DNA of 64,000 bases from Candidatus Enterococcus myersii (GTDB taxonomy: Bacteria > Bacillota > Bacilli > Lactobacillales > Enterococcaceae): the NCBI RefSeq assembly GCF_017316025.1, contig NZ_JAFLVT010000006.1, forward strand, positions 124,001-188,000, given 5' to 3'. Each line of letters starts with the position of its first letter. Position 1 is the stretch's first letter. The notes below the pieces were generated by a model, which was not told the origin of the DNA, ran no database searches, and saw nothing but the letters and a program-made list of their open reading frames with translations. The translations under genes and the position numbers were made by a program. This document shows positions 1-64,000 of the stretch, piece by piece.

Positions 1-158
1 AAACGTTTTTCTTGTTTAGTGAAATATTTGCAGCTAGATTTTACCATGAAATTGCTTTCAAATGGTTGTTTTATTAAAATATTGTCATTTAATTTTTGAT
101 AAATGCTTATTTAACACTGATTTTACTCGTTATGAAAAGTTTTTTTATAAAAAATCGT

Positions 159-215
159 AGAAAACGGTTGCAAATTAAATCGCGGCATTATATACTCTGT
201 TCGTAGAAACGTTTC
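159..215 (+). promoter_or_regulatory. Promoter with two operator-like sites for the glucan operon
   Basis: A -35 TTGCAA (168-173) and a -10 TATACT (191-196) are separated by 17 bp. A cre-like 14-mer, AGAAAACGGTTGCA (159-172, one mismatch to TGNAANCGNWWNCA), covers the -35. A perfect palindrome GAAACGTTTC (206-215) lies at the expected transcription start. The first fits CcpA, the second a LacI-family repressor such as the one at 9451. Binding is inferred, not shown. Confidence 0.7.
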
Positions 216-243
216 ACCAAAAATGAAATACGGAGGAAGAAAG

Positions 244-1494
244 ATGAAGATTTCGAAAAAGCTTTGTTTATTGGGTGTAACAGCAGCGATGACACTGGGT
301 GTTTTAGCAGGTTGCGGGTCAGGTTCTGGCGGAGATTCTGCTAAAGATGACAAGGTCTTAAATATTTGGGGTATGGGAGAAGAAGTGAAACAATTATCCA
401 AAATGACGGATAAATTCACAGATGAAACTGGGATCGAAGTTAAAATCCAGTCTATTCCTTGGTCAAATGCCCACGATAAATTATTAACAGCTGTTGCTTC
501 TAAGAGTGGCCCAGACGTATTGCAAATGGGGACAACTTGGATGCCTGAATTCCAAAAAGCTGGTGCTTTAGCAGACATGAGCAAGTACATTGAAAAATAC
601 GACAATTTAAAAGCTGAAAACTTCTATCATGGTTCTGTTGAAACGACAAAATTTGACGACAAATATTACGGTATTCCGTGGGCAGCTGAAACACGCGTAC
701 TATTTTACCGTACCGATGTTTTAGAAAAAGTTGGCTATAAAGAAGCGCCAAAAACTTGGGAAGAATTAGAAGATGCTGCTAAAAAATTAGCCGCTCGTGG
801 CGATGACAAATACGGTATCAACATCGACAGCAAAGAACAAACACTAGGCTTTATGTTTGCTCGTCAAAATGGTTCACCATTATTAGAAGATGGCAAACCT
901 GTCTTCAATAAAAAACCTTTTGTTGACGCTGTTTCTTACTTGAATGACTTTATCCAAAAAGGTTACTCACCAAAAGAAGATTTAGGTTTGGATGTATCGC
1001 AAACTTTCTCTGGTGACGATGCAATGGTACCAATGTTTATCAGTGGTCCTTGGATGGCAAAAACTGTAAAAGATACAGTAAAAGATGTAGATGGCAAATG
1101 GGCGATTGCAACATTGCCGAAAAAAGAAAACAACATTTCTTCAATGGGTGGCTCAAACTTAACTATTTTTGAATACTCTAAGAAAAAAGATGATGCAGCG
1201 AAATTCATCGAATTTATGGCCCGTCCTGAAAATCAATTAGAGTGGATGAAATTAACTGACGCACTTCCAACTGCTTTAAAAGCTTGGGAAGATGATTCTT
1301 TGAAATCTGATCCTGTTTACAGCGTCTTTAACGAACAATTACAAAACTCTGAACCAATGCCTTTAATCCCTGAATTTGAAGAAATCGCACAAAACTACTT
1401 GAAACACTTTGAACAAATCTATCTTGGCGGCGCCAACGTTCAAAAAGAAATGGATGCTTTCAACCAAGAGTCAGAAACTACTTTAAATAAATAA
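244..1494 (+). CDS. ABC sugar-binding lipoprotein (family 1 extracellular solute-binding protein)
   Basis: This 416-residue protein captures an oligosaccharide outside the cell and delivers it to the two permeases encoded downstream. The N-terminus has basic residues, a hydrophobic stretch and the lipobox LAGC, so it should be a lipid-anchored lipoprotein. The rest reads as a family 1 solute-binding protein. I chose ATG 244 over ATG 223 because GGAGG at 232-236 sits 7 bp before 244 and inside the longer reading. It is the first gene of an operon with two permeases, a GH3 beta-glucosidase and a GH94 phosphorylase. In Listeria innocua an operon of this content handles beta-1,2-glucooligosaccharides, so sophorooligosaccharides are the likely ligand by context. 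No transport ATPase is encoded here; a shared MsmK-type ATPase is probably used. Confidence 0.9.
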   Translation: MKISKKLCLLGVTAAMTLGVLAGCGSGSGGDSAKDDKVLNIWGMGEEVKQLSKMTDKFTDETGIEVKIQSIPWSNAHDKLLTAVASKSGPDVLQMGTTWMPEFQKAGALADMSKYIEKYDNLKAENFYHGSVETTKFDDKYYGIPWAAETRVLFYRTDVLEKVGYKEAPKTWEELEDAAKKLAARGDDKYGINIDSKEQTLGFMFARQNGSPLLEDGKPVFNKKPFVDAVSYLNDFIQKGYSPKEDLGLDVSQTFSGDDAMVPMFISGPWMAKTVKDTVKDVDGKWAIATLPKKENNISSMGGSNLTIFEYSKKKDDAAKFIEFMARPENQLEWMKLTDALPTALKAWEDDSLKSDPVYSVFNEQLQNSEPMPLIPEFEEIAQNYLKHFEQIYLGGANVQKEMDAFNQESETTLNK

Positions 1495-1508
1495 TCGTGG
1501 TATAAAAA

Positions 1509-1592
1509 TTTAACAGCTAAGAAGTGTTAAATCGTGGCCACAAATTTTTTAGGAGTGGTCCAAAAGTCCTGTTTGGACTTTTAACCACTCCT
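1509..1592 (+). terminator. Two intercistronic hairpins after the binding-protein gene
   Basis: A small hairpin (TTTAACA paired with TGTTAAA, 1509-1531) is followed by a long one at 1551-1592, with arms AGGAGTGG and CCACTCCT extended by CCAAAAGTCC against GGACTTTT. No clean T-run follows, so partial termination or 3'-end protection of the binding-protein mRNA is more likely than full termination. This is a common way to express binding protein above permease. Confidence 0.65.
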
Positions 1593-1645
1593 TACTTTTG
1601 TCAATTCCTACAATTCACGAAATTATTTTGAAGGGGGCGCTTCCA

Positions 1646-2539
1646 TTGCGAAAAGCCAAAACCACCAAAGCACCATATCTTTTCATTGCTCCAGCCTTGA
1701 TTTTACTTTTGCTATTTTCAATTATTCCTATCTTTGTTGCATTTTTTATTAGTTTTACTGATATGAGTCTTGTTGGGCTCGCCGACTGGTCACAAATTAA
1801 ATTTGTTGCGTTTAAAAACTATCAAGATATTGTTTTGGACCCTGTTTTTCTAAAGAGTATTAAAAATACGCTCTTTTATGTGGTATTTGGGGTGCCGGTT
1901 GTTATTGCCTTATCAATGGGTTTGGCGTTAATGATTAATTTTGGTAAAAATCGAATTTTTTCTGCTTTTCGGATGATTTTTTACACACCGGCGATTACAA
2001 ACGTGGTTGCCGTGGCAGTAGTTTTTGCCTATTTATATAATCCAAGTTTCGGCTTTTTAAATTATTTGTTGTCACTTTTACACATTGATGCGGTGCCATG
2101 GTTAACCAATCCGGTCATGGCAAAAATTTCCTTAATTATTTTAGGGGTATGGCGTGCAGTCGGGGCCAATATGTTGATTTTCTTGGCTGCCATTCAAGGT
2201 ATTCCAAAAGAATTATATGAAGCCGCTTCACTAGATGGTGCTTCAAAACGGCAGCAAACTTGGTACATTACCATTCCGTCTTTACGCTTTTCAACGTTCT
2301 TTGTTACCGTCACAACTTTAATTGGCTGGTTGCAATTCTTCGAAGAACCATTTGTTTTAACCAATGGTGGACCGCTAGATTCTACGACTTCTGTTGCGTT
2401 GTTTATCTACCGCAATGGTTTCCAATTAAGTAAATTTGGCTATGCTGCAGCGGGATCGTTCATTTTATTTGCAGCTATCATTATCGTTACATTGCTACAA
2501 TTTAGAATGCAACGCAAAAATGCAGAAAATCAATTATAA
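1646..2539 (+). CDS. ABC sugar transporter permease (MalF/UgpA type)
   Basis: One of two integral membrane subunits of the oligosaccharide importer. The 297-residue product has about six hydrophobic segments and the cytoplasmic EAA loop (ELYEAASLDGASKRQ) that contacts the ATPase. An upstream TTG at 1598 is possible, but AAGGGGG at 1631-1637 is well placed for TTG 1646, giving an N-terminus that begins with basic residues before the first membrane helix. It lies downstream of the intercistronic hairpins and 15 bp before the partner permease. Substrate is assigned from operon context only. Confidence 0.9.
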   Translation: MRKAKTTKAPYLFIAPALILLLLFSIIPIFVAFFISFTDMSLVGLADWSQIKFVAFKNYQDIVLDPVFLKSIKNTLFYVVFGVPVVIALSMGLALMINFGKNRIFSAFRMIFYTPAITNVVAVAVVFAYLYNPSFGFLNYLLSLLHIDAVPWLTNPVMAKISLIILGVWRAVGANMLIFLAAIQGIPKELYEAASLDGASKRQQTWYITIPSLRFSTFFVTVTTLIGWLQFFEEPFVLTNGGPLDSTTSVALFIYRNGFQLSKFGYAAAGSFILFAAIIIVTLLQFRMQRKNAENQL

Positions 2540-2554
2540 GTGAGGTAATCAAAG

Positions 2555-3385
2555 ATGACAAAAGAAATGCAAAGTAACCGTCGTGCCAAAATTGCAATCG
2601 GGATTGCCTTAGCCATTGGTGCGATTATTTGGATGATTCCTTTTGTATGGATGATCCTTTCTTCTTTTAAAACAGATGCGGAGATTATGCAATTTCCTCC
2701 GAAAATTTTACCGGAACATTTTTCTATGGATAACTTCAAAGAGTTATTCGGTGCCTTCAATTTTATCGTGTATTTGAAAAATACGTTGATCGTTGTCGCC
2801 TTCTCCTTTTTAGGCATGTTCTTTAACGCTATGGCAGGTTTTGGCTTTGCCAAATACAACTTTAAAGGCCGTGAACCTTTGTTTTACTTGGTCTTAGCAA
2901 CAATGATGATTCCCGGTCAGGTAACGATGATTCCTGTTTACTTGATTATGAACTCTTTAAAATTAACCAATACTATGGCAGGGATTATTTTGCCCGGCTT
3001 AGTAGGGGCATATGGGATCTTTTTATTCCGCCAATTTGCTTCCGCTATTTCCAATGAACTTTTAGAAGCTGCTCGCTTGGATGGCGCAAGTGAATGGTAT
3101 ATCTTCACCCGCATCGTTTTACCTATTTCCAAACCGGTGTTGGCCGTACAAGGGATTGCGACATTTATCGGTGGTTGGAATTCATTCTTATGGCCGTTGA
3201 TTATGGCAAACGACGAAAAATATTACACCTTATCTGTTGGCTTGCAGTTGTTAAAAGGACAATATGCGAATAATTACTCCCTACAGATGGCAGGTTCAAC
3301 CTTTATGGTCGTGCCAATTTTAATCATCTTCATGTTCTTACAAAAATATATCTTGGAAGGCTATAACGTTTCAGGAAATAAATAA
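2555..3385 (+). CDS. ABC sugar transporter permease (MalG/UgpE type)
   Basis: Second membrane subunit of the importer, 276 residues, six predicted membrane spans. The EAA motif reads ELLEAARLDGASEWY. The sequence ends with the conserved short C-terminal tail typical of MalG-like proteins (GYNVSGNK). The ATG at 2555 follows a GAGG site at about 2542. It pairs with the permease just upstream to form the channel and is followed, after 32 bp, by the GH3 gene. Confidence 0.92.
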   Translation: MTKEMQSNRRAKIAIGIALAIGAIIWMIPFVWMILSSFKTDAEIMQFPPKILPEHFSMDNFKELFGAFNFIVYLKNTLIVVAFSFLGMFFNAMAGFGFAKYNFKGREPLFYLVLATMMIPGQVTMIPVYLIMNSLKLTNTMAGIILPGLVGAYGIFLFRQFASAISNELLEAARLDGASEWYIFTRIVLPISKPVLAVQGIATFIGGWNSFLWPLIMANDEKYYTLSVGLQLLKGQYANNYSLQMAGSTFMVVPILIIFMFLQKYILEGYNVSGNK

Positions 3386-3417
3386 AAAAAACGCACCAGC
3401 TAAAGGAGGATGCAGCA

Positions 3418-5568
3418 ATGGAACAGGCAAAATTAACTGCATTGGTACAAGAAATGACATTGGCTGAAAAAGTCGATCAGCTTTTACAATTGGCTGCCGA
3501 TTTTTATTCACAGGCCGCAGAAGAAAAAACTGGTCCCATGACAGAAATGGGCTTAAAAGATGAAAATATTCAAAATGCCGGTACTATTTTAGGTTTAGCC
3601 GGAGCCAGTGAAGCCAAGCGAATTCAAAAAGAGTATATGGAAAAAAATCGCTTGGGTATTCCTACACTATTAATGGCCGATATTATTCATGGCTTTCGCA
3701 CAATTTTTCCGATTCCATTGGCTCTTGGCAGCAGTTGGGATTTAGCAGCCGCAGAAGAAATGGCGCAAATTTCTGCCAAAGAAGCAGCAGTTTCTGGCTT
3801 ACACGTTACCTTTTCACCAATGGTCGATTTGGTAAGAGATCCACGTTGGGGCCGGGTGATGGAATCTACAGGAGAAGATCCATATTTAAATGCCCGCTTT
3901 GCTGAAAGCTTTGTTAAAGGTTATCAAGGGGATGACTTAAAAAATGACTTCACGCGCGTTGCCGCTTGTGTAAAACACTTTGCAGCTTATGGGGCAGCTT
4001 TAGCTGGTCGGGATTACAATACTGTCAATATGTCAGAAAGACAGTTGCGGGAAAGTTATTTACCAGGGTATAAAGCTGCTTTAGATGCCGGTGCTAAATT
4101 AGTTATGACCTCCTTTAATACCGTTGACGGCATTCCTGCTACGGGGAACAAGTGGTTATTCCGGGATGTTTTACGTCAAGAATACGATTTTGACGGCGTC
4201 GTGATTTCAGACTGGGGCGCAGTAAAGGAATTGATTTTTCACGGTGTTGCCGCTGATGAAAAACAAGCGGCGCAATTAGCCATTGAAGCTGGCGTTGATA
4301 TTGAAATGATGACGACTTGTTACACCCATTATTTAGCGGAATTAATTGAAGAAGGCAGTGTGGATGAAGCGTTATTAGATGAAGCTGTCTTACGCATTTT
4401 AGAATTGAAAAACGATTTGGGGTTATTTGAAAATCCCTATCGTGGTGCCAGTGTTGAAGATGAAAAGGTGATTTTATCACCCGAGCATCGCCAAGCAGCT
4501 CGTGAAATCGCGCAAAAATCAATCGTCTTATTAAAAAATAAAGCAGATATTCTACCTTTAAATTCAGAAGAAACAGTTGCAATTATTGGCCCCGCGGCTG
4601 CAAGTCACGATGTTTTAGGGGCTTGGTCTTGGCAAGGAAAAATGGAAGAAGCCGTTTCACTTTTAGAAGGGGCCCAAGCGTATAGCTCACATTTATTAGT
4701 CGGCAAAGAAGAGTTTGATTACTTTGCCCCAAGTCAAAAAGCTGTGGCAGAAGCCGTTTCATTGGCGCAAAAAGCCGATAAAGTTGTGTTGGCTTTAGGC
4801 GAAGCAGAATGGATGAGCGGCGAAGCGGCAAGTCGTAGCGATATTACTTTGCCAAAAGCGCAAATTGCCTTGTTTGAAGCTGTTAAAGCAGTCAATCCCA
4901 ATATTATTGTGACCTTATACAATGGTCGTCCTTTGGATTTAAATGGCATCGATGAAGCCAAGGCCATTGTGGAAGCATGGTTTGCAGGTACAGAAGCTGG
5001 AAATGCCTTAGCCGATATTTTATGGGGGGCCTTTAATCCAACGGCGCGCTTGTCCATGTCATTTCCTGAAAGCGTTGGCCAAGTACCGATTTTTTACAAT
5101 TGTGATAGCACAGGCCGCCCTTATGAGAGTGCACCGAATGAAAAATATGTTTCAAAATATTTGGATGTCTCCAATTATGCGAAATATCCTTTTGGCTTTG
5201 GCTTAAGTTATAGCCAATTTTCTTATCAAGACGTCGTGATTGACCAGACAGAATTAACGCCAGAAAACCAAATTCTGCTCACAGTGACAATCACAAATGA
5301 AAGTGAGCAAACAGGCAAAGAAACAGTGCAGTTGTACATTCAAGATTTAGTGGGACAAGTTGTACGTCCGATAAAAGAATTAAAGGCCTTCCAGCAAGTT
5401 GTTTTAGCCGGTAAAGAAAGCCGCAAAGTTTCTTTTGCCATTACAGAAGAGATGTTGCGCTATGTCCATCAAGATCAAAGAACGATTAGTGATGCAGGTG
5501 CCTTTTTGGCAATGGTGGGACCAAACAGCCGTGATTTAACTGCGGTAACATTTAATTTAGTGAAGTAG
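3418..5568 (+). CDS. GH3 family beta-glucosidase (BglX-like)
   Basis: A 716-residue cytoplasmic glycoside hydrolase family 3 enzyme; there is no signal peptide. The order is N-terminal (beta/alpha)8 barrel, middle alpha/beta domain and C-terminal fibronectin-III-like domain. The conserved KHFAAYG segment is present, and the SDW motif places the expected nucleophile at Asp265. Start ATG 3418 follows AAAGGAGG. It sits between the importer and a GH94 phosphorylase. In the matching Listeria operon the GH3 member acts on sophorose (beta-1,2-glucobiose), the short product that the phosphorylase leaves behind. The linkage preference is therefore inferred from neighbours; general beta-glucosidase or beta-xylosidase activity is the alternative. 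Confidence 0.9.
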   Translation: MEQAKLTALVQEMTLAEKVDQLLQLAADFYSQAAEEKTGPMTEMGLKDENIQNAGTILGLAGASEAKRIQKEYMEKNRLGIPTLLMADIIHGFRTIFPIPLALGSSWDLAAAEEMAQISAKEAAVSGLHVTFSPMVDLVRDPRWGRVMESTGEDPYLNARFAESFVKGYQGDDLKNDFTRVAACVKHFAAYGAALAGRDYNTVNMSERQLRESYLPGYKAALDAGAKLVMTSFNTVDGIPATGNKWLFRDVLRQEYDFDGVVISDWGAVKELIFHGVAADEKQAAQLAIEAGVDIEMMTTCYTHYLAELIEEGSVDEALLDEAVLRILELKNDLGLFENPYRGASVEDEKVILSPEHRQAAREIAQKSIVLLKNKADILPLNSEETVAIIGPAAASHDVLGAWSWQGKMEEAVSLLEGAQAYSSHLLVGKEEFDYFAPSQKAVAEAVSLAQKADKVVLALGEAEWMSGEAASRSDITLPKAQIALFEAVKAVNPNIIVTLYNGRPLDLNGIDEAKAIVEAWFAGTEAGNALADILWGAFNPTARLSMSFPESVGQVPIFYNCDSTGRPYESAPNEKYVSKYLDVSNYAKYPFGFGLSYSQFSYQDVVIDQTELTPENQILLTVTITNESEQTGKETVQLYIQDLVGQVVRPIKELKAFQQVVLAGKESRKVSFAITEEMLRYVHQDQRTISDAGAFLAMVGPNSRDLTAVTFNLVK

Positions 5569-5580
5569 GGAGCCAAAACA

Positions 5581-8500
5581 ATGAAGCAAATCATTTTGAA
5601 CGCCGGAGATGTCCAAGCGGCATTTTTACCCACAGGGGATTTATACGAGTTGTGCAGCAATGAAATTATGATTAATCAATTAGATGGTAACGCCTTAGAT
5701 GGTAGCGTCAATCAAATTTATTTACGTATTTTTGATGAAAAAATCACAGCGGTAACTTTAATTGGTTCAAATACTAACAGTACTTTTTCACAAAATGAAA
5801 ATGGCGTAACGTGGCAAGGTAGCGTTGAAGAAATTAGGTACCAAGTGGACTTTACCTTAAGCAAAAAAAATATCTGGTTTTGGACGGTCACATTAAAAGG
5901 TGAAGGACAAGTTGTGGATGTCATCTTTGGGCAGGATTTAGGCAATGCCGCCAAAGGTGCTGTGCAATCAAACGAAGCATACATGTCCCAATATGTTGAC
6001 CACAAAGTAACACAGCAAGAAAACGGCTATATTATTACTTCACGTCAAAACCAACCACAAGGTGGAGAATTTCCAGTAGTGGAACATGGAAGCTTAACGA
6101 AAAACCGCGGCTTTTTAACCGATGGCTATCAATTCTTTGGAACAAACTATAAAACTACAGCGACACCGCAAGCTTTAGCGATTGATCAATTTGAAAATGA
6201 AGTTTATCAATACGAGTTTGCTTATCCCGTATTACAATCTGAAAAAATGACTTTACAAGGTGAAGCAGAAGTAGTTTTTTACGGCGGCTTTAAAAATAAT
6301 CATCCTAAAGAAATAACAGAAGCTCTTTTTACCAAAGAGCAAGTTGCTGCAGCCTACCAGAAACCAGTAGTTTTACAAAATGAACAAGGAAATACGCGTC
6401 AGAAAAAAATCGGTGCGCCTTTAACGGGGAAAAAATTAACTGCCGCTGAAATTGATGCCTTATTCCCAGAAAAAAACCAAGTCGAAGTAGTTGATGGCAG
6501 CGTATTGTCTTTCTTTACACCAAATTATCATCACGTGGTTTTACAAGAAAAAGAAGAACAGATGGAACGGGCAACCGGCCACATTTTACTAAGTGGGACG
6601 GACTTAACTGTCGATAAACCGCTTCTAGCAACGACAGCTTATATGTACGGAATTTTCAACTCCCAAGTGGTTTTAGGCAACACTTCCATGAATAAATTAA
6701 TGAGTAACAGCCGTAACAGCTTAAATGTTTTAAAACATTCTGGCCAACGCCTGTATGTAAAAGAAGGCGAGAACTGGCGTGTTCTAACCATGCCTTCTGC
6801 TTTTGAAATGGGCTTAAATTCGGCAACTTGGTATTACCAATTAGACGATGATTTACTGACAATTACGACCTATACGATTGCAAATGGCCGCGAAATTCGT
6901 CTGAATTGCCACAGTGCCACTGGCAAAAATTATACCTTTGCTTTAACGAGTCATCTTTTGATGGGGGCACAAGAAACACCAACGTATCAAATGACACAAA
7001 CGGGCAATCAAATAACGATTAAACCGGCAGCAAGCTCACCTATAAACAGTGAATACCCTGATTTGACCTATTATATGACCATGGATACAGCATTTAGCGT
7101 GACAGATGAAAGTCTCTTTGGAGTAGAATCTTCTGACTTGCAAGTTGTAGTTTTAGAAGATGTTTCAGGTTTTGAAAGTATTATCCAAGGCACATTAACA
7201 GGGGCAGATTTTGTTGAAACCAAAACGGATTTGATTGCAGAAGATGCAGCCTATGTAACTTTTGTTGACAGCTTATTACACAATTTCAAATTGGAGCACG
7301 AAACGGCAGACGTTAGCAGTATGAATTATTTGAGCCGCTGGTATGTTCACAATATGCTCGTTCACTACTTATCCCCACATGGTTTAGAACAATATGGCGG
7401 GGCTGCCTGGGGGACGCGGGATGTTTCCCAAGGTCCAACTGAATTTTTCTTTGCAATTAACCGACCAGAAGTTGTAAAAGATATTATTAAAAAGGTGTAT
7501 GTCAACCAGTTTGACGATGACGGCAACTGGCCGCAATGGTTCATGTTTGATCGTTATGAAACGCAAAAAGCTGATGAAAGCCATGGGGATGTAATCGTTT
7601 GGCCAATGAAAATTATTGCAGATTATTTAGCTAAAACAGCTGATTACAGTATTTTGCAAGAAAAATTGCCTTATACAAAACGCAGTGATTTCCATAAAAC
7701 GACTGAAAGCTACACGTTATTTGACCACTTGAAAAAAGAAGTTCAATATATCGAAGATAATTTCTTAGCGGGAACGTATTTATCTTGCTATGGCGATGGC
7801 GATTGGGACGATACTTTGCAACCCTATGACAGCCGTTTGAAAAAACATATGGCCTCTAGTTGGACTGTCGCTTTAACATACCAAGTTATGAATAAGTTAA
7901 GTCACGTTTTAGCGACAGAAGATGCCGCCTACAGCCAACATTTAGAAAAACTTGTAGCGGGTATTAAAACAGACTTTACAAAATATATTTTAGGCACCGA
8001 TGTTATTCCTGGCTTTGTTTATATGGAAGAAGATGGCACGCCTGAATTAATGATTCATCCAACTGACAAAAAGACCGGAATTCAATACCGTCTATTGCCA
8101 ATGACTCGCAGTATGATTGCAGAATTACTAACACCTAAACAAGCACAAGCTCATTTGGCTGTGATCAAAGAAAACTTGCAATTTCCAGATGGCGTACGCT
8201 TGATGAATCGTCCTGCTCATTATGCCGGCGGTGTGAGCACTAACTTTAAGCGGGCCGAACAAGCCGCTAACTTTGGGCGGGAAATTGGTTTGCAATACGT
8301 TCACGCCCACATTCGTTTTACCGAGGCAATGGCAAAATTAGGCAAAACAGAGGAAACTTGGCGGGCATTACAAACCATTAACCCAATTAATTTAAAAGAG
8401 CGGGTAAAAAATGCTAAATTACGCCAAGCCAATGTGTATTTCAGTAGTTCTGATGGCGATTTCAAAACAAGATATGAAGCACAGGAAAACTTTGGTAAAC

Positions 8501-8862
8501 TAAGAGATGGAAGCGTTGACGTCAAAGGCGGCTGGCGGATTTATTCTAGCGGCCCGGGAATTTACTTAAATCAACTGTTAACGAATGTTTTAGGCCTAAG
8601 AGAAGACAGTAAAACAATCGTCTTAGATCCCGTTTTACCGGCAGAACTTGACGGACTTAAAGTAAATTATGCTCTAGCTGATGCACCAGTAGCGATCACT
8701 TTTTATACTGCAGCAGATAAAAAGCGCAAAGTCGTAATCAATGGTAAAGTGGTGGAAACAAAAATAGAAGCGAACCCATATCGTACCGGTGGCTTTGTCA
8801 TAGACAAAAAAGACTTCAAAGAATATTTGAAAGACGGCAATCAAATTGCTGTTTATTGCTAG
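5581..8862 (+). CDS. GH94 glycoside phosphorylase, probable 1,2-beta-oligoglucan phosphorylase
   Basis: A very long (1093-residue) GH94 protein without a signal peptide. The catalytic region carries CYGDGDWDDTLQPYD (from residue 736); Asp744 aligns by motif with the general acid of cellobiose phosphorylase (DWND). Cellobiose and chitobiose phosphorylases are near 800 residues, whereas 1,2-beta-oligoglucan phosphorylases are near 1100, and this length, together with the GH3 and importer genes, points to the latter. Such enzymes use phosphate to split beta-1,2-glucan oligomers into alpha-glucose 1-phosphate and a shortened chain, saving ATP. It starts 12 bp after the GH3 gene with GGAG as ribosome site and ends the operon before a strong hairpin. 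Linkage specificity is not proven by sequence alone. Confidence 0.82.
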   Translation: MKQIILNAGDVQAAFLPTGDLYELCSNEIMINQLDGNALDGSVNQIYLRIFDEKITAVTLIGSNTNSTFSQNENGVTWQGSVEEIRYQVDFTLSKKNIWFWTVTLKGEGQVVDVIFGQDLGNAAKGAVQSNEAYMSQYVDHKVTQQENGYIITSRQNQPQGGEFPVVEHGSLTKNRGFLTDGYQFFGTNYKTTATPQALAIDQFENEVYQYEFAYPVLQSEKMTLQGEAEVVFYGGFKNNHPKEITEALFTKEQVAAAYQKPVVLQNEQGNTRQKKIGAPLTGKKLTAAEIDALFPEKNQVEVVDGSVLSFFTPNYHHVVLQEKEEQMERATGHILLSGTDLTVDKPLLATTAYMYGIFNSQVVLGNTSMNKLMSNSRNSLNVLKHSGQRLYVKEGENWRVLTMPSAFEMGLNSATWYYQLDDDLLTITTYTIANGREIRLNCHSATGKNYTFALTSHLLMGAQETPTYQMTQTGNQITIKPAASSPINSEYPDLTYYMTMDTAFSVTDESLFGVESSDLQVVVLEDVSGFESIIQGTLTGADFVETKTDLIAEDAAYVTFVDSLLHNFKLEHETADVSSMNYLSRWYVHNMLVHYLSPHGLEQYGGAAWGTRDVSQGPTEFFFAINRPEVVKDIIKKVYVNQFDDDGNWPQWFMFDRYETQKADESHGDVIVWPMKIIADYLAKTADYSILQEKLPYTKRSDFHKTTESYTLFDHLKKEVQYIEDNFLAGTYLSCYGDGDWDDTLQPYDSRLKKHMASSWTVALTYQVMNKLSHVLATEDAAYSQHLEKLVAGIKTDFTKYILGTDVIPGFVYMEEDGTPELMIHPTDKKTGIQYRLLPMTRSMIAELLTPKQAQAHLAVIKENLQFPDGVRLMNRPAHYAGGVSTNFKRAEQAANFGREIGLQYVHAHIRFTEAMAKLGKTEETWRALQTINPINLKERVKNAKLRQANVYFSSSDGDFKTRYEAQENFGKLRDGSVDVKGGWRIYSSGPGIYLNQLLTNVLGLREDSKTIVLDPVLPAELDGLKVNYALADAPVAITFYTAADKKRKVVINGKVVETKIEANPYRTGGFVIDKKDFKEYLKDGNQIAVYC

Positions 8863-8889
8863 CCTTGAAGGTATAAGTATTTGAAAAAA

Positions 8890-8947
8890 CGTAGCAGAAG
8901 GAAATTCAATTGTGAAACGACAATTGAATTCTTTCTGCGAGTTTTAG
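8890..8947 (+). terminator. Terminator of the glucan operon
   Basis: A long stem (arms starting GCAGAAGGAAATTCAATTGT and ending with ACAATTGAATTC-TTTCTGC, loop GAAACG) is followed by GAGTTTT. It closes the five-gene operon 30 bp after the GH94 stop codon. Confidence 0.75.
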
Positions 8948-9015
8948 AAAAAGCAGTTTTTAAGGCTAAACGTGACACATGTTTGGACTTGTTTTTTAGA
9001 AAAGAATAGATCTGC

Positions 9016-9440
9016 TTAAAATGAAATAGGATGTCAGTTTCACAAAGCGATTTTCGCTGATGTGAAATGATATACGAAGAGAAAATAAAACTCATTTTTT
9101 TCAAAAAAATGAATACATTAAAATGAAATAGGATGTCAGTTTCTCACAGCGGTTTTCGCTGATGTGAAATGATATACGAAGAGAAAATAGGACTCATTTT
9201 TTTCAAAAAAATGAATACATTAAAATGAAATAGGATGTCAGTTTCTCACAGCGATTTTTGCTGATGTGAAATGATATACGAAGAGAAAATAGAACTCATT
9301 TTTTTCAAAAAAATGAATACATTAAAATGAAATAGGATGTCAGTTTCTCACAGCGGTTTTCGCTGATGTGAAATGATATACGAAGAGAAAATAGGACTCA
9401 TTTTTTTCAAAAAAATGAATACATTAAAATGAAATAGGAG
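9016..9440. repeat. Four tandem 102-bp repeats plus a 17-bp partial copy
   Basis: The 15-mer TTAAAATGAAATAGG begins at 9016, 9118, 9220, 9322 and 9424, an exact 102-bp period. Copies 2-4 are nearly identical; copy 1 has a few changes. Each copy contains an A/T palindrome (TCATTTTTTT-C-AAAAAAATGA), a CAGCG/CGCTG hairpin and a TGATATAC box that could act as a -10. The fifth copy stops at the Shine-Dalgarno sequence of the lacI-type gene, so the array forms that gene's whole upstream region. There are no spacers, so it is not CRISPR. The period is a multiple of 3, but no repeat-encoded ORF with a ribosome site is seen. Confidence 0.95.
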
Positions 9441-9450
9441 CGTAAGGCAC

Positions 9451-10419
9451 ATGGTTGGTATTAAAGATATAGCAAAAGCCGCAGGGGTATCGATTTCAAC
9501 AGTTTCATATGCTTTAAACGGCAGCACCAAAGTAACAGAACAAACCCGCCAGAAGATCATGGCAATCGCCAATGAGCTGAACTATGTCCCCAACATGGCC
9601 GCCCGCACTTTAAAAAGACAACAAACAAACATTATCGGTGTCTACCTAGCCGATTATGCTGGTAGCTTTTATGGTGAATTATTAGACGGGATCAAACGGG
9701 GACTAGCGGCTTACGATTATGAAATGATTGTTTGCAGTGGGCAAAAATCACACTTGTTTATTCCAGAACGAATGGTGGATGGGGCGATTATCTTGGATTG
9801 GACTTTCCAAACCAAAGAAATTGAAATGCTCGCCAATCGTGGTCATCAAATGGTGGTATTGGATCGTGAGATTGCCAACGACAATATTTCCCGCGTTTTA
9901 TTAGATAACAAAGGTGGTGCAACCTTAGCGATTGAGCGATTAGTTGCGGCACAGACGAAACATGTTTATCTGGTAACCGGTTCAATGGGTTATGATAATG
10001 AACAACGCTTGTTAGCCAGCACGAAAGAATTAACGCGTTTCAATATTAGTTATGAAATAATTGAAGGAAATTTCACAGAACCTTCTGGCTACGCCGCCGC
10101 TGAGAAAATCGCGGAGAGGCTCGATCAAAAACAAAGTGAAACACCAATTGATATTTTTTCCTTCAACGATGAAATGGCCGTTGGGATTTACAAATTTTTC
10201 GCAGATCGGCCAGAAAAAATTGGACAAGATATTCGGATTGTCGGCTTTGATAATATTGAAATTAGTTCATTTTTAACACCACGATTGGCGACAATCGCCT
10301 ATTCTAAACATCGATGGGGCATGGTCGCTGCCGAAAAAATTATTCGCCTGATTCAAGGTGAAAAAGTCGAAGATGAAGCTATCTACACCACCTTTGTCTC
10401 TGGTAGTTCACTAAGTTAA
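9451..10419 (+). CDS. LacI family transcriptional regulator
   Basis: A 322-residue repressor. Residues 2-50 form the LacI helix-turn-helix (IKDIAKAAGVSISTVSYALNG), followed by the hinge (AARTLKRQQ) and a periplasmic-binding-protein-like sugar-sensing domain. ATG 9451 follows AGGAG at 9436-9440. Located directly after the glucan operon and facing the same way, it is the obvious candidate regulator of that operon, whose promoter has a palindrome (GAAACGTTTC) of LacI type at the start site. Its own control region consists of the 102-bp tandem repeats. The effector is unknown; a short glucooligosaccharide is plausible. Confidence 0.9.
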   Translation: MVGIKDIAKAAGVSISTVSYALNGSTKVTEQTRQKIMAIANELNYVPNMAARTLKRQQTNIIGVYLADYAGSFYGELLDGIKRGLAAYDYEMIVCSGQKSHLFIPERMVDGAIILDWTFQTKEIEMLANRGHQMVVLDREIANDNISRVLLDNKGGATLAIERLVAAQTKHVYLVTGSMGYDNEQRLLASTKELTRFNISYEIIEGNFTEPSGYAAAEKIAERLDQKQSETPIDIFSFNDEMAVGIYKFFADRPEKIGQDIRIVGFDNIEISSFLTPRLATIAYSKHRWGMVAAEKIIRLIQGEKVEDEAIYTTFVSGSSLS

Positions 10420-10422
10420 AAA

Positions 10423-10489
10423 AACTCCAGTTACCGCAATTTCCAAGTATGACTTCAATTGTACTTGGAAATTGCGGCTGGAGTTTTTT
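10423..10489. terminator. Bidirectional terminator between lacI-type and anti-sigma genes
   Basis: A very long stem: AACTCCAG plus CCGCAATTTCCAAGTA pairs with TACTTGGAAATTGCGG plus CTGGAGTT. A-runs and T-runs on both flanks let it work for both converging genes. Confidence 0.85.
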
Positions 10490-11564
10490 AATTTAACTGA
10501 AAGAAAAAGTTCTTTTTGCCAAGGTGTAAGGTGATTTTTTGATACGTGTCATATGCTGGATAATCAAAGGTCAAGATATCTTCATTTTCAGTAGTTTTTG
10601 AGACATTGATGGAAGATAAAGGATATTTTATTTGGGTGCTGTTTTTTGTAGTAGATGTTGCTGTTAGATAGATTTCATCGGAGCGCGTATTTTTAAGTGT
10701 TTCAAAAGAATGTGGAACGATAACTGTAAAAGTAGTAGGTGTTATGTGAGCTGTTAACGAGATAGTACTATTGGTTATCGTTTTGTATTTTAATGTTGGA
10801 AAAGGTTTAATCTGACTTGTTTTTATAGGCAGTTCCCAGTAACCAGTTACTTTTTCATAATCACTTCCTTCTTTCTGATAGGAAAATCCGGGTTTATCGT
10901 TACGTTTGAAGTTTCCCGTCAGACTTGTAAGGATAACTTTGCTGTTTTTTAAAGCAGGAATAGCTTTATCAGAAGTGTGATAGCGATAATATAAATCTAG
11001 TTGATTTGTTTTTTTATCATAATGTTGAGAGCCTGAAAAACTGCCAGTACTTGTAAGCGCATTATGAGAAAGTCCACTGTTCAAATCGAAGATAAAATTC
11101 CCGTCAGCATTTTTAAGAGCAAAGTTCAACGCATATTGATCAATTTTTTTGTTAGCCAATTTGGAATTTTGCGAAAGTTCAACAGCAAAATGTATCCCAA
11201 TTTCATTGGTATCAGCATAAACTTCTTTTATGGCAATTTGAATTTCTTTTGTTATTGTTTGACTGTTTTGTTTCGTAACGAAGCCTTTTGTTTTTAATGT
11301 TTTTGACGTGAATTGACCAAATTGCAAATAGTTAGCTACTGCACTACCAATTGGTGAGATACTCAAAATCATCATAATTAAAGCAGTACTGACTATAGTT
11401 AGCATTAACTTTTGTTTACGCCAAAAATTTCTAGCTTTTTTTGTCACAGACGTGTTTTTCTTTGCAATGGTAGTATAGGCTTCATCATAGGCGAAACGGG
11501 CTTCTTTTGAGAGGGGATACTCTTTTTTTAGACTTTGTTCTAATTTTTCTTCAAAATTTTTCAT
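10488..11564 (-). CDS. DUF4179-type membrane anti-sigma factor
   Basis: A 358-residue protein whose first 45 residues are cytoplasmic and charged, followed by one hydrophobic span (about 50-72) and a long extracytoplasmic part rich in Ser/Thr and beta-strand-like sequence. This is the layout of DUF4179 proteins that hold an ECF sigma factor at the membrane until a surface signal arrives. The start overlaps the end of the sigma gene by 14 bp, which indicates translational coupling and a paired role. No zinc-binding HxxxCxxC anti-sigma motif is visible. The sensed signal cannot be read from the sequence; cell-envelope stress is usual for the class. Confidence 0.8.
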   Translation of the reverse strand: MKNFEEKLEQSLKKEYPLSKEARFAYDEAYTTIAKKNTSVTKKARNFWRKQKLMLTIVSTALIMMILSISPIGSAVANYLQFGQFTSKTLKTKGFVTKQNSQTITKEIQIAIKEVYADTNEIGIHFAVELSQNSKLANKKIDQYALNFALKNADGNFIFDLNSGLSHNALTSTGSFSGSQHYDKKTNQLDLYYRYHTSDKAIPALKNSKVILTSLTGNFKRNDKPGFSYQKEGSDYEKVTGYWELPIKTSQIKPFPTLKYKTITNSTISLTAHITPTTFTVIVPHSFETLKNTRSDEIYLTATSTTKNSTQIKYPLSSINVSKTTENEDILTFDYPAYDTYQKITLHLGKKNFFFQLN

Positions 11565-12093
11565 GGAATACCTCCTGCTTTTTCAATTCTTTTTTGATTA
11601 AATTGCGCCCGCGACTGAGCTTTGATTTAATCGTACCAACGGGTTCATTTAAAATTTCGCTGATTTCTTTAACGGAAAAGCCGTTATAATAATAAAGCAC
11701 AAGCGGAATTTTATAGGTATCCTTTAGTTCATCTAAAAGATTTTCAAGTGTTAGAGACAATTCGAAATCCAATTTTTGAGAACTTGCATTTTGAGTAAGA
11801 TTTTCATAGGTAAATCCAATGCTTACTTTACTATTTTTCAAAAGTAAAGCTTTACTCTTATTAATCAATATTTTACAAAGCCAGGTGTAAAAATATTGCG
11901 GTTGTTTTAATTGATTTAGATTTTCATAGGCGCTAATTGTCGTTTCTTGCAAGACATCTGCAATATCATATTCGTTATGTAAAAATCGTTTGGCTAAGTT
12001 GTACAATCTCACTTCATAATTCTTCATCAATGAGAAAAAAGCTGTATGGTCGCCTTTTTGTGCTTTTTTAACTAACTTGATTTCAGTTTTCAT
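11551..12093 (-). CDS. ECF-type sigma-70 factor
   Basis: A 180-residue RNA polymerase sigma factor with only regions 2 and 4. Region 2 contains YDIADVLQETTISAYENL (compare the DxxQ(E/D)xF core); region 4 contains a helix-turn-helix (YNGFSVKEISEILNEPVGTIKSKLSRGR). It is the first gene of a two-gene unit with its membrane anti-sigma factor, overlapping by 14 bp. Expression is probably autoregulated: see the candidate ECF promoter just upstream. Confidence 0.92.
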   Translation of the reverse strand: MKTEIKLVKKAQKGDHTAFFSLMKNYEVRLYNLAKRFLHNEYDIADVLQETTISAYENLNQLKQPQYFYTWLCKILINKSKALLLKNSKVSIGFTYENLTQNASSQKLDFELSLTLENLLDELKDTYKIPLVLYYYNGFSVKEISEILNEPVGTIKSKLSRGRNLIKKELKKQEVFHEKF

Positions 12094-12150
12094 GTAATAT
12101 TCCTTTTTTCTGGGCTAGCATTTAAGGAGTCCCCCTTTTCTTTTATATAC

Positions 12151-12181
12151 ATTAGAGTGAGGAAGTTGACATTTGGTTGCA
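12151..12181 (-). promoter_or_regulatory. Candidate ECF-type promoter for the sigma/anti-sigma pair
   Basis: On the minus strand, TGCAACC (12175-12181) and CTCTAAT (12151-12157) are separated by 17 bp. An AAC-containing -35 with a CTAA-type -10 is the general form of ECF promoters, and it lies 58 bp before the sigma start. This suggests autoregulation. Only one example is present, so support is modest. Confidence 0.4.
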
Positions 12182-12299
12182 AAAAAAATTTAAAAATAGT
12201 GTTGCTGATAAAAGATAACGCAATGGGTACAAATGTAAGTTTAAATCTTTTAAAAATATATTCTAATTATTTTACTTCACATACAAAGGAGCTTTTTTT

Positions 12300-13067
12300 A
12301 TGACAATTTGTCGGATGAATTTTAAATCACAGGTTTTAGATTTGAGCACCAGTGTCAATGTCTACTTACCAGATAATGAGGTAATGATAGCAGAGGCGCC
12401 AATACTTTATTTGCTCCATGGGTGGTCAGATGATTGCAATGCATGGCTTGATAGTACAAATTTAATACGACAAGGGCAAGCATACCCTTTTGTCATTGTG
12501 ATGCCGCAAGTAGGTTTAAGTTATTATACGGATATGATTGCAGGAGGCGATTATTTCACTTTTTTGACGAAAGAATTACCACAAAAAATTGCGCAATGGT
12601 TTCAAATTATGCCGCAAAAAAAGAAAACTTTTGTCGCTGGGCTTTCCATGGGAGGATACGGTGCTTTTAAATGGGCGCTAACATATCCCGAACAATTTTG
12701 CGCTGCAGCTTCCTTGTCAGGTGCACTAGACGTTGTAAATATATGGCGCCAAAAACCAGAGCGCAAAAAGCATCTTGCGGCCATTTTTGGTGATTTGGAT
12801 TTACTTACAGATAGCCGTAACGATTTATTTGCTTTACTAAAAAATCCGGCGCTAGTAGAAAAATCTTGCGAGACGCATTTTTTCCAAATGTGTGGGACAG
12901 AAGATTTTGTTTACGCCGATAATCAACGCTTTTTACAAATAGCCAAAAAAACTTTGCGTAATTTTGAATACCAAGAAAGTCCCGGCGATCACAATTGGGA
13001 TTATTGGGAGGGAGCGATTGAGCTAGTTTTGAAGCGCTTTGCGGGGATTTATGAGGAAACAGTATAA
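12300..13067 (+). CDS. Alpha/beta-hydrolase, tributyrin esterase-like (EstA family)
   Basis: A 255-residue cytoplasmic esterase of the D family seen in lactic acid bacteria. The nucleophile elbow GLSMGGYG puts Ser116 in the active site; GDHNWDYW near residue 225 supplies the likely His and GTEDF the likely Asp. The oxyanion-side motif LLHGWSDD is near residue 37. AAAGGAG precedes ATG 12300. Members hydrolyse short-chain acyl esters and some are related to S-formylglutathione hydrolases. It stands alone, between the ECF sigma gene (divergent) and its own terminator. Confidence 0.85.
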   Translation: MTICRMNFKSQVLDLSTSVNVYLPDNEVMIAEAPILYLLHGWSDDCNAWLDSTNLIRQGQAYPFVIVMPQVGLSYYTDMIAGGDYFTFLTKELPQKIAQWFQIMPQKKKTFVAGLSMGGYGAFKWALTYPEQFCAAASLSGALDVVNIWRQKPERKKHLAAIFGDLDLLTDSRNDLFALLKNPALVEKSCETHFFQMCGTEDFVYADNQRFLQIAKKTLRNFEYQESPGDHNWDYWEGAIELVLKRFAGIYEETV

Positions 13068-13074
13068 TGTAGCA

Positions 13075-13118
13075 CAAAAAACATCTTATCTCCATATGAG
13101 CAATAAGATGTTTTTTGT
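13075..13118 (+). terminator. Terminator of the esterase gene
   Basis: AAAAAACATCTTAT pairs with ATAAGATGTTTTTT around a 13-nt loop. The A-run and T-run make it usable in both directions. Confidence 0.85.
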
Positions 13119-13321
13119 CTGAATTTGAACGAGTGATGGTATTTCAAAAATTTAAAATAAACTGACTAACCTTAAAAATAAGAGTAGCTATTTTCGAATT
13201 ATCCAATTTATTGCTGAGAGACATAGTGCCTGCTTCAGCAGAACTGATGTAAATTAGTTTTTAATCTGTTCGTGAAGAGAAACATTTCTCTCATAGCCTC
13301 GGTAAAAAATCCTGCTCCTCT

Positions 13322-14707
13322 TTATCCCTTCACAAAAGCTAAGTCTTTTGCTAAGAAGAAGGGGGTGTAAAAGGCGACACCGCTTGATAGTGGCAAGACG
13401 TGGTCAGGTAAAGTGATATTAAGTGTTTGGCGAATGTATTCTTGTCTGGTTTTAATGCGTTGCCAAACTGTTGGGTAATTTGCGGCTAACTCTTGGCGGA
13501 GGTTAGCGTCGGCCAAAGCGACGCCGTTTTCGCAGCTGGCGCCAGCAAAGCCTGCGACCGCAGGAATGATGTCAATTTGCAGCAACATTCCTGAAGTGAG
13601 TTTAACGGACGAATTTTCCTTCACGGGCGAAGACATCCACTCTTCATCAGCGGTTAAGTGACCAGGATTTAAATGCCAATGATACGTATTTTTGGGCAGG
13701 ACATCTTCAATTATTTGATACAATTGCCCGCCTGTCATTCCGATTTCAATTTGCTCTAACCACGTTGTCACAGCGTTAAAGTAAGGTTGCGCAACTTTGG
13801 ACAAATAATTTTCTTGTCCTTTCGGTAATTCTTTTGCAGTGTGAATAACATAGCCGCTGCGACTAGCTAAACCACCTTTAAAGCCAGTCGTTAAAGACAT
13901 TTTATCTCCTAATTGAATTTTTTTGTCAGTTGGGGAGATAAAGGCGTTCAAAAAGCGCTCACCACAAGCTGCAATCGGCATAACATTTGGTGTTTGCCCA
14001 TAGCGCACGAGGTGACTAGCGACCGCCATTTCCGTTTTGCCGAGGTTTACGGCATCAAGGGCGCTTAATACGCAGTCAGAAGCCAGACTGGAGCCAAATT
14101 CATAATAGGCGATTTCGTTGGCGTTATTTGTTGCACGCACGCCATAAGCTGGATGAATAAAGATGTCACTGCGATTTTCAATCTGACTTTTTGGCGCGGC
14201 GGCTTCTATTGCTGCAAGGATAAAGTGCGGGACATCAAAAAGCTTGCGATTATCTTCTTGAGCGCTGGTAAACATTTTCCAACCGATAACGCCAATATTT
14301 TGCTGTTCATTTGAGATTTTTGCTGCTTGTAAAACAGCTGTCAAAGATTTTTCACCGTTCATTGGCTGATCGGGCAGTGAAAATTGCGGATAATGCAGCA
14401 GCGTCGCAGGTAGGCGGCTGTGTTGATTCATCTTCAAATTTTCATTTCCGGAGATGAAAAAAGCGGTCCCGTCTTGATGTAAAACCAGCAGACTTTCTTC
14501 AAAGCGGGTCATAAAACCCGTTAAATAAGAAAAATTACTGCCGTGTTCTAAATCGCAATATATAATGATGCTGTCGATGTTCTCTTTTTGCATTGCAGCT
14601 AACACTTTTTCTTTTCGTAACGCCATTGTTTCATCTGTCAGATGATAAATTTTTGCTTCGTTGTCTTTGATAGGCGGCGTTACTTTTTTTAATTCAATTT
14701 TCGCCAT
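13322..14707 (-). CDS. M24-fold (Xaa-Pro aminopeptidase/creatinase-like) protein with altered metal ligands
   Basis: A 461-residue protein with an N-terminal creatinase-type domain (EKVLAAMQKENIDSIIIY) and a C-terminal pita-bread M24 domain. I chose ATG 14707 rather than 14767 because AGAGG is positioned just before it. In typical M24 peptidases five residues (Asp, Asp, His, Glu, Glu) bind two metals. Here the first Asp region reads LTTG, the second (usually SDxTR) reads ASRSG, the His is kept (NPGHL), the first Glu region reads LQIDIIP and the last Glu is kept (ENGVAL). Loss of the Asp pair suggests a non-metallo, creatinase-like or non-catalytic protein rather than a working prolidase. It is monocistronic with a hairpin in its leader. 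Confidence 0.75.
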   Translation of the reverse strand: MAKIELKKVTPPIKDNEAKIYHLTDETMALRKEKVLAAMQKENIDSIIIYCDLEHGSNFSYLTGFMTRFEESLLVLHQDGTAFFISGNENLKMNQHSRLPATLLHYPQFSLPDQPMNGEKSLTAVLQAAKISNEQQNIGVIGWKMFTSAQEDNRKLFDVPHFILAAIEAAAPKSQIENRSDIFIHPAYGVRATNNANEIAYYEFGSSLASDCVLSALDAVNLGKTEMAVASHLVRYGQTPNVMPIAACGERFLNAFISPTDKKIQLGDKMSLTTGFKGGLASRSGYVIHTAKELPKGQENYLSKVAQPYFNAVTTWLEQIEIGMTGGQLYQIIEDVLPKNTYHWHLNPGHLTADEEWMSSPVKENSSVKLTSGMLLQIDIIPAVAGFAGASCENGVALADANLRQELAANYPTVWQRIKTRQEYIRQTLNITLPDHVLPLSSGVAFYTPFFLAKDLAFVKG

Positions 14708-15023
14708 GGGAGACCTCTTTTCTTGGTTTACGTCTTTAGAATCAATTCTTTCTTTTATATTACGCAAAAAAGAGTAAGAAACGAAGTCTTTTTCATCATT
14801 TCTTACTCTTTTTTTGCTAATATGTAGGGATTTTTCTGCAAAACGTTCACATTTTTTATTTTTTAAGATAGTTTCTGTTAATTTATCTTCACCTATATAG
14901 AAGGTATCATTTCAGTCTTGTTAGCTCATTTAAGCAACTGTTTATCGTTTATCGATAAAAATATATTGATTTGAAGTAAAATTTGTATTATGCTCAAAAC
15001 AATTAATTGTTGAGGTGAACGCT
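14708..15023. other. Divergent intergenic region with a terminator-like leader hairpin and an operator-like palindrome
   Basis: At 14766-14815 AAAAAAGAGTAAGAA pairs with TTCTTACTCTTTTTTT. On the minus strand this terminator-like structure lies about 60 nt before the M24 start, inside its leader. On the plus side, TTTATCG (14941) is followed by the palindrome TTTATCGATAAA (14948-14959), about 65 bp before the DUF2975 gene, a plausible operator for the XRE protein encoded at 15506. No T-box core was found. Confidence 0.6.
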
Positions 15024-15494
15024 ATGAAAATGAAAACGAACTTTTTTAAAGGTGTCATTTTATTATTTGTTATCAGTATTTTATTTTTAGTATTTTTAGT
15101 TGGGACTCAAATTTTTACGGCAGAAAATGGACGTTGGGATTTTGCCTTAGGGATTTTTGTGATTGCTGTTTTTTTCACAGCTATTTTTGGCTTGGCAGCA
15201 TTGTTTAAACTATATCAAGCGGTTAAGTTAATTGGTGATAATCAAGCTTTTTCAACGAATATTTTGCCGATTATCCATAAATTGCGGAAGTTTATTCTTT
15301 GGATGGCGTGTTCTTTTTGCGGAATTTTACCATTAGTTTATGAGGCGGCACAAGTCGGGGAAGCTCCAGGGCTTGTCATCTTGGGCTTGATCTTGGTCAG
15401 TCTGCCCTTTGCATTGTTTATTTTTGCTCTTATTGTCGAAGAGTTATTTAAGCAAGCTGTAGATTTACAAAAAGAACAAGAGTTAACGGTATAG
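15024..15494 (+). CDS. DUF2975 membrane protein
   Basis: A 156-residue protein with four predicted membrane helices, a layout typical of DUF2975. GAGGTG at 15012-15017 is the ribosome site, so ATG 15024 is preferred to the GTG inside that site. The gene is followed after 11 bp by a 67-residue XRE regulator; this two-gene arrangement is common in Firmicutes. The biochemical role of DUF2975 is not known; by pairing it may modulate, or be regulated by, the small repressor. Confidence 0.82.
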   Translation: MKMKTNFFKGVILLFVISILFLVFLVGTQIFTAENGRWDFALGIFVIAVFFTAIFGLAALFKLYQAVKLIGDNQAFSTNILPIIHKLRKFILWMACSFCGILPLVYEAAQVGEAPGLVILGLILVSLPFALFIFALIVEELFKQAVDLQKEQELTV

Positions 15495-15505
15495 GGGGAA
15501 ATCAG

Positions 15506-15709
15506 ATGGGAATTGTCGTGAATTTGGATGTCATGCTGGCAAAGCGCAAGATGAGTGTAACGGAGCTTTCCGAAAAAGTTGGAATTACCATGGCGAATAT
15601 TTCAATTTTGAAAAATGGTAAAGCCAAAGCAATCCGTTTTTCGACTTTGGAAAAAATTTGTGATGTACTAGATTGTCAACCAGGGGACATTTTAATTTAT
15701 GAAAAATAA
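15506..15709 (+). CDS. Small XRE/Cro-CI family regulator (YozG-like)
   Basis: A 67-residue protein that is almost only a helix-turn-helix domain: MLAKRKMSVTELSEKVGITM followed by a recognition helix around NISILKNGKAKAIRF, and the CQPGDILIYE tail typical of YozG-like proteins. AGGGGG precedes ATG 15506. It is co-transcribed with DUF2975. It probably binds the TTTATCG-containing sites upstream of the pair, which is an inference from position. Confidence 0.85.
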   Translation: MGIVVNLDVMLAKRKMSVTELSEKVGITMANISILKNGKAKAIRFSTLEKICDVLDCQPGDILIYEK

Positions 15710-15852
15710 AACCGTAGCTATTATAGACCTAGAGTAGAGTGGGGATAATCTAGTTGGGGGTTAAAGTAATTTTCTGTAGTTGTAAAGATTATAAAATTTT
15801 GCGGTAACGCTTTTTATTTTTTAGTGTTTTTTTTTCTTATCAGATGCTTGTT

Positions 15853-16089
15853 TTAATGAAATAATGCGTAAATGCCGTAGACAATTAAAAGTAGGGCGCA
15901 AAGTAAGTTGATAAAAAAAGCATATTTATTTTGCATGTTCAAATTGTTTCCCATATTTTCGCTTTTTGCAACGAGAATTCGTTTATCGGCTGAAAAATAG
16001 TGGCCGACTGCATGTTTACGTTTTATCATCGCAGGAATCTGTGCCAGAGGATAAAATAACAATAAAATACCTAGAACGAGTGCCATCAT
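15853..16089 (-). CDS. Small two-helix membrane protein, unknown
   Basis: A 78-residue product starting MMALVLGILLLFYPLAQIPA, with one hydrophobic segment at each end and a polar basic middle (RKHAVGHYFSADKR). A longer reading from 16191 is possible, but TTGGAGAA lies the right distance before 16089. No family recognised and no linked genes on the same strand; real but uncharacterised. Confidence 0.6.
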   Translation of the reverse strand: MMALVLGILLLFYPLAQIPAMIKRKHAVGHYFSADKRILVAKSENMGNNLNMQNKYAFFINLLCALLLIVYGIYALFH

Positions 16090-16323
16090 AGCGTTTTCTC
16101 CAATCTTTTTTAGTAAGATAGTCCTTATTACGAGTTTTCTTTCACATACAGTATAACAAAAAAAAGAGCAATTAATAATTGCCACCAGCACCCAGCATAT
16201 TTTTTTGTGCTTTTACTGTAATTGGTACAGCCAGAGTAAGTTATTTCAATAGTAATCGCAACGCCAATTTACAATTTTCTGCTAAACTAAAAGTAGTTTC
16301 AAAATGACGAAAGTGGGATTGTG

Positions 16324-16734
16324 ATGGAAAAGATATTGAAGAAGATTCCGGCTTTATTAGCCAGCAAGCTTTCTATTTTTATTTACCTATTTCTATTTTT
16401 TTATTTGGTCATCTTTGCCTTTTTAACCAAATTAATTCCAGCCTTAAATTCGTGGGCGCCGGATAATAATGTCCAATTAGTCTTGGGCAATTACACGAAT
16501 GTATTGAGCGCACTGGGGGCTTCCATTGCGGCCGGCAATGGAGTGGCGGTACGATCAAAAATGGATAAAATGCAACGCCGGCATGAAGATATGCACCAAG
16601 AGCTGTCAGACAAGATTGCCGAACTACACAGCAAACTGGAACATCTGGAAGCATTGCGCTCCGCAGAAAACATAGCAGCAAAAAATGATGGGACGAAAGC
16701 TGAACAGATAGTGGACAGTGATAAAATTGAGTAA
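16324..16734 (+). CDS. Membrane-anchored coiled-coil protein, unknown
   Basis: A 136-residue protein with two hydrophobic segments (about residues 14-40 and 58-72) and a charged C-terminal half with heptad-like spacing (EDMHQELSDKIAELHSKLEH), so it is probably a membrane-tethered coiled coil. GTGGGA precedes a GTG-ATG pair; ATG 16324 is used here. It has its own terminator. No recognised domain. Confidence 0.6.
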   Translation: MEKILKKIPALLASKLSIFIYLFLFFYLVIFAFLTKLIPALNSWAPDNNVQLVLGNYTNVLSALGASIAAGNGVAVRSKMDKMQRRHEDMHQELSDKIAELHSKLEHLEALRSAENIAAKNDGTKAEQIVDSDKIE

Positions 16735-16736
16735 GT

Positions 16737-16802
16737 AAAAAAACATGAACCAGCAAAAAGAGGCACAAAGTCCTTCAAAAATTGCTGGTTCATGTTTTTT
16801 TT
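16737..16802. terminator. Bidirectional terminator
   Basis: AAAAAACATGAACCAGCAA pairs with TTGCTGGTTCATGTTTTTTT around a 26-nt loop, between converging genes. Confidence 0.88.
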
Positions 16803-16835
16803 ACCGGCGGAAGGATAAATTTTTACCCAACTTCA

Positions 16836-17492
16836 TTAAAAAATAATATTATCCTTAATAATCTCAAGGTCTAAAATTATAATTTTTCGCCTTTTCATGG
16901 TGATGGCGCCCATATCTTTTAGTTGTTGCATCATGCGGTTGACGCTACTGGCAGAAGCGATGCCGCAAAAATGCGCAATTTCTTCGTTGGTAACGACAAA
17001 ATCGATTAATAAGCCTTCGGGTGTTTTTACGCCAAAGGTATCGTAAAGTTCATAAATTTGCGTGCAGACGGCACCAAATTTGCCATTCATCAACATTTGT
17101 TGCATGCGTTTCATGGAATGCAGCAAACGCACGCGGTAATAATCTTTTACAAAAAGCTGTAAATCCAAGTTTTGATTGATGTCTTTCCAAAACTGTACCC
17201 GATCGATTTGATACAATTCTGCTTTACAGGATTCCACGCGAATATTAAAGGGTGCATCAATAAATTGGGAATATTCATCTTTTAATAGTGAAACAATTTC
17301 CAAGCTGTTGATATAGCGCAAATTAAATTCTCGTCCATCGCGGGAGATGACGCTTGTTTTAATCGTACCGCTTTTTAAAATGTAAACATTTGAGTCTTGC
17401 AATCCCTCATAAGTTAAATACTTTTTCTTCTCCTTAACCACTACCGGAAAATCATGAGCTTGTAAATAGTCCTCCAACACTCGATTATCCAT
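16836..17492 (-). CDS. Crp/Fnr-family regulator, PrfA/Ers-like
   Basis: A 218-residue regulator with an N-terminal cyclic-nucleotide-binding-type beta-roll (LQDSNVYILKSGTIKTSVISRDGREFNL) and a C-terminal winged helix (VTNEEIAHFCGIASASSVNRM). There is no Fnr cysteine cluster. The length and the position divergent from a small gene plus an MFS transporter resemble Ers of Enterococcus faecalis, a PrfA relative that activates an MFS gene. The intergenic region contains a near-perfect PrfA-type box at 17589-17602, placed about 42 bp upstream of a likely start for this gene, which suggests autoregulation. Confidence 0.8.
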   Translation of the reverse strand: MDNRVLEDYLQAHDFPVVVKEKKKYLTYEGLQDSNVYILKSGTIKTSVISRDGREFNLRYINSLEIVSLLKDEYSQFIDAPFNIRVESCKAELYQIDRVQFWKDINQNLDLQLFVKDYYRVRLLHSMKRMQQMLMNGKFGAVCTQIYELYDTFGVKTPEGLLIDFVVTNEEIAHFCGIASASSVNRMMQQLKDMGAITMKRRKIIILDLEIIKDNIIF

Positions 17493-17588
17493 TCAAGTAA
17501 CCGCCCCTTAGCCTTTTTTACGTAACTTTCATTTTTTTTCAGAAAAACACAGTTAGCACTATTTAAACTGATAAAAGCTAGAAAAACA

Positions 17589-17602
17589 ATAACAAATGTT
17601 AA
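17589..17602. promoter_or_regulatory. PrfA/Ers-type operator
   Basis: ATAACAAATGTTAA matches the PrfA box TTAACANNTGTTAA at 13 of 14 positions. On the minus strand an A/T -10 (around 17561-17566) would place the box near -42, the usual activator site. For the rightward operon, TATACT at 17677-17682 puts it near -93. Confidence 0.65.
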
Positions 17603-17716
17603 TGTTTTTTGTTTTTGCGAAATCTTTTTAACTTTTTTTATGCACAAAATCGCATTTTTTCTCTGCTTTGTATCGCTATACTAAGGCACACAACGAAAAG
17701 AAAGAAGGAAATTTTC

Positions 17717-18037
17717 ATGAAAGAATGGAAAGAAATGATTTTAGAGCGATTGGACGCGGCGTATAAAGCACGATTTGAAAAAGATCAAGCGCTAATTTTT
17801 TTAAATGATGCCTATCAAGATGTCTTATTCTGGAAAATGCAAGTAAATGGTAGTGAGAAAACTGACTTTACGGCATTTATGGCGGAATTTATGGAAGTAC
17901 GGGATTTATTTATTGGTCTTTTAGTAGATCGTTATCCTTCAAATTACCGGGAAGTAGAAGCAAAATTGGAACATTTGAAAACAGGAAATATTCCTGAAAC
18001 AGAATTTGTCGCCAATTTAGCGGAATCTTTTGCTTAA
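17717..18037 (+). CDS. Conserved hypothetical protein, 106 residues
   Basis: A soluble, probably all-helical 106-residue protein rich in Glu, Leu and Phe, with no membrane segment or recognised motif. AGAAGGAA precedes ATG 17717; a longer upstream reading has no ribosome site. It is the first gene of the unit that continues with the MFS transporter and a 55-residue protein, divergent from the Crp-like regulator. In E. faecalis an Ers-controlled MFS gene is also paired with a small hypothetical gene, so co-regulation is likely. Function unknown. Confidence 0.75.
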   Translation: MKEWKEMILERLDAAYKARFEKDQALIFLNDAYQDVLFWKMQVNGSEKTDFTAFMAEFMEVRDLFIGLLVDRYPSNYREVEAKLEHLKTGNIPETEFVANLAESFA

Positions 18038-18146
18038 GGATAGGCTGCAAAAAAATTTTTAAAAATTTTCGTCAGGTTAAATATCATTTAGTTTACGAAA
18101 TGTTTAAAAAAAGAGACGGAAATCAAAAATTCTAGGAGGAAAAAGA

Positions 18147-19355
18147 TTGGAACACCAAGCAGAAAAATTATTTAATAAAGGCTTTATTAGTATCACCCTC
18201 ATTAATTTTGTTGTGTATTTAGTGTATTATTTGTTAGTTGTCATTATGGCGGTCATTGCGCAGGATAATCTTCACGCGACATTAGGACAAGCGGGACTTG
18301 CAACCGGCATTTATATTTTAGGAACTTTATTAGCCCGCTTAATTATCGGAAAAACATTAGAGCTGTGGGGACGAAAAGCCGTCTTGCGCTACGGGGCGCT
18401 ATTTTACTTAGTGACCATGATAGCTTACTTGTATATGCCGACAATTGGGATGATGTATTTGATCAGATTTTTAAATGGCTTTGCCTACGGAACGGTTTCA
18501 ACAGCAACCAATGCGATTGTGACCGCCTATATCCCCAAAGCAAAATACGGTGAGGGCATTAATTACTACGGCTTATCTACAAGTTTAGCTGCCGCAATTG
18601 GACCGTTAATCGGGATGGTATTACTAAATACGACGAATTTTTATTTTATTATTATTTTTTCCATTGTTTTGATTTTCATCACGACAATTGCTTGTTTTGC
18701 CTTTCCAGTCAAAAATATTGTTTTAACCAAAGAACACCGAGAACAATTGTCAAAATGGACCTTTGATAGTTTTGTAGAAAAGAAAGTTGCCTTTATTTCC
18801 TTTATCGGCTTTTTGATGGGGCTAGCTTACTCAAGTGTCTTGGCTTTTCTTTCTTCATACGCCAAAGCAATTGATTTAGTAGGGGCAAGTTCATTGTTCT
18901 TTGTTGTTTATGCGCTGGTCATCACTTTTACACGACCCATGTCTGGGCGTATCTTCGATTTACGGGGTGAAAATTATGTGATGTATCCTAGCTATCTCTT
19001 CTTAACTGGCGGGCTCTTTTTATTGAGTATCACCAACGCTAGCTGGATGTTGCTTTTAGCCGGTGCTTTAATCGGTTTAGGTTATGGAACCTTTATGTCA
19101 AATGGCCAAGCGATTTGTTTGAAAGTCAGCGAAGATCACCGCATTGGGATTGCACTGTCCACTTATTTTATCGGTCTTGATTTAGGTCTTGGCATTGGGC
19201 CTTTTGTTTTAGGGGAATTACGCAGTGTTTTATCTTTCCAAGGAATCTATTTAGTAGCCGGCTTTTTACCTGTAATTTGTGCAATTTTATATGGCATTTT
19301 TTATCGGGTAAAAACGAGTGAAAAGAAAGAAAATCTTGTCGTAGAAGAAGATTAA
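18147..19355 (+). CDS. Major facilitator superfamily transporter
   Basis: A 402-residue permease with 12 predicted membrane helices in two halves. The MFS signature between helices 2 and 3 reads GKTLELWGRKAVLRYG. The start is TTG 18147, supported by TAGGAGGA at 18133-18140. It is the middle gene of a three-gene unit opposite a PrfA/Ers-like regulator. The substrate cannot be told from sequence; drug or metabolite efflux is typical of this subgroup. Confidence 0.88.
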   Translation: MEHQAEKLFNKGFISITLINFVVYLVYYLLVVIMAVIAQDNLHATLGQAGLATGIYILGTLLARLIIGKTLELWGRKAVLRYGALFYLVTMIAYLYMPTIGMMYLIRFLNGFAYGTVSTATNAIVTAYIPKAKYGEGINYYGLSTSLAAAIGPLIGMVLLNTTNFYFIIIFSIVLIFITTIACFAFPVKNIVLTKEHREQLSKWTFDSFVEKKVAFISFIGFLMGLAYSSVLAFLSSYAKAIDLVGASSLFFVVYALVITFTRPMSGRIFDLRGENYVMYPSYLFLTGGLFLLSITNASWMLLLAGALIGLGYGTFMSNGQAICLKVSEDHRIGIALSTYFIGLDLGLGIGPFVLGELRSVLSFQGIYLVAGFLPVICAILYGIFYRVKTSEKKENLVVEED

Positions 19356-19375
19356 ACCTTACAGGAGGCAAAAAA

Positions 19376-19543
19376 ATGAATACAGAACAAATCACAACCT
19401 TATTGCAGCAAGTGTTGGTGAAATTAGAAGAAACCGACCAGTGCTTAGAAGAAATCAAAGCCCAAGAAGCTGCCCAAGTGCAAAATACTAAAAAATACCT
19501 TTGTGCCATTCAAGAAGTGATCCAAAACAATAACGTTATGTAG
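19376..19543 (+). CDS. Small hypothetical protein, 55 residues
   Basis: Begins MNTEQITTLLQQVLVKLEET, preceded by a perfect AGGAGG site 7 bp upstream of ATG 19376. The whole product is polar and helical with heptad-like Leu/Ile spacing, suggesting a short coiled coil. It lies 20 bp after the MFS stop codon and is likely co-translated with it. Easily missed because of its size; no family recognised. Confidence 0.7.
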   Translation: MNTEQITTLLQQVLVKLEETDQCLEEIKAQEAAQVQNTKKYLCAIQEVIQNNNVM

Positions 19544-19656
19544 TAAAAAGCTGTCAGGTGACAGTTTGAAAACTGCTAACTAAGCTGACTAGAAAATTCT
19601 ATGTATGACAAAGCAGCTAAGATTGTTTTATTAAAAAATCAAAAAATTAGGCAAAT

Positions 19657-19703
19657 AAAAATACCGCGGAAACCAGTAGCTGTTTTCCGCGGTATTTTTT
19701 TAA
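19657..19703 (+). terminator. Terminator of the MFS operon
   Basis: AAATACCGCGGAAA pairs with TTTTCCGCGGTATTT, followed by a T-run. A smaller perfect palindrome, CTGTCAGGTGACAG, lies at 19551-19564. Confidence 0.88.
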
Positions 19704-19711
19704 TTTGTAAA

Positions 19712-20005
19712 TTATGAGATATCTAGGAGTATAACAAGGAAAATAATAATACAAGTAGTTGTCATATACAGCATATTTTCAAATTTTCGTGTCTTTGTTT
19801 GAAATAATAAACCAGGCTCAGTCGAAAAGAAGTTGCTACGGTATTTCATTGGAATAAAATTTCCAATTAATATCCCTACCAACAAGAGATAAAAAGGCCA
19901 GTTTTGTGTCATTCCCCTAGCTAAAAAGGCCCATACAAGAGAAATTCCATAAATGCTAGACTGAATGAGTGTCACAATGAAAAAAATTTTTTTATCCTTA
20001 TGCAA
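19712..20005 (-). CDS. Small membrane protein, unknown
   Basis: A 97-residue product with three hydrophobic segments (about residues 7-28, 36-52 and 76-95). The start is TTG at 20005, supported by AGGAGGA 7 bp upstream on the minus strand. No recognised family or linked genes. It shares the terminator at 19657-19703 with the converging MFS unit. Confidence 0.7.
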   Translation of the reverse strand: MHKDKKIFFIVTLIQSSIYGISLVWAFLARGMTQNWPFYLLLVGILIGNFIPMKYRSNFFSTEPGLLFQTKTRKFENMLYMTTTCIIIFLVILLDIS

Positions 20006-20179
20006 GGACTATTCCTCCTGCTACATTATATTTGTTTCATTTTACCATTCCCTTGGCCTTACTGTCCCTAAATAAAATAAAAATAACTGATATGATTAAT
20101 TAAAATAACGAATTTTTAATTTGGGAACACAATTAAATGTGATAAGATTAATCCAACCAACAAGAAAAGGGTTTCAAAA

Positions 20180-20444
20180 ATGGTGAAAGCAAAAGCCATA
20201 CTAGCAACTTCAATGACGATAGCTGGAGGCCTTTTAGCAGCCTGTAAAACTGATGTACAAGCGCCAGCAAGGTAAAAAAGTAGTAGAGAATACATATTCA
20301 TATGCTTAGTTAAAAGAGGACACAATTAACGGGTCAATAACAAAAATTGAAGATACGAAAGACAGTGCAGGGACTCCGGCAGTACTGATTACGTCTGAAG
20401 TAATCAAAAAAGCTGTTCACTTACAGCCCGGGCAAATGCTGTAA
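20180..20444 (+). pseudogene. Decayed small lipoprotein gene
   Basis: An ATG at 20180 opens a clear lipoprotein signal (MVKAKAILATSMTIAGGLLA then AC), but the frame stops after 31 codons. In another frame the sequence continues in protein-like form (VENTYSYA, then stop TAG at 20307-20309, then LKEDTINGSITKIEDTKDSA and PAVLITSEVIKKAVHL, ending with TAA at 20442-20444). One frameshift and one in-frame stop therefore break what was a lipoprotein of about 85 residues. It lies upstream of another small exported protein gene. Confidence 0.65.
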
Positions 20445-20494
20445 AATTTACTCCGTAGTAAAACCAATAATAGAAAAATGTAAAGGAAACCTTC

Positions 20495-20956
20495 ATGAAA
20501 AAAGTAATTGTTGCAATTTTAGGAATAGCCATAACGCTAGGAGGAATTTTATTGATTAACTCCGAAATGAAAGACAATTCAGTGCAGACAAAAAATGATA
20601 GTTCTTCAACAAAAGTCGACAATGATTCAGTCAAGTTCAAAATTGTGGATGGAAATAAAGAAGATTTGGGAAGAAACATAAGTCTGGATAATTTAGATTC
20701 CGGAGAAATTCTTTTTATTTTTGATTATCTGCCGATGTCTTATTATTCGGGTATCTTTTTAGATGGCAAACAGGTGCAACAAGCAACGCGCGCTACCAAA
20801 CGGGAGAGGGGCTTTTATTTGCCCGAAGAAGCGCATAGTGACTTCCTGAAAATAGGAAATCATGAAATTGATATAAAAATATTTAAAACCAAAGAGGATA
20901 TTCAGGAAGATAATGTTTTTGAAGACGTACATTTTGAATATTCAATCCAAAAATGA
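20495..20956 (+). CDS. Exported or membrane-anchored protein, unknown
   Basis: A 153-residue protein with an N-terminal hydrophobic segment (VIVAILGIAITLGGILLI) and no lipobox Cys, so it is probably a membrane-anchored extracytoplasmic protein. A Ser/Asp/Lys-rich linker (about 25-45) precedes a small domain with the segment ILFIFDYLPMSYYSGIFLDG. AAAGGAAA precedes the ATG. It follows a decayed lipoprotein gene. No family recognised. Confidence 0.65.
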   Translation: MKKVIVAILGIAITLGGILLINSEMKDNSVQTKNDSSSTKVDNDSVKFKIVDGNKEDLGRNISLDNLDSGEILFIFDYLPMSYYSGIFLDGKQVQQATRATKRERGFYLPEEAHSDFLKIGNHEIDIKIFKTKEDIQEDNVFEDVHFEYSIQK

Positions 20957-20975
20957 TGACACGAAGAAAATCCAA

Positions 20976-21078
20976 GCAAAAAAAGTAAAGTCAGTTTGTA
21001 GTATGTACCGCCCCAGAAGTTAGAGCAAAATTCTAGCCTTTGGGATTGGTACAGTTGCTGAAACTGACTTTACTTTTT
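20976..21078. terminator. Bidirectional terminator with an IS-end-like sequence in its loop
   Basis: AAAAAAGTAAAGTCAGTTT pairs with AAACTGACTTTACTTTTTT across about 60 nt. The loop holds a second dyad at 21004-21053 (TGTACCGCCCCAGAAGTTA against CTTTGGGATTGGTACA) that resembles the left end of the IS3-type remnant at 53988. Confidence 0.75.
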
Positions 21079-21110
21079 TATTGTTAAAAATTGGCACGTT
21101 TTGGATAGTA

Positions 21111-22232
21111 TTACTGTTTATTTTTGAAATATTTTAAAATGCTGTCTTGGAAAATTCCGGCGATAACAAAAATCAGCCAAGAATAACCCCAACCGCCAAA
21201 AATAATGGACCAGATAAGGTAGATTACAACGACAGCCGGCCAATAAACCGTAGAAAACATGCCCACAAGGGGGGCGTTTTTGCCATAAATATGCTGACGG
21301 GCATTTGGACCAGGCTCATCTTCATCTGAGATAAAAATAGGACCATTATCAAATCGTTTGTAATAAGCTTGCACAATACTGCCGTAAATAATTAAGAAGG
21401 CACCCAGACCGGCGATAATTAAAAACAGCGTAATACCTAAATGCTCACTGTATTGGAAAATAAAAATAGGCATAAAAGAGACGATACACATAAAAATACC
21501 CGCGACCAGTGAAAAACTAAAACTACGGTGATATTGTTGGGCGTACATTTTACCTGTTTGGCGCACATCTTCTTTAATTGGACGATCATCCAATACTTTG
21601 TGGGCACCAGAAAATTTCATTCCTGCGGTAATAAACATGGTCACGGCGACCGCTACGAGTAAAAAGAAGCCCGCCAAGCCAAGAGCATCAGAACCCCCAC
21701 CGCCTTGAAAAACAAGGAAAGCAATGGCAACAACGCAAAGTAGGACGCCGCTGGCAATGAAAAGCGCAAATTGACGGATCATACTCCAGTAATCTTCTGC
21801 TTCAGTTAAGGTAATTGGATTGGCTAAATTGTAGCTGTAATCTTCATCTGCAGCATCTTTTTGATTTGGATCTTCTTCTGCAAACTCTTCGTGGTTGGCT
21901 CGCCAAGCAGCTTTGGAAAAGTCTTCTTCGTCGAAATTAAAGTCATCATCCAAACTATTTTGTGTTTTTTCATTGGCTTTTTGGATCGTTTTGCTTGCTG
22001 GTGGGGCTTGAGGTATTTCCCGCTTTAAGTCTAACTCTTCTAGTAATTCATCGATTGAACCAAATTCGGTAATAACAGCGCCGATTGCTTCATGTTCATT
22101 TTTTCCCTCAGCAATTAATTCGTTGTAATGGTCTTCCATCAAGGCCAGTAAATCTTCTTTTGCTTTTTTTGTTTCCGGCGTGACGGGGACATTTAAAAAC
22201 AAACTATCTAAATACTCTGCGATAATTTTCAT
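21111..22232 (-). CDS. HAAS-domain (DUF1700/permease-prefix type) membrane protein
   Basis: A 373-residue protein. Residues 1-75 form a helical signalling domain of the HAAS type (EEL-rich, AIGAVITEFGSIDELLEEL). Residues 80-150 are an acidic, low-complexity linker. The remainder carries six or so membrane helices in pairs. Such proteins are nearly always paired with a PadR regulator, as here (gene at 22429-22755, same strand, about 200 bp upstream). They are thought to sense or modulate envelope stress; the exact role is unknown. Confidence 0.8.
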   Translation of the reverse strand: MKIIAEYLDSLFLNVPVTPETKKAKEDLLALMEDHYNELIAEGKNEHEAIGAVITEFGSIDELLEELDLKREIPQAPPASKTIQKANEKTQNSLDDDFNFDEEDFSKAAWRANHEEFAEEDPNQKDAADEDYSYNLANPITLTEAEDYWSMIRQFALFIASGVLLCVVAIAFLVFQGGGGSDALGLAGFFLLVAVAVTMFITAGMKFSGAHKVLDDRPIKEDVRQTGKMYAQQYHRSFSFSLVAGIFMCIVSFMPIFIFQYSEHLGITLFLIIAGLGAFLIIYGSIVQAYYKRFDNGPIFISDEDEPGPNARQHIYGKNAPLVGMFSTVYWPAVVVIYLIWSIIFGGWGYSWLIFVIAGIFQDSILKYFKNKQ

Positions 22233-22428
22233 TTTTATTCCTCCTAGTTTGATCGCTGTTAGATTTTGTTATCAGACTAACAACGCAGTCCATATTTCAA
22301 ATTAAAGCTGTCTTTTTAAAGTATTTTTAAGTGTGAAGTTAAAAGACCTTTTTATTTTCCAGCTAAAATTGAAGTAGCGTAATGACGATTTATTTTAGTA
22401 CGGGTTTAAAAATATGTGCAGCAATTAT

Positions 22429-22755
22429 TTAGGAGCCAATTAAAAAACGATCTACGACTTTTTTTGTCTGCTCCCATTCGGCGATCTTTTCTGTCAAAGC
22501 ACTTTTACCGGCAGCGGTGATGGCATAGTAGGTACGTTTTTTTCCGTGGGTCACCTCACCGGGATAAGAAGTAATAAAGCCAAGTTTCCCCAAACGCGTA
22601 AACGCGGAGTAAAGCGTGGTTTCTTTGATGACATAGATTTCGTCGGTGCGTTCTCTAATTTCTTTTGAAATCGCATAACCGTAAGAATCACCTTCTGCCA
22701 AAATGGTTAAAATAATCGCATCGTTGTAACCGCGAATCCCATCGCTTGAAATCAT
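22429..22755 (-). CDS. PadR family transcriptional regulator
   Basis: A 108-residue winged-helix repressor: the PadR signature AILTILAEGDSYGYAISKEI and the wing TYYAITAAGKSAL are present. ATG 22755 is preferred to the longer reading because GGCGGTGA lies just before it. It is probably autoregulatory through the large inverted repeat directly upstream (22777-22828) and likely controls the HAAS-domain membrane protein gene downstream. Confidence 0.88.
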   Translation of the reverse strand: MISSDGIRGYNDAIILTILAEGDSYGYAISKEIRERTDEIYVIKETTLYSAFTRLGKLGFITSYPGEVTHGKKRTYYAITAAGKSALTEKIAEWEQTKKVVDRFLIGS

Positions 22756-22776
22756 AGTGTCACCGCCTTTTATAAT

Positions 22777-22828
22777 TACTTCATCTGTCGTAATAATAAT
22801 AGCATGTTTACTACGACAGATGAAGTAA
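22777..22828. promoter_or_regulatory. Large inverted repeat, candidate PadR operator
   Basis: TACTTCATCTGTCGTA (22777-22792) is repeated in inverted orientation as TACGACAGATGAAGTA (22812-22827) with 19 bp between. The repeat lies 22 bp upstream of the PadR start codon, around the expected promoter. Arms of 16 bp are longer than the usual PadR ATGT/ACAT dyad. Confidence 0.65.
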
Positions 22829-23177
22829 AAAAACTTAATTTCACAAAAATCAGTCGCAAGTCTGATTTTCTTTTGACAAGAGGCCACTTTTTTTCGTTGT
22901 TAAAGTGAAAGGCAAAATTTTTTTGCTGTGTTTGGTAGCTGGAGCCTAGATGAATAGGAGCAAGATATTCATTTATCTCAGTTGCTATTCACGGATAAAG
23001 GTTGTAACACAAGGAGCGTTTTTATAAATAAGTCGAAATTTCACAAAAATTTGAGGGAACGATTTCACAAAATTTTAGCTTTTTTGAAGCTGAACACTTT
23101 TATCCCAAGTTCAAAAAGCTGATTGCAAGTCCAACTGTAGATCGTAAAGAATATTCAAAAAAGAAAGGAGCAACGAG
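22829..23177. other. Intergenic region with three ATTTCACAAAA repeats
   Basis: No gene is visible. The 11-mer ATTTCACAAAA occurs at 22838, 23038 and 23062, the last two 24 bp apart. A 25-codon ORF starting at about 22952 lacks a ribosome site and was not called. Confidence 0.5.
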
Positions 23178-23666
23178 ATGTATTGCCCATTTTCAGCTAA
23201 ACAAGTCTTTGGCTTAACAGCCAAAACCCTAACCAAACGCATCAAAACCTACTATCAAGGGGAAGAATTTGATGAAAGGATTTACTTACAGTTGTTGAAA
23301 TGTTTTCAAATACGGGAATACCTTGCACAAACGCCCGAATTTTCCGCTGCTTGTTTTGCCCGGGAACTCGCAGAAATTTATACAAAAGAAGAATGGAGTC
23401 TTTGGCAGCTGAAATTTTTCTATGACTTAAAGGGATTTTTTGCTGCTAAAAATTGGGTATTATTTTCTAAACGTTACATTACAAAAATTCGTCAGCTGGG
23501 CTATGCCCTTGTCAGCTGTCTTAAAATAAATCAAAAAAATCGTGTGCAAGTGGAGCAAAATAAAAGTGCTGAAATTTTGGTTACGTTGTTTAATGTTCGT
23601 GTTTTAGCTCGTTTTAAGAATAAATTAAAATCATTATTCGAGAATAAGTTGAATAATTCCAGTTAA
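23178..23666 (+). CDS. Conserved hypothetical basic protein
   Basis: A 162-residue, lysine-rich protein, predicted mostly helical, with no signal peptide and no recognised domain. AAAGGAG precedes ATG 23178. Basic character (many Lys/Arg near the C-terminus) could allow nucleic-acid binding, but nothing in the sequence proves it. The purA promoter overlaps its last codons, so the two genes are separately controlled. Confidence 0.6.
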   Translation: MYCPFSAKQVFGLTAKTLTKRIKTYYQGEEFDERIYLQLLKCFQIREYLAQTPEFSAACFARELAEIYTKEEWSLWQLKFFYDLKGFFAAKNWVLFSKRYITKIRQLGYALVSCLKINQKNRVQVEQNKSAEILVTLFNVRVLARFKNKLKSLFENKLNNSS

Positions 23667-23677
23667 CCTGATACAAT
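23649..23677 (+). promoter_or_regulatory. purA promoter
   Basis: TTGAAT (23649-23654) and TACAAT (23672-23677, preceded by TGA) with a 17-bp spacer, 37 bp upstream of the purA start and overlapping the end of the preceding gene. No purine riboswitch or PurR-type repeat was recognised. Confidence 0.7.
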
Positions 23678-23713
23678 AGTTCAGGATTGAATAAAAGAAA
23701 ATGAGGTGTTCGT

Positions 23714-25006
23714 ATGTCATCAGTAGTAGTTGTGGGGACACAATGGGGCGACGAAGGAAAAGGAAAGATCACTGACTTTTTAAGTGAAAATGCAGAAGTT
23801 ATCGCACGTTACCAAGGCGGCGATAATGCGGGACACACGATCAAATTTGATGGTGTGACATATAAATTACATTTAATTCCCTCAGGTATTTTTTACCGGG
23901 AAAAAATCAGCGTGATCGGTAACGGCGTCGTAGTGAACCCGAAATCATTGGTGCAAGAACTGGCTTATTTAAAAGAACACGGTGTTGCTACTGATAATTT
24001 ACGTATTTCAGATCGCGCCCATGTTATTTTACCTTACCATATTAAATTAGACCAATTGCAAGAAGATGCAAAAGGGGATAACAAAATCGGCACGACCATT
24101 AAAGGAATCGGCCCGGCTTACATGGATAAAGCAGCGCGGGTTGGGATTCGAATTGCTGATTTACTTGATAAAGAAATCTTTGAAGAGCGTTTACGTATCA
24201 ATTTAGAAGATAAAAATCGTCAATTTACCAAAATGTTTGACAGTGACGCAATGGACTTTGATGATATTTTTGAAGAATATTACGCCTATGGTCAAGAAAT
24301 TAAAAAATATGTGACAGATACTTCAGTTATTTTAAACGATGCTCTAGATGCAGGAAAACGCGTTTTATTTGAAGGAGCACAAGGGGTTATGTTGGATATC
24401 GATCAAGGCACATACCCATTTGTAACTTCATCAAATCCAGTTGCCGGCGGTGTGACAATTGGTTCTGGCGTTGGTCCTTCAAAAATTAATAAAGTTGTCG
24501 GTGTCTGCAAAGCCTACACTTCTCGTGTGGGAGACGGCCCGTTTCCAACTGAATTATTTGATGAAACTGGTGAACAAATTCGCGAAGTTGGTCGTGAATA
24601 CGGTACAACAACAGGACGTCCAAGACGGGTTGGCTGGTTTGACTCTGTCGTGATGCGCCACAGCAAACGGGTTTCAGGGATTACCAATCTATCACTAAAC
24701 TCCATTGATGTTTTAAGTGGTCTTGAAACGGTTAAAATTTGTACGGCCTACGAATTAGACGGCGAATTAATTTACCACTATCCTGCCAGCTTAAAAGAAT
24801 TAAATCGTTGTAAACCTGTTTATGAAGAATTACCAGGTTGGTCAGAAGATATTACAGCTTGCAAAGATTTAAGCGAATTGCCAGAAAATGCCCGCAATTA
24901 TGTGCGCCGCATTTCTGAATTAGTCGGCGTCCGCATCTCAACATTCTCTGTCGGACCAGACCGTAACCAAACCAATATTTTAGAAAGTGTTTGGGCACAA
25001 ATTTAA
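23714..25006 (+). CDS. purA: Adenylosuccinate synthetase
   Basis: Catalyses IMP + aspartate + GTP to adenylosuccinate, the first step from IMP to AMP (EC 6.3.4.4), in the cytoplasm. The 430-residue length is standard. Family motifs are intact: [11 protein letters not shown] at the N-terminus (GTP loop and catalytic Asp), [21 protein letters not shown], and the [12 protein letters not shown] loop. GAGGTG precedes ATG 23714. It is monocistronic with its own promoter and terminator. Confidence 0.98.
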
Positions 25007-25016
25007 GGTAGAAAGT

Positions 25017-25057
25017 AAAAGCTCTGTTTCACTTTATGTGAGACAGAGCTTTTTTTC
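25017..25057. terminator. Bidirectional terminator between purA and the formate channel gene
   Basis: AAAAGCTCTGTTTCAC pairs with GTGAGACAGAGCTTTT around TTTAT, with A- and T-runs on the two sides. Confidence 0.88.
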
Positions 25058-25070
25058 TTAGACGAAAAAT

Positions 25071-25835
25071 TTATTTTTTTCCCCGATAGCTAAGGTAGTA
25101 AAATCCTGAAACAAACAGCGCGCCGCCCAAAATATTACCTAAATAGACCGGCAAAAAGTTCAGGATAAAATCTTTCCAAGTTGCACCGCCTTCAAAAATA
25201 GCAGCTGGAATAATAAAACAATTTGCCACGCTATGTTGAAAACCGATGGCAACAAAGATCATAACGGGAAACCAGATTGCAACTATTTTTCCTGCTGCGT
25301 CTTTTGCCCCATAGCATAACCACAGTGCTATGCCTACAAACCAGTTGCAACCAATACCAGAAACTAATGATTGCATAAAAGTAGCATGGATCTTGTGTTG
25401 TGCAATCGTTCGTACATGTTCTTGGTAAATACCGCTGCTGGTTAACCCAATAAAATGTCCAAAAAAGTAAGCAACAAAAAGTCCACCAATAATGTTCCAA
25501 AAAGTAATGACAAGCCAGTTGGATAAAAGATTTTGGAGCGAAATTTTTTTATCGTAAAAAGCAATGGATACAGCCATCATATTACCAGTAATTAGTTCTC
25601 CTCCAGCGAGTAAAATGACAATTAAACCAATCGGAAAAACAGATGCGCCTAAAAGGGTTCCCAGTCCAGTAAACTCTGTGGGAATAGGGGCTGATATTCT
25701 AATATAGGCAAGATAGCCTAAAGAAATCATTGCCCCACCAATAAAGCCTAAAATGCACTTTGCCTGTACAGTTTTATGGATTTTTTTTATCCCATTTTGA
25801 ATAGCAATTTCCATGATTTCCTCTGGTGCATACAT
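25071..25835 (-). CDS. Formate/nitrite transporter family channel (FocA/NirC-like)
   Basis: A 254-residue FNT-family membrane protein with six predicted helices and internal repeat symmetry; SGIGCNWFVGIALWLC resembles the family signature with its conserved Asn-Trp. ATG 25835 is preferred because AAAGGA sits upstream of it and the longer reading starts within that site. It lies just downstream of hutU on the same strand. Next to a pathway that can end in Fhs-derived formate, the likely cargo is formate, exported with or without a proton. Nitrite or hydrosulfide are family alternatives. Confidence 0.85.
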   Translation of the reverse strand: MYAPEEIMEIAIQNGIKKIHKTVQAKCILGFIGGAMISLGYLAYIRISAPIPTEFTGLGTLLGASVFPIGLIVILLAGGELITGNMMAVSIAFYDKKISLQNLLSNWLVITFWNIIGGLFVAYFFGHFIGLTSSGIYQEHVRTIAQHKIHATFMQSLVSGIGCNWFVGIALWLCYGAKDAAGKIVAIWFPVMIFVAIGFQHSVANCFIIPAAIFEGGATWKDFILNFLPVYLGNILGGALFVSGFYYLSYRGKK

Positions 25836-25862
25836 GAATTTACATCCTTTCAATCTGTGCTT

Positions 25863-25894
25863 TAAAAAAAGATGTTGGTGACCTCACCAACATC
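25863..25894 (-). terminator. Terminator of hutU
   Basis: A perfect stem GATGTTGGTG/CACCAACATC with a 4-nt loop, followed on the minus strand by a T-run. It separates hutU from the formate channel gene, which may be expressed by read-through. Confidence 0.85.
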
Positions 25895-25920
25895 TCCTAA
25901 AGCAAAAGTCTTACATTTTA

Positions 25921-27945
25921 TTATTTAAAAAGCGTATTGATTGCAGTGTCAATCATACTTTGATTAGCTAGGTAAGGAATTGTGATATGATCAGTACCTT
26001 TATTCATTTTGTTATATTCAATCGATGTTTCAATGGCGTGATCATTTCGTGCCCAACTACGACGTGCTACACCGCCCATTGTATCCCAAGCGATAGCAGA
26101 TTTAATAATATCATCTACTAATTTTGAACCGTCTAATACAAGGCCAAACCCGCCGTTGATTGATTTTCCGATGCCAACACCACCGCCGTTATGAAGCGCA
26201 ATTAATGACATTCCACGAGCAGCGTTGCCTGCATAACACTGTGTTGCCATATCGGCACAAACATTGCTGCCATCTTTTATATTGGATGTTTCTCGGAATG
26301 GTGAATCTGTTCCGGAAACGTCGTGGTGATCACGCCCAAGCATAACTGGGCCAATTTTTCCTTCTCGAACCAATTCATTGAATTTTAGTGCGATATTTAC
26401 TCTACCCATGCAATCTTGATATAAAATGCGTGCTTGCGTGCCAACAACAAGTTGATTTTTTTCCGCATCACGAATCCAGTTGTAGTTATCGCGATCTTGA
26501 TAGCGACGATTAGGATCAATAACTTCCATCGCGGCATGATCGGTTGCCACTAAGTCTTCATGGTTGCCACTCAAGCAAACCCAACGGAAGGGGCCATAGC
26601 CATAATCAAACAACATCGGGCCCATGATATCTTCTACATAAGAAGGCCAAATAAAACCGTCTTTATCATCCACGCCGTTTTTAGAAATCTCTTTAATACC
26701 GGAATCATAAATAGCCTTCATAAATGAATTGCCATAGTCAAAGAAGTAAGTTCCTTTGGCAACAAGTGATTCAATGACATGATAGTGTCGTTTTAGCGTT
26801 TCATCTACGAGTTGATGGAATTTCGCGCTGTCTTTTGCGAGTAGTTCTGTTCTTTCTTCAAATGTAATTCCGGCGGGACAATAACCGCCATTATAGACAT
26901 TATGGCAAGAAGTTTGGTCAGATAATAAATCAACATGGATATCATGTTGCGCAATATATTCTAATAAGTCCACGATATTTCCATGATAAGCAATTGATGT
27001 TTTTTCTTTTCTGGCAAGATACTCTGACGCAATTTTTACAGCTTCTGCCGGCGTAGTAGCAAGATTAGAAATCCAACCCTGTTCTAAACGAGTATCAATA
27101 CGTGAACGGTCAACTTCTGCAATGATTGCCACCGCATTGGCAATTTCTCCGGCCTTCCCTTGTGCACCGGACATGCCCCCAAGACCAGAAGAAATAAATA
27201 ATTTTCCTGCTAAATCACCATCGTCGGCAATTCCCAGTTTTAAGCGTCCAGCATTTAAAAGTGTATTAAAAGTGCCGTGTACAATCCCTTGTGGTCCAAT
27301 ATACATCCAGCCGCCTGCTGTCATTTGTCCATAGTTGGTTACACCCATTTCTTCGGCGATTTCCCAATCGTCGATATTATCATATTCTCCTACCAACAAA
27401 CCATTTGTGATAATTACGCGAGGCGCATCCTTTTTAGATTTGAAAAGACCTAGTGGGTGGCCAGATTCCACTACTAAAGTTTGTTCGTCTGTCATAATTT
27501 CAAGGTATTTTTTTATTAGATTATATTGCATCCAGTTGGAACAAACTTGTCCAGTTTCGCCATATGTGACTAATTCATAAGGATAAAGAGCAACTGAAAA
27601 GTCCAAATTGTTATCAATCATAACTTGCATTGCTTTTGCAGCCGTGCAATTTCCTTGGTATTCATCAATAGGCTTTCCGTAAATCCGTTCTTTGGGGTAC
27701 CAACGATAACCATAAATCCGTCCCCGTGTTTTTAATTCTTCCAGAAATTCAGGAATCACAACTTCATGGTATTTTGGATGGACATAACGTAGGGCATTTT
27801 TCAATGCAAGCTCAGTTTGTTCCTTCGTTAAGCGAAACCCGCGGTCGGGTGCTCGCCGAATTCCCTCTTGAAAAATAGTTTTCTCTGGTAAAAAGTCATC
27901 TAATTTTACCGTCATCGCTTGTTCGATGTCTTTTAAGTCAATCAT
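25921..27945 (-). CDS. hutU: Urocanate hydratase
   Basis: Second step of histidine breakdown: urocanate + water to 4-imidazolone-5-propionate (EC 4.2.1.49), using tightly bound NAD as electrophile. The 674-residue form matches Gram-positive and anaerobe urocanases (about 675) rather than the 555-residue proteobacterial form. Visible family segments include GLGGMSGAQG, the YNGGYCPAG Cys loop and GRDHHDVSGTDSPFRETSN. ATG 27945 follows AAGGAGG and is preferred to 27963. It is transcribed divergently from hutI, from a promoter with GAC-core direct repeats and a cre-like site. Confidence 0.97.
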   Translation of the reverse strand: MIDLKDIEQAMTVKLDDFLPEKTIFQEGIRRAPDRGFRLTKEQTELALKNALRYVHPKYHEVVIPEFLEELKTRGRIYGYRWYPKERIYGKPIDEYQGNCTAAKAMQVMIDNNLDFSVALYPYELVTYGETGQVCSNWMQYNLIKKYLEIMTDEQTLVVESGHPLGLFKSKKDAPRVIITNGLLVGEYDNIDDWEIAEEMGVTNYGQMTAGGWMYIGPQGIVHGTFNTLLNAGRLKLGIADDGDLAGKLFISSGLGGMSGAQGKAGEIANAVAIIAEVDRSRIDTRLEQGWISNLATTPAEAVKIASEYLARKEKTSIAYHGNIVDLLEYIAQHDIHVDLLSDQTSCHNVYNGGYCPAGITFEERTELLAKDSAKFHQLVDETLKRHYHVIESLVAKGTYFFDYGNSFMKAIYDSGIKEISKNGVDDKDGFIWPSYVEDIMGPMLFDYGYGPFRWVCLSGNHEDLVATDHAAMEVIDPNRRYQDRDNYNWIRDAEKNQLVVGTQARILYQDCMGRVNIALKFNELVREGKIGPVMLGRDHHDVSGTDSPFRETSNIKDGSNVCADMATQCYAGNAARGMSLIALHNGGGVGIGKSINGGFGLVLDGSKLVDDIIKSAIAWDTMGGVARRSWARNDHAIETSIEYNKMNKGTDHITIPYLANQSMIDTAINTLFK

Positions 27946-28016
27946 TGGTATTTCCTCCTTCATGTTTCTAATTGTTTGTGAATGAATGAAATGATTTCAA
28001 AGCTTTTACGCCTTTT

Positions 28017-28049
28017 AGTATATGTAATCGGTGTCAACGAAGCGTCTAT
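28017..28049 (-). promoter_or_regulatory. hutU promoter with 11-bp-spaced direct repeats
   Basis: Reading the minus strand: ATAGACG (28043-28049), 4 bp, GTTGACA (28032-28038), 9 bp, TATACT (28017-28022). The layout is the same as in the divergent hutI promoter. No -35 at normal spacing, so an activator is probably needed. A cre-like 14-mer overlaps (28023-28036). Confidence 0.6.
28023..28036. promoter_or_regulatory. cre-like site in the hutU-hutI intergenic region
   Basis: TGTAATCGGTGTCA fits TGNAANCGNWWNCA with one mismatch. It lies immediately upstream of the hutU -10, where CcpA binding would block transcription. Confidence 0.5.
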
Positions 28050-28097
28050 CGCTTAAAAAATTTTTTTAAAAATTTTTTTGACAAAAGGGAAGTCTGG

Positions 28098-28130
28098 TTT
28101 GACTCCTATTTGACTATATTTTTTTATACT
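28098..28130 (+). promoter_or_regulatory. hutI promoter with SARP-type direct repeats
   Basis: TTTGACT (28098-28104), 4 bp, TTTGACT (28109-28115), 9 bp, TATACT (28125-28130). A further TTTGACA lies at 28077-28083. Heptamers on an 11-bp period ending about 8 bp before the -10 are how SARP activators bind in actinobacteria. A SARP/BTAD-type regulator is encoded 1.5 kb downstream. Confidence 0.65.
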
Positions 28131-28163
28131 AGAGGTACGAAAATGATATGAAGGAGTAAAATT

Positions 28164-29417
28164 ATGAAAGCAGATAAAATTCTTAAAAATTTTAGTCAAA
28201 TTTTTTGTCCTATTGATAACGGAGTTCCTTTGCGAGGCGAGGAAATGAGTAAGGCGGTAATCATTGAAGATGGTTATATTGCGATTAAAGATGGCAAAAT
28301 TTTAGCTGTTGATCAAGGAGAGCCAGATAGTGATCTAATTAATTATGATACCGAGATTGTTGATTATACAGGTAAATTAGCTACACCAGGCTTAATTGAT
28401 TGTCATACCCATTTGGTTTATGGCGGTAGTCGTGAACATGAATTTTCACAAAAATTAAATGGCGTCCCTTATTTGGATATTTTAGCGCAGGGCGGTGGAA
28501 TTCTGAGCACGGTGAGAGCAACAAGAAAATCTTCTTTTAATGAGCTTTACGATAAGTCATCTGCTCTACTTGATAAAATGTTAGCTCATGGTGTGACAAC
28601 AGTAGAAGCGAAAAGTGGTTATGGCTTAAATTGGGAGACAGAAGAAAAGCAACTAAAAGTCGCAAAAGAGTTGAATAAGAATCATGTTGTCGATGTAGTT
28701 TCGACATTTATGGGGGCGCATGCTATTCCCGAAGAATATAAAAACCGTTCAGGTGAATTTATTGATTTCGTGATTACAGAAATGTTGCCAAAAGTAAAAT
28801 CAGAAAATTTAGCCGAGTTTTGTGATATTTTTTGTGAAAAAGGGGTATTTACAGCAGCAGAGTCCTATAAATTATTACACGCAGCAAAAGAAATGGGTTT
28901 TAAATTACGCATACATGCTGACGAGATTGCTTCCATTGGCGGGGTAGACGTAGCAGCACAATTAGGTGCGGTTAGTGCGGAACATCTGATGATGATCACA
29001 GATGAAGGCATTAAAAAATTAAGTGAAGCCCACGTTATCGGTAATTTATTACCAGCGACAACATTTAGTCTTATGGAAGATACGTATGCACCAGCAAAAA
29101 AAATGATTGAAAATGGGATGGCGATTACTTTGACAACAGATAGTAATCCAGGCAGTTGTCCCACCGCAAATTTACAATTTATTATGCAATTGGGCTGTTT
29201 TATGCAGAAGTTAACACCCATTCAAGTATTTAATGCCGTAACAATTAATGCAGCGTATTCTATTTGTCGAGCAGAAACTATTGGGAGCTTTGATAAGGGA
29301 AAAGCAGCTGATATTGCTATTTTTGATGCACAAAATATTGATTATCCATTATACTTTTTTGCCACAAATTTAGTGACAGATGTATATAAAGCTGGAAAAT
29401 TAATCAGTGCATTATGA
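28164..29417 (+). CDS. hutI: Imidazolonepropionase
   Basis: Third step of histidine degradation: opens 4-imidazolone-5-propionate to N-formimino-L-glutamate (EC 3.5.2.7). A 417-residue amidohydrolase-superfamily protein. The metal site is visible as [10 protein letters not shown], with further ligands in [18 protein letters not shown] and the late Asp in [16 protein letters not shown] precedes ATG 28164. It is monocistronic with a strong terminator, divergent from hutU. Confidence 0.97.
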
Positions 29418-29452
29418 TAAAATAACCAGTAAAAAGCATTTTGTTTCTTATC

Positions 29453-29488
29453 CTCTCAAATTCTAGCTATAGAATTTGAGAGTTTTTT
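29453..29488 (+). terminator. Terminator of hutI
   Basis: CTCTCAAATTCTA pairs with TAGAATTTGAGAG around GCTA, followed by TTTTTT. The downstream regulator is therefore a separate unit. Confidence 0.9.
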
Positions 29489-29510
29489 ACTAGTCTGTAC
29501 TTTTTGCTTT

Positions 29511-29524
29511 TGAAAGCGGTATCT
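29511..29524 (+). promoter_or_regulatory. cre-like site upstream of the SARP-like regulator
   Basis: TGAAAGCGGTATCT matches TGNAANCGNWWNCA except for the last base. It lies 70 bp before the regulator's start codon. Confidence 0.5.
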
Positions 29525-29594
29525 TTATTTGGATGCTTCCTTTAGAATAAGGATGAAGAATTGGCGGCAATAATGGTTGAAAGAAGGTACAACG

Positions 29595-32500
29595 ATGCCA
29601 CATATATTATCTTTTGAATTATTAGGTACGCCATCTATTAAAGTAGATGGGGAAACAAAAATTTTTTCATTTTCGAAGATCAATGCATTACTTTATTACA
29701 TGGTCATTAATAAGCGAATTAGTCGGGATGAGATTGCGGGTATTTTATGGCCTAGTAAAGATGAAAAAAGTGCAAAAAAAAATTTACGCAATACAATTTA
29801 TCAAGCCAATCGTGCGATGGGCGGCGAATTTATTGTTTCGCCAAATAAAACAATTTTGACCTTTAATTGTGATGTGACAGTTGAAAGTGATACTTATCGT
29901 TTTGAAGAAGATGCTTATACACATCTAGAAGAATATCGGGATGAATTTTTAAAGGGCTTCTATTTGAAAGACTCGGATTTGTTTGATGCTTGGTTAGCAA
30001 AAATGCGTAACTTGTATGAACACCAATTTATTGAATGTTGTTATCAAAAAGTAGCAGAAGATATTTCGTTTCATGCTGTAGCCGATGTGGAAAAGAATAT
30101 TCGTAAATTAATTGCGATTGATGAATTTGACGAACGTAATTATCAATTGCTGATGCGTTTTTATATCGAGAACCATCGAAATGGTAAAGCAATTGAAACA
30201 TATTACGAATTAGCGGAAATTTTAAAAGTTGAATTGGGGATTGAACCAGGAGAAGAAACAAAGCAGTTATATCAAGAAACATTGAAAATTGCCAACCAGA
30301 AACATGGCGATTTACGAAAAAAAAGAGCGTATCATTTTTATGATCGTGCCAACGAGGTTGAACGCTTGGAGTTAAACTTAGCAAATTTAAAACAAAAGAA
30401 ACCATTTCAATCAGTTTTGGTTAAAGGTGATTTAGGCGTTGGCAAATCAGCTTTATGTCAGCTAGTTTTAGAAAATATTCAATATTCATACGAATGTCTC
30501 AAAGTGACTTGTTACAAAGCAGAGCAAAAACATTTTTTACGTCCCTGGCGAGAATTATTACAGCAACTGATGCTTTTATTGCAAAAAGATAATTTGGCTG
30601 AGATCGATCAATGGGAACAAACATTTAGTCGACAATTTCCTTTTTTTAAAGAGTTAAAAGCACAATCTATGTCAGAAAACGTCGCCCCAGCTGAACTTAA
30701 TTTTTTGGCACAAAGCATTTCAGAAGCCTTGCAACAGCTAGGGAAAAAAAGACCCCTTATTATTTTTATTGAAAATCTCCAATGGATGGATCATGGGAGT
30801 ATCAAATTATTGACGAGTGTACTTCTGCACAATCCTCATTCTGATATTATTTTTATTATGACCTTGCAGACGGGCTACCGCAAAGAAATATACGATTTTA
30901 TTGCCAGTGTTCGGCATTACGAAAAGATCATTACCTTAGACTTATCACCATTTAAAGACTTTGAAGTACGGGCTTTTTGTGAAAAACAACTTCCTGATTA
31001 TTCGTTTCAAACGACAACGCTAGATTTTATTGCAAGAGAGTCAGAAGGAATTCCTTTATATATCAATGAATACTTGAAACAATTACAAGAAAGCAACACG
31101 CTAGAAGTATTGACACCAAAAATGAATGATGAGTTAAGCTTACAATTTGTAAATTTGACTGCACTGGAATCTGAATTGGTCGACTTTATTTCATTTTTTC
31201 AAAAAGTTGCGCCAATGAGCCTTTTAACGCAACTAGCTGATGCCAAAAAAATTGAGATATATACCGCCTTGGATAATTTAAACAAGCAGGGATTGGTCAA
31301 AGAAAATGTTTATCTTGATGAAGTATGTTTTAGCTTCAATCATAAAAAAATGAAACAATATATTTATGCGCAGCAGTCCGCAATGAAATTACGAGTTATT
31401 CATGAAAAAATCGCAATTTTATTGGAACAAAAATTAAATGAGGTTACAGAGGATAGTGAACTACTAGCGGCGATCGGGTATCATTATCGCCATGCCCATC
31501 AAGAGCTAAAATCTTTAGATTATGAGTTGTCGCATCATCAAGCCTTTTTAAGAATCCAGCATGAACTATTTCCGATTTATCATCAGGAACATTTGTCATC
31601 GCAAGAGACAGTTAGAAAAGCAGAACCAAGCGAATTGGAAAAGTTTAAAGAAATTGGAACGAGATTAAAAGAAATTGAAGGACAATATGCAGAAGATAGT
31701 ACGTATCAATTGTTGTTAGTAAAATTTCTCTATTTAGAAGGACGTTACTTGATTAATTGCGGTGATTACAACCAGGGCTTGGAAAATATTCAGCGTGTTA
31801 TCGTGAAAGCCAAAGATTTTCATCTTACAACTTACCTATTGCGCGGGTATCGTCAGATGATTTATTACTATATTCAAACAGACAATGCTACGGATATGGC
31901 GCATTATATTGATTTGGCAATGGACGTTGCAATCAGTGCGAACAACAATGAATCTATCGGGATTTTATTACGCTTGAAGGGATTATATCATTTGATGATT
32001 GGGGATTTGGATCAAGCAGAATCGCTGTTTCAAGAGTCCATTACGATTTTTAATATAGCCAATCGCTTTGATGAAAAATACAACAGCAATATTGCTGCAG
32101 CCTACGATTATTTAGCAGAGATTCAGCGCTTACGGTCAAATTACCAGCAATCAATTAAACTACAACAAAAAGCCATCAATCTTTGCAAAGATAATAATCT
32201 TATGACAAGCTTAGCTATTTTTTATGTGGATATGGGAATCACTCTTTATGCAAAAAAAGACTACGACCAAGCGGAAATCTATTTTTTAAAAGCAAATGAA
32301 TTATTTGAAGTTACCGCATCTCTTTGGAAACGTGTCCAGCTAAATGCTTATTTGTCACTGATTTATTTATTTAAGCAAGATTATGAAAAGGTAGCTTTTT
32401 ATATAAAAAAAACCATTAGCTATCAAAATCAATTAGCCAATCCTCGCGATAGTGGGCTTGTCTATTTTAGCAAAGCACTGATTAAAGAAAAATATTTGGC

Positions 32501-32648
32501 AAATCAGATTGAAAATTCGCAATTAGGTGATTTAGTAACCGAGGATCTATCCTATTATGTGACTAAAGCTGTAGAAAATCTCAGTCAATATCGTGATCGG
32601 TATGAGTTACAAGTATTAAACGAAACTTTTCATTTGAAGATGAACTAA
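29595..32648 (+). CDS. SARP/BTAD-type STAND transcriptional activator
   Basis: A 1017-residue regulator. Residues 1-95 form an OmpR-like winged helix (FSKINALLYYMVINKRISRD then LRNTIYQANRAM), 100-245 a bacterial transcriptional activation domain (YQLLMRFYIENHRNGKAIETYY), about 260-560 a STAND/AAA ATPase with Walker A GDLGVGKS (near 278) and Walker B-like LIIFIENLQWMD, and the C-terminus is TPR-like. ATG 29595 is preferred over TTG 29577, which lies in the ribosome site. This SARP/MalT-like architecture is typical of actinobacteria and less usual in Firmicutes. It sits inside the histidine cluster, and SARP-like direct repeats lie before hutI, hutU and glmL, so it is probably the pathway activator. 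The ligand might be urocanate, histidine or another intermediate; that is a guess. Confidence 0.85.
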   Translation: MPHILSFELLGTPSIKVDGETKIFSFSKINALLYYMVINKRISRDEIAGILWPSKDEKSAKKNLRNTIYQANRAMGGEFIVSPNKTILTFNCDVTVESDTYRFEEDAYTHLEEYRDEFLKGFYLKDSDLFDAWLAKMRNLYEHQFIECCYQKVAEDISFHAVADVEKNIRKLIAIDEFDERNYQLLMRFYIENHRNGKAIETYYELAEILKVELGIEPGEETKQLYQETLKIANQKHGDLRKKRAYHFYDRANEVERLELNLANLKQKKPFQSVLVKGDLGVGKSALCQLVLENIQYSYECLKVTCYKAEQKHFLRPWRELLQQLMLLLQKDNLAEIDQWEQTFSRQFPFFKELKAQSMSENVAPAELNFLAQSISEALQQLGKKRPLIIFIENLQWMDHGSIKLLTSVLLHNPHSDIIFIMTLQTGYRKEIYDFIASVRHYEKIITLDLSPFKDFEVRAFCEKQLPDYSFQTTTLDFIARESEGIPLYINEYLKQLQESNTLEVLTPKMNDELSLQFVNLTALESELVDFISFFQKVAPMSLLTQLADAKKIEIYTALDNLNKQGLVKENVYLDEVCFSFNHKKMKQYIYAQQSAMKLRVIHEKIAILLEQKLNEVTEDSELLAAIGYHYRHAHQELKSLDYELSHHQAFLRIQHELFPIYHQEHLSSQETVRKAEPSELEKFKEIGTRLKEIEGQYAEDSTYQLLLVKFLYLEGRYLINCGDYNQGLENIQRVIVKAKDFHLTTYLLRGYRQMIYYYIQTDNATDMAHYIDLAMDVAISANNNESIGILLRLKGLYHLMIGDLDQAESLFQESITIFNIANRFDEKYNSNIAAAYDYLAEIQRLRSNYQQSIKLQQKAINLCKDNNLMTSLAIFYVDMGITLYAKKDYDQAEIYFLKANELFEVTASLWKRVQLNAYLSLIYLFKQDYEKVAFYIKKTISYQNQLANPRDSGLVYFSKALIKEKYLANQIENSQLGDLVTEDLSYYVTKAVENLSQYRDRYELQVLNETFHLKMN

Positions 32649-32683
32649 GTAAAAAGCCACGCAATATTGCGCGGCTTTTTACT
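32649..32683. terminator. Bidirectional terminator between the regulator and glmL-like gene
   Basis: GTAAAAAGCC-CGCAA pairs with TTGCG-CGGCTTTTTAC, a compact GC-rich stem with A- and T-runs on the two sides. Confidence 0.88.
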
Positions 32684-32696
32684 TTATCAGGCAGGA

Positions 32697-34085
32697 TCAA
32701 AGGCGGCGTAAACTTTTTTTTAAGATAGTCAGCGCCGCTTCCGGATATTTTTGACTTAAAAGCCCCATTGCCGATAAAAGATAATCTTGGTCAACATACC
32801 TTTTTGGATTGATCGGTAGCAATGCATCATCTACTGGCAAAAGCTCATTTTTTACGATTTCTTCAGGGTGTTGACTGTGAACGACAACACCACCAGTGGC
32901 AATAATGGTGTTGAAATGTTGAAGATTTTTTCCTTTTTGATAATACAGTGTCCGCGTTGGTGTTTGAACTGCTCTTTTCACACCCGCGTGCCGCTTTAAG
33001 GCAAATGTCATACTAGCCTCAGCAAGAAATTGATCAAAATCAATTTCTATTTTTGTTTTTGGAACAAAGGTTGGATGAGTACAGCGATAGTGGCAAGCCG
33101 ATTTTAAAGCAGATATATTTTCAGGCAGCAAATCTTCTTTTATTTCAGAGCTGCTTAAAAGCTGTTCCAACAAACTTTCAGCTGAAGAGCGCATACCAAG
33201 ATCACCTTCGACAGTTCTTTTTAAATATGGTTCAGCTAAGCCTTCAAAAAATACATCGTCAGATTGAAAGAGACCAGAACCGACTGAATGGACATCTGTT
33301 GTTGCACCACCAATATCTACGATTATTAAATCTCCTAGTCCTGAACAGGTTTTTGTTCCTTCCTTCAATAGTTTTGCAGCAGTTAAAACGGCTGTCGGTG
33401 TTGGAATAACAGGTTTATTACTATAAGGAGCAACCTGGTTCAGCCCTTTTGAATGAATAATTTTTTTCAAAAAAACCTTTTGTACAATTTTACGTACAGG
33501 GTCAGGATTTAACATATTTATTTGGGGCATAACGTTTTCAGTATAGAAGACATTTGCCCTGTTTTTGAAAGTAGCACTAAGTTGAGCAGTGGCAGCTTCA
33601 TTTCCGGCTACGATAATTGCAATATCTGAAGGTAATTGTGCAAGTAAGCACGCATTATAACAGATGATTTCCAGATTACCCCCGTTGCATCCCCCAGTTA
33701 GCAAGATAACATCGGGCTTTAGCTGATAAATTTCAGTGATTTGATCTAAAGTCAGACGGTAACAATATGTTTTTAAAATCCGGCTACCTGCACCTAACGC
33801 GGCTCTTTTGGCTGCTTCGGTAGTTAGGCTTTCTGTTAAACCAATCGCCACCATTTTGAACCCTCCCCAAGCAGATGAACAAAAGTATTCTTCAACAGGT
33901 AGTTGATTTTTTTCCCCTATTTTATTAAGTAACTTTTCCTTCCCTTTTTTATAGCACAAATAAAGTCCTTCTTGGCTACTAGTAGGCAGTTTTAGTGTTG
34001 CTACAATTATTGCCTCAATCGGATTAACTAGTGTTAGTTTTGTGTAAGTACTCCCAAAGTCAATTAATAAAGCAAGTTTTTGCAA
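32697..34085 (-). CDS. glmL: MutL/GlmL family (glutamate mutase reactivating) ATPase
   Basis: A 462-residue protein of the ASKHA-fold glmL family. Phosphate-binding loops are visible: LLIDFGSTYTKL at the N-terminus and IIVDIGGATTDVHSVG in the middle; VILLTGGCNGGN and ENVMPQINMLNP are also family-like. Such proteins reactivate adenosylcobalamin-dependent glutamate mutase and relatives. The start is taken as TTG 34085 because AGAGG lies 8 bp before it. No mutase subunit (GlmS/GlmE) is encoded in this window. Its promoter seems to carry the same direct repeats as hutI and hutU, so it is tied to histidine or glutamate fermentation. The partner mutase may lie elsewhere, or the protein may serve another B12 enzyme. 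Confidence 0.8.
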   Translation of the reverse strand: MQKLALLIDFGSTYTKLTLVNPIEAIIVATLKLPTSSQEGLYLCYKKGKEKLLNKIGEKNQLPVEEYFCSSAWGGFKMVAIGLTESLTTEAAKRAALGAGSRILKTYCYRLTLDQITEIYQLKPDVILLTGGCNGGNLEIICYNACLLAQLPSDIAIIVAGNEAATAQLSATFKNRANVFYTENVMPQINMLNPDPVRKIVQKVFLKKIIHSKGLNQVAPYSNKPVIPTPTAVLTAAKLLKEGTKTCSGLGDLIIVDIGGATTDVHSVGSGLFQSDDVFFEGLAEPYLKRTVEGDLGMRSSAESLLEQLLSSSEIKEDLLPENISALKSACHYRCTHPTFVPKTKIEIDFDQFLAEASMTFALKRHAGVKRAVQTPTRTLYYQKGKNLQHFNTIIATGGVVVHSQHPEEIVKNELLPVDDALLPINPKRYVDQDYLLSAMGLLSQKYPEAALTILKKSLRRL

Positions 34086-34394
34086 ATTTAGCACCTCTTT
34101 TTTTGATAAATTCTGTTATAAATAGAAAAAATTTCAGGAGAATAATTAGTTTTTTTTAATCTTTATTTATAAAAAACGAAACACTTCGACTATTAAACGT
34201 CAAAAATGATTTCTTATTTAAATATTCAATTTTTATTTCCCATCATTTTTTTAAAGAGGATTTAACCCATTGGCATAATGTCCTCTTGGTTTATAAAGAG
34301 CGATTTTTTAAAACGCAGAAATCATTAGCTATAATCCAAAATATTATCTTGTTTTCTATCTGTTTTGGTACAGGTTTTTTAACAAGGTAATTTT

Positions 34395-34426
34395 ATTTTA
34401 AAAAATATAGTCAAAAAAAGGTCAAA
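34395..34426 (-). promoter_or_regulatory. glmL promoter with SARP-type direct repeats
   Basis: Minus strand: TTTGACC (34420-34426), 4 bp, TTTGACT (34409-34415), 8 bp, TAAAAT (34395-34400). The repeat spacing equals that at hutI and hutU, and the 14 bp after the second repeat start like the hutI promoter (ATATTTTTT). Confidence 0.55.
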
Positions 34427-34532
34427 TGAAAAAAATGACAAATAAAATCAATAGATTGATTATCGATTTTTACTTAAAAAAACAGTTGTAGGTTTTATGA
34501 AAAAATTATAAAAAGCTGATTTTAACGGCATT

Positions 34533-34546
34533 TGCAACCGTTTTGA
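34533..34546 (+). promoter_or_regulatory. cre-like site upstream of ftcD
   Basis: TGCAACCGTTTTGA matches TGNAANCGNWWNCA with one mismatch. TTGCAA within it could also serve as a -35. Confidence 0.5.
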
Positions 34547-34711
34547 AAGAGTGATAAGCTGATTTTGGCTGATGGAAGCGGTAACAAAGGAGCGCATGTT
34601 AAGAATATCTGCTAAGAAAAATAACATGTGTAAAAAAATGCATGAAAGAGTAAAGTAACAAAATAAAAACTGAACGCAACCAAGTTCAAATTTAAGAAGG
34701 AGTGTTTTACG

Positions 34712-35611
34712 ATGGCAAAATTAATCGAGTGTATTCCAAATTTTAGTGAAGGGAGAAACCAAACTATAATTGAGGGCTTAGTTAAGATCGCTAAAAATGT
34801 AAAAGGGGTTACGTTATTGGATTATTCTTCTGACTCTTCTCATAACCGAAGCGTCTTTACTTTAGTTGGCGATGAAGACGGGATTCAAGAAGTTGCTTTT
34901 CAATTGGTAAAATATGCCAGTGAAAATATTGATATGACAAAACACCATGGCGAACATCCACGGATGGGAGCAACTGATGTTGTACCTTTTGTCCCAATTA
35001 AAGATGTCACTATGGCTGAATGTATTGCTATTTCAAAAAATGTTGCCAAACGAATTAATGATGAATTGCAAATTCCTATTTTCTTGTATGAAGATTCTGC
35101 GACAACTCCAGAACGAAAAAATTTGGCTAAGGTTCGTAAAGGACAATTTGAAAAGATGCCAGAAAAATTATTAGAAGAGCAGTGGGCACCTGATTTTGGA
35201 GAACGTAAAATCCATCCTACTGCTGGAGTTACTGCCGTAGGGGCAAGAATGCCGCTGGTTGCCTTTAACGTTAACCTAGACACCGATAATATTGAAATTG
35301 CCAATAAGATTGCAAAAATTGTGCGCGGTTCTTCTGGTGGTTGGAAATATTGTAAAGGAATCGGAGTTATGCTGGAAGGACGCAATATTGCGCAAGTTTC
35401 TATGAATATGGTGAACTTTGAAGGAACACCGTTATACCGTGCTTTTGAAACGATTCGGTTTGAGGCCAAACGTTACGGCGTTTCGATTATCGGAAGTGAA
35501 GTTATTGGTTTGACACCAGCAAAAGCGTTGATTGACTGTGCGGAGTACTATTTGCAAATTGAAGAATTTGATTATGACAAACAAGTTTTAGAGAACCATT
35601 TGTTGAATTAG
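34712..35611 (+). CDS. ftcD: Glutamate formimidoyltransferase
   Basis: Moves the formimino group of N-formimino-L-glutamate to tetrahydrofolate, releasing glutamate (EC 2.1.2.5). The 299-residue stand-alone transferase corresponds to the N-terminal half of the mammalian bifunctional enzyme. The N-terminus reads MAKLIECIPNFSEGRN, and the catalytic-region segment HHGEHPRMGATDVVPFVP is intact. AAGGAG precedes ATG 34712. It begins a long rightward unit, followed 10 bp later by the cyclodeaminase. Confidence 0.97.
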   Translation: MAKLIECIPNFSEGRNQTIIEGLVKIAKNVKGVTLLDYSSDSSHNRSVFTLVGDEDGIQEVAFQLVKYASENIDMTKHHGEHPRMGATDVVPFVPIKDVTMAECIAISKNVAKRINDELQIPIFLYEDSATTPERKNLAKVRKGQFEKMPEKLLEEQWAPDFGERKIHPTAGVTAVGARMPLVAFNVNLDTDNIEIANKIAKIVRGSSGGWKYCKGIGVMLEGRNIAQVSMNMVNFEGTPLYRAFETIRFEAKRYGVSIIGSEVIGLTPAKALIDCAEYYLQIEEFDYDKQVLENHLLN

Positions 35612-35621
35612 GAGGATTATT

Positions 35622-36248
35622 ATGAAACTCGTTGATATGCAGTTAAAAGAATTTGTTAACGTCCTTGGTTCTGATGCACCAGCTCCCGGAGGTGGCTCTG
35701 CTTCTGCTTTAGCGGCTGCCCAAGGAATTTCACTAACAAAAATGGTGGCAGAACTGACGATTGGTAAGAAGAAATATGCTGATTTTGAAACTGAAATGAA
35801 AAATTTACAACAAAAAGCAGCTGATTTGCAAGCGGAATTACTCGTCGCTATTGATGAAGATACTGCGGCCTTCAATCAAGTTTCAGCCGTTTTTGAAATG
35901 CCAAAAAGTAGTGAAGAAGAAAAAAAAGAGCGCCGCAGAGCACTCCAAAAAGCCTTGCAAGGAGCCGCAGTTACACCGTTTAATCTGATGGAAAAAATTG
36001 TTACAGCCTTAGAACTTACACAAGGAGCTATTGGTAAATCCAATAGCAATGCTGCAAGTGATCTAGGCGTTGCTGCGCTAAATTTGAAAGCAGCACTCCA
36101 AGGGGCTTGGTTAAATGTTTTGATTAATCTTTCAAGCATTGAAGATGATGCTTTTGTCTTAAAATACCGAAAAAATGGGGAAAAACTAGTAAAACAAGGA
36201 AATAAAATCGCTGATGACATTTATCAAAAAATTATTGAAATCATTTAA
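35622..36248 (+). CDS. fchA: Formimidoyltetrahydrofolate cyclodeaminase
   Basis: Converts 5-formimino-THF to 5,10-methenyl-THF and ammonia (EC 4.3.1.4). The 208-residue all-helical protein has the family segment APAPGGGSASALAAAQG near the N-terminus and a conserved DEDTAAFN region. AGGAGG precedes ATG 35622. It lies between ftcD and fhs, the order expected for a pathway that hands the C1 unit to folate. A FolD cyclohydrolase, needed to make 10-formyl-THF, is not in this window. Confidence 0.95.
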   Translation: MKLVDMQLKEFVNVLGSDAPAPGGGSASALAAAQGISLTKMVAELTIGKKKYADFETEMKNLQQKAADLQAELLVAIDEDTAAFNQVSAVFEMPKSSEEEKKERRRALQKALQGAAVTPFNLMEKIVTALELTQGAIGKSNSNAASDLGVAALNLKAALQGAWLNVLINLSSIEDDAFVLKYRKNGEKLVKQGNKIADDIYQKIIEII

Positions 36249-36285
36249 CGGTTTAAATTTTGTTTGAAGAAAGGAAGTTTGCTAC

Positions 36286-37953
36286 ATGGTCTTATCAGAT
36301 ATCGAGATTGCAAATTCAGTCACAATGAAACCAATCGAAGAGATTGCAGAATCTATTGGAATTAACAAAGAAGATTTATCTTTGTATGGCAAATATAAAG
36401 CCAAAATTAATAATATTAAAGATTTAGACGGTAAAGATAACGGGAAATTGATTTTGGTCACGGCTATTACACCAACACCGGCTGGAGAAGGTAAAACTAC
36501 GACGTCAGTTGGCTTAGTAGATGCCCTCACAGCAATTGGGAAAAAAGCTGTCATTGCGCTACGTGAGCCTTCATTAGGGCCAGTTTTTGGCGTAAAAGGT
36601 GGTGCAGCTGGTGGTGGCTATGCACAAGTTGTCCCAATGGAGGATATTAACTTACATTTTACAGGAGATTTTCATGCTATTGGTGCGGCAAATAATTTAT
36701 TAGCGGCGTTATTAGATAATCATATTCATCAAGGCAATGTCTTGCAGATTGATTCTCGTAAGATTACGTGGAAACGAGTTGTCGATATGAATGACAGGCA
36801 ATTACGGCACATCGTTAATGGTCTGCAAGGACGTGTCAACGGTGTTCCACGGGAAGATGGTTATGATATTACAGTGGCTTCTGAAATTATGGCAATTTTA
36901 TGCTTAGCCAATGATATAACTGATTTGAAAAATAAACTACGCAATATTATTGTTGCTTATAATTTTGAAGGTGAGCCGATTACAGCCGGAGATTTAAAAG
37001 CAGAGGGCGCATTGACCGCATTATTAAAAGATGCGATTCAACCGAATATTGTTCAAACTTTGGAACACGCACCAGCTTTCATCCATGGCGGCCCCTTTGC
37101 CAATATCGCTCATGGCTGTAATAGCGTATTGGCGACAAAATTAGCACTAAAATATGCTGATTACGCTGTAACAGAAGCGGGTTTTGGAGCTGATCTTGGA
37201 GCAGAAAAATTCATTGACATTAAATGTCGCTTGGCCAACTTAAAGCCAGATGCAGTCGTATTGGTAGCCACAATTCGTGCTTTGAAAATGCACGGCGGCG
37301 TTAAAAAAAGTGAATTGGGAACAGAAAATGTCGCGGCGGTTATTGCAGGTATCCCGAATTTGGCTAAGCATTTAGAAAATATTACAGAAGTTTATGGCAT
37401 GCCAACAGTTGTAGCAATTAATAAATTTCCAACAGATACATTAGAAGAAGTCGCGGCGGTTGAAGAAGCATGTGAAAAATTGGGTGTTGCAGTCGTTTTA
37501 TCTGATGTATGGGGCAAAGGGAGTGCTGGTGGTAAGGCGTTGGCTGAAAAAGTTGTTGCTTTGGCCGAAGAACCCAACAACTTTAGCTATGTTTATGATT
37601 TAGACGATTCAATTGAAGAAAAATTAAATAAAATTGTTCAGAAAGTTTATGGTGGTAAGAAGGTAGACTTAACACCAAGCGCAAAAAAAGAACTAAAAGA
37701 GTTAGAACGTCTTGGTTTTGGGAATTATCCCATTTGTATGGCAAAGACACAGTACTCATTTTCTGATGATGCAACGTTGTTGGGGGCGCCAACAGACTTT
37801 ACAGTAACAATCCGAAATTTAAAAGTATCTGCCGGCGCGGGTTTCATCGTCGCGCTTACGGGTGCGGTTATGACAATGCCAGGGTTACCAAAATCTCCTG
37901 CGGCTGAACGAATTGATGTTGATGAAAAAGGAAATATTACCGGTCTATTTTAA
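36286..37953 (+). CDS. fhs: Formate-tetrahydrofolate ligase
   Basis: Interconverts formate + THF + ATP and 10-formyl-THF + ADP + phosphate (EC 6.3.4.3). The 555-residue length is standard. The P-loop [16 protein letters not shown] is at about residue 65, and the family segments [10 protein letters not shown] and [14 protein letters not shown] are present. Directly after ftcD and fchA, it most likely runs in reverse, yielding ATP and formate from the C1 unit of histidine. The formate channel gene at 25071 would provide the exit. Confidence 0.97.
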
Positions 37954-37964
37954 TGGATTAAAAA

Positions 37965-37995
37965 GATATAGGGAGATAAAAAATCTCCCTATATC
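37965..37995 (+). terminator. Hairpin after fhs
   Basis: A perfect 13-bp stem, GATATAGGGAGAT/ATCTCCCTATATC, with a 5-nt A-rich loop. The T-run after it is weak, so partial termination between fhs and the permease gene is likely. Confidence 0.7.
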
Positions 37996-38033
37996 AAATT
38001 CTCTTTTAGAAAGTAGTTCAATTTCCAAAATAT

Positions 38034-38047
38034 TGAAAGCGCTTTTA
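38034..38047 (+). promoter_or_regulatory. cre-like site upstream of the permease-hutH unit
   Basis: TGAAAGCGCTTTTA has a strong palindromic core (AAAGCGCTTT) and one mismatch to TGNAANCGNWWNCA. It lies 27 bp before the permease start. Confidence 0.6.
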
Positions 38048-38073
38048 AAAATACAAAATAAGAGGTGAATATT

Positions 38074-39441
38074 ATGCAAAAAGATGTGGAAATCCCAGAG
38101 GTATCAGATGTCAAAGACATTGATTCAGCAGAACTGGCAGAAAACGAGAACGCCAAATTTAGTTTGGGAGGCGCAACCTTATACGGCATTAATGCTGTTA
38201 TTGGTTCAGGAATTTTCCTATTACCCCGAACGATCTATCAAGATTTAGGCCCGGCTTCTTTAGTGGCCATGCTGTTAGATGCTGTTTTAGTTTTGATGTT
38301 AGCGGTTTGCTTTGCCGAAGTTGCTGGTTATTTTAATAAAAACGGCGGCGCCTTTCAGTATTCAAAAACCGCCTTTGGTGATTTTATCGGGTTTAACGTA
38401 GGAGTTTTAGGTTGGTTTGTTACAATTATCGCTTGGGCTGCCATGGCAGCGGGTTTTGCTAAGTTATTGATTCAAACTTTTCCTGCTTTAGAGGGGAAAA
38501 ATACACTAATTAGTATTTGTTTGGTTATTTTCTTATCCGTTATTAACAGCATGGGTATTAAAACTTCAAAAATTTTTACAATTGTAATTACCATCGCAAA
38601 ATTGATTCCGATTATTGCCTTTACACTGATTGCAATTTTCTTTATTAAAAGCGGTATTAATGGGGGCAACTTTACACCATTTTTACAACTAAACCCAGAC
38701 TTAACGTTATCAAAAGCGATGGCTTCAACATCACTTACAGTCTTTTATGCTTTTATCGGGTTTGAAGCCTTACCAGTCGTTGCTGGTGAAATGCGAAATG
38801 CTAAAAAGAATGTACCCAAAGCTATTATTGGTTCCATTAGTATCGTGTCACTACTTTATTTCATGATTATCGCTGGCACCATTGCCATGCTTGGAACAGG
38901 TATTTTACAAAGTAATGCACCCGTTCAAGATGCCTTTGTTAAAATGATTGGTCCTGCGGGTAAGTGGATCATCTCTATTGGAGCTTTAATTTTCATAGCA
39001 GGGTTAAATATGGGGGATTCGTTGATGATACCTCGTTATGGTGCTTCCATTGCAGATGAAGGTCTTTTACCAAAAGTTATTGCGAAAAAAAATAAAAAGA
39101 ATGCGCCGATTATTGCCATTATCTTTTCTGGATTGTTAACAATTGCCTTTTTATTGAGTGGATCTTTTGAACAGCTAGCAGAATTATCAGTTGTTTTTCG
39201 ATTCTTCCAATACATTCCCACTGCATTGGCAGTTATTTGGTTAAGAAAAAAAGATATGGAAAATGTCCCAGCCTTCAAGTTACCATTTGGCCCAGTCATA
39301 CCAATTATTTCGATTATTGTTAGTATTTGGATGGTAGCAGCTGCAAATCCAATCAACTTGGTTGCCGGTGTTATCGGTGTAATTGTGGCAAGTATTTTAT
39401 ATGTCATTTTGAACAAAAATAAAATGAAACAAGCGAATTAA
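38074..39441 (+). CDS. APC family amino acid permease, probable histidine importer
   Basis: A 455-residue permease with 12 predicted helices after a 35-residue acidic cytoplasmic tail. The helix-1 motif GINAVIGSGIFLLPR is the unwound substrate-binding segment of APC transporters. AAGAGGTG precedes ATG 38074. It lies directly before hutH in the same unit, so histidine is the natural cargo. Exchange with a product such as glutamate is possible but not readable from sequence. Confidence 0.85.
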   Translation: MQKDVEIPEVSDVKDIDSAELAENENAKFSLGGATLYGINAVIGSGIFLLPRTIYQDLGPASLVAMLLDAVLVLMLAVCFAEVAGYFNKNGGAFQYSKTAFGDFIGFNVGVLGWFVTIIAWAAMAAGFAKLLIQTFPALEGKNTLISICLVIFLSVINSMGIKTSKIFTIVITIAKLIPIIAFTLIAIFFIKSGINGGNFTPFLQLNPDLTLSKAMASTSLTVFYAFIGFEALPVVAGEMRNAKKNVPKAIIGSISIVSLLYFMIIAGTIAMLGTGILQSNAPVQDAFVKMIGPAGKWIISIGALIFIAGLNMGDSLMIPRYGASIADEGLLPKVIAKKNKKNAPIIAIIFSGLLTIAFLLSGSFEQLAELSVVFRFFQYIPTALAVIWLRKKDMENVPAFKLPFGPVIPIISIIVSIWMVAAANPINLVAGVIGVIVASILYVILNKNKMKQAN

Positions 39442-39498
39442 GTTTGTCTCTTATAAGCTGTATTGCGAATGAGAGAGATTAAAAAGTGAGGGAAAATT

Positions 39499-41082
39499 AT
39501 GAAAACCTTAGTTAAAGATCAAAAACAAGATTTTGATAGATCAGCTGTAATTATTTTGGATGGAGCTAGTTTAACCTTAGAAGATGTTGTAGCAGTAGCA
39601 CGTCACCACGTGCGTTGTGAAATCGCAGAAAGTGCCAAAGAAGCGGTTATTGCATCCCGTAAAATCGTTGACAAAATAGTAGAAGAAAGACGAGTTGTCT
39701 ATGGGGTCAATACAGGCTTTGGGTCATTATGTAATGTCAGCATCTCTAAAGAAGATACGGTGCAGCTACAAGAAAATTTGATTCGGACTCACTCTTCTGG
39801 TTATGGTGAACCATTTTCTGAAGATATTGTACGCGCCATCATGTTAATTCGGGTTAACTCCTTAATCAAAGGTTATTCTGGCATTCGTTTAAGTACAGTT
39901 GAAAGTCTGCTAGCTATGTTAAATGCCGGAGTACATCCGCACATCCCAGAAAAAGGTTCATTGGGAGCTTCTGGCGATTTGGCACCATTGGCTCATATGG
40001 TTTTACCATTATTAGGTCTGGGAAAAGCATACTACGAAGGAGTTTTATACCCTGGTAAAGAAGCAATGGAAAAAGCAGGGTTACAAATTATTCAACTAAG
40101 TGCTAAAGAAGGACTAGCGTTTATTAACGGTACGACCGTGTTGAATGCAGTCGGTGCTTTAGCAACTTATGATGCTATTGAATTATTGAAACTCTCAGAT
40201 ATTGCCGGCGCACTTTCTTTAGAGGTTCATGATGGGATTTCTAGTCCATTTGAAGAAGATTTGCATACAATTCGTCCTCAAAGCGGACAACTAGCGACGG
40301 CCCGTAATATTCGCCGTTTGATTGAAGATAGTCAATATATCACAGAGGCAACACCAGATCATGTGCAAGATCCATATACTTTGCGTTGCATGCCACAAAT
40401 TCACGGTGCTAGTAAAGACTCGATTGCCTATGTGAAAGAAAAAGTAGAAATTGAAATTAATTCTGTGACCGACAATCCAATTATTACGCGTAGTGGTGAA
40501 GTAATTTCAGGTGGGAATTTCCATGGGGAGCCACTAGCACAACCATTTGATTTCTTAGGAATTGCAGCAGCTGAAATTGGAAATGTTTCAGAAAGACGGG
40601 TTGAGCGGCTAGTCAATCGACAGTTAAGTAAATTACCATCTTTTCTAGTAAAATATCCAGGTTTAAATTCTGGCTTTATGATTACACAATATGCATGTGC
40701 TTCATTAGTTTCTGAAAATAAAATATTGGCGCATCCGGCAAGTGTAGACTCAATTCCATCTTGTGAAAATCAAGAAGACTTTGTCAGCATGGGGACAACA
40801 GCTGCACGAACAGCATTAGAAATAGTGAAAAACTCACGTCGTGTGGTAGCGACTGAGATTATGGCAGCTTGCCAAGCGTTGGATATTAAAGGTTATCAGC
40901 ATGGATTGGGTAAAGGAACCCAAGTAGCCTATGATGCTTTTAGACGTAATGTATCTTTTATCGAACATGATAAAGATATTGAAATGTATGATGAATTGAA
41001 TAAAGCAACAACCGTTTTAGAGGCTGGAGATTTCTTAAAAGAAGTTGAAAAAAATGTTGTATTAGATTTGCAGTTTGATTAA
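39499..41082 (+). CDS. hutH: Histidine ammonia-lyase
   Basis: First step of the pathway: removes ammonia from L-histidine to give trans-urocanate (EC 4.3.1.3). A 527-residue homotetrameric-type enzyme. The Ala-Ser-Gly triad that forms the MIO electrophile is at residues 157-159 in GSLGASGDLAPLAH. VYGVNTGFGSL near residue 72 and the VTDNPII segment are also typical. An extra 20 residues precede the usual N-terminus. It follows the permease by 57 bp, with a ribosome site AGTGAGG. Confidence 0.97.
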   Translation: MKTLVKDQKQDFDRSAVIILDGASLTLEDVVAVARHHVRCEIAESAKEAVIASRKIVDKIVEERRVVYGVNTGFGSLCNVSISKEDTVQLQENLIRTHSSGYGEPFSEDIVRAIMLIRVNSLIKGYSGIRLSTVESLLAMLNAGVHPHIPEKGSLGASGDLAPLAHMVLPLLGLGKAYYEGVLYPGKEAMEKAGLQIIQLSAKEGLAFINGTTVLNAVGALATYDAIELLKLSDIAGALSLEVHDGISSPFEEDLHTIRPQSGQLATARNIRRLIEDSQYITEATPDHVQDPYTLRCMPQIHGASKDSIAYVKEKVEIEINSVTDNPIITRSGEVISGGNFHGEPLAQPFDFLGIAAAEIGNVSERRVERLVNRQLSKLPSFLVKYPGLNSGFMITQYACASLVSENKILAHPASVDSIPSCENQEDFVSMGTTAARTALEIVKNSRRVVATEIMAACQALDIKGYQHGLGKGTQVAYDAFRRNVSFIEHDKDIEMYDELNKATTVLEAGDFLKEVEKNVVLDLQFD

Positions 41083-41162
41083 GTCAGTTTTTCTAAATTG
41101 ATTTGCAATATTGCATCAGTGATAAGATCGTTCACCTCATAAAAAAGGATGTTAAGTAAGTC

Positions 41163-42038
41163 ATGACACATTTCAAAAGAAAAGAAGTCTGGCAAGAAAT
41201 GGTGACAAAATTAACAGTTATCCTTATTTATGCCTTCTTATATTCCTTGGCGCTAAATATTTTTTGGCAGCCAGGGAATATTTATGCAGGCGGGCTAACT
41301 GGGATTGCTCAAATTCTAGCAACTATATTTTCGAGCCGTCACATTGCTTTGCCTATTTCTATTATCTACTATTTATTGAATGTCCCCATGTTTATTCTTG
41401 CTTGGTTTAAAATCAATCGAAAATTTGTGTTGTATACGATTATTTGTGTAACGGTGGCTTCCTTTGCAATTCACATTGTTCCAAGCACGACATTGACAAC
41501 AGATCCTATTATTTGTGCAATATTTGGTGGCGCTATTAATGGTTTTTCATTAGGGTTGGCTTTAAAATATGGGCTTTCAACGGGTGGTATGGATGCACTT
41601 ATTATTACCATTCGGCAAATAACCGGTCGCAGCATTGGTGTTATTTCTATTATTATAAATGGCATTATCGTCTTAATTGCTGGCTACTTATTTGGCTGGC
41701 CGTATGCTTTTTATAGTGTACTATCAATTTTTGTAAGCGGGAAAGTGACAGATTTAGTTTATGTGAAGCATAAAAAAGTCCAAGTGACAATTATCACGCA
41801 AAAACCAAATGAAGTAATTCCAGCCTTGCAAAAGAAACTCAGCCGTGGGATTACCATCATCCCTCATGCATTAGGCGCCTATAATCAAGAAACACAAACA
41901 ATTTTGATTTTAGTTATTACGACTTATGAAATGGAAATTTTGGATCAGATTATGAAAGAAGTAGATAACCGGGCATTTGTCAGTGTAGCCCAAGATATTA
42001 AAATTCTTAGTCAGTTTGAAGAATTGGACATTGTGTAA
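41163..42038 (+). CDS. YitT family membrane protein (DUF161 + DUF2179)
   Basis: A 291-residue protein with five or six N-terminal membrane helices (YAFLYSLALNIFWQPGNIYAGG is characteristic) and a C-terminal soluble DUF2179 domain (ITTYEMEILDQIMKEVDNRAF). The family's function is unknown. Its position between hutH and hutD, in what looks like one transcript, suggests a link to histidine use, for example transport of a pathway compound. That is inference. The ribosome site AAAGGATG is somewhat distant from ATG 41163. Confidence 0.8.
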   Translation: MTHFKRKEVWQEMVTKLTVILIYAFLYSLALNIFWQPGNIYAGGLTGIAQILATIFSSRHIALPISIIYYLLNVPMFILAWFKINRKFVLYTIICVTVASFAIHIVPSTTLTTDPIICAIFGGAINGFSLGLALKYGLSTGGMDALIITIRQITGRSIGVISIIINGIIVLIAGYLFGWPYAFYSVLSIFVSGKVTDLVYVKHKKVQVTIITQKPNEVIPALQKKLSRGITIIPHALGAYNQETQTILILVITTYEMEILDQIMKEVDNRAFVSVAQDIKILSQFEELDIV

Positions 42039-42059
42039 GCTGTTGGAGGTAGTTTCAAA

Positions 42060-42656
42060 GTGTTAGAAAAGAAGTTAAAAAAAGATTATTTTACGACGAA
42101 ATGGGCAGGGGGCGTTACTACCGAAATTTTAATTGCGCCGGCAGCAAGTAGCTTGGCACAACGAGATTTTGATTATCGTATTTCAACAGCGACTGTTACG
42201 GACTCTCCATCTAATTTTTCAAATTTTACCGGGTATGAACGAATTATTCTGTCTTTAGACAAACCTATTTCGTTGCAGCAAAAAAATAACGTTATAGAAC
42301 TTGCACCTTTTGTACCTTATCGCTTTGACGGAGGTGTCGCGATGAAGAGTCTAGGTAAATGCCAAGATTTTAATGTGATTTTTAAGAAGAATAATCATGT
42401 TTGGGTAACGCTATTGCAAAATGGTGCAGCGCAGGATTTGATTATCGAGGGAGAAAATATTTTATCTGCTCTCCAAGATATTAAGGTGAGACTGATTGCT
42501 CGGAGCAAAAAGCAAGAAATTTTATTACAAAAAGGTGAAACACTTCTTATCAGGCAAGAACAGTTTGAGCAGATACAAATAATAGCGCAAAAAAAGTCTT
42601 TAATGGTAGAAAAGACGGCTATTTTGACGCAGATAAAAAAGAAAAAAACAGAGTAG
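42060..42656 (+). CDS. hutD: HutD family protein
   Basis: A 198-residue cupin-like protein of the HutD/Ves family; WAGGVTTEILIAPA, DFDYRISTATV and the GYERIILSLD strand are recognisable. HutD is found in hut operons across bacteria and has been proposed to limit hut flux, but its biochemical role is unsettled. It starts with GTG 42060 behind GGAGG. The tetrahydrofolate riboswitch begins right at its 3' end. Confidence 0.85.
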   Translation: MLEKKLKKDYFTTKWAGGVTTEILIAPAASSLAQRDFDYRISTATVTDSPSNFSNFTGYERIILSLDKPISLQQKNNVIELAPFVPYRFDGGVAMKSLGKCQDFNVIFKKNNHVWVTLLQNGAAQDLIIEGENILSALQDIKVRLIARSKKQEILLQKGETLLIRQEQFEQIQIIAQKKSLMVEKTAILTQIKKKKTE

Positions 42657-42770
42657 GAGATAGAGCGTTAAGTGTCAAAAGGATGGGATGTTGCCTTTTG
42701 GACGAAGAAGCGTATTCACGATTCTATCTTCGCATTCGCTGCATGAATAAATTATGTAGCAGCTCTATTT
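42651..42770 (+). ncRNA. Tetrahydrofolate (THF) riboswitch
   Basis: The conserved core of the folT-motif RNA is visible: GCGTTAAGTGT, then GGATGGGATGTTGCC, then GACGAAG, with CAAAAGG/CCTTTTG as the internal stem. AGATAGA (42658-42664) can pair with TCTATCT (42723-42729) to close the aptamer. Alternatively TAGAGC (42661-42666) can pair with GCTCTA (42762-42767), which ends four bases before the AAGGAG ribosome site of folT. Such mutually exclusive helices suggest translational control of folate uptake by THF. Confidence 0.85.
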
Positions 42771-42787
42771 AAGGAGATGCACGGAAA

Positions 42788-43312
42788 ATGATAAAGAAGA
42801 AAATAGATGCACATTTTATTGCAACAATGGGGTTATTAATTGGTCTAATGGTAGTATTGTCGCAAATACTCGGTTTTGAAACACAACTGTTAAAAATTAC
42901 CTTTGATTTTATTCCTGAAGTTGTCATGGCAAGTTTATTTGGTCCTTTTTGGACAGCTGTAGGTGCTTCAATTGCAGATATTATTGGTAATACGATACTA
43001 GGAAAGGCCCCTTTTTTTATTGGTTTTACCTTGAATTCTTTTATTGCGGGTTTAATATATGGTTACTTTTTTTATAAAAAGCCCATTACAGTTAAAAATG
43101 CTTTTTTATGTGTGTTGTGCAATACATTATTAATTAGCTTGTGCTTAACACCGATTTGGTTATCTATGATGTATGGTATACCTTTAACGGATGCTAAACT
43201 TTGGGGGATACGTTTGCTTAAAGCGGTTATTATGCTACCTGTCCAAACGGGATTAATTGTATTTTTTGGAAATGCACTTCCTTTTAAACGTTTCGCAAAA
43301 AGTATGGTATAA
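42788..43312 (+). CDS. folT: Folate-specific ECF transporter S component
   Basis: A 174-residue, six-helix membrane protein that binds folate and works with the shared energy-coupling module (EcfA, EcfA', EcfT; not in this window). The S-component features FDFIPEVVMASLFGPFWTAV and a conserved GFTLNSFIAGLIYG segment are present. It lies behind a THF riboswitch, which strongly supports the folate assignment, and directly before folC. AAGGAG at 42771-42776 is the ribosome site controlled by the riboswitch. Confidence 0.93.
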   Translation: MIKKKIDAHFIATMGLLIGLMVVLSQILGFETQLLKITFDFIPEVVMASLFGPFWTAVGASIADIIGNTILGKAPFFIGFTLNSFIAGLIYGYFFYKKPITVKNAFLCVLCNTLLISLCLTPIWLSMMYGIPLTDAKLWGIRLLKAVIMLPVQTGLIVFFGNALPFKRFAKSMV

Positions 43313-43355
43313 GCGCAATTTTAAGGTTGTTTATCAGATGTGGAGATGATTTTTA

Positions 43356-44678
43356 ATGTTTGAAACTGGAGAAGAAGCGATAGAATGGATTCATTCTCGT
43401 AAAAAATTTGGTTCACGCCCAGGACTGATACGAATTAAGAAATTGCTGAATTTAAGTGGCAATCCTGAAAAAAATGTCATAGGAATTCACATTGCTGGAA
43501 CAAATGGGAAAGGTTCTACGGTTACGTATTTACGCTGTCTATTAGAAACGCAAGATATTAAAGTCGGGACTTTCACGTCACCGTATATTGAAAGCTTTTA
43601 CGAAAGAATTTCAATTAATGGACAAGCAATATCAGCGGATGATTTTGTTAAGTTAGCCAATAAATTCCGACCGTATATAGAACAGATGGATGGCTGTCCT
43701 TCTTACCAGGGAATAACAGAATTTGAAATTTTGACGGCGATGGCTTTTGATTACTTCAAAGAGCGTGTGGATGTCGCAATTTTTGAAGTAGGCATTGGGG
43801 GTTTAATGGATAGTACAAATGTTTTTACGCCAATTTTGACGGCTATTACTACAATCGGCTTAGATCATACTGATATTTTAGGGGAGACAGAAGAAGCGAT
43901 TGCCAAGCAAAAAGCGGGTATTATAAAACGAGGTGTCCCCATTGTAACGGGAAATATTGCTTCTGGTCCCCTGCAAGTAATCTACCAAACTTCTCTTAGA
44001 CAAAAAGCTGATTTATTTAGACAAGGAAAGTCTTATCAAGTTCAGTATGTTTCAAGTGATAACTTACAAGGTGAAAACTTTCATTTTCAAAATGAAGATT
44101 ACTATTTTACTAACTTGAGAGTTCCGTTATTAGGAAAATATCAGGTGGAAAATGCCGCTGTTGCAATTCAACTATTCTTGTTATATTGTCAGCAACAAGG
44201 AAGATTTGTAAATAAAAAAACGATTATAAAAGGGCTAGATCACGCGCTATGGCCGGGGCGGATGGAACGAATTAGTACAACGCCGAATATTATTATTGAT
44301 GGGGCCCATAATCCCCACGCTGTAAAGCAATTTGTCAAAACGGTTAACGAAGAGTTCCAGTACGGAAAAAAATACATTTTGTTTTCGGCACTTACAACAA
44401 AAAATATTAAGGAGATGCTAAATGAGATTCAATCTATCTCACAGGCAGAGCTGGCATTGACGACCTTTGCGTATCCCAATGCATTAAAGATGGGCAGTAG
44501 TTTTAACCACGGAGATAAGCAGATAACTTATTATCCAGATTGGCAACGCGCAATACAAGAAATAATAACAAAAATGACTCCAGCAGATACTTTGTTTATT
44601 ACAGGTTCTCTTTATTTTGTGGCACAAGTAAGAGATTTTTTTAAGAATAAACAGGTAGAACAAGCTGTTTATTCTTAA
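43356..44678 (+). CDS. folC: Folylpolyglutamate synthase / dihydrofolate synthase
   Basis: Adds glutamate residues to folates (EC 6.3.2.17, often also 6.3.2.12), trapping them in the cell and improving them as cofactors. The 440-residue Mur-ligase-type enzyme has the P-loop HIAGTNGKGSTVTYL near residue 45, the TSPYIESFYERI loop and the C-terminal IIDGAHNPHA motif. It follows folT by 43 bp and ends the long unit. Folate retention fits the needs of FtcD, FchA and Fhs encoded upstream. Confidence 0.95.
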   Translation: MFETGEEAIEWIHSRKKFGSRPGLIRIKKLLNLSGNPEKNVIGIHIAGTNGKGSTVTYLRCLLETQDIKVGTFTSPYIESFYERISINGQAISADDFVKLANKFRPYIEQMDGCPSYQGITEFEILTAMAFDYFKERVDVAIFEVGIGGLMDSTNVFTPILTAITTIGLDHTDILGETEEAIAKQKAGIIKRGVPIVTGNIASGPLQVIYQTSLRQKADLFRQGKSYQVQYVSSDNLQGENFHFQNEDYYFTNLRVPLLGKYQVENAAVAIQLFLLYCQQQGRFVNKKTIIKGLDHALWPGRMERISTTPNIIIDGAHNPHAVKQFVKTVNEEFQYGKKYILFSALTTKNIKEMLNEIQSISQAELALTTFAYPNALKMGSSFNHGDKQITYYPDWQRAIQEIITKMTPADTLFITGSLYFVAQVRDFFKNKQVEQAVYS

Positions 44679-44692
44679 CACGATATATTTAG

Positions 44693-44745
44693 GAAAGCTT
44701 TAAGACAAAAGCAAACGTAAATTTTGTCTTAAAGCTTTTTTTTTT
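44693..44745 (+). terminator. Terminator closing the hut/folate unit
   Basis: AAAGCTTTAAGACAAAA pairs with TTTTGTCTTAAAGCTTT, followed by a run of nine T. This is the first strong terminator after fhs. Confidence 0.92.
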
Positions 44746-44958
44746 GGATAAAAAGGAACGCAAAGTAATAAGAAAGTTTTACAAGTGTACAGTGCAATAA
44801 AAAATATCTCTAGTTGGCTTTAGCATTTACATAGTCATTTTTCCCATTCTTTTGTACAATTTTAGTGAGGCGTTTTTAAAATTATATTATGTATTAAAAG
44901 TGTAGTTTCACACATTTTGTTTGACGCACGAGCTAGGTTTAAAGAAAGGATTTTTTTT

Positions 44959-45744
44959 ATGCTGATTGGGATTATTTATTTTGTGGTGATTGTTTTAGCC
45001 AATACGATTGGCGCGGTTTCTGGTATGGGCGGCGGCGTTTTGATAAAACCAATTTTAGATTTAATTGGGGCCCATTCGGTGGCAACAATTTCATTTTATG
45101 CGACAGTGGCAATTTTTGTTATGAGCTTTGTCTCTACTTGGCGGCAGGTGAAAAAAGGAAGTGAGATAAATTTTCATCTAGCGGGCTATGTGGCAGCAGG
45201 TTCCATCGTGGGGGGGATTTTAGGCAACTTGGCTTTTGAGTTGTTACTCGCACTTTTTGCAGAGGAGTCTTCTGTTAAATTAATTCAAATTGCGCTGACG
45301 CTTGTCACGCTGATTTTTGCTTTATTGTACTCTTGTTTTGACTGGAAACATTACCGTTTAAAAGAAGGAAAATGGTATGTCATAGCTGGTTTAGTGCTGG
45401 GTTTTTTGGCTAGTTTATTAGGAATTGGCGGCGGCCCAATCAATGTGTCGTTACTGATGCTGCTATTTTCCATGCCAATCAAACAAGCAACCCTATACTC
45501 GATTACGACAATCTTCTTTTCCCAATTGGCAAAACTTGTCACGATTGCTTTTGCCACTGGTTTTGGGCGCTTTGATTTGAGTATGCTTTTTTATGTGATT
45601 CCTGCTGCTATTTTAGGGGGAGTTTTAGGGAGTCAATTAAGTAATATCCTTTCTGCCAAAAAAGTCACTCTCGTTTTTCAAAGCTTGATTGTAGTGGTAC
45701 TCTTAATCAATTTGTATAACGGCTGGCAGATTGTGGTGGAATAA
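44959..45744 (+). CDS. TauE/SafE family anion exporter
   Basis: A 261-residue membrane protein with eight or so helices in two related halves; AVSGMGGGVLIKP and LLGIGGGPINVSL are the repeated family motifs. ATG 44959 follows AAAGAAAGGA. Members move sulfite, sulfoacetate or related organosulfur anions; the substrate here is not known. The last 56 bp, including the stop codon, are duplicated at 54190-54245, which marks this gene end as the left boundary of an inserted segment. Confidence 0.85.
   Translation: MLIGIIYFVVIVLANTIGAVSGMGGGVLIKPILDLIGAHSVATISFYATVAIFVMSFVSTWRQVKKGSEINFHLAGYVAAGSIVGGILGNLAFELLLALFAEESSVKLIQIALTLVTLIFALLYSCFDWKHYRLKEGKWYVIAGLVLGFLASLLGIGGGPINVSLLMLLFSMPIKQATLYSITTIFFSQLAKLVTIAFATGFGRFDLSMLFYVIPAAILGGVLGSQLSNILSAKKVTLVFQSLIVVVLLINLYNGWQIVVE
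45689..45744 (+). repeat. Left 56-bp direct repeat (3' end of exporter gene)
   Basis: Matches 54190-54245 at 55 of 56 positions (single difference G45714 against A54215). It covers the last 18 codons and the stop codon. Similarity ends sharply at the stop codon on one side and just before TTGTAG on the other. Confidence 0.95.
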
Positions 45745-46131
45745 TCCTTTTAAGATTAAGTTATTCCTGATAGGAAGAATTTGTTCGGCTACACAAAAAA
45801 TATAACAATTATTTTTTATTTGAAAATAAAACTAATTTTCAAATTGTATTTTCATAATATTAATGTTGTGCTAATATTATAATATCGAAAAAGAGATTTA
45901 TAAGTGATAAGTCTCTTTTTTTTTGAGAAAATTTGAAAATATAAGGACAAAAACATCATTTTACTAATTAAAATATATTTGTCCAAATAATATAATTAAA
46001 TAGTCTAGAATAAACTAATCGTTTTCCCATTTTTAAACATGCCTAATTTAAATTATCAACAAAATAAACTACTAAAATAAAAACTTTGTTTAATAACTAT
46101 ACAAGATTGTTCTGTAGGAAAGGAGCGAGAA
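45745..46131. other. A/T-rich left end of the adhesin island
   Basis: No gene seen. It contains a terminator-like hairpin at 45888-45924 (AAAGAGA-TTAT against ATAA-TCTCTTT, then a T-run), which would end the exporter transcript, and then very A/T-rich DNA leading into the regulator's ribosome site AAAGGAG. Confidence 0.6.
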
Positions 46132-47571
46132 ATGCAAGCAAATGATCTATTGATGGACGATGACCGATACAAATGGTATTTGCTCCAATATTTAGAATTA
46201 AATAAAAATGCCCATTGCACTATTGACCAGCTTGGAGATATTTTGGAGGTTTCTCGTTATAAGTTGGAAAAGTATTTACAAGAACTTTGTGATGAGTTAC
46301 GGGAAAATAACTATCTTGCTTCAATTGAACTGCTTGAAACTGGTGAGATTGAGGTGAAACAATTAACACATTCAATTGTAAAAAAAATGCGACTTATTTT
46401 ACTTGAGCGAAGTTTGATATATCAAATTTTTCATTGTTATGTGACAAAAGAAACCAGCTTAGATAAGCAAATTGAACTGTTGCATGTTAGTCGTTCTAGC
46501 ACCTATCGATTATACAAACGATTAAAAGAATTACTGCATGATGAAGGTTTTGAGTTAAAGAAAAATCAGTTGATTGGAAATGAATTTGCAATCCGCAGTT
46601 TTTTATTTGGATTATATTATGAGATTTTTAATGGGATAGCCAGTCCCTTTGAAAAAGAGATTCAAAAAGAAGCAAAGGAAATTTTTCATCATTTAGAACA
46701 TTACTTAAACCTCTCATTACCTAAAACGAAAGAACACAAATTACTATTTTTTATAAGTATTTCTTTGATTCGTTTAAGGAAAGAACATTTGCTTGACCAA
46801 GAATATATTGTCTATGAGAAAAGCGCTGTAACAGACTATTTAGATAAATGGTTGGGAAAACATTTTATGTTGACATCAGTAGGAAAACGGCAAGAAATTG
46901 CTGCATTACTGCTATTTTGTCAAATGATGGAAATCGATTTGCAACAGGAACTGGTTTTTACCTCGCAAAATGAAAATGAAGAAGCTGAGAGAATCGTTGC
47001 TGAATTTTTAGAATTTCTTGCAGTCAATTCTCGTTTTGAGCTTTCTTATTTAAAAAAAAATAAGCAATTAGTTGATGGATTACTAAGAATTAATCGACAT
47101 TGGCTAATTTATCATTTAAGAGAGTCAACATTTGTCACCAAAGTTCAACGTCGCTACTTTCAAGAAATCAATCCTAAGCTAGATGACTTGATTCAAACCT
47201 TCATTGAAAAAATTGGACAACGTGGCCTTTTTCACTCGCATCAAGAGCGAAACAAATTGTATTATGATTATTTATTCTTTTTAATAACTCAAATTTCAGT
47301 GGAAGAATTGGAGGAGCCAGTTTTTATTTGTATCGATTTTTCTCATGGTAGTAGTTATAACGCATATATTCAAATGATGTTACGTTCACTGCAAAGTATG
47401 AATATCTGTTATGAAAATAAGCTAAGTACAAAAACTCAGATTTATTTGTCCGATTTTTTGATTGACAACCTACCCTGTTTACAAATGATTTGGAAACGAC
47501 CGCCGACACCAGATGATTGGGCGGAATTTGGCCACCTATTGATAAAAGTTAAAGGAGATGCCTATGCATAG
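46132..47571 (+). CDS. Mga/RofA/EbpR-type transcriptional regulator
   Basis: A 479-residue regulator. Two N-terminal helix-turn-helix regions (about residues 15-65, IDQLGDILEVSRYKLEKYL, and 85-135, QIELLHVSRSSTYRLYKRL) are followed by a PRD-like central region and an EIIB-like C-terminus. This is the architecture of AtxA/Mga proteins such as EbpR, which activates the E. faecalis pilus operon. Here it precedes an adhesin gene on the same strand, overlapping the next gene by 8 bp, so it probably drives this surface-protein unit. Confidence 0.82.
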   Translation: MQANDLLMDDDRYKWYLLQYLELNKNAHCTIDQLGDILEVSRYKLEKYLQELCDELRENNYLASIELLETGEIEVKQLTHSIVKKMRLILLERSLIYQIFHCYVTKETSLDKQIELLHVSRSSTYRLYKRLKELLHDEGFELKKNQLIGNEFAIRSFLFGLYYEIFNGIASPFEKEIQKEAKEIFHHLEHYLNLSLPKTKEHKLLFFISISLIRLRKEHLLDQEYIVYEKSAVTDYLDKWLGKHFMLTSVGKRQEIAALLLFCQMMEIDLQQELVFTSQNENEEAERIVAEFLEFLAVNSRFELSYLKKNKQLVDGLLRINRHWLIYHLRESTFVTKVQRRYFQEINPKLDDLIQTFIEKIGQRGLFHSHQERNKLYYDYLFFLITQISVEELEEPVFICIDFSHGSSYNAYIQMMLRSLQSMNICYENKLSTKTQIYLSDFLIDNLPCLQMIWKRPPTPDDWAEFGHLLIKVKGDAYA

Positions 47572-48112
47572 AAATCTGTTGGTTGCCCTTGCTCTTCCTT
47601 CTATAATGTTCTATCAATCCAGTAATCCGTTTTTATACAGTAACGATAAGTTAATTACGCAAGAAGAACAAGAAATGCTGACCTTTGATTTGAGCGAAAC
47701 GGGGAATACATTGGTTATTTCCAATGATCGGCTAGAAGAACCCGTGATAGAAGAGACGTATCAGCAAGTTGAGCTAGGCCAAGTGACTAATCAAACGAGA
47801 GTAGATTCACTTATAGATGATTGGATAGAGGAAAAGGCAGATAAAAATGATCTATTAGATGGGGCATTTTTGGAAAGAGAAGGTGAAATTCCACGCACAG
47901 GCAGGCAAACACAATTATCGCTAAATAAAAAGAAAAATCACGATGCGTTAGAAATGATTGAACGAAGAATCAGTGACTTACCCTTCGTTGAACCACATAC
48001 TAACAAAAATAATGCATCTGAACTGGCACGTATGTTAGCAAGTATGTCAGGAACGATTCTATATGGTACCAAACAACAGTCAAATAATTGGCAAGAATAT
48101 ATTACATTTTAA
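47564..48112 (+). CDS. Predicted exported protein of the adhesin island, unknown
   Basis: A 182-residue product with a short hydrophobic N-terminus (NLLVALALPSIMFYQS) and a polar, acidic remainder rich in Glu, Asp and Asn. ATG 47564 is used because AAAGGAG directly abuts the alternative ATG 47558. The start overlaps the end of the regulator gene, which implies coupled translation, and the stop is 16 bp before the adhesin start. An IPRTG string at mid-protein lacks a following membrane segment, so it is not a sorting signal. No family recognised; a helper for adhesin export or regulation is possible. Confidence 0.65.
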   Translation: MHRNLLVALALPSIMFYQSSNPFLYSNDKLITQEEQEMLTFDLSETGNTLVISNDRLEEPVIEETYQQVELGQVTNQTRVDSLIDDWIEEKADKNDLLDGAFLEREGEIPRTGRQTQLSLNKKKNHDALEMIERRISDLPFVEPHTNKNNASELARMLASMSGTILYGTKQQSNNWQEYITF

Positions 48113-48128
48113 AAGGAGATGAAAATAA

Positions 48129-51100
48129 ATGAACCGGTTGAAAAAACTGTGGTCATTAACAGCAATTTTTGGAATGGTCATTGGAATGATACCACTTTCT
48201 GTTTTCGCAGAGACAACAGAAGTAACAAAAGTTGAGATTACACAAGCTAAAATAACAAATGCAATGGATGAATCCATTACCAAAGAAAATCGTTTAAATC
48301 AAGGGGAGGCTGTCAAGATTCAACTTGGTTGGTCCCTTAATAAACCGGCCTTGGTTGAAAAAGGAACCTCGCAAATCATTGAATTGCCAAACAATTTAAA
48401 CTATCCAGACCAATCTGGCCAGTTAGCTGATATGGGGAGTTTCCAATTACGAGGTAACCAGCTACGTCTCACTTTCAATCAAAACTACAAGTTATCTGTT
48501 GATGAGAAGACACCTGATTTTTCCAGTGTCAAGCTTTACGCGGGAATGTTGACATTAACTGCGACAACGATTGCACAAAATCTTGAAACTGAGAAAGTGT
48601 CTTTTGGTAAAAATATTAGTCAGACACTTTACTACAATAAACAAGTTGATCCTGCCGCAGATCCCTTAGTAGAAAAAGTGACGCCTCAAAAAAGGGGTAT
48701 ACAAAAAGAGTTAAATCATAATTTGAAAGAACGCGGCATTAACTTATTTAATAATATGAAAATCACTGATCTTGATGGCAATGAGTTTTCGGAATCAAAT
48801 CCAGCAGTCAAAGATGCGAATATCAAAATTCACTTTGATTGGAGTTTAGACAACAGTGTAGATCTTCAAGCAGGTGATTTTTATGAGTACCAACTACCTG
48901 ATTATTTTTCAATTCATAATTCTGTAAATGGCGATTTGAAAAATGATGCGGGGAAAACTTTAGGTAAGTTTACCCTTAATCAATCTGGGAAGTTAGTGGT
49001 TACCTTCAACGAGGCTGGAGTGAATCTAAGTGATCGCGAAGGGACAATTGATTTACAAACAGAGTTAAAACTTGTCACTGAAAATGAAGAAGTTGAAATT
49101 GTCACTGACATCAAAGATGACGATGGTGAAGAAATTAACATCACTATTCCAGTTGTTAAAGGTGATATTAACAAAACGGGCATGATCAATGCCGACAATA
49201 CGGTATCTTGGACCATCATCGTGAATGAAGATCGTAAAGAATTGAGAAATCCAATTGTGACAGAACATTTTCCAGAAGGAATGAAGCTTTTATACCACAG
49301 TTATTTCGTGATGAATGATGCAGGGGTATGGGAGAAGTCGCCAGATGGTTTTATTCAAGGTTGGGAAGTTTCGGAAAAAAGGCAATACGTCTATAAATTA
49401 TCAAAAGACATTATGAATAAACCAGTAAAAATTGTTGTTAATATGAAAGTTACCGATAAAGAAAAATTAGAGTTTTTAAACAAGGCGACAATTACTGGGG
49501 ATAATTTTTTAGAAAATGCTGCAGAAGCTAGTGTTTCTTTTAACAATAAAGAAAATTACAAAATGTGTACAGATTATAATGTAAACACGGGTATCTTTAA
49601 CTGGGAAGCAAAGACTACCTACTCGCAAGATGGTGGAATTTTTAAAGATTGGATGTATCAAAAGTATCAAGATCCTAGTACCGCCAATCACTACTTACTA
49701 AAAGATACAATTGAAGTTTATGATGAAAATAATGATTTGGTGACCAATTGGACTTATTCGGAAGAGCCGGATGATTCAAAAACAAAAGATGATAAAATTG
49801 TTCATTTTACACTGAAATTTGCTGATAAGGGTGTCTATAAAATCAAGTATACAACACAGTCATTTGTAGTACCTGTACCGATTCAGACTGAAATTTATAA
49901 TACTGCAACGATTATTGATGGTGATGACTCAGAAGATGTTACCGGCGGAGAAAAGGTTGCTGTCGATGGTACGTTGGGCGTTGATAAGGGAATTAATACT
50001 AAGGATTTTGCAAATCATACGTTTGATTGGCAAGTACGCGTGAATAAAAACCGAATTCTAATGAAAGATGCGGTTATTGCAGATAAATTCACATCATTAA
50101 ACGGTACGAATGTAAGCGCGATGCAGCTAATTGAAGATTCTTTAGAAATTACTGCAGAAAATGGAACAACGAAGAAATTAGTAAAAGGTACTGATTATAC
50201 TTTAGAAAAATTAGCAGGAGATCCAGATTACAAAACAGGGTTTACCGTTAAGTTAATAAATAATTACGCCGCAACAACTGATTTAATCATTATGAAATAT
50301 AAAACAAAATATTCGATTGATGAACAAAATAGTGAGACCAATGGTCCTGCCCGAATTAAATTTGATAATAGTGTTCTGGTTACCTACACAGGTGAAGATG
50401 GCCGTCCGCACACAGATGGTGATGAGTGTGCCGTATGGTTGCATAAAGATCTAAGTTATAATGGTTTGAAATTTGGGAAATACGTTCCAAAAGGCGGCGA
50501 AGTTGCAAGTGCGTATACTCATGAAAATCCTTTTTCAGAAACCATTGCCGAAAAAGACAGTGTTTATTGGACAGCATTGTTCAATACTTGGAAAAGAGAG
50601 CTGCCCAAAGATACGACAATTGAAGAAGCATTAGGTGAGGGCCAAACAGCTAGAGATATCGTGATCTATGATGTCAATATAAATCCAAGTGCAGTAATTG
50701 TCGCGAGTCTTGGAACAAAGTGGGTTGAAGATACGGATTATAAAATCGAAGAAAAAGATGGCAAATCGGTAATTACGTTATTGAAAGAGAAGAATAATCC
50801 TTTTGCAATTTTTGTCGCTGCGGATGCCGCTGAAGAAGTTTATAAATATAAAAACGTGGCAACTATGACTATTCCAGGTATGAAAGATCCATTAAAGGTA
50901 GAAGGAATGGCTGAAAAAAGCGATAAGGATGCGTGGATTGATAAAAGCGGCGTGCAAGGCACAGGTGACGATTATCGTAAAATTAATTGGTCGGTTGTAT
51001 TAAATAAAGATGCCCATAAGATTGTTGAGCCATATATTCAGGACACAATCAGTGTGAACGACCAATCATTTATCTACGATGACGACAAAAATGTCGTAGT

Positions 51101-53984
51101 AAAAGTTTATAAAGCTAAATCCGATGGTAAAAACGGTTTTGTAAAAGATGGTGACGCACTCATCTTCGCTGAAGATGATAAACCTTATGTGTCAGTTGAT
51201 GCAGTAAATGGAACACAAACATTGACGATTGACTTAGGCGAATCAATTAGTTCACCATATATTGTTGAGTATCAAACATTGCTTGATCCTGGAATTAAAA
51301 ATAATGAAAAAATCAGCAATAGTGCGACTCTTTTTGGAAAAGATATTAGTATTCAAAATACTAGTAAGGAAGTTGTAATAAAATCGACAGATGGAGAAGG
51401 TACCTCAAGTGGTAAAAACGGATCCCTAACGATTGAAAAACTAGATAAAGATAATAATTTGATTACTAGCGACTCTGCTTTCTTTGATCTTTATCGCAAA
51501 GATAATGATGGAAATCTGGCACTCTTGTTCTCTGATATTGAAGTTAAAGGGGATAAGATTATTGAAGATGGTATAGAAGTTAATCAAATTTCAAATCTAC
51601 GTTATGGAACTTATGTTATCGTGGAAAACACCGCACCAAATGGTTACGTGAAAAACGATCAGAAATCTGAATTTGTTATCTCGAAAGATCAAGTACACTA
51701 TACGTTTAGTTTAGTTAATCAACGCCAAATTTTACCAGGCAGTGTACAACTAGAAGCGAAGAAAGAATTAAGCGGTCGCCCCTTAAAAGCAGAAGAATTC
51801 AGCTTTACCCTAAAAGGTGATGGAAACGTAAATGAAACCAAGAAAAATGACGAAGATGGTAAGATTTTATTTGATGAAATCAAATATGCCAAAGCAGGTA
51901 CGTACGAATATACAATCACAGAAGCAACACCAAGCACACCAGAACTAGGGATTACGTACGATAGTACGCAATACAAAGTTACCGTAACGGTAACAGAAAA
52001 AGCTGGGAAGTTAGAAGCAGACGTAGTATATGAAAACGTCAAATCAGAAGAAGTCCCTGTCTTCAAAAATACGTACAAAGCCATACCAGGTAGTGTACAA
52101 CTAGAAGCGAAGAAAGAATTAAGCGGACGCCCATTAAAAGCAGAAGAATTCAGCTTTACCTTAAAAGGTGATGGGAACGTAAATGAAACCAAGAAAAATG
52201 ATGAAGATGGCAAGATTTTATTTGATGAAATCAAATATGACAAAGCAGGTACGTACGAATATACAATCACAGAAGCAATTCCAAGCACACCAGAACTAGG
52301 GATTACGTACGATAGTACGCAATACAAAGTTACCGTAACGGTAACAGAAAAAGCTGGGAAGCTAGAAGCAGACGTAGTATATGAAAACGTAAAAGCAGAA
52401 GAAATTCCCGTCTTCAAAAATACGTACAAAGCCATACCAGGCAGTGTACAACTAGAAGCGAAGAAAGAATTCAGCGGACGCCCATTAAAAGCAGAAGAAT
52501 TCAGCTTTACCCTAAAAGGTGATGGGAACGTAAATGAAACCAAGAAAAATGATGAAGACGGCAAGATTTTATTTGATGAAATCAAATATGACAAAGCAGG
52601 TACGTACGAATATACGATCACAGAAGAAACACCAAGTACACCAGAACTAGGGATTACGTACGATAGTACGCAATACAAAGTTACCGTAACGGTAACAGAA
52701 AAAGCTGGGAAGTTAGAAGCAGACGTAGTATATGAAAACGTAAAAGCAGAAGAAGTCCCTGTCTTCAAAAATACGTACAAAGCCATACCAGGCAGTGTAC
52801 AACTAGAAGCGAAGAAAGAATTAAGCGGTCGCCCATTAAAAGCAGAAGAATTCAGCTTTACCCTAAAAGGTGATGGGAACGTAAATGAAACCAAGAAAAA
52901 TGATGAAGACGGTAAGATTTTATTTGATGAAATCAAATATGACAAAGCAGGTACGTACGAATATACAATCACAGAAGCAACACCAAGCACACCAGAACTA
53001 GGGGTTACGTACGATAGTACGCAATACAAAGTTACCGTAACGGTAACAGAAAAAGCTGGGAAGCTAGAAGCAGACGTAGTATATGAAAACGTCAAAGAAG
53101 AAGAAATCCCCGTCTTCAAAAATACGTATAAAGCCATACCAGGCAGTGTACAACTAGAAGCGAAGAAAGAATTAAGCGGTCGCCCATTAAAAGCAGAAGA
53201 ATTCAGCTTTACCCTAAAAGGTGATGGGAACGTAAATGAAACCAAGAAAAATGATGAAGACGGTAAGATTTTATTTGATGAAATCAAATATGACAAAGCA
53301 GGTACGTACGAATATACAATCACAGAAGCAATTCCAGAAGTAAAAGATCCAAACATTACCTATGATGACACTGAATTTAAAGTAACTGTTAATGTGGAAG
53401 AGAAAGCTGGAAAACTAGTGGTGAATGCTAATTATTCAGTAAATGGTCAAAGCGTTGACAATCTATCTTTCAAAAACTCGTATACACCACCAAAAACAGT
53501 TAATAAAGGTGAGATTTTATTGAAGAAGGTCGATAGTAAAACTGGGAAAACTTTAGCAAATGCCGAGTTCAAATTATTGACTGTTGATGATAATCCAGTT
53601 GTAGGTTATGAAAAAATTGTCACTCGTGAAGATGGAACAATCTTTATCAAAGGTCTTGGAGACGGTAGCTATAAGCTAATCGAGACGAAAGCACCAGCAG
53701 GATACCAGATTGATGAAACGCCAATCAGATTTTCAGTAAAAAATAGTCAACCTAGTCAAAAAGAAATCAGCAAAGAAAATACAAGAATTCCATTGTCGAA
53801 GACACATGGTACAAATGAAAATAATGAAATTTCGACGAATTTAAATACTACTAGAAAAACAACTACTACCAAGCGTATGCCGGCAACTGGCAGTACAAGT
53901 AGTTGGAGCTTGATTTTAATAGGCATATTTTTCTTAGTTTCTTTTGGCTGTGTTTTATTGGGAAAATTAAGAAAGCATAGTTAA
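48129..53984 (+). CDS. Large LPXTG-like cell-wall adhesin with pilin-type isopeptide repeats
   Basis: A 1951-residue surface protein. The signal peptide ends near VFA at about residue 28. Residues 30-1090 hold about seven adhesin modules with a recurring W-x-(I/V)-x-(V/L)-N pattern, resembling collagen-binding-type beta domains. A Cna-B/SpaA-like domain follows (about 1100-1200, VIVENTAPNGY), then five 117-residue repeats (1202-1786) of the streptococcal pilin isopeptide type, each with a Lys in AKKELSGRPL, Glu in YEYTITE and Asn in FKNTY that can form an internal bond. A last Cna-B domain (LIETKAPAGY) precedes the sorting signal MPATG (1917-1921), a hydrophobic span and KLRKHS. No sortase is encoded nearby. 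A role in binding host or surface ligands is inferred. Confidence 0.9.
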   Translation: MNRLKKLWSLTAIFGMVIGMIPLSVFAETTEVTKVEITQAKITNAMDESITKENRLNQGEAVKIQLGWSLNKPALVEKGTSQIIELPNNLNYPDQSGQLADMGSFQLRGNQLRLTFNQNYKLSVDEKTPDFSSVKLYAGMLTLTATTIAQNLETEKVSFGKNISQTLYYNKQVDPAADPLVEKVTPQKRGIQKELNHNLKERGINLFNNMKITDLDGNEFSESNPAVKDANIKIHFDWSLDNSVDLQAGDFYEYQLPDYFSIHNSVNGDLKNDAGKTLGKFTLNQSGKLVVTFNEAGVNLSDREGTIDLQTELKLVTENEEVEIVTDIKDDDGEEINITIPVVKGDINKTGMINADNTVSWTIIVNEDRKELRNPIVTEHFPEGMKLLYHSYFVMNDAGVWEKSPDGFIQGWEVSEKRQYVYKLSKDIMNKPVKIVVNMKVTDKEKLEFLNKATITGDNFLENAAEASVSFNNKENYKMCTDYNVNTGIFNWEAKTTYSQDGGIFKDWMYQKYQDPSTANHYLLKDTIEVYDENNDLVTNWTYSEEPDDSKTKDDKIVHFTLKFADKGVYKIKYTTQSFVVPVPIQTEIYNTATIIDGDDSEDVTGGEKVAVDGTLGVDKGINTKDFANHTFDWQVRVNKNRILMKDAVIADKFTSLNGTNVSAMQLIEDSLEITAENGTTKKLVKGTDYTLEKLAGDPDYKTGFTVKLINNYAATTDLIIMKYKTKYSIDEQNSETNGPARIKFDNSVLVTYTGEDGRPHTDGDECAVWLHKDLSYNGLKFGKYVPKGGEVASAYTHENPFSETIAEKDSVYWTALFNTWKRELPKDTTIEEALGEGQTARDIVIYDVNINPSAVIVASLGTKWVEDTDYKIEEKDGKSVITLLKEKNNPFAIFVAADAAEEVYKYKNVATMTIPGMKDPLKVEGMAEKSDKDAWIDKSGVQGTGDDYRKINWSVVLNKDAHKIVEPYIQDTISVNDQSFIYDDDKNVVVKVYKAKSDGKNGFVKDGDALIFAEDDKPYVSVDAVNGTQTLTIDLGESISSPYIVEYQTLLDPGIKNNEKISNSATLFGKDISIQNTSKEVVIKSTDGEGTSSGKNGSLTIEKLDKDNNLITSDSAFFDLYRKDNDGNLALLFSDIEVKGDKIIEDGIEVNQISNLRYGTYVIVENTAPNGYVKNDQKSEFVISKDQVHYTFSLVNQRQILPGSVQLEAKKELSGRPLKAEEFSFTLKGDGNVNETKKNDEDGKILFDEIKYAKAGTYEYTITEATPSTPELGITYDSTQYKVTVTVTEKAGKLEADVVYENVKSEEVPVFKNTYKAIPGSVQLEAKKELSGRPLKAEEFSFTLKGDGNVNETKKNDEDGKILFDEIKYDKAGTYEYTITEAIPSTPELGITYDSTQYKVTVTVTEKAGKLEADVVYENVKAEEIPVFKNTYKAIPGSVQLEAKKEFSGRPLKAEEFSFTLKGDGNVNETKKNDEDGKILFDEIKYDKAGTYEYTITEETPSTPELGITYDSTQYKVTVTVTEKAGKLEADVVYENVKAEEVPVFKNTYKAIPGSVQLEAKKELSGRPLKAEEFSFTLKGDGNVNETKKNDEDGKILFDEIKYDKAGTYEYTITEATPSTPELGVTYDSTQYKVTVTVTEKAGKLEADVVYENVKEEEIPVFKNTYKAIPGSVQLEAKKELSGRPLKAEEFSFTLKGDGNVNETKKNDEDGKILFDEIKYDKAGTYEYTITEAIPEVKDPNITYDDTEFKVTVNVEEKAGKLVVNANYSVNGQSVDNLSFKNSYTPPKTVNKGEILLKKVDSKTGKTLANAEFKLLTVDDNPVVGYEKIVTREDGTIFIKGLGDGSYKLIETKAPAGYQIDETPIRFSVKNSQPSQKEISKENTRIPLSKTHGTNENNEISTNLNTTRKTTTTKRMPATGSTSSWSLILIGIFFLVSFGCVLLGKLRKHS
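51732..53485 (+). repeat. Five 351-bp tandem repeats inside the adhesin gene
   Basis: Unit starts fall at 51732, 52083, 52434, 52785 and 53136, an exact 351-bp (117-codon) period. Units 1-4 are nearly identical; unit 5 diverges in its second half (from PEVKDPNITYDD). Such identity at DNA level implies recent duplication or gene conversion and likely copy-number variation. It also creates a long antisense open frame that is an artefact. Confidence 0.97.
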
Positions 53985-53987
53985 ATA

Positions 53988-54189
53988 TGTACCGATCCCC
54001 AGAAGTTAAATTAGCAAACTAACCTTTGGCGGTCGGTATTTTTATGACGAAATATAGTTTTGAATTAAAGTCGAAAATCATTCATGAGCCTTTAGAAGGC
54101 AAAGGAGATCACTGTTATCTGGTTGAGATTCTTGAAACCTCAAAATTTTCGAAAGCAATCTTTATGTATTGGCAAAAAGTGTGGCTTCC
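53988..54189 (+). mobile_element. IS3-family (IS150-like) left-end remnant
   Basis: Starting 4 bp after the adhesin stop codon, TGTACCGATCCCCAGAAGTTA looks like an IS terminal repeat, followed by a leader hairpin and the start of an orfA-like transposase: ATG 54044 opens MTKYSFELKSKIIHEPLEGKG, typical of IS150-type orfA. The frame then drifts and is cut at 54189, exactly where the 56-bp direct repeat begins. No orfB or right end is present. Confidence 0.65.
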
Positions 54190-54245
54190 TTGTAGTGGTA
54201 CTCTTAATCAATTTATATAACGGCTGGCAGATTGTGGTGGAATAA
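54190..54245 (+). repeat. Right 56-bp direct repeat
   Basis: A second copy of the exporter gene's 3' end, including codons for LYNGWQIVVE and the stop. It has no gene body in front of it; instead it abuts the IS remnant. The DNA following it is different from that after the left copy. Confidence 0.95.
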
Positions 54246-54280
54246 AAAATGGCAGGATAATACGTTTAAAGGAGCATTTA

Positions 54281-54661
54281 ATGATAATAAAAAAATACAC
54301 ACAAGCAGATGAAAAAGCCCTCTTTGCACTAATTGAACAAGAAGGTGTCGAATGGGCAGAATATTATGATACTAAAAAAGAACAGTATCAAAAAGCACTG
54401 GCACATTCCATCACCTACGTATTATATGAAGAAGAGTTATGCGGGTATTGTCGCTGTCGTAATGATGATGGGTTTGGCATTTATATTTATGATTTACTGG
54501 TGGACAAAAATTATCGCGGGAAAAGCTATGGGCGCGCTTTGATGCAGCAGATCAAGCGGGATTATCCACAAGTGGCAGTCTATGTCATGAGTGATGTCAA
54601 TTCCTATTATGAAAAGCAAGGATACGCGGAAGTAGGCACTATTTTTGCAGTAGAACTTTAG
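54281..54661 (+). CDS. GNAT family N-acetyltransferase
   Basis: A 126-residue acetyl-CoA-dependent acetyltransferase. The acetyl-CoA loop reads LVDKNYRGKSYGRALM (R/Q-x-x-G-x-G/A pattern), followed by the typical final strands (VAVYVMSDVNSYYEKQGY). AAAGGAG precedes ATG 54281. It lies just outside the right repeat of the adhesin island, so it was probably the original neighbour of the exporter gene. The acceptor is unknown. Confidence 0.85.
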   Translation: MIIKKYTQADEKALFALIEQEGVEWAEYYDTKKEQYQKALAHSITYVLYEEELCGYCRCRNDDGFGIYIYDLLVDKNYRGKSYGRALMQQIKRDYPQVAVYVMSDVNSYYEKQGYAEVGTIFAVEL

Positions 54662-54772
54662 CGTTTTAATTTATAAGTGCAAAAAATAGCTGTAACAAAA
54701 ATATTTCCCGATAATTTGCGAAAAAAATTTAGTTAGTAAAGCTAACCTAACCTTAAAAGCACTACGACGTCT

Positions 54773-54854
54773 AAAAAAAGACGCTCCTTTCTGATAGCGA
54801 CCGCAAAAAGTCTAACTTTTTCGAGCGCTATAGTTTGAAAGGGCGTCTTTTTTG
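54773..54854. terminator. Bidirectional terminator
   Basis: AAAAAAGACGCTCCTTTC pairs with GAAAGGGCGTCTTTTTT, with an inner stem ATAGCG/CGCTAT. It lies between converging genes. Confidence 0.85.
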
Positions 54855-54864
54855 ACGAATTAAA

Positions 54865-55905
54865 TTAGCGTTTTACATCCAAAAATAAGTTCAATGGAGC
54901 GGCAGGATTTTCACTATCGGAAATAAAATATTGAATTTCAGCAAAGGCACCGCCGGAAGCACGCTTGTGGCCGCCGCCGTTAAAATAACGCGCAGCAAGG
55001 ACAGATAAGTCGATATCGTCGTTATTGGTACGTAAAGAGACACCTTTACCGTTTAGGACCAAACTAAAATCAACTTCTTTTTTTGTTTCCGGATGTTCTA
55101 GCCGAGCCAACGCATTGCCTAAAACAGAAGTGTATTGTTCCCCAAAAGTGTAGGCAAAAGTTTTGCCGTCTAGGACGCCAAATTGGGCTTTTAGTGATTT
55201 GCTGCGGACATAATCAGCTTCTTTTTCCTTTAGAGCTGCGATGATTTCGCTGTAATCAAAAAGCAAGTTAAGACCTGCGGACATCACACTGCCCATTAGT
55301 TCAATGCGTTTGTCCCAACTGTAGAAGTAAAAAAGATTGTTAAATTCAGCAGCAGATTCTTTGTAAGCGGCATTGGGATTTAACTGCCAATCCCAGCAGT
55401 CATAGCAGCGAATAATATCAGCAACATTTGCCAAACGCTGCCATACTTCATCTTGAAATAGTTCGGTGGGCATTTTGCCAACTAAGACTTTAAATAACAC
55501 ACTAGTCGCAGAATGTTTTAAATTTGTCGCCTCGTCTGCCACGATAATAGAAGCATTTTTAGGATAGTTTTCATTAACGTGGACAGAAGTGATGTGGTGA
55601 TCGAAAATATGCCAGCTAATTTTATTTTCAGCACAATAGGCCGCTAATTGCGCGATCACATCGTCGGAAGGACAAATATCGGTAATGTAAAGCTCTGTTA
55701 CGGGGTCTTCATTTGTTTGGATAAAGTTTAACACGTGTTTATCAATCGTCCCGTCAGCACCAGGTTCAGAGTAACCCACGGGCAAATAATTTTCTGCCAC
55801 GTAACCTTTTTGTTCTTGTAAAATGGCTTGTAATAATAAAGCGGACCCCACGCCGTCTAAGTCGGTATGGGAAAATTGTTTGATTAAAGTTGGTTTGTTT
55901 TCCAT
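54865..55905 (-). CDS. DHH/DHHA1 phosphoesterase, NrnB-like
   Basis: A 346-residue protein. The N-terminal DHH domain shows HTDLDGVGSALLLQ (metal-binding Asp residues), YITDICPSD and IFDHH; the C-terminal DHHA1 domain ends with GGGHKRASGGAF. This arrangement matches nano-RNase B of Bacillus, which degrades short RNA fragments, and related c-di-nucleotide/pAp phosphodiesterases. It is monocistronic. Substrate choice among short RNA, pAp and pApA cannot be settled by eye. Confidence 0.85.
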   Translation of the reverse strand: MENKPTLIKQFSHTDLDGVGSALLLQAILQEQKGYVAENYLPVGYSEPGADGTIDKHVLNFIQTNEDPVTELYITDICPSDDVIAQLAAYCAENKISWHIFDHHITSVHVNENYPKNASIIVADEATNLKHSATSVLFKVLVGKMPTELFQDEVWQRLANVADIIRCYDCWDWQLNPNAAYKESAAEFNNLFYFYSWDKRIELMGSVMSAGLNLLFDYSEIIAALKEKEADYVRSKSLKAQFGVLDGKTFAYTFGEQYTSVLGNALARLEHPETKKEVDFSLVLNGKGVSLRTNNDDIDLSVLAARYFNGGGHKRASGGAFAEIQYFISDSENPAAPLNLFLDVKR

Positions 55906-56163
55906 GCTAGTTGCCTACTTTCTTTCTTGATTCTTGCAACGTAATACTACACCATCGGGATAAGTTTTGATAGTAAGAGGAGCGTAAAAGTGATTCCAAA
56001 GATATAGGAATGTACAAAAATTATAGTTCAGTAGGTTAAAGATAATTAGCTGTTTTGTCATGCGTATCTTTCGAGTTATTTTCTCCCCTAAGCTACAATG
56101 AAAGTATGAAAAAGCTGTTGGCTAAAAATTTTTTTATTTTTAGTGGCAGGAAGGTGGGAAAAT

Positions 56164-57696
56164 ATGGAAGCGTTACGGCAAACGTTGATAGAGCGAAAGG
56201 GCGAATTGGTTTCAGCGCTAGTTGAGCATATTAGCATTTCGCTAGTCGCCTTATTATTTGCGATGGTAATTGCGATACCGCTAGCGATTTGGTTGGTTAA
56301 ATATAAGAAGTTAGCAGAAATTATGTTACAAATTACTGGAGTCTTACAAACAATTCCGTCGTTGGCTCTCTTAGGACTATTGATTCCTCTAGTGGGAATC
56401 GGGACAGTGCCGGCGATTATTGCACTGGTGATTTACGCTCTCTTGCCGATTTTTCAAAGTACCTACATCGGTTTAAGTGAAATTGATCCTTCATTAGAAG
56501 AGGCAGCGGACGCTTTTGGGATGAGTCGGTTTCGCAAGTTGCGCAAAGTGGAGCTGCCGATTGCTTTACCGGTGATTATTTCTGGAATTCGTACGGCGTT
56601 AGTTTTAATTATCGGAACGGCAACACTGGCGGCGTTAATTGGCGCCGGCGGTCTGGGGACTTTTATTTTATTGGGAATTGACCGCAATGATACGAGTTTA
56701 ATTATTATTGGCGCTGTGAGTTCTGCTTTATTGGCCATTATTTTTAGTACGGCTATTCGGCTGTTACAAAAAGTGCGGCCGCGGGTGATTATTACAAGCT
56801 TAGCGGCGCTATTTTTGGTAATCGGCGGTATTGGCTTGTCCCAATCAGCGCTTTTTCAACCTGAAAAAGTGACGATTGCCGGAAAATTAGGGGCAGAGCC
56901 GGAAATTTTGATTAATATGTACAAAGAATTAATTGAAGAAAATAGTGACGTGCAGGTGGAATTAAAGCCTAATTTTGGTAAAACGACCTTCTTATTCAGT
57001 GCTTTAAAAAATGATCAAATCGACATTTACCCTGAATTCACCGGAACAGTTTTGGAATCGTTGGTTCAAGTACCAAAAAAAGATACCGGCAAGCATTCGG
57101 CGGAAAAAACCTATACCTTAGCCAAAAATTTATTGGCTAAACAAGCGAAGCTAGAATTTTTAGCGCCAATGGCTTATGAAAATACTTACGCTTTGGCTGT
57201 GAAAAAGTCTTTTGCAAAAGAACATGATTTAAAAACAATTAGCGATTTGAAAAAAATCGAAAATCAGGTTCACGCTGGATTTACGTTAGAATTTAACGAT
57301 CGTAATGATGGCAATAAAGGCTTGAAAGATGTGTATCAATTGCAGTTAAAGGTTAGTCAGATGGAGCCGGCTTTGCGGTATACGGCCATTAATAACGGCG
57401 ATGTGAATGTCATCGACGCCTATTCAACCGATAGTGAAATTAAGCAATATGATTTAATGACCCTACAAGATGACGCGCATCTTTTTCCACCTTATCAAGG
57501 TGCACCTTTAATGCGGCAAGATTTTGCTCAAAAGCATCCTGAAATTGTGAAAAGTTTGAATCGCCTAAAAGGAAAAATTACCGAAGCTGAGATGGTGGCC
57601 ATGAATTACGCTGTAAATGTTGAAGGGCAAAAACCAGCAAAAGTCGCCAAGGATTATTTAGTGCAAAATGGACTTTTAGGGGGCGAGGGAAAATGA
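56164..57696 (+). CDS. Fused ABC permease and substrate-binding protein (OpuC/EgtU class)
   Basis: A 510-residue protein. Residues 1-215 form a permease with five to six helices and the EAA loop [21 protein letters not shown]; residues about 235-510 form an OpuAC-type binding domain ([20 protein letters not shown], then EFNDRNDG). This fusion imports quaternary amines: glycine betaine, choline, carnitine, or ergothioneine in the EgtU branch. ATG 56164 is preferred because GGAAGGTGGG lies before it and the GTG at 56143 lies upstream of that site. It overlaps its ATPase gene by 4 bp (ATGA). A glutathione-reductase-like gene follows, which fits a thiol or redox role, but osmoprotection is equally possible. 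Confidence 0.85.
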
Positions 57697-58631
57697 GCGA
57701 TTTAGTTGTTTTTGACCATGTAGGGAAAAAATTTGATGACAGTACAGCATTAGAAGATGTCACTTTTCAGATTAAAACCGGTGAAATTTTTGTCTTAGTA
57801 GGTTCTTCTGGCAGTGGCAAAACGACTTCTTTAAAAATGATCAATGCTTTACATGTGCCTACTAGCGGGGATATTTATTTCAAAGATAAAAAAATTAAAG
57901 ACTACGATACACAAAAATTACGCTGGCAAATCGGCTATGTGTTGCAGCAGATTGCGCTTTTTCCTACGATGACGGTTTTAGAAAATATTGAAGTTATTCC
58001 TGAAATGTTAGGTTGGAGTAAAGAAAAGCGTAAAGAACGGGCCTTTGAATTACTAAAAGCCGTAGAATTGGACCCAGAAGTTTACGCCAAGCGTATGCCG
58101 GGAGAATTATCTGGAGGCGAGCAGCAACGAGTGGGGATACTGCGCGCGTTAGCTGCTAAACCAGATGTTATATTGATGGATGAACCATTTAGCGCCCTTG
58201 ATCCGATTTCAAGAGAGCAATTGCAAAATCTCGTTTTAACACTGCACAAAGATTTGCAAAACACGATTGTTTTTGTTACCCACGATATGAAAGAAGCCAT
58301 AAAACTAGGCGATCGCATTGCAGTGATGAAAGAAGGAAAGCTGATTCAATGCGATACTCCGGCAGAAATTGCGGCCAATCCGGCAAATGAATTTGTCGCC
58401 GAATTCTTTAAAGGGATAAAAGCAGTGGGTCAACCACTACAGACAAAATTAGAAGTTGTCGTAAAAGAGGGCTTTTATACAAAAGATGAAAAAGCTACTT
58501 ATCCGATTGTGGCACTGGGGGAAACTGTGCAGGCAAGTTTACCGCTGTTAGCAAAAAATAATGTACGGGTGGCAGAGGATAAAATAATTACCCCCGCGGA
58601 TATCCTCAATTTTTTAGCGGCTAATCCTTAA
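57693..58631 (+). CDS. ABC transporter ATP-binding protein (OpuCA/EgtV class)
   Basis: A 312-residue ATPase that powers the fused permease encoded upstream. Walker [11 protein letters not shown] (about residue 38), signature LSGGEQQR, Walker B VILMDEPF and the switch His in FVTHD are all present. The C-terminal extension (about 240-312) is short and does not look like a full CBS pair. Translation is coupled to the upstream gene through the ATGA overlap. Confidence 0.92.
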
Positions 58632-58721
58632 AAGGTTAACCTGACAAAAAGCACAATAAGATGCCTAAGTAGGCGTTAGCAGGTTTGGGACAATCATTAA
58701 AAATTAGTGGAGGGTGACAAG

Positions 58722-60110
58722 ATGGAACATTATGATGTAGCAATTATCGGAGCCGGGCCGGCGTGTTTATCGCTAGCCTATGATTTAAAGGCAGCAGGAA
58801 AAACGGTGGCAGTAATAGAGGAAAATCTTTTTGGCGGAACGTGTCCGAATGCAGGCTGTGATCCAAAGAAAATTTTATTTGCAGTCGAAGAAGCCCGTAG
58901 TCGCGTTGCCCAATTTGTTGGCAAGGGCTTTTCTGAACAAGCTGTACCTAAAGTTGTTTGGGAAGATTTGATGGCCTATAAAAAAACATACACAGATCCT
59001 GTTTCTAAAGAAAGAATTGCGGGCTTTGACGCCAGTGGCATCAAGCATTTTCACGGACGAGCAACACTAGTATCTCAAAGTGAAATCGCCGTAACTGAGC
59101 AAAAAGAGCATACAATCGAAACAGACACGCAAGCACTTGTTTCTAAGACGCAGCATTTTACCGCTGAACAAATCGTTTTGGCTACTGGACAACGGGCATA
59201 TCTGTTGGATATTCCCGGTAAAGAGCACTTTTTAACCAGCACTGATTTTCTAGCCTTGCCTCATTTACCAGCGGAAATGATTTTTCTTGGGGCTGGTTAT
59301 ATCAGCTTTGAATTAGCGGCAATTGCCAATGCCTGTGGCGCTAAAGTGACAATCTTACATCACAACGCCACACCACTGCGGGGCTTTGACCAAGACTTAG
59401 CCAAACAGCTCGTGACAGCGTTAGAAAAAAGCGGGATTCAGTTTATTTTTAATGAAAACATTCAACGTGTAGAAAAAAATGATGCCAAAATTTTGACAGT
59501 CACCACCGACAAAGCCACGTATCAAACCAATGCTGTCATTTGCGCCACCGGCAGAATAGCCAACGTGGAAAACTTAGGCCTAGAAGAGTTGGGCATTGAA
59601 GCGAGCCGTCGCGGCATTGTAGTGGATGGACAACTAAAAACAAGCCAGCCCAATATTTTTGCGATGGGAGACTGCATTGCCAAAAAAGAACCGAAAATGA
59701 CCCCGGTGGCAGGTTTTGAAGGGCGCTATTTAAGTCAATTGTTGTTAGGAAAAACAAGTGAGGATATTGCCTATCCGCAAGTACCAACAGCTGTCTTTAC
59801 CCTACCGACATTAGCACAAGTTGGTGTAACCAGTGAAGAGGCTGAAAATAAACCTGATTTGTACAAAACGGAATGGTTTGACATGAGCAAGTGGTACAAT
59901 TATTTTCGTACCAATGATCCGGTTGCCTTGGCTAAAATTATTTACGCAAAAGACAGCGGTGAAATTGTCGGTGCGGCTACATTAAATCAAAAAGCCGACG
60001 AATGGATCAATCTGATGACACTCGTCATCAATCTCGGTATCAAAAAAGAACAATTACAAAATATCATCATGGCTTATCCATCTGTTGGTAGTGATTTGCA
60101 GTATTATTAA
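58722..60110 (+). CDS. Pyridine nucleotide-disulfide oxidoreductase (glutathione reductase-like)
   Basis: A 462-residue flavoenzyme. FAD site GAGPACLSLAYDL at the N-terminus, redox-active disulfide Cys41/Cys46 in GGTCPNAGCDPKK, NAD(P) site LGAGYISFELAAIA and second FAD site FAMGDCIAKKEP are all intact, followed by the dimerisation domain. The helix that normally supplies the catalytic His-Glu pair ends here in NIIMAYPSVGSDLQYY, without the usual HAHPT. It may therefore differ mechanistically from glutathione reductase. ATG 58722 follows GGAGGGTGA. It follows the ABC importer by 90 bp. Confidence 0.85.
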   Translation: MEHYDVAIIGAGPACLSLAYDLKAAGKTVAVIEENLFGGTCPNAGCDPKKILFAVEEARSRVAQFVGKGFSEQAVPKVVWEDLMAYKKTYTDPVSKERIAGFDASGIKHFHGRATLVSQSEIAVTEQKEHTIETDTQALVSKTQHFTAEQIVLATGQRAYLLDIPGKEHFLTSTDFLALPHLPAEMIFLGAGYISFELAAIANACGAKVTILHHNATPLRGFDQDLAKQLVTALEKSGIQFIFNENIQRVEKNDAKILTVTTDKATYQTNAVICATGRIANVENLGLEELGIEASRRGIVVDGQLKTSQPNIFAMGDCIAKKEPKMTPVAGFEGRYLSQLLLGKTSEDIAYPQVPTAVFTLPTLAQVGVTSEEAENKPDLYKTEWFDMSKWYNYFRTNDPVALAKIIYAKDSGEIVGAATLNQKADEWINLMTLVINLGIKKEQLQNIIMAYPSVGSDLQYY

Positions 60111-60128
60111 GTAGAAGTAGAATTAGAA

Positions 60129-60167
60129 AAAGAAGGTGTGACAAAAGTCTTGTCACACCTTCTTTTG
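60129..60167 (+). terminator. Terminator of the oxidoreductase gene
   Basis: AAAGAAGGTGTGACAA pairs with TTGTCACACCTTCTTT around AAGTC, with flanking A- and T-runs. Confidence 0.9.
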
Positions 60168-60601
60168 AATATACGAAATTTTTCTAGCAATAAGTAAATC
60201 ATACCCAAAATATGGAAGACTATTTGCGCATTATTCAAGTAATTGCTGTGAGCGACAGCAATTATTTTGACAGAAGGGATATTACCTACTTGGTTCTTAA
60301 AGCTAAATCTTTTTTCCCTTCATTTTTAATCAAGGGTGTGTCTTAGACAGTGAAAATCACGATTTTAATAAATAGAAAAGTTGCATTTTTAGTCTTTTAT
60401 TCATGAAGACTACACTACTTTGTGAAATTCAATCGTACATAATAAGAAAATTTGTTATTTTAAAAGATGCTTTCTTTTAAAATTTTCAAAGGTAGTGGCA
60501 ATATGGTAAAATAACAAAGTAGCTAGTTTAAAAACTTTTTTAAACTTTTTTGTCACAAAATATTTGTGAAGTTTTAAAGAGAACATTTAGGGGGTTAAGC
60601 C
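60168..60601. other. Intergenic region upstream of degV with two dyads
   Basis: No gene visible. A hairpin AATTGCTGT-GAGCG-ACAGCAATT lies at 60241-60263. A perfect palindrome TCACAAA-ATA-TTTGTGA lies at 60553-60569, 33 bp before the DegV start, which is operator-like but not a Rex box. Confidence 0.55.
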
Positions 60602-61477
60602 ATGTTTCAAATCGTAACGGATTCTTGTTGTGATATTCCGTTTCAATTTTTGGATGAAGCTGGTATTGCATTTTTGCCGATGTTGGTAGAAATTAATGGC
60701 AAAGAGTATGAAGATGACTTAGGGAAGACATTTGATGTTGATTTTTTCTATCAAGCCTTGAAAGATAAACAAATGCCAACGACTTCGCAAATTAATGTGG
60801 GGCGTTATTTAGAGTTCTTTGAACCCTATGCAAAATCCGACACTCCTGTTATTTATTTGTCTTTTTCATCGGGAATGAGCGGCTCATATTACAGCGCCCT
60901 TCAAGCGGTGGATGTTTTAAAAGAAGATTATCCGGATGCCCAAATTGCCGTAGTGGATACCTTGGCGGCGAGCTTAGGGCAAGGCTTATTGGTGTTAGGT
61001 GCAAAAAAACAACAAGATGCTGGTAAAACTTTTGCTGAAGTCATCGCGTGGGTGGAAGAGCATAAAATGTTGCTGCAATCTTGGGTAACTGTGGATGATT
61101 TAAAGCATTTGGAACGCGGGGGCCGGATTTCAAAATCAGAAGCGGCTTTAGGCGGTTTATTAAAGGTGAAACCAATTATTCATGTGGATGAAAATGGAAA
61201 ATTACAAAACGTTGATAAAGTGCGCGGCCGGAATAAATCGTTGCAAAAAATTGTAACTGAAACACTGAATAATCTGACTTCACGGGAAAATCAAATTGTT
61301 TATATCGCGTATTCGGGGGATGTTGCTGCGGCTGAAACAGTGCTTGCAACCATTGTCGAAGACGTAAGCATTGAAGATATCGCATGTCTGCCGCTGGGGC
61401 CGACAATTTCAGCCCATACCGGTTTGGGCTGTGTGGCAATTTTTACCTTTGGAAAAAATCGGAACGAAAAAGTATAA
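60602..61477 (+). CDS. DegV family fatty-acid-binding protein (FakB-like)
   Basis: A 291-residue DegV protein. These bind one fatty acid and present it to the kinase FakA for phosphorylation and incorporation into phospholipid. The family motifs TDSCCDIP at the N-terminus, TSQIN, SLSFSSGMSGSYYSA-type loop (here YLSFSSGMSGSYYSA) and the LKHLERGGRIS segment are present. GGGGG precedes ATG 60602. The fatty-acid preference is not predictable by eye. Confidence 0.92.
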   Translation: MFQIVTDSCCDIPFQFLDEAGIAFLPMLVEINGKEYEDDLGKTFDVDFFYQALKDKQMPTTSQINVGRYLEFFEPYAKSDTPVIYLSFSSGMSGSYYSALQAVDVLKEDYPDAQIAVVDTLAASLGQGLLVLGAKKQQDAGKTFAEVIAWVEEHKMLLQSWVTVDDLKHLERGGRISKSEAALGGLLKVKPIIHVDENGKLQNVDKVRGRNKSLQKIVTETLNNLTSRENQIVYIAYSGDVAAAETVLATIVEDVSIEDIACLPLGPTISAHTGLGCVAIFTFGKNRNEKV

Positions 61478-61484
61478 CGAATAA

Positions 61485-61520
61485 AACTTTAGTCTGACAA
61501 AACAGGCTAGAGTTTTTTTG
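61485..61520 (+). terminator. Terminator of the degV gene
   Basis: AAACTTTAGTCTG pairs imperfectly with CAGGCTAGAGTTT (loop ACAAAA), followed by a T-run. Confidence 0.75.
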
Positions 61521-61548
61521 TAATTTTGTCTAAAAAGGAGCACAGTAC

Positions 61549-62193
61549 ATGAAATTTTATCGCAACTATGGCTGGATCTTACTGCTTTTATTTGTCCTCT
61601 GTGATGGCGGAATGCCCTATCTCTTAGGTGGGATGTGGTCACAATTTAGTCAAGCGCACCAAGTTGTTAGTGATTTGGGCAGCGTGACGAGTCCAGTTAA
61701 AAATTATTTTGAACACGGTTCAATTTTAACGGGCAGTTTACTGTTAGTTTCATTACCGGCGATTAAATTATATTTTGCTGCCCCAATTTTCCAAGCCATG
61801 CGGCGCGAAATTTTCTGGTTACTGCTTAGTATTGCCGCCTTTGCAATTGGTGATTGTATTTTTACTGGCGTTTTTTCCATCGATCATACAACGAGCGGTC
61901 TTACTTTAGCGACAATGATTCATGGTCTTGGCTCAGGAGCGGGAATTTTGGGCATGCTGGCAGCACCGTTATTGTTAGCGCGAATTTTTAAGCCAATCAA
62001 TGCCACCTTTGCCAAAATTTGTGGCCTGATTTTTTTAGGTGCACTGCTAAGTGCAGGGGCCAATGGCTTATCCCAGCTTTTTGCCTTTAGTTATAAAGGA
62101 ATTATCCAACGGGTTTCACTGGTGTTTTTATATTTACCCCTGGTAGCTTTAGCCCTTAAAATGCAGCAAAGATGGCCAAAATCACGTAACTAA
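61549..62193 (+). CDS. DUF998 membrane protein
   Basis: A 214-residue protein with six or seven predicted helices. The SDLGSVTSPVKNYFEHG loop after helix 1 and the paired glycine-rich helices match DUF998 membrane proteins. AAAGGAG precedes ATG 61549. No function is established for the family and neighbours do not narrow it down. Confidence 0.75.
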   Translation: MKFYRNYGWILLLLFVLCDGGMPYLLGGMWSQFSQAHQVVSDLGSVTSPVKNYFEHGSILTGSLLLVSLPAIKLYFAAPIFQAMRREIFWLLLSIAAFAIGDCIFTGVFSIDHTTSGLTLATMIHGLGSGAGILGMLAAPLLLARIFKPINATFAKICGLIFLGALLSAGANGLSQLFAFSYKGIIQRVSLVFLYLPLVALALKMQQRWPKSRN

Positions 62194-62271
62194 TTTCGCT
62201 GGTAACGTGTTATACTTTAAAACAATATTTAAAAAAATTGTTGTCACCAAGACCGATAAAGGAGCGAATTT

Positions 62272-64000
62272 ATGAACAAAGAGGCACTAAAACGACTGAT
62301 TGACACTGCTGCAGGAAGAAGACCGGCTGATTTAGTATTGAAAAATGCTCAAATAATTGATGTGTATCAAGCAGAAATTATGACAGGAGACATTGCACTT
62401 GTTGATGGCTTGATTGCAGGAATTGGCGCTGATTATGAAGGAATTAAGACAGTTGATTTAGCCGGCAAATTTGTAGCGCCAGGTTTTATTGATGCCCACA
62501 TTCACGTAGAATCTGCTTATGTCACACCAGAGGAATTCGGGCGTTTATTGGTACCCCACGGCACAACCACAGTGCTAGCAGACCCCCATGAAATCGTCAA
62601 TGTGCTGGGTTTAGCAGGATTGGATTACATGGTGGCTGCCGCCAAAAAAACGGCTTTGGATATTCGTTACAACATGCCTTCTTGTGTGCCGGCAACCAAT
62701 ATGGAAAATTCCGGTGCCGTCATTACAGCCGCAGGTATGCTGGCTTCCTTTGAAGAAAAAACAGTAACCGGTTTAGCCGAGTTTATGAATTTTCCAGGAG
62801 TAATTGCGGCTGATACTGCTGTTTTAGATAAATTATTAGCAGCTAAAAAATACGGTTTGCAAGTGGACGGACACGCGCCAATGGTAACTGGTAAAGCGCT
62901 AAACGCTTATATCGCAGCTGGGATAAAAAACGATCACGAATGTTCAACAGTGGCTGAACTAAAAGACCGCATTGCTCGTGGCATGTATGTTTTACTACGA
63001 GAAGGGACTGTCACGCAGAATTTACGTACCCTTTTAAAAGGAGTGACGGATACGAATTACCAGCGTTGTGTTTTAGTTGCCGATGATTTACAGGCTAAAG
63101 ATATTTTGGCAAAAGGACATTTGGACAATAGCATTCGCATTTGTATAGAAGAAGGAATCACGCCAATTCGTGCCATTCAAATGGCGACAATTAATGCTGC
63201 ACAATGCTGTCAATTATCCGATCGCGGTGCCATTGCGCCAGGTTTGCGGGGAGATTTGGTCATCTTTTCAGATTTACAGGCGCCAGTTATTGAAGCGACC
63301 TATATAAAAGGAGAACGCGTTGCTGAAAATAACACCTATCTTCCAGAAGTAAAACGGGTTGCAACTAAAACGGTTCAGTCTAGTGTTCATATTGAAAAAT
63401 TTAAAAAAGAACAATTACAACTGCGCTTAACCAGTGATCGTGCGCGGGCGATTGAAGTAATTCCCCAAGAGGCGCTGACAAATGAAGCAATTGTAACCGT
63501 GAAACGAGCTGACAATGGTGAATTTGTGTATCAGCCAACAGAAGATGTGGTGAAACTGGCTGTGATTGAACGGCACAAAAATACCGGCAATGTTTTTGTC
63601 GGCTTGTTGAAAGATTACGGGTTGAAAAAAGGGGCAATTGGCATTTCAATCGCCCATGATTCCCACAATTTAATTGTCGCTGGCACAAATGACACAGATA
63701 TGGAAGTGGCAGTTAAAGCCCTAAAGATTCAAGAAGGTGGCGTTGTCTTAGTCGAAGCTGGCAAAGTAATCGGGAGTATGGCATTGCCAATTGCAGGTTT
63801 AATGAGTGAGTTGACTGGCGAGGAAGTTGCCCGCCAAGAAGAAGCAATCAACCAATTGGCTCATGAAAAATTAGGCATCTCGCCAAAAGTTGACCCGATT
63901 ATGACCTTAAGCTTTATGTCACTGGCTGTCATTCCTAACTTAAAGATCACCGACATTGGTTTAGTAGATGTAACCAAATTTGAAATCGTTCCTATTTCAG
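62272..64000 (+). CDS. ade: Adenine deaminase (3' end cut by window)
   Basis: Converts adenine to hypoxanthine and ammonia (EC 3.5.4.2) for purine salvage. The frame begins MNKEALKRLIDTAAGRRPAD, behind AAAGGAG at 62258-62264, and stays open for 576 codons to the window edge, so only the last few residues can be missing. The amidohydrolase metal motif DAHIHVES, TVLADPHEIVN, the DGHAP loop, KNDHECST and the C-terminal domain segment GSMALPIAGLMSE are present. A TTATACT -10 lies about 40 bp upstream of the ribosome site. Confidence 0.95.
   Translation, partial: MNKEALKRLIDTAAGRRPADLVLKNAQIIDVYQAEIMTGDIALVDGLIAGIGADYEGIKTVDLAGKFVAPGFIDAHIHVESAYVTPEEFGRLLVPHGTTTVLADPHEIVNVLGLAGLDYMVAAAKKTALDIRYNMPSCVPATNMENSGAVITAAGMLASFEEKTVTGLAEFMNFPGVIAADTAVLDKLLAAKKYGLQVDGHAPMVTGKALNAYIAAGIKNDHECSTVAELKDRIARGMYVLLREGTVTQNLRTLLKGVTDTNYQRCVLVADDLQAKDILAKGHLDNSIRICIEEGITPIRAIQMATINAAQCCQLSDRGAIAPGLRGDLVIFSDLQAPVIEATYIKGERVAENNTYLPEVKRVATKTVQSSVHIEKFKKEQLQLRLTSDRARAIEVIPQEALTNEAIVTVKRADNGEFVYQPTEDVVKLAVIERHKNTGNVFVGLLKDYGLKKGAIGISIAHDSHNLIVAGTNDTDMEVAVKALKIQEGGVVLVEAGKVIGSMALPIAGLMSELTGEEVARQEEAINQLAHEKLGISPKVDPIMTLSFMSLAVIPNLKITDIGLVDVTKFEIVPIS

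Follow-up and report, generated by a model that had tools for sequence, protein, structure and literature searches.

The window, the whole 64,000-nucleotide stretch of DNA analysed here, carries a locus for histidine catabolism (hut) with the following genes:

25921..27963, minus strand: hutU, urocanase (Pfam Urocanase domains)
28164..29417, plus strand: hutI, imidazolonepropionase (named from its Amidohydrolase family match and its position in the hut cluster)
29595..32648, plus strand: AfsR-like regulator of 1017 aa, termed P0001 (domain matches)
32697..34094, minus strand: glmL, MutL family (PF13941, 3e-140; ORF taken from GTG)
34712..41082, plus strand: ftcD, fchA, fhs, an amino-acid permease gene and hutH (Pfam matches for four of the five; fhs was assigned from its ORF sequence)

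Judged by a Shine-Dalgarno sequence, glmL probably starts at a TTG codon at 34085. A search of the window genome for the glutamate mutase E subunit (PF06368), as a partner of GlmL, gave no match.

P0001 comprises a putative N-terminal DNA-binding region, a BTAD domain (residues 111-228, 1.3e-14; found in 38 of 38 homologues), an AAA_16 NTPase domain (248-412, 1.2e-17) and a TPR region (833-903; TPR_12, 1.3e-11), so that an NTPase (NOD) and TPR C-terminal half is present. The P-loop columns G278, G281, G283 and K284 are invariant across 35 aligned sequences. The N-terminal and full-length alignments both omit L017, L023, L113, near-duplicates (L090, L091, L094 and same-genome repeats) and 14 of the 17 f3 loci, and the full-length one also omits L034, L111 and L101. 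This BTAD match and the AfsR-like domain order are in line with the original prediction that a SARP/BTAD-type protein is encoded between the promoters. A profile of the 38 N-termini gave EmbR (PDB 2fez) as its best PDB match (5.7e-6), with AfsR at 0.037; the alignments are colinear but weak (6.2 bits for EmbR, 0.4 bits for AfsR), and the Pfam Trans_reg_C model matched none of the 38 N-termini. A bridging homologue, L195, has a sub-cut-off match (20.8 bits against a cut-off of 26.2), and it is on this match, together with the weak EmbR and AfsR alignments, that we base the putative DNA-binding fold, an OmpR-type winged helix. Since P0001 scores 23.8 bits with the NCBIfam AfsR equivalog NF053617, against a curated cut-off of 1430, we do not call it an AfsR orthologue.

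The promoters of hutU, hutI and glmL each carry two heptamers with an 11-bp period followed, 8-9 bp downstream, by a -10 hexamer. On re-reading, the three promoters proved exactly as originally predicted:

28017..28022, minus strand: hutU -10 hexamer TATACT, 9 bp (N9) past the second heptamer
28032..28049, minus strand: hutU box, ATAGACG (28049-28043), N4, GTTGACA (28038-28032); box-model score 20.3
28050..28097, no strand: 48-bp gap separating the divergent hutU and hutI boxes
28098..28115, plus strand: hutI box, TTTGACT (28098-28104), N4, TTTGACT (28109-28115); score 18.2
28125..28130, plus strand: hutI -10 hexamer TATACT, 9 bp (N9) past the box
34395..34400, minus strand: glmL -10 hexamer TAAAAT, 8 bp (N8) past the box
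34409..34426, minus strand: glmL/ftcD box facing glmL, TTTGACC (34426-34420), N4, TTTGACT (34415-34409); score 13.7

These scores come from a box model trained without the window, although its training sequences include those of a congeneric relative. The only other window matches of at least 12 are one of 14.5 at 48095, with a degenerate first heptamer and TACCAT at 9 bp, and one of 12.4 that falls within the regulator gene, at 32151. PMC10936776 describes SARP sites as repeats 11 (or 22) bp apart, the final repeat lying 8 bp from the -10; the window boxes have the same 11-bp spacing and lie 8-9 rather than 8 bp from the -10, and the SARP geometry invoked in the prediction (11-bp period, last repeat about 8 bp before the -10) agrees with that account.

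This arrangement is conserved in relatives. The 66 loci yielded 49 distinct hutU-hutI intergenic sequences, in which same-strand WGAC pairs number 77 at 11 bp, whereas no other spacing has more than 6; across genomes the 11-bp period predominates overwhelmingly. Where TANNWT was matched, the box lies 9 bp from the -10 in 43 of 50 cases, 8 bp in 3 and 11 bp in 4. Every regulator-bearing hut locus examined has a hutU box, a hutI box or both; the weakest, L019, scores 8.5 and 7.9, inside the shuffle range, the hutU box was not recovered in L095 and L100, and Vagococcus-like loci have degenerate second hutI heptamers (TTAGATG, TTAGTCG). Of 38 test sequences, 35 have a gap of 47-49 or 59 bp between the divergent boxes, against 48 of 3800 shuffles (L022 was entered at 48 by the model, whose match is out of register; by eye its gap is 59).

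The boxes might instead be ordinary sigma-A promoters, in which the first TTGAC serves as the -35 and the second is there by chance. TTGACT and TTGACA are indeed -35-like hexamers and the -10s are good; however, the spacer would be 19-20 bp from the first copy or 8-9 bp from the second, neither of them usual, and different families retain the two copies, in some cases as ATAGAC. In three of the four hut loci without the regulator (L116, L117, L118) the hutU promoter is TTGACA-N17-TATAGT, with a normal 17-bp spacer. We therefore consider this reading extremely improbable.

Among 395 genomes of the order, 50 carry both the regulator and hutU, 4 hutU alone, 2 the regulator alone and 339 neither. 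The four hut loci without the regulator contain no match of at least 13 (best 12.5), and among their listed matches of at least 9.5 none has a -10 at 8-9 bp; in three of them a match of 10.8 lies just ahead of hutU, in the -35 region. Because such loci reach 12.5 and 10.8, boxes scoring 10-12 (L208, L120) are not decisive alone. Outside the order, all six near-full-length homologues lie in hut clusters with boxes, one box being weak: 16 matches of at least 12 occur, all in L209-L213, and 10 of the 16 have a -10 at exactly 9 bp, while 40 shuffled sets of the six loci average 3.4 matches, 0.2 of them (maximum 1) with a -10 at 8-9 bp. A further background count was set aside, five of its loci having been selected because they carry the pattern. 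Across the genomes compared, the boxes follow the regulator gene, not the hut genes as such. The predicted SARP-type histidine regulon is thus supported by sequence comparison, with boxes accompanying the regulator in Bacillota beyond a single Firmicute.

The proposed genome scan for GAC-core heptamer pairs, run as GAC-N6-TTGAC-N9/11-TANNNT, returned 7 matches in the 2.97-Mb window genome (reversed control, 6), three of them the hutU, hutI and glmL promoters. Of the other four, three are antisense within large ORFs; the fourth is intergenic and lacks any ORF of at least 110 aa nearby in its direction; promoter-like context was found for none. A stricter scan of 13 regulator-bearing genomes, chosen by us, placed 25 of 33 matches in the hut locus and gave 4 matches in 11 genomes without the regulator, with 6 in the reversed control across all 24. 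Six of the eight non-hut matches in regulator-bearing genomes were read (those in G086, C12 and C65, are the other two): five lie within ORFs, and the sixth (L176) lies outside ORFs of at least 110 aa with none in its direction nearby. On these grounds we set aside a wider regulon and favour a local one. Autoregulation was also considered for the f3 loci, where no box was seen upstream of the regulator in the four loci checked (best score 5.4).

A different factor that binds direct repeats could own the boxes. The CtsR operator consists of heat-shock heptads (GGTCAAA) with a 3-bp gap and thus a 10-bp period, and sites of the OmpR-type regulators WalR and PhoP are direct repeats of about 11 bp, like those found here. 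The CtsR half-site reads TTTGACC on the complementary strand, and a search at 10-bp period did return CtsR-like boxes. Against this, the period found is 11 bp, heptamers such as ATAGAC and TTAGAC are unlike CtsR, and all eight genomes tested carry CtsR, among them the four hut genomes in which both the regulator and strong boxes are missing. We reject CtsR-type operators on their period, on the heptamer variants and on distribution. Box matches cluster in regulator-carrying hut loci. We judge ownership by CtsR, WalR or PhoP very unlikely, and P0001 the more probable owner of the boxes.

The glmL-ftcD intergenic region contains three further elements:

34187..34204, minus strand: element 2, a second, weaker box in the glmL leader, TTTGACG-N4-ATAGTCG (score 8.1; no -10 at 8-9 bp)
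34532..34560, plus strand: sigma-A-like ftcD promoter TTGCAA-N17-TAAGCT, its -35 starting 105 bp from the box edge
34573..34586, plus strand: cre-like putative CcpA site TGGAAGCGGTAACA, directly downstream of the ftcD promoter (by motif match)

The cre-like site suggests carbon catabolite control at the ftcD promoter. Inspection by eye showed no clear period linking element 2 with the main box, and no Rfam family reached threshold for a riboswitch in the glmL leader in the five sources searched. A box facing away from ftcD is present in all 38 non-f3 loci measured, and its distance to the sigma-A promoter is 83, 92-95, 101-105 or 123-125 bp, in helical-turn steps. Distances were taken from the strongest box per locus except in L032, where that box gives 92 and the next one, at 103, was used, and in L203, where the ftcD-proximal box of 18.1 was preferred to one of 19.1 that has no promoter 60-190 bp away. 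For the periodicity test, 32 of the 38 values remained once the near-duplicates L027, L016, L023, L199, L201 and L202 had been dropped. These helical-turn-stepped distances and the fixed 47-49 or 59 bp divergent gaps are newly noted here. The original prediction had overlooked both, as well as the second box at 34204-34187.

In ten Vagococcus-type loci (L198-L207) no -10 was found 8-9 bp after the glmL-facing box. We see about an even chance that, throughout a Bacillota-wide SARP/STAND histidine regulon, one box works in two modes: as an activator site beside a -10, and as a distal site on a fixed helix face, some 8, 9, 10 or 12 helical turns away from a conventional sigma-A promoter (that of ftcD or of an inserted ecfS-like gene). 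The distal mode would probably involve oligomers of the NTPase protein, which would also bridge the hutU and hutI boxes. On this reading it is the distal role that would be conserved, since the box outlives both glmL and its -10.

The best overall explanation, which we hold with considerable confidence, is that the product of the gene at 29595-32648 is a large SARP-type activator specific to histidine catabolism in Bacillota, acting through the following promoter model. The boxes, their spacings, their co-occurrence with the regulator and its domain order are established; regulator binding, activation, an inducer and cooperation between boxes we infer. A regulator built from an OmpR-like DNA-binding domain, BTAD, STAND NTPase and TPR sensor would, by homology, place two protomers side by side on the two heptamers, adjoining the -10. 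These would dock sigma region 4, so that no -35 would be needed. The NTPase/TPR half may hold the protein off until ATP and an inducer are bound, with histidine, urocanate or formiminoglutamate as candidates. The box pair of fixed spacing would join the divergent hutU and hutI promoters into one module, and the third box would drive glmL and also act on the ftcD-fchA-fhs-permease-hutH promoter, about 100 bp downstream of it, always from the same face of the helix. The same protein could conversely occupy the boxes as a repressor released with inducer, as the boxes overlap the region for sigma region 4 and the direction of regulation is not readable from sequence. The hutU, hutI and glmL promoters, however, have no -35 at the usual spacing, as for activator-dependent promoters, and SARP relatives of the same geometry are activators (PMC10936776); repression is, in our estimate, highly improbable. 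Activation by P0001 remains our preferred model.

According to PMC10936776, SARPs occur chiefly in actinomycetes, as regulators of antibiotic genes, and no description of large-SARP control of histidine catabolism in Bacillota was found in the literature searched. Many lactic acid bacteria, and distant relatives of the same phylum, appear to use SARP promoter logic for a primary catabolic pathway. As inducer binding by the AfsR sensor domain is called elusive in the same source, the hut system could make AfsR-type sensing testable. P0001 would offer a large SARP that can be interpreted metabolically, and the search for its inducer should succeed within a small set of metabolites; the phased spacings predict long-range cooperation.

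Other regulators of hut genes are HutP, the B. subtilis antiterminator, and HutC, of the GntR type, which share the role proposed for P0001 and work by mechanisms that differ from that of a SARP. A search of 12 genomes detected HutP in two, both regulator-bearing and outside the order; the ten without a match include the window genome, in keeping with the predicted control unlike HutP. MalT and GutR resemble P0001 in combining an NTPase with a helical-repeat sensor, switched by inducer and ATP, and differ in having a DNA-binding domain of another type. PMC10936776 mentions MalT and GutR as STAND activators, and HutC also appears as a hut regulator in the title of PMC12772324. HutR of Corynebacterium resistens is, like P0001, a hut-cluster regulator in a Gram-positive bacterium; unlike P0001, it is of the IclR type and has a palindromic GTCTGWWATWCCAGAC motif (PMC8222616). 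The name HutR is already taken. EmbR differs from P0001 in carrying, after its SARP part, an FHA domain (PMC10936776) instead of the NTPase-TPR half. AfsR of Streptomyces coelicolor, as described in the same text, shares with P0001 the SARP-NOD-TPR order and two 11-bp direct repeats ending beside the -10. In the N-terminal profile alignment, its DNA contacts R87, K95 and W74 (PMC10936776) align with R65, K73 and W52 of P0001, which are invariant or at least 90% conserved among 38 homologues, whereas T88, S91, R92 and R94 are replaced by N66, Y69, Q70 and N72. Unlike AfsR, P0001 comes from Bacillota, is associated with a catabolic amino-acid pathway and an apparently local regulon, and belongs to a system with divergent boxes at fixed spacing and a phased distal box.

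The histidine utilization (hut) cluster of the window is arranged in this order, with the regulator encoded between hutI and glmL:

hutU, minus strand
hutI, plus strand
29595..32648, plus strand, the regulator P0001, an AfsR-like protein of the large SARP type (1017 aa)
32697-34094, minus strand, glmL (MutL family)
ftcD, fchA, fhs, a permease gene and hutH

Re-reading of the sequence located boxes (two heptamers at an 11-bp period, with a -10 hexamer 8-9 bp downstream) at the hutU, hutI and glmL promoters, exactly as the original prediction of a SARP-type histidine regulon had described them, positions included. Genome-wide, the pattern GAC-N6-TTGAC-N9/11-TANNNT has 7 matches in 2.97 Mb vs. 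6 in a reversed control; three of the seven are these same promoters, gathered within 6.4 kb. The other four comprise three matches on the opposite strand inside large ORFs and a lone intergenic one with no ORF of at least 110 aa behind it.

The distribution of regulator, hutU and boxes was examined within the order Lactobacillales. Among its 395 genomes, 52 contain regulator homologues and 54 contain hutU, the two occurring together in 50; the four genomes with hutU only all belong to genus g23, while a regulator without hutU is limited to G084 (a weak partial match) and G175 (27% identity). Hut loci were examined for 49 of the 50 co-occurrence genomes, with G043, of the window's own species, represented by short flanks, and were supplemented by four loci from a family search and four database contigs. 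Every regulator-bearing hut locus fetched has a box at hutU and/or hutI; the weakest, L019, scores 8.5 and 7.9, yet its boxes are 48 bp apart. The boxes of L102 and the second boxes of several loci were missed by the first pattern, spotted by eye and later recovered by the matrix described below. The same boxes occur at the divergent hutU/hutI promoters of group f3 (17 genomes), where the regulator lies ~10 kb away. In 24 chosen genomes, a stricter 11-bp pattern gave 33 matches in the 13 with the regulator, 25 of them at the hut locus, vs. 4 in the 11 without it and 6 reversed-control matches in all 24; five of the eight non-hut matches in regulator-bearing genomes were read, and all lie inside ORFs. 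The four loci without the regulator (15-18 kb each) contain no box match of 13 or above (best 12.5); three of them have a 10.8 match before hutU, which corresponds to the -35 region of a TTGACA-N17-TATAGT promoter and is followed by no -10 at 8-9 bp. In g23 (L116-L119), the hutU-hutI-ftcD row without this regulator is preceded by a divergent hutD-like gene; a plain sigma-A promoter was read before the row in L116-L118.

The training set of the position matrix comprised 22 boxes in 11 loci (six in the window's family, of which one is in its genus, four Companilactobacillus-type and one f8 locus), the window excluded; neither inter-box spacing nor the -10 hexamer formed any part of the matrix. 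Sixty-six loci provide 49 distinct hutU-hutI sequences, 38 of them outside the training set. In these 38, which are related to each other and are not independent events, the gap between the best forward and best reverse boxes is 47-49 bp in 32 and 59 bp in 3 (Vagococcus-like loci, one helical turn above 48), with three misses (L021, L095 and L100); dinucleotide shuffles gave such gaps in 48 of 3,800 cases. Elsewhere in the window, the box model has an additional match at 48095 (-), scoring 14.5 with TACCAT 9 bp downstream, and a THF riboswitch (RF01831, 84.3 bits) at 42647-42743 (+) precedes an ECF transporter S component adjoining folC.

A phylum search matched 109 of 398 genomes, mostly through the BTAD or NTPase part only. 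We fetched all six matches from outside the order with nearly whole-protein coverage (26-31% identity); a seventh, partial match (G734, residues 4-674) was left out. All six homologues sit among hutU, fchA, ftcD and hutI, with hutH also present in five. The same matrix yields 16 matches of at least 12 in these loci, all in L209-L213, with a -10 hexamer exactly 9 bp downstream in 10, at 11 bp in 1 and absent in 5, two of which are inside coding sequence; when the six loci were shuffled 40 times, the mean per set was 3.4 matches (never more than 10), of which 0.2 had a -10 at 8-9 bp (never more than 1). The 10 boxes precede hutU (five, two of them in L211), ftcD, hutH, a DcuC-family carrier, an arginase-family gene that is likely formimidoylglutamase, and one ORF, in L210, which by eye resembles the arginase-family gene. 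L208 has a single box (11.3) before hutU, with TATAGT at 9 bp. The strongest evidence linking the boxes to this regulator's protein family comes from these outside-order loci. The divergent homologue of G175 (locus L120) lies in a purine/folate/formiminotransferase cluster without hutU (8162-17721), where a box scoring 10.1, followed at 9 bp by TATAGT, stands before an ftcD-like gene; this box is only suggestive, because it scores no better than two other matches there, 11.3 (inside an ORF) and 10.0. The locus may be a sister regulon dedicated to a different formimino compound.

On the ftcD side, all 38 non-f3 loci measured have a box facing away from ftcD, between it and the regulator or glmL, including loci where glmL is absent or elsewhere (e.g., L016, L018, L093, L104 and L114). 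Where glmL faces the box, a -10 follows it at 8-9 bp in 11 of the 12 loci outside L198-L207 (all but L098) and in none of the 10 Vagococcus-type loci L198-L207; where no facing glmL was found, such a -10 is present in 4 of 16 loci (L034, L015, L018 and L025). The box is retained without a facing glmL or without a -10, and it therefore appears to be kept for something besides glmL. For each locus, the best sigma-A-like promoter was sought 60-190 bp downstream and the interval between its -35 and the box edge was measured, starting from the strongest box except in L032 and L203, where an alternative was chosen; in L033, L015, L108 and L098 this promoter precedes an ecfS-like gene located between the box and ftcD. 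The 38 distances fall at 83 (1), 92-95 (9), 101-105 (17) and 123-125 bp (11), and two classes occur within single genera (g13, 95 and 104; g38, 83 and 95; g29, 94 and 123-125). The best period for 32 distances is 10.2 bp (vector strength 0.80); the periodicity of a thinned set of 20 was equalled by 0 of 20,000 random sets, and that of the four class means by 37 of 20,000. Helical phasing between box and promoter is likely and not proven, since the classes were set after viewing the data and show phylogenetic clustering. In 15 of the 22 loci listed, a cre-like pattern is located just past the promoter, between the box and the start of ftcD; inspection by eye shows a similar pattern in the hutU-hutI gap of several loci, the window not among them.

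The glmL leader is unusually long (34094-34395 in the window), with box-to-glmL distances of 261-399 bp in the 22 loci with a measured facing glmL. It contains a second, weaker box, element 2 (34187-34204 (-)), which faces away from ftcD and in the window has no -10 at 8-9 bp. Boxes of its type, TTTGACG-N4-WTWGAT-like, reappear in the interval that separates ftcD from glmL or from the 3' end of the regulator gene. Of 38 regions, 12 of which are short ones from f3, 24 have the TTTGACG core on the strand that faces away from ftcD and 5 have it on the opposite strand. By eye, an A/T-rich inverted repeat follows element 2 in several genomes. While glmL is in the regulon, the glutamate mutase E subunit (PF06368) was not found in the window genome.

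P0001 contains BTAD (1.3e-14), AAA_16 (1.2e-17) and TPR domains, and NCBIfam does not call it an AfsR orthologue. The Pfam winged-helix model matched none of 38 N-termini, in which K62, N63, L64, R65, N66 and Y69 are invariant; a bridging BTAD homologue (L195) reaches 20.8 bits, under the cut-off of 26.2. A profile of the 38 N-termini searched against the PDB matched EmbR (5.7e-6) and AfsR (0.037), mainly across BTAD, with a colinear but weak alignment over the DNA-binding part.

Among the matches listed in open-licence literature, we found no description of a SARP-type hut regulator; PMC9413887 deals with HisR and with the T-boxes that act in histidine biosynthesis and transport, and it also mentions histidine utilization genes. 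Boxes that track the regulator within the order, together with hut clusters carrying boxes outside it, support and widen the proposed SARP-type reading. Judged from sequence comparison, they support a large SARP-type regulator in Bacillota that would command its own conserved histidine regulon.
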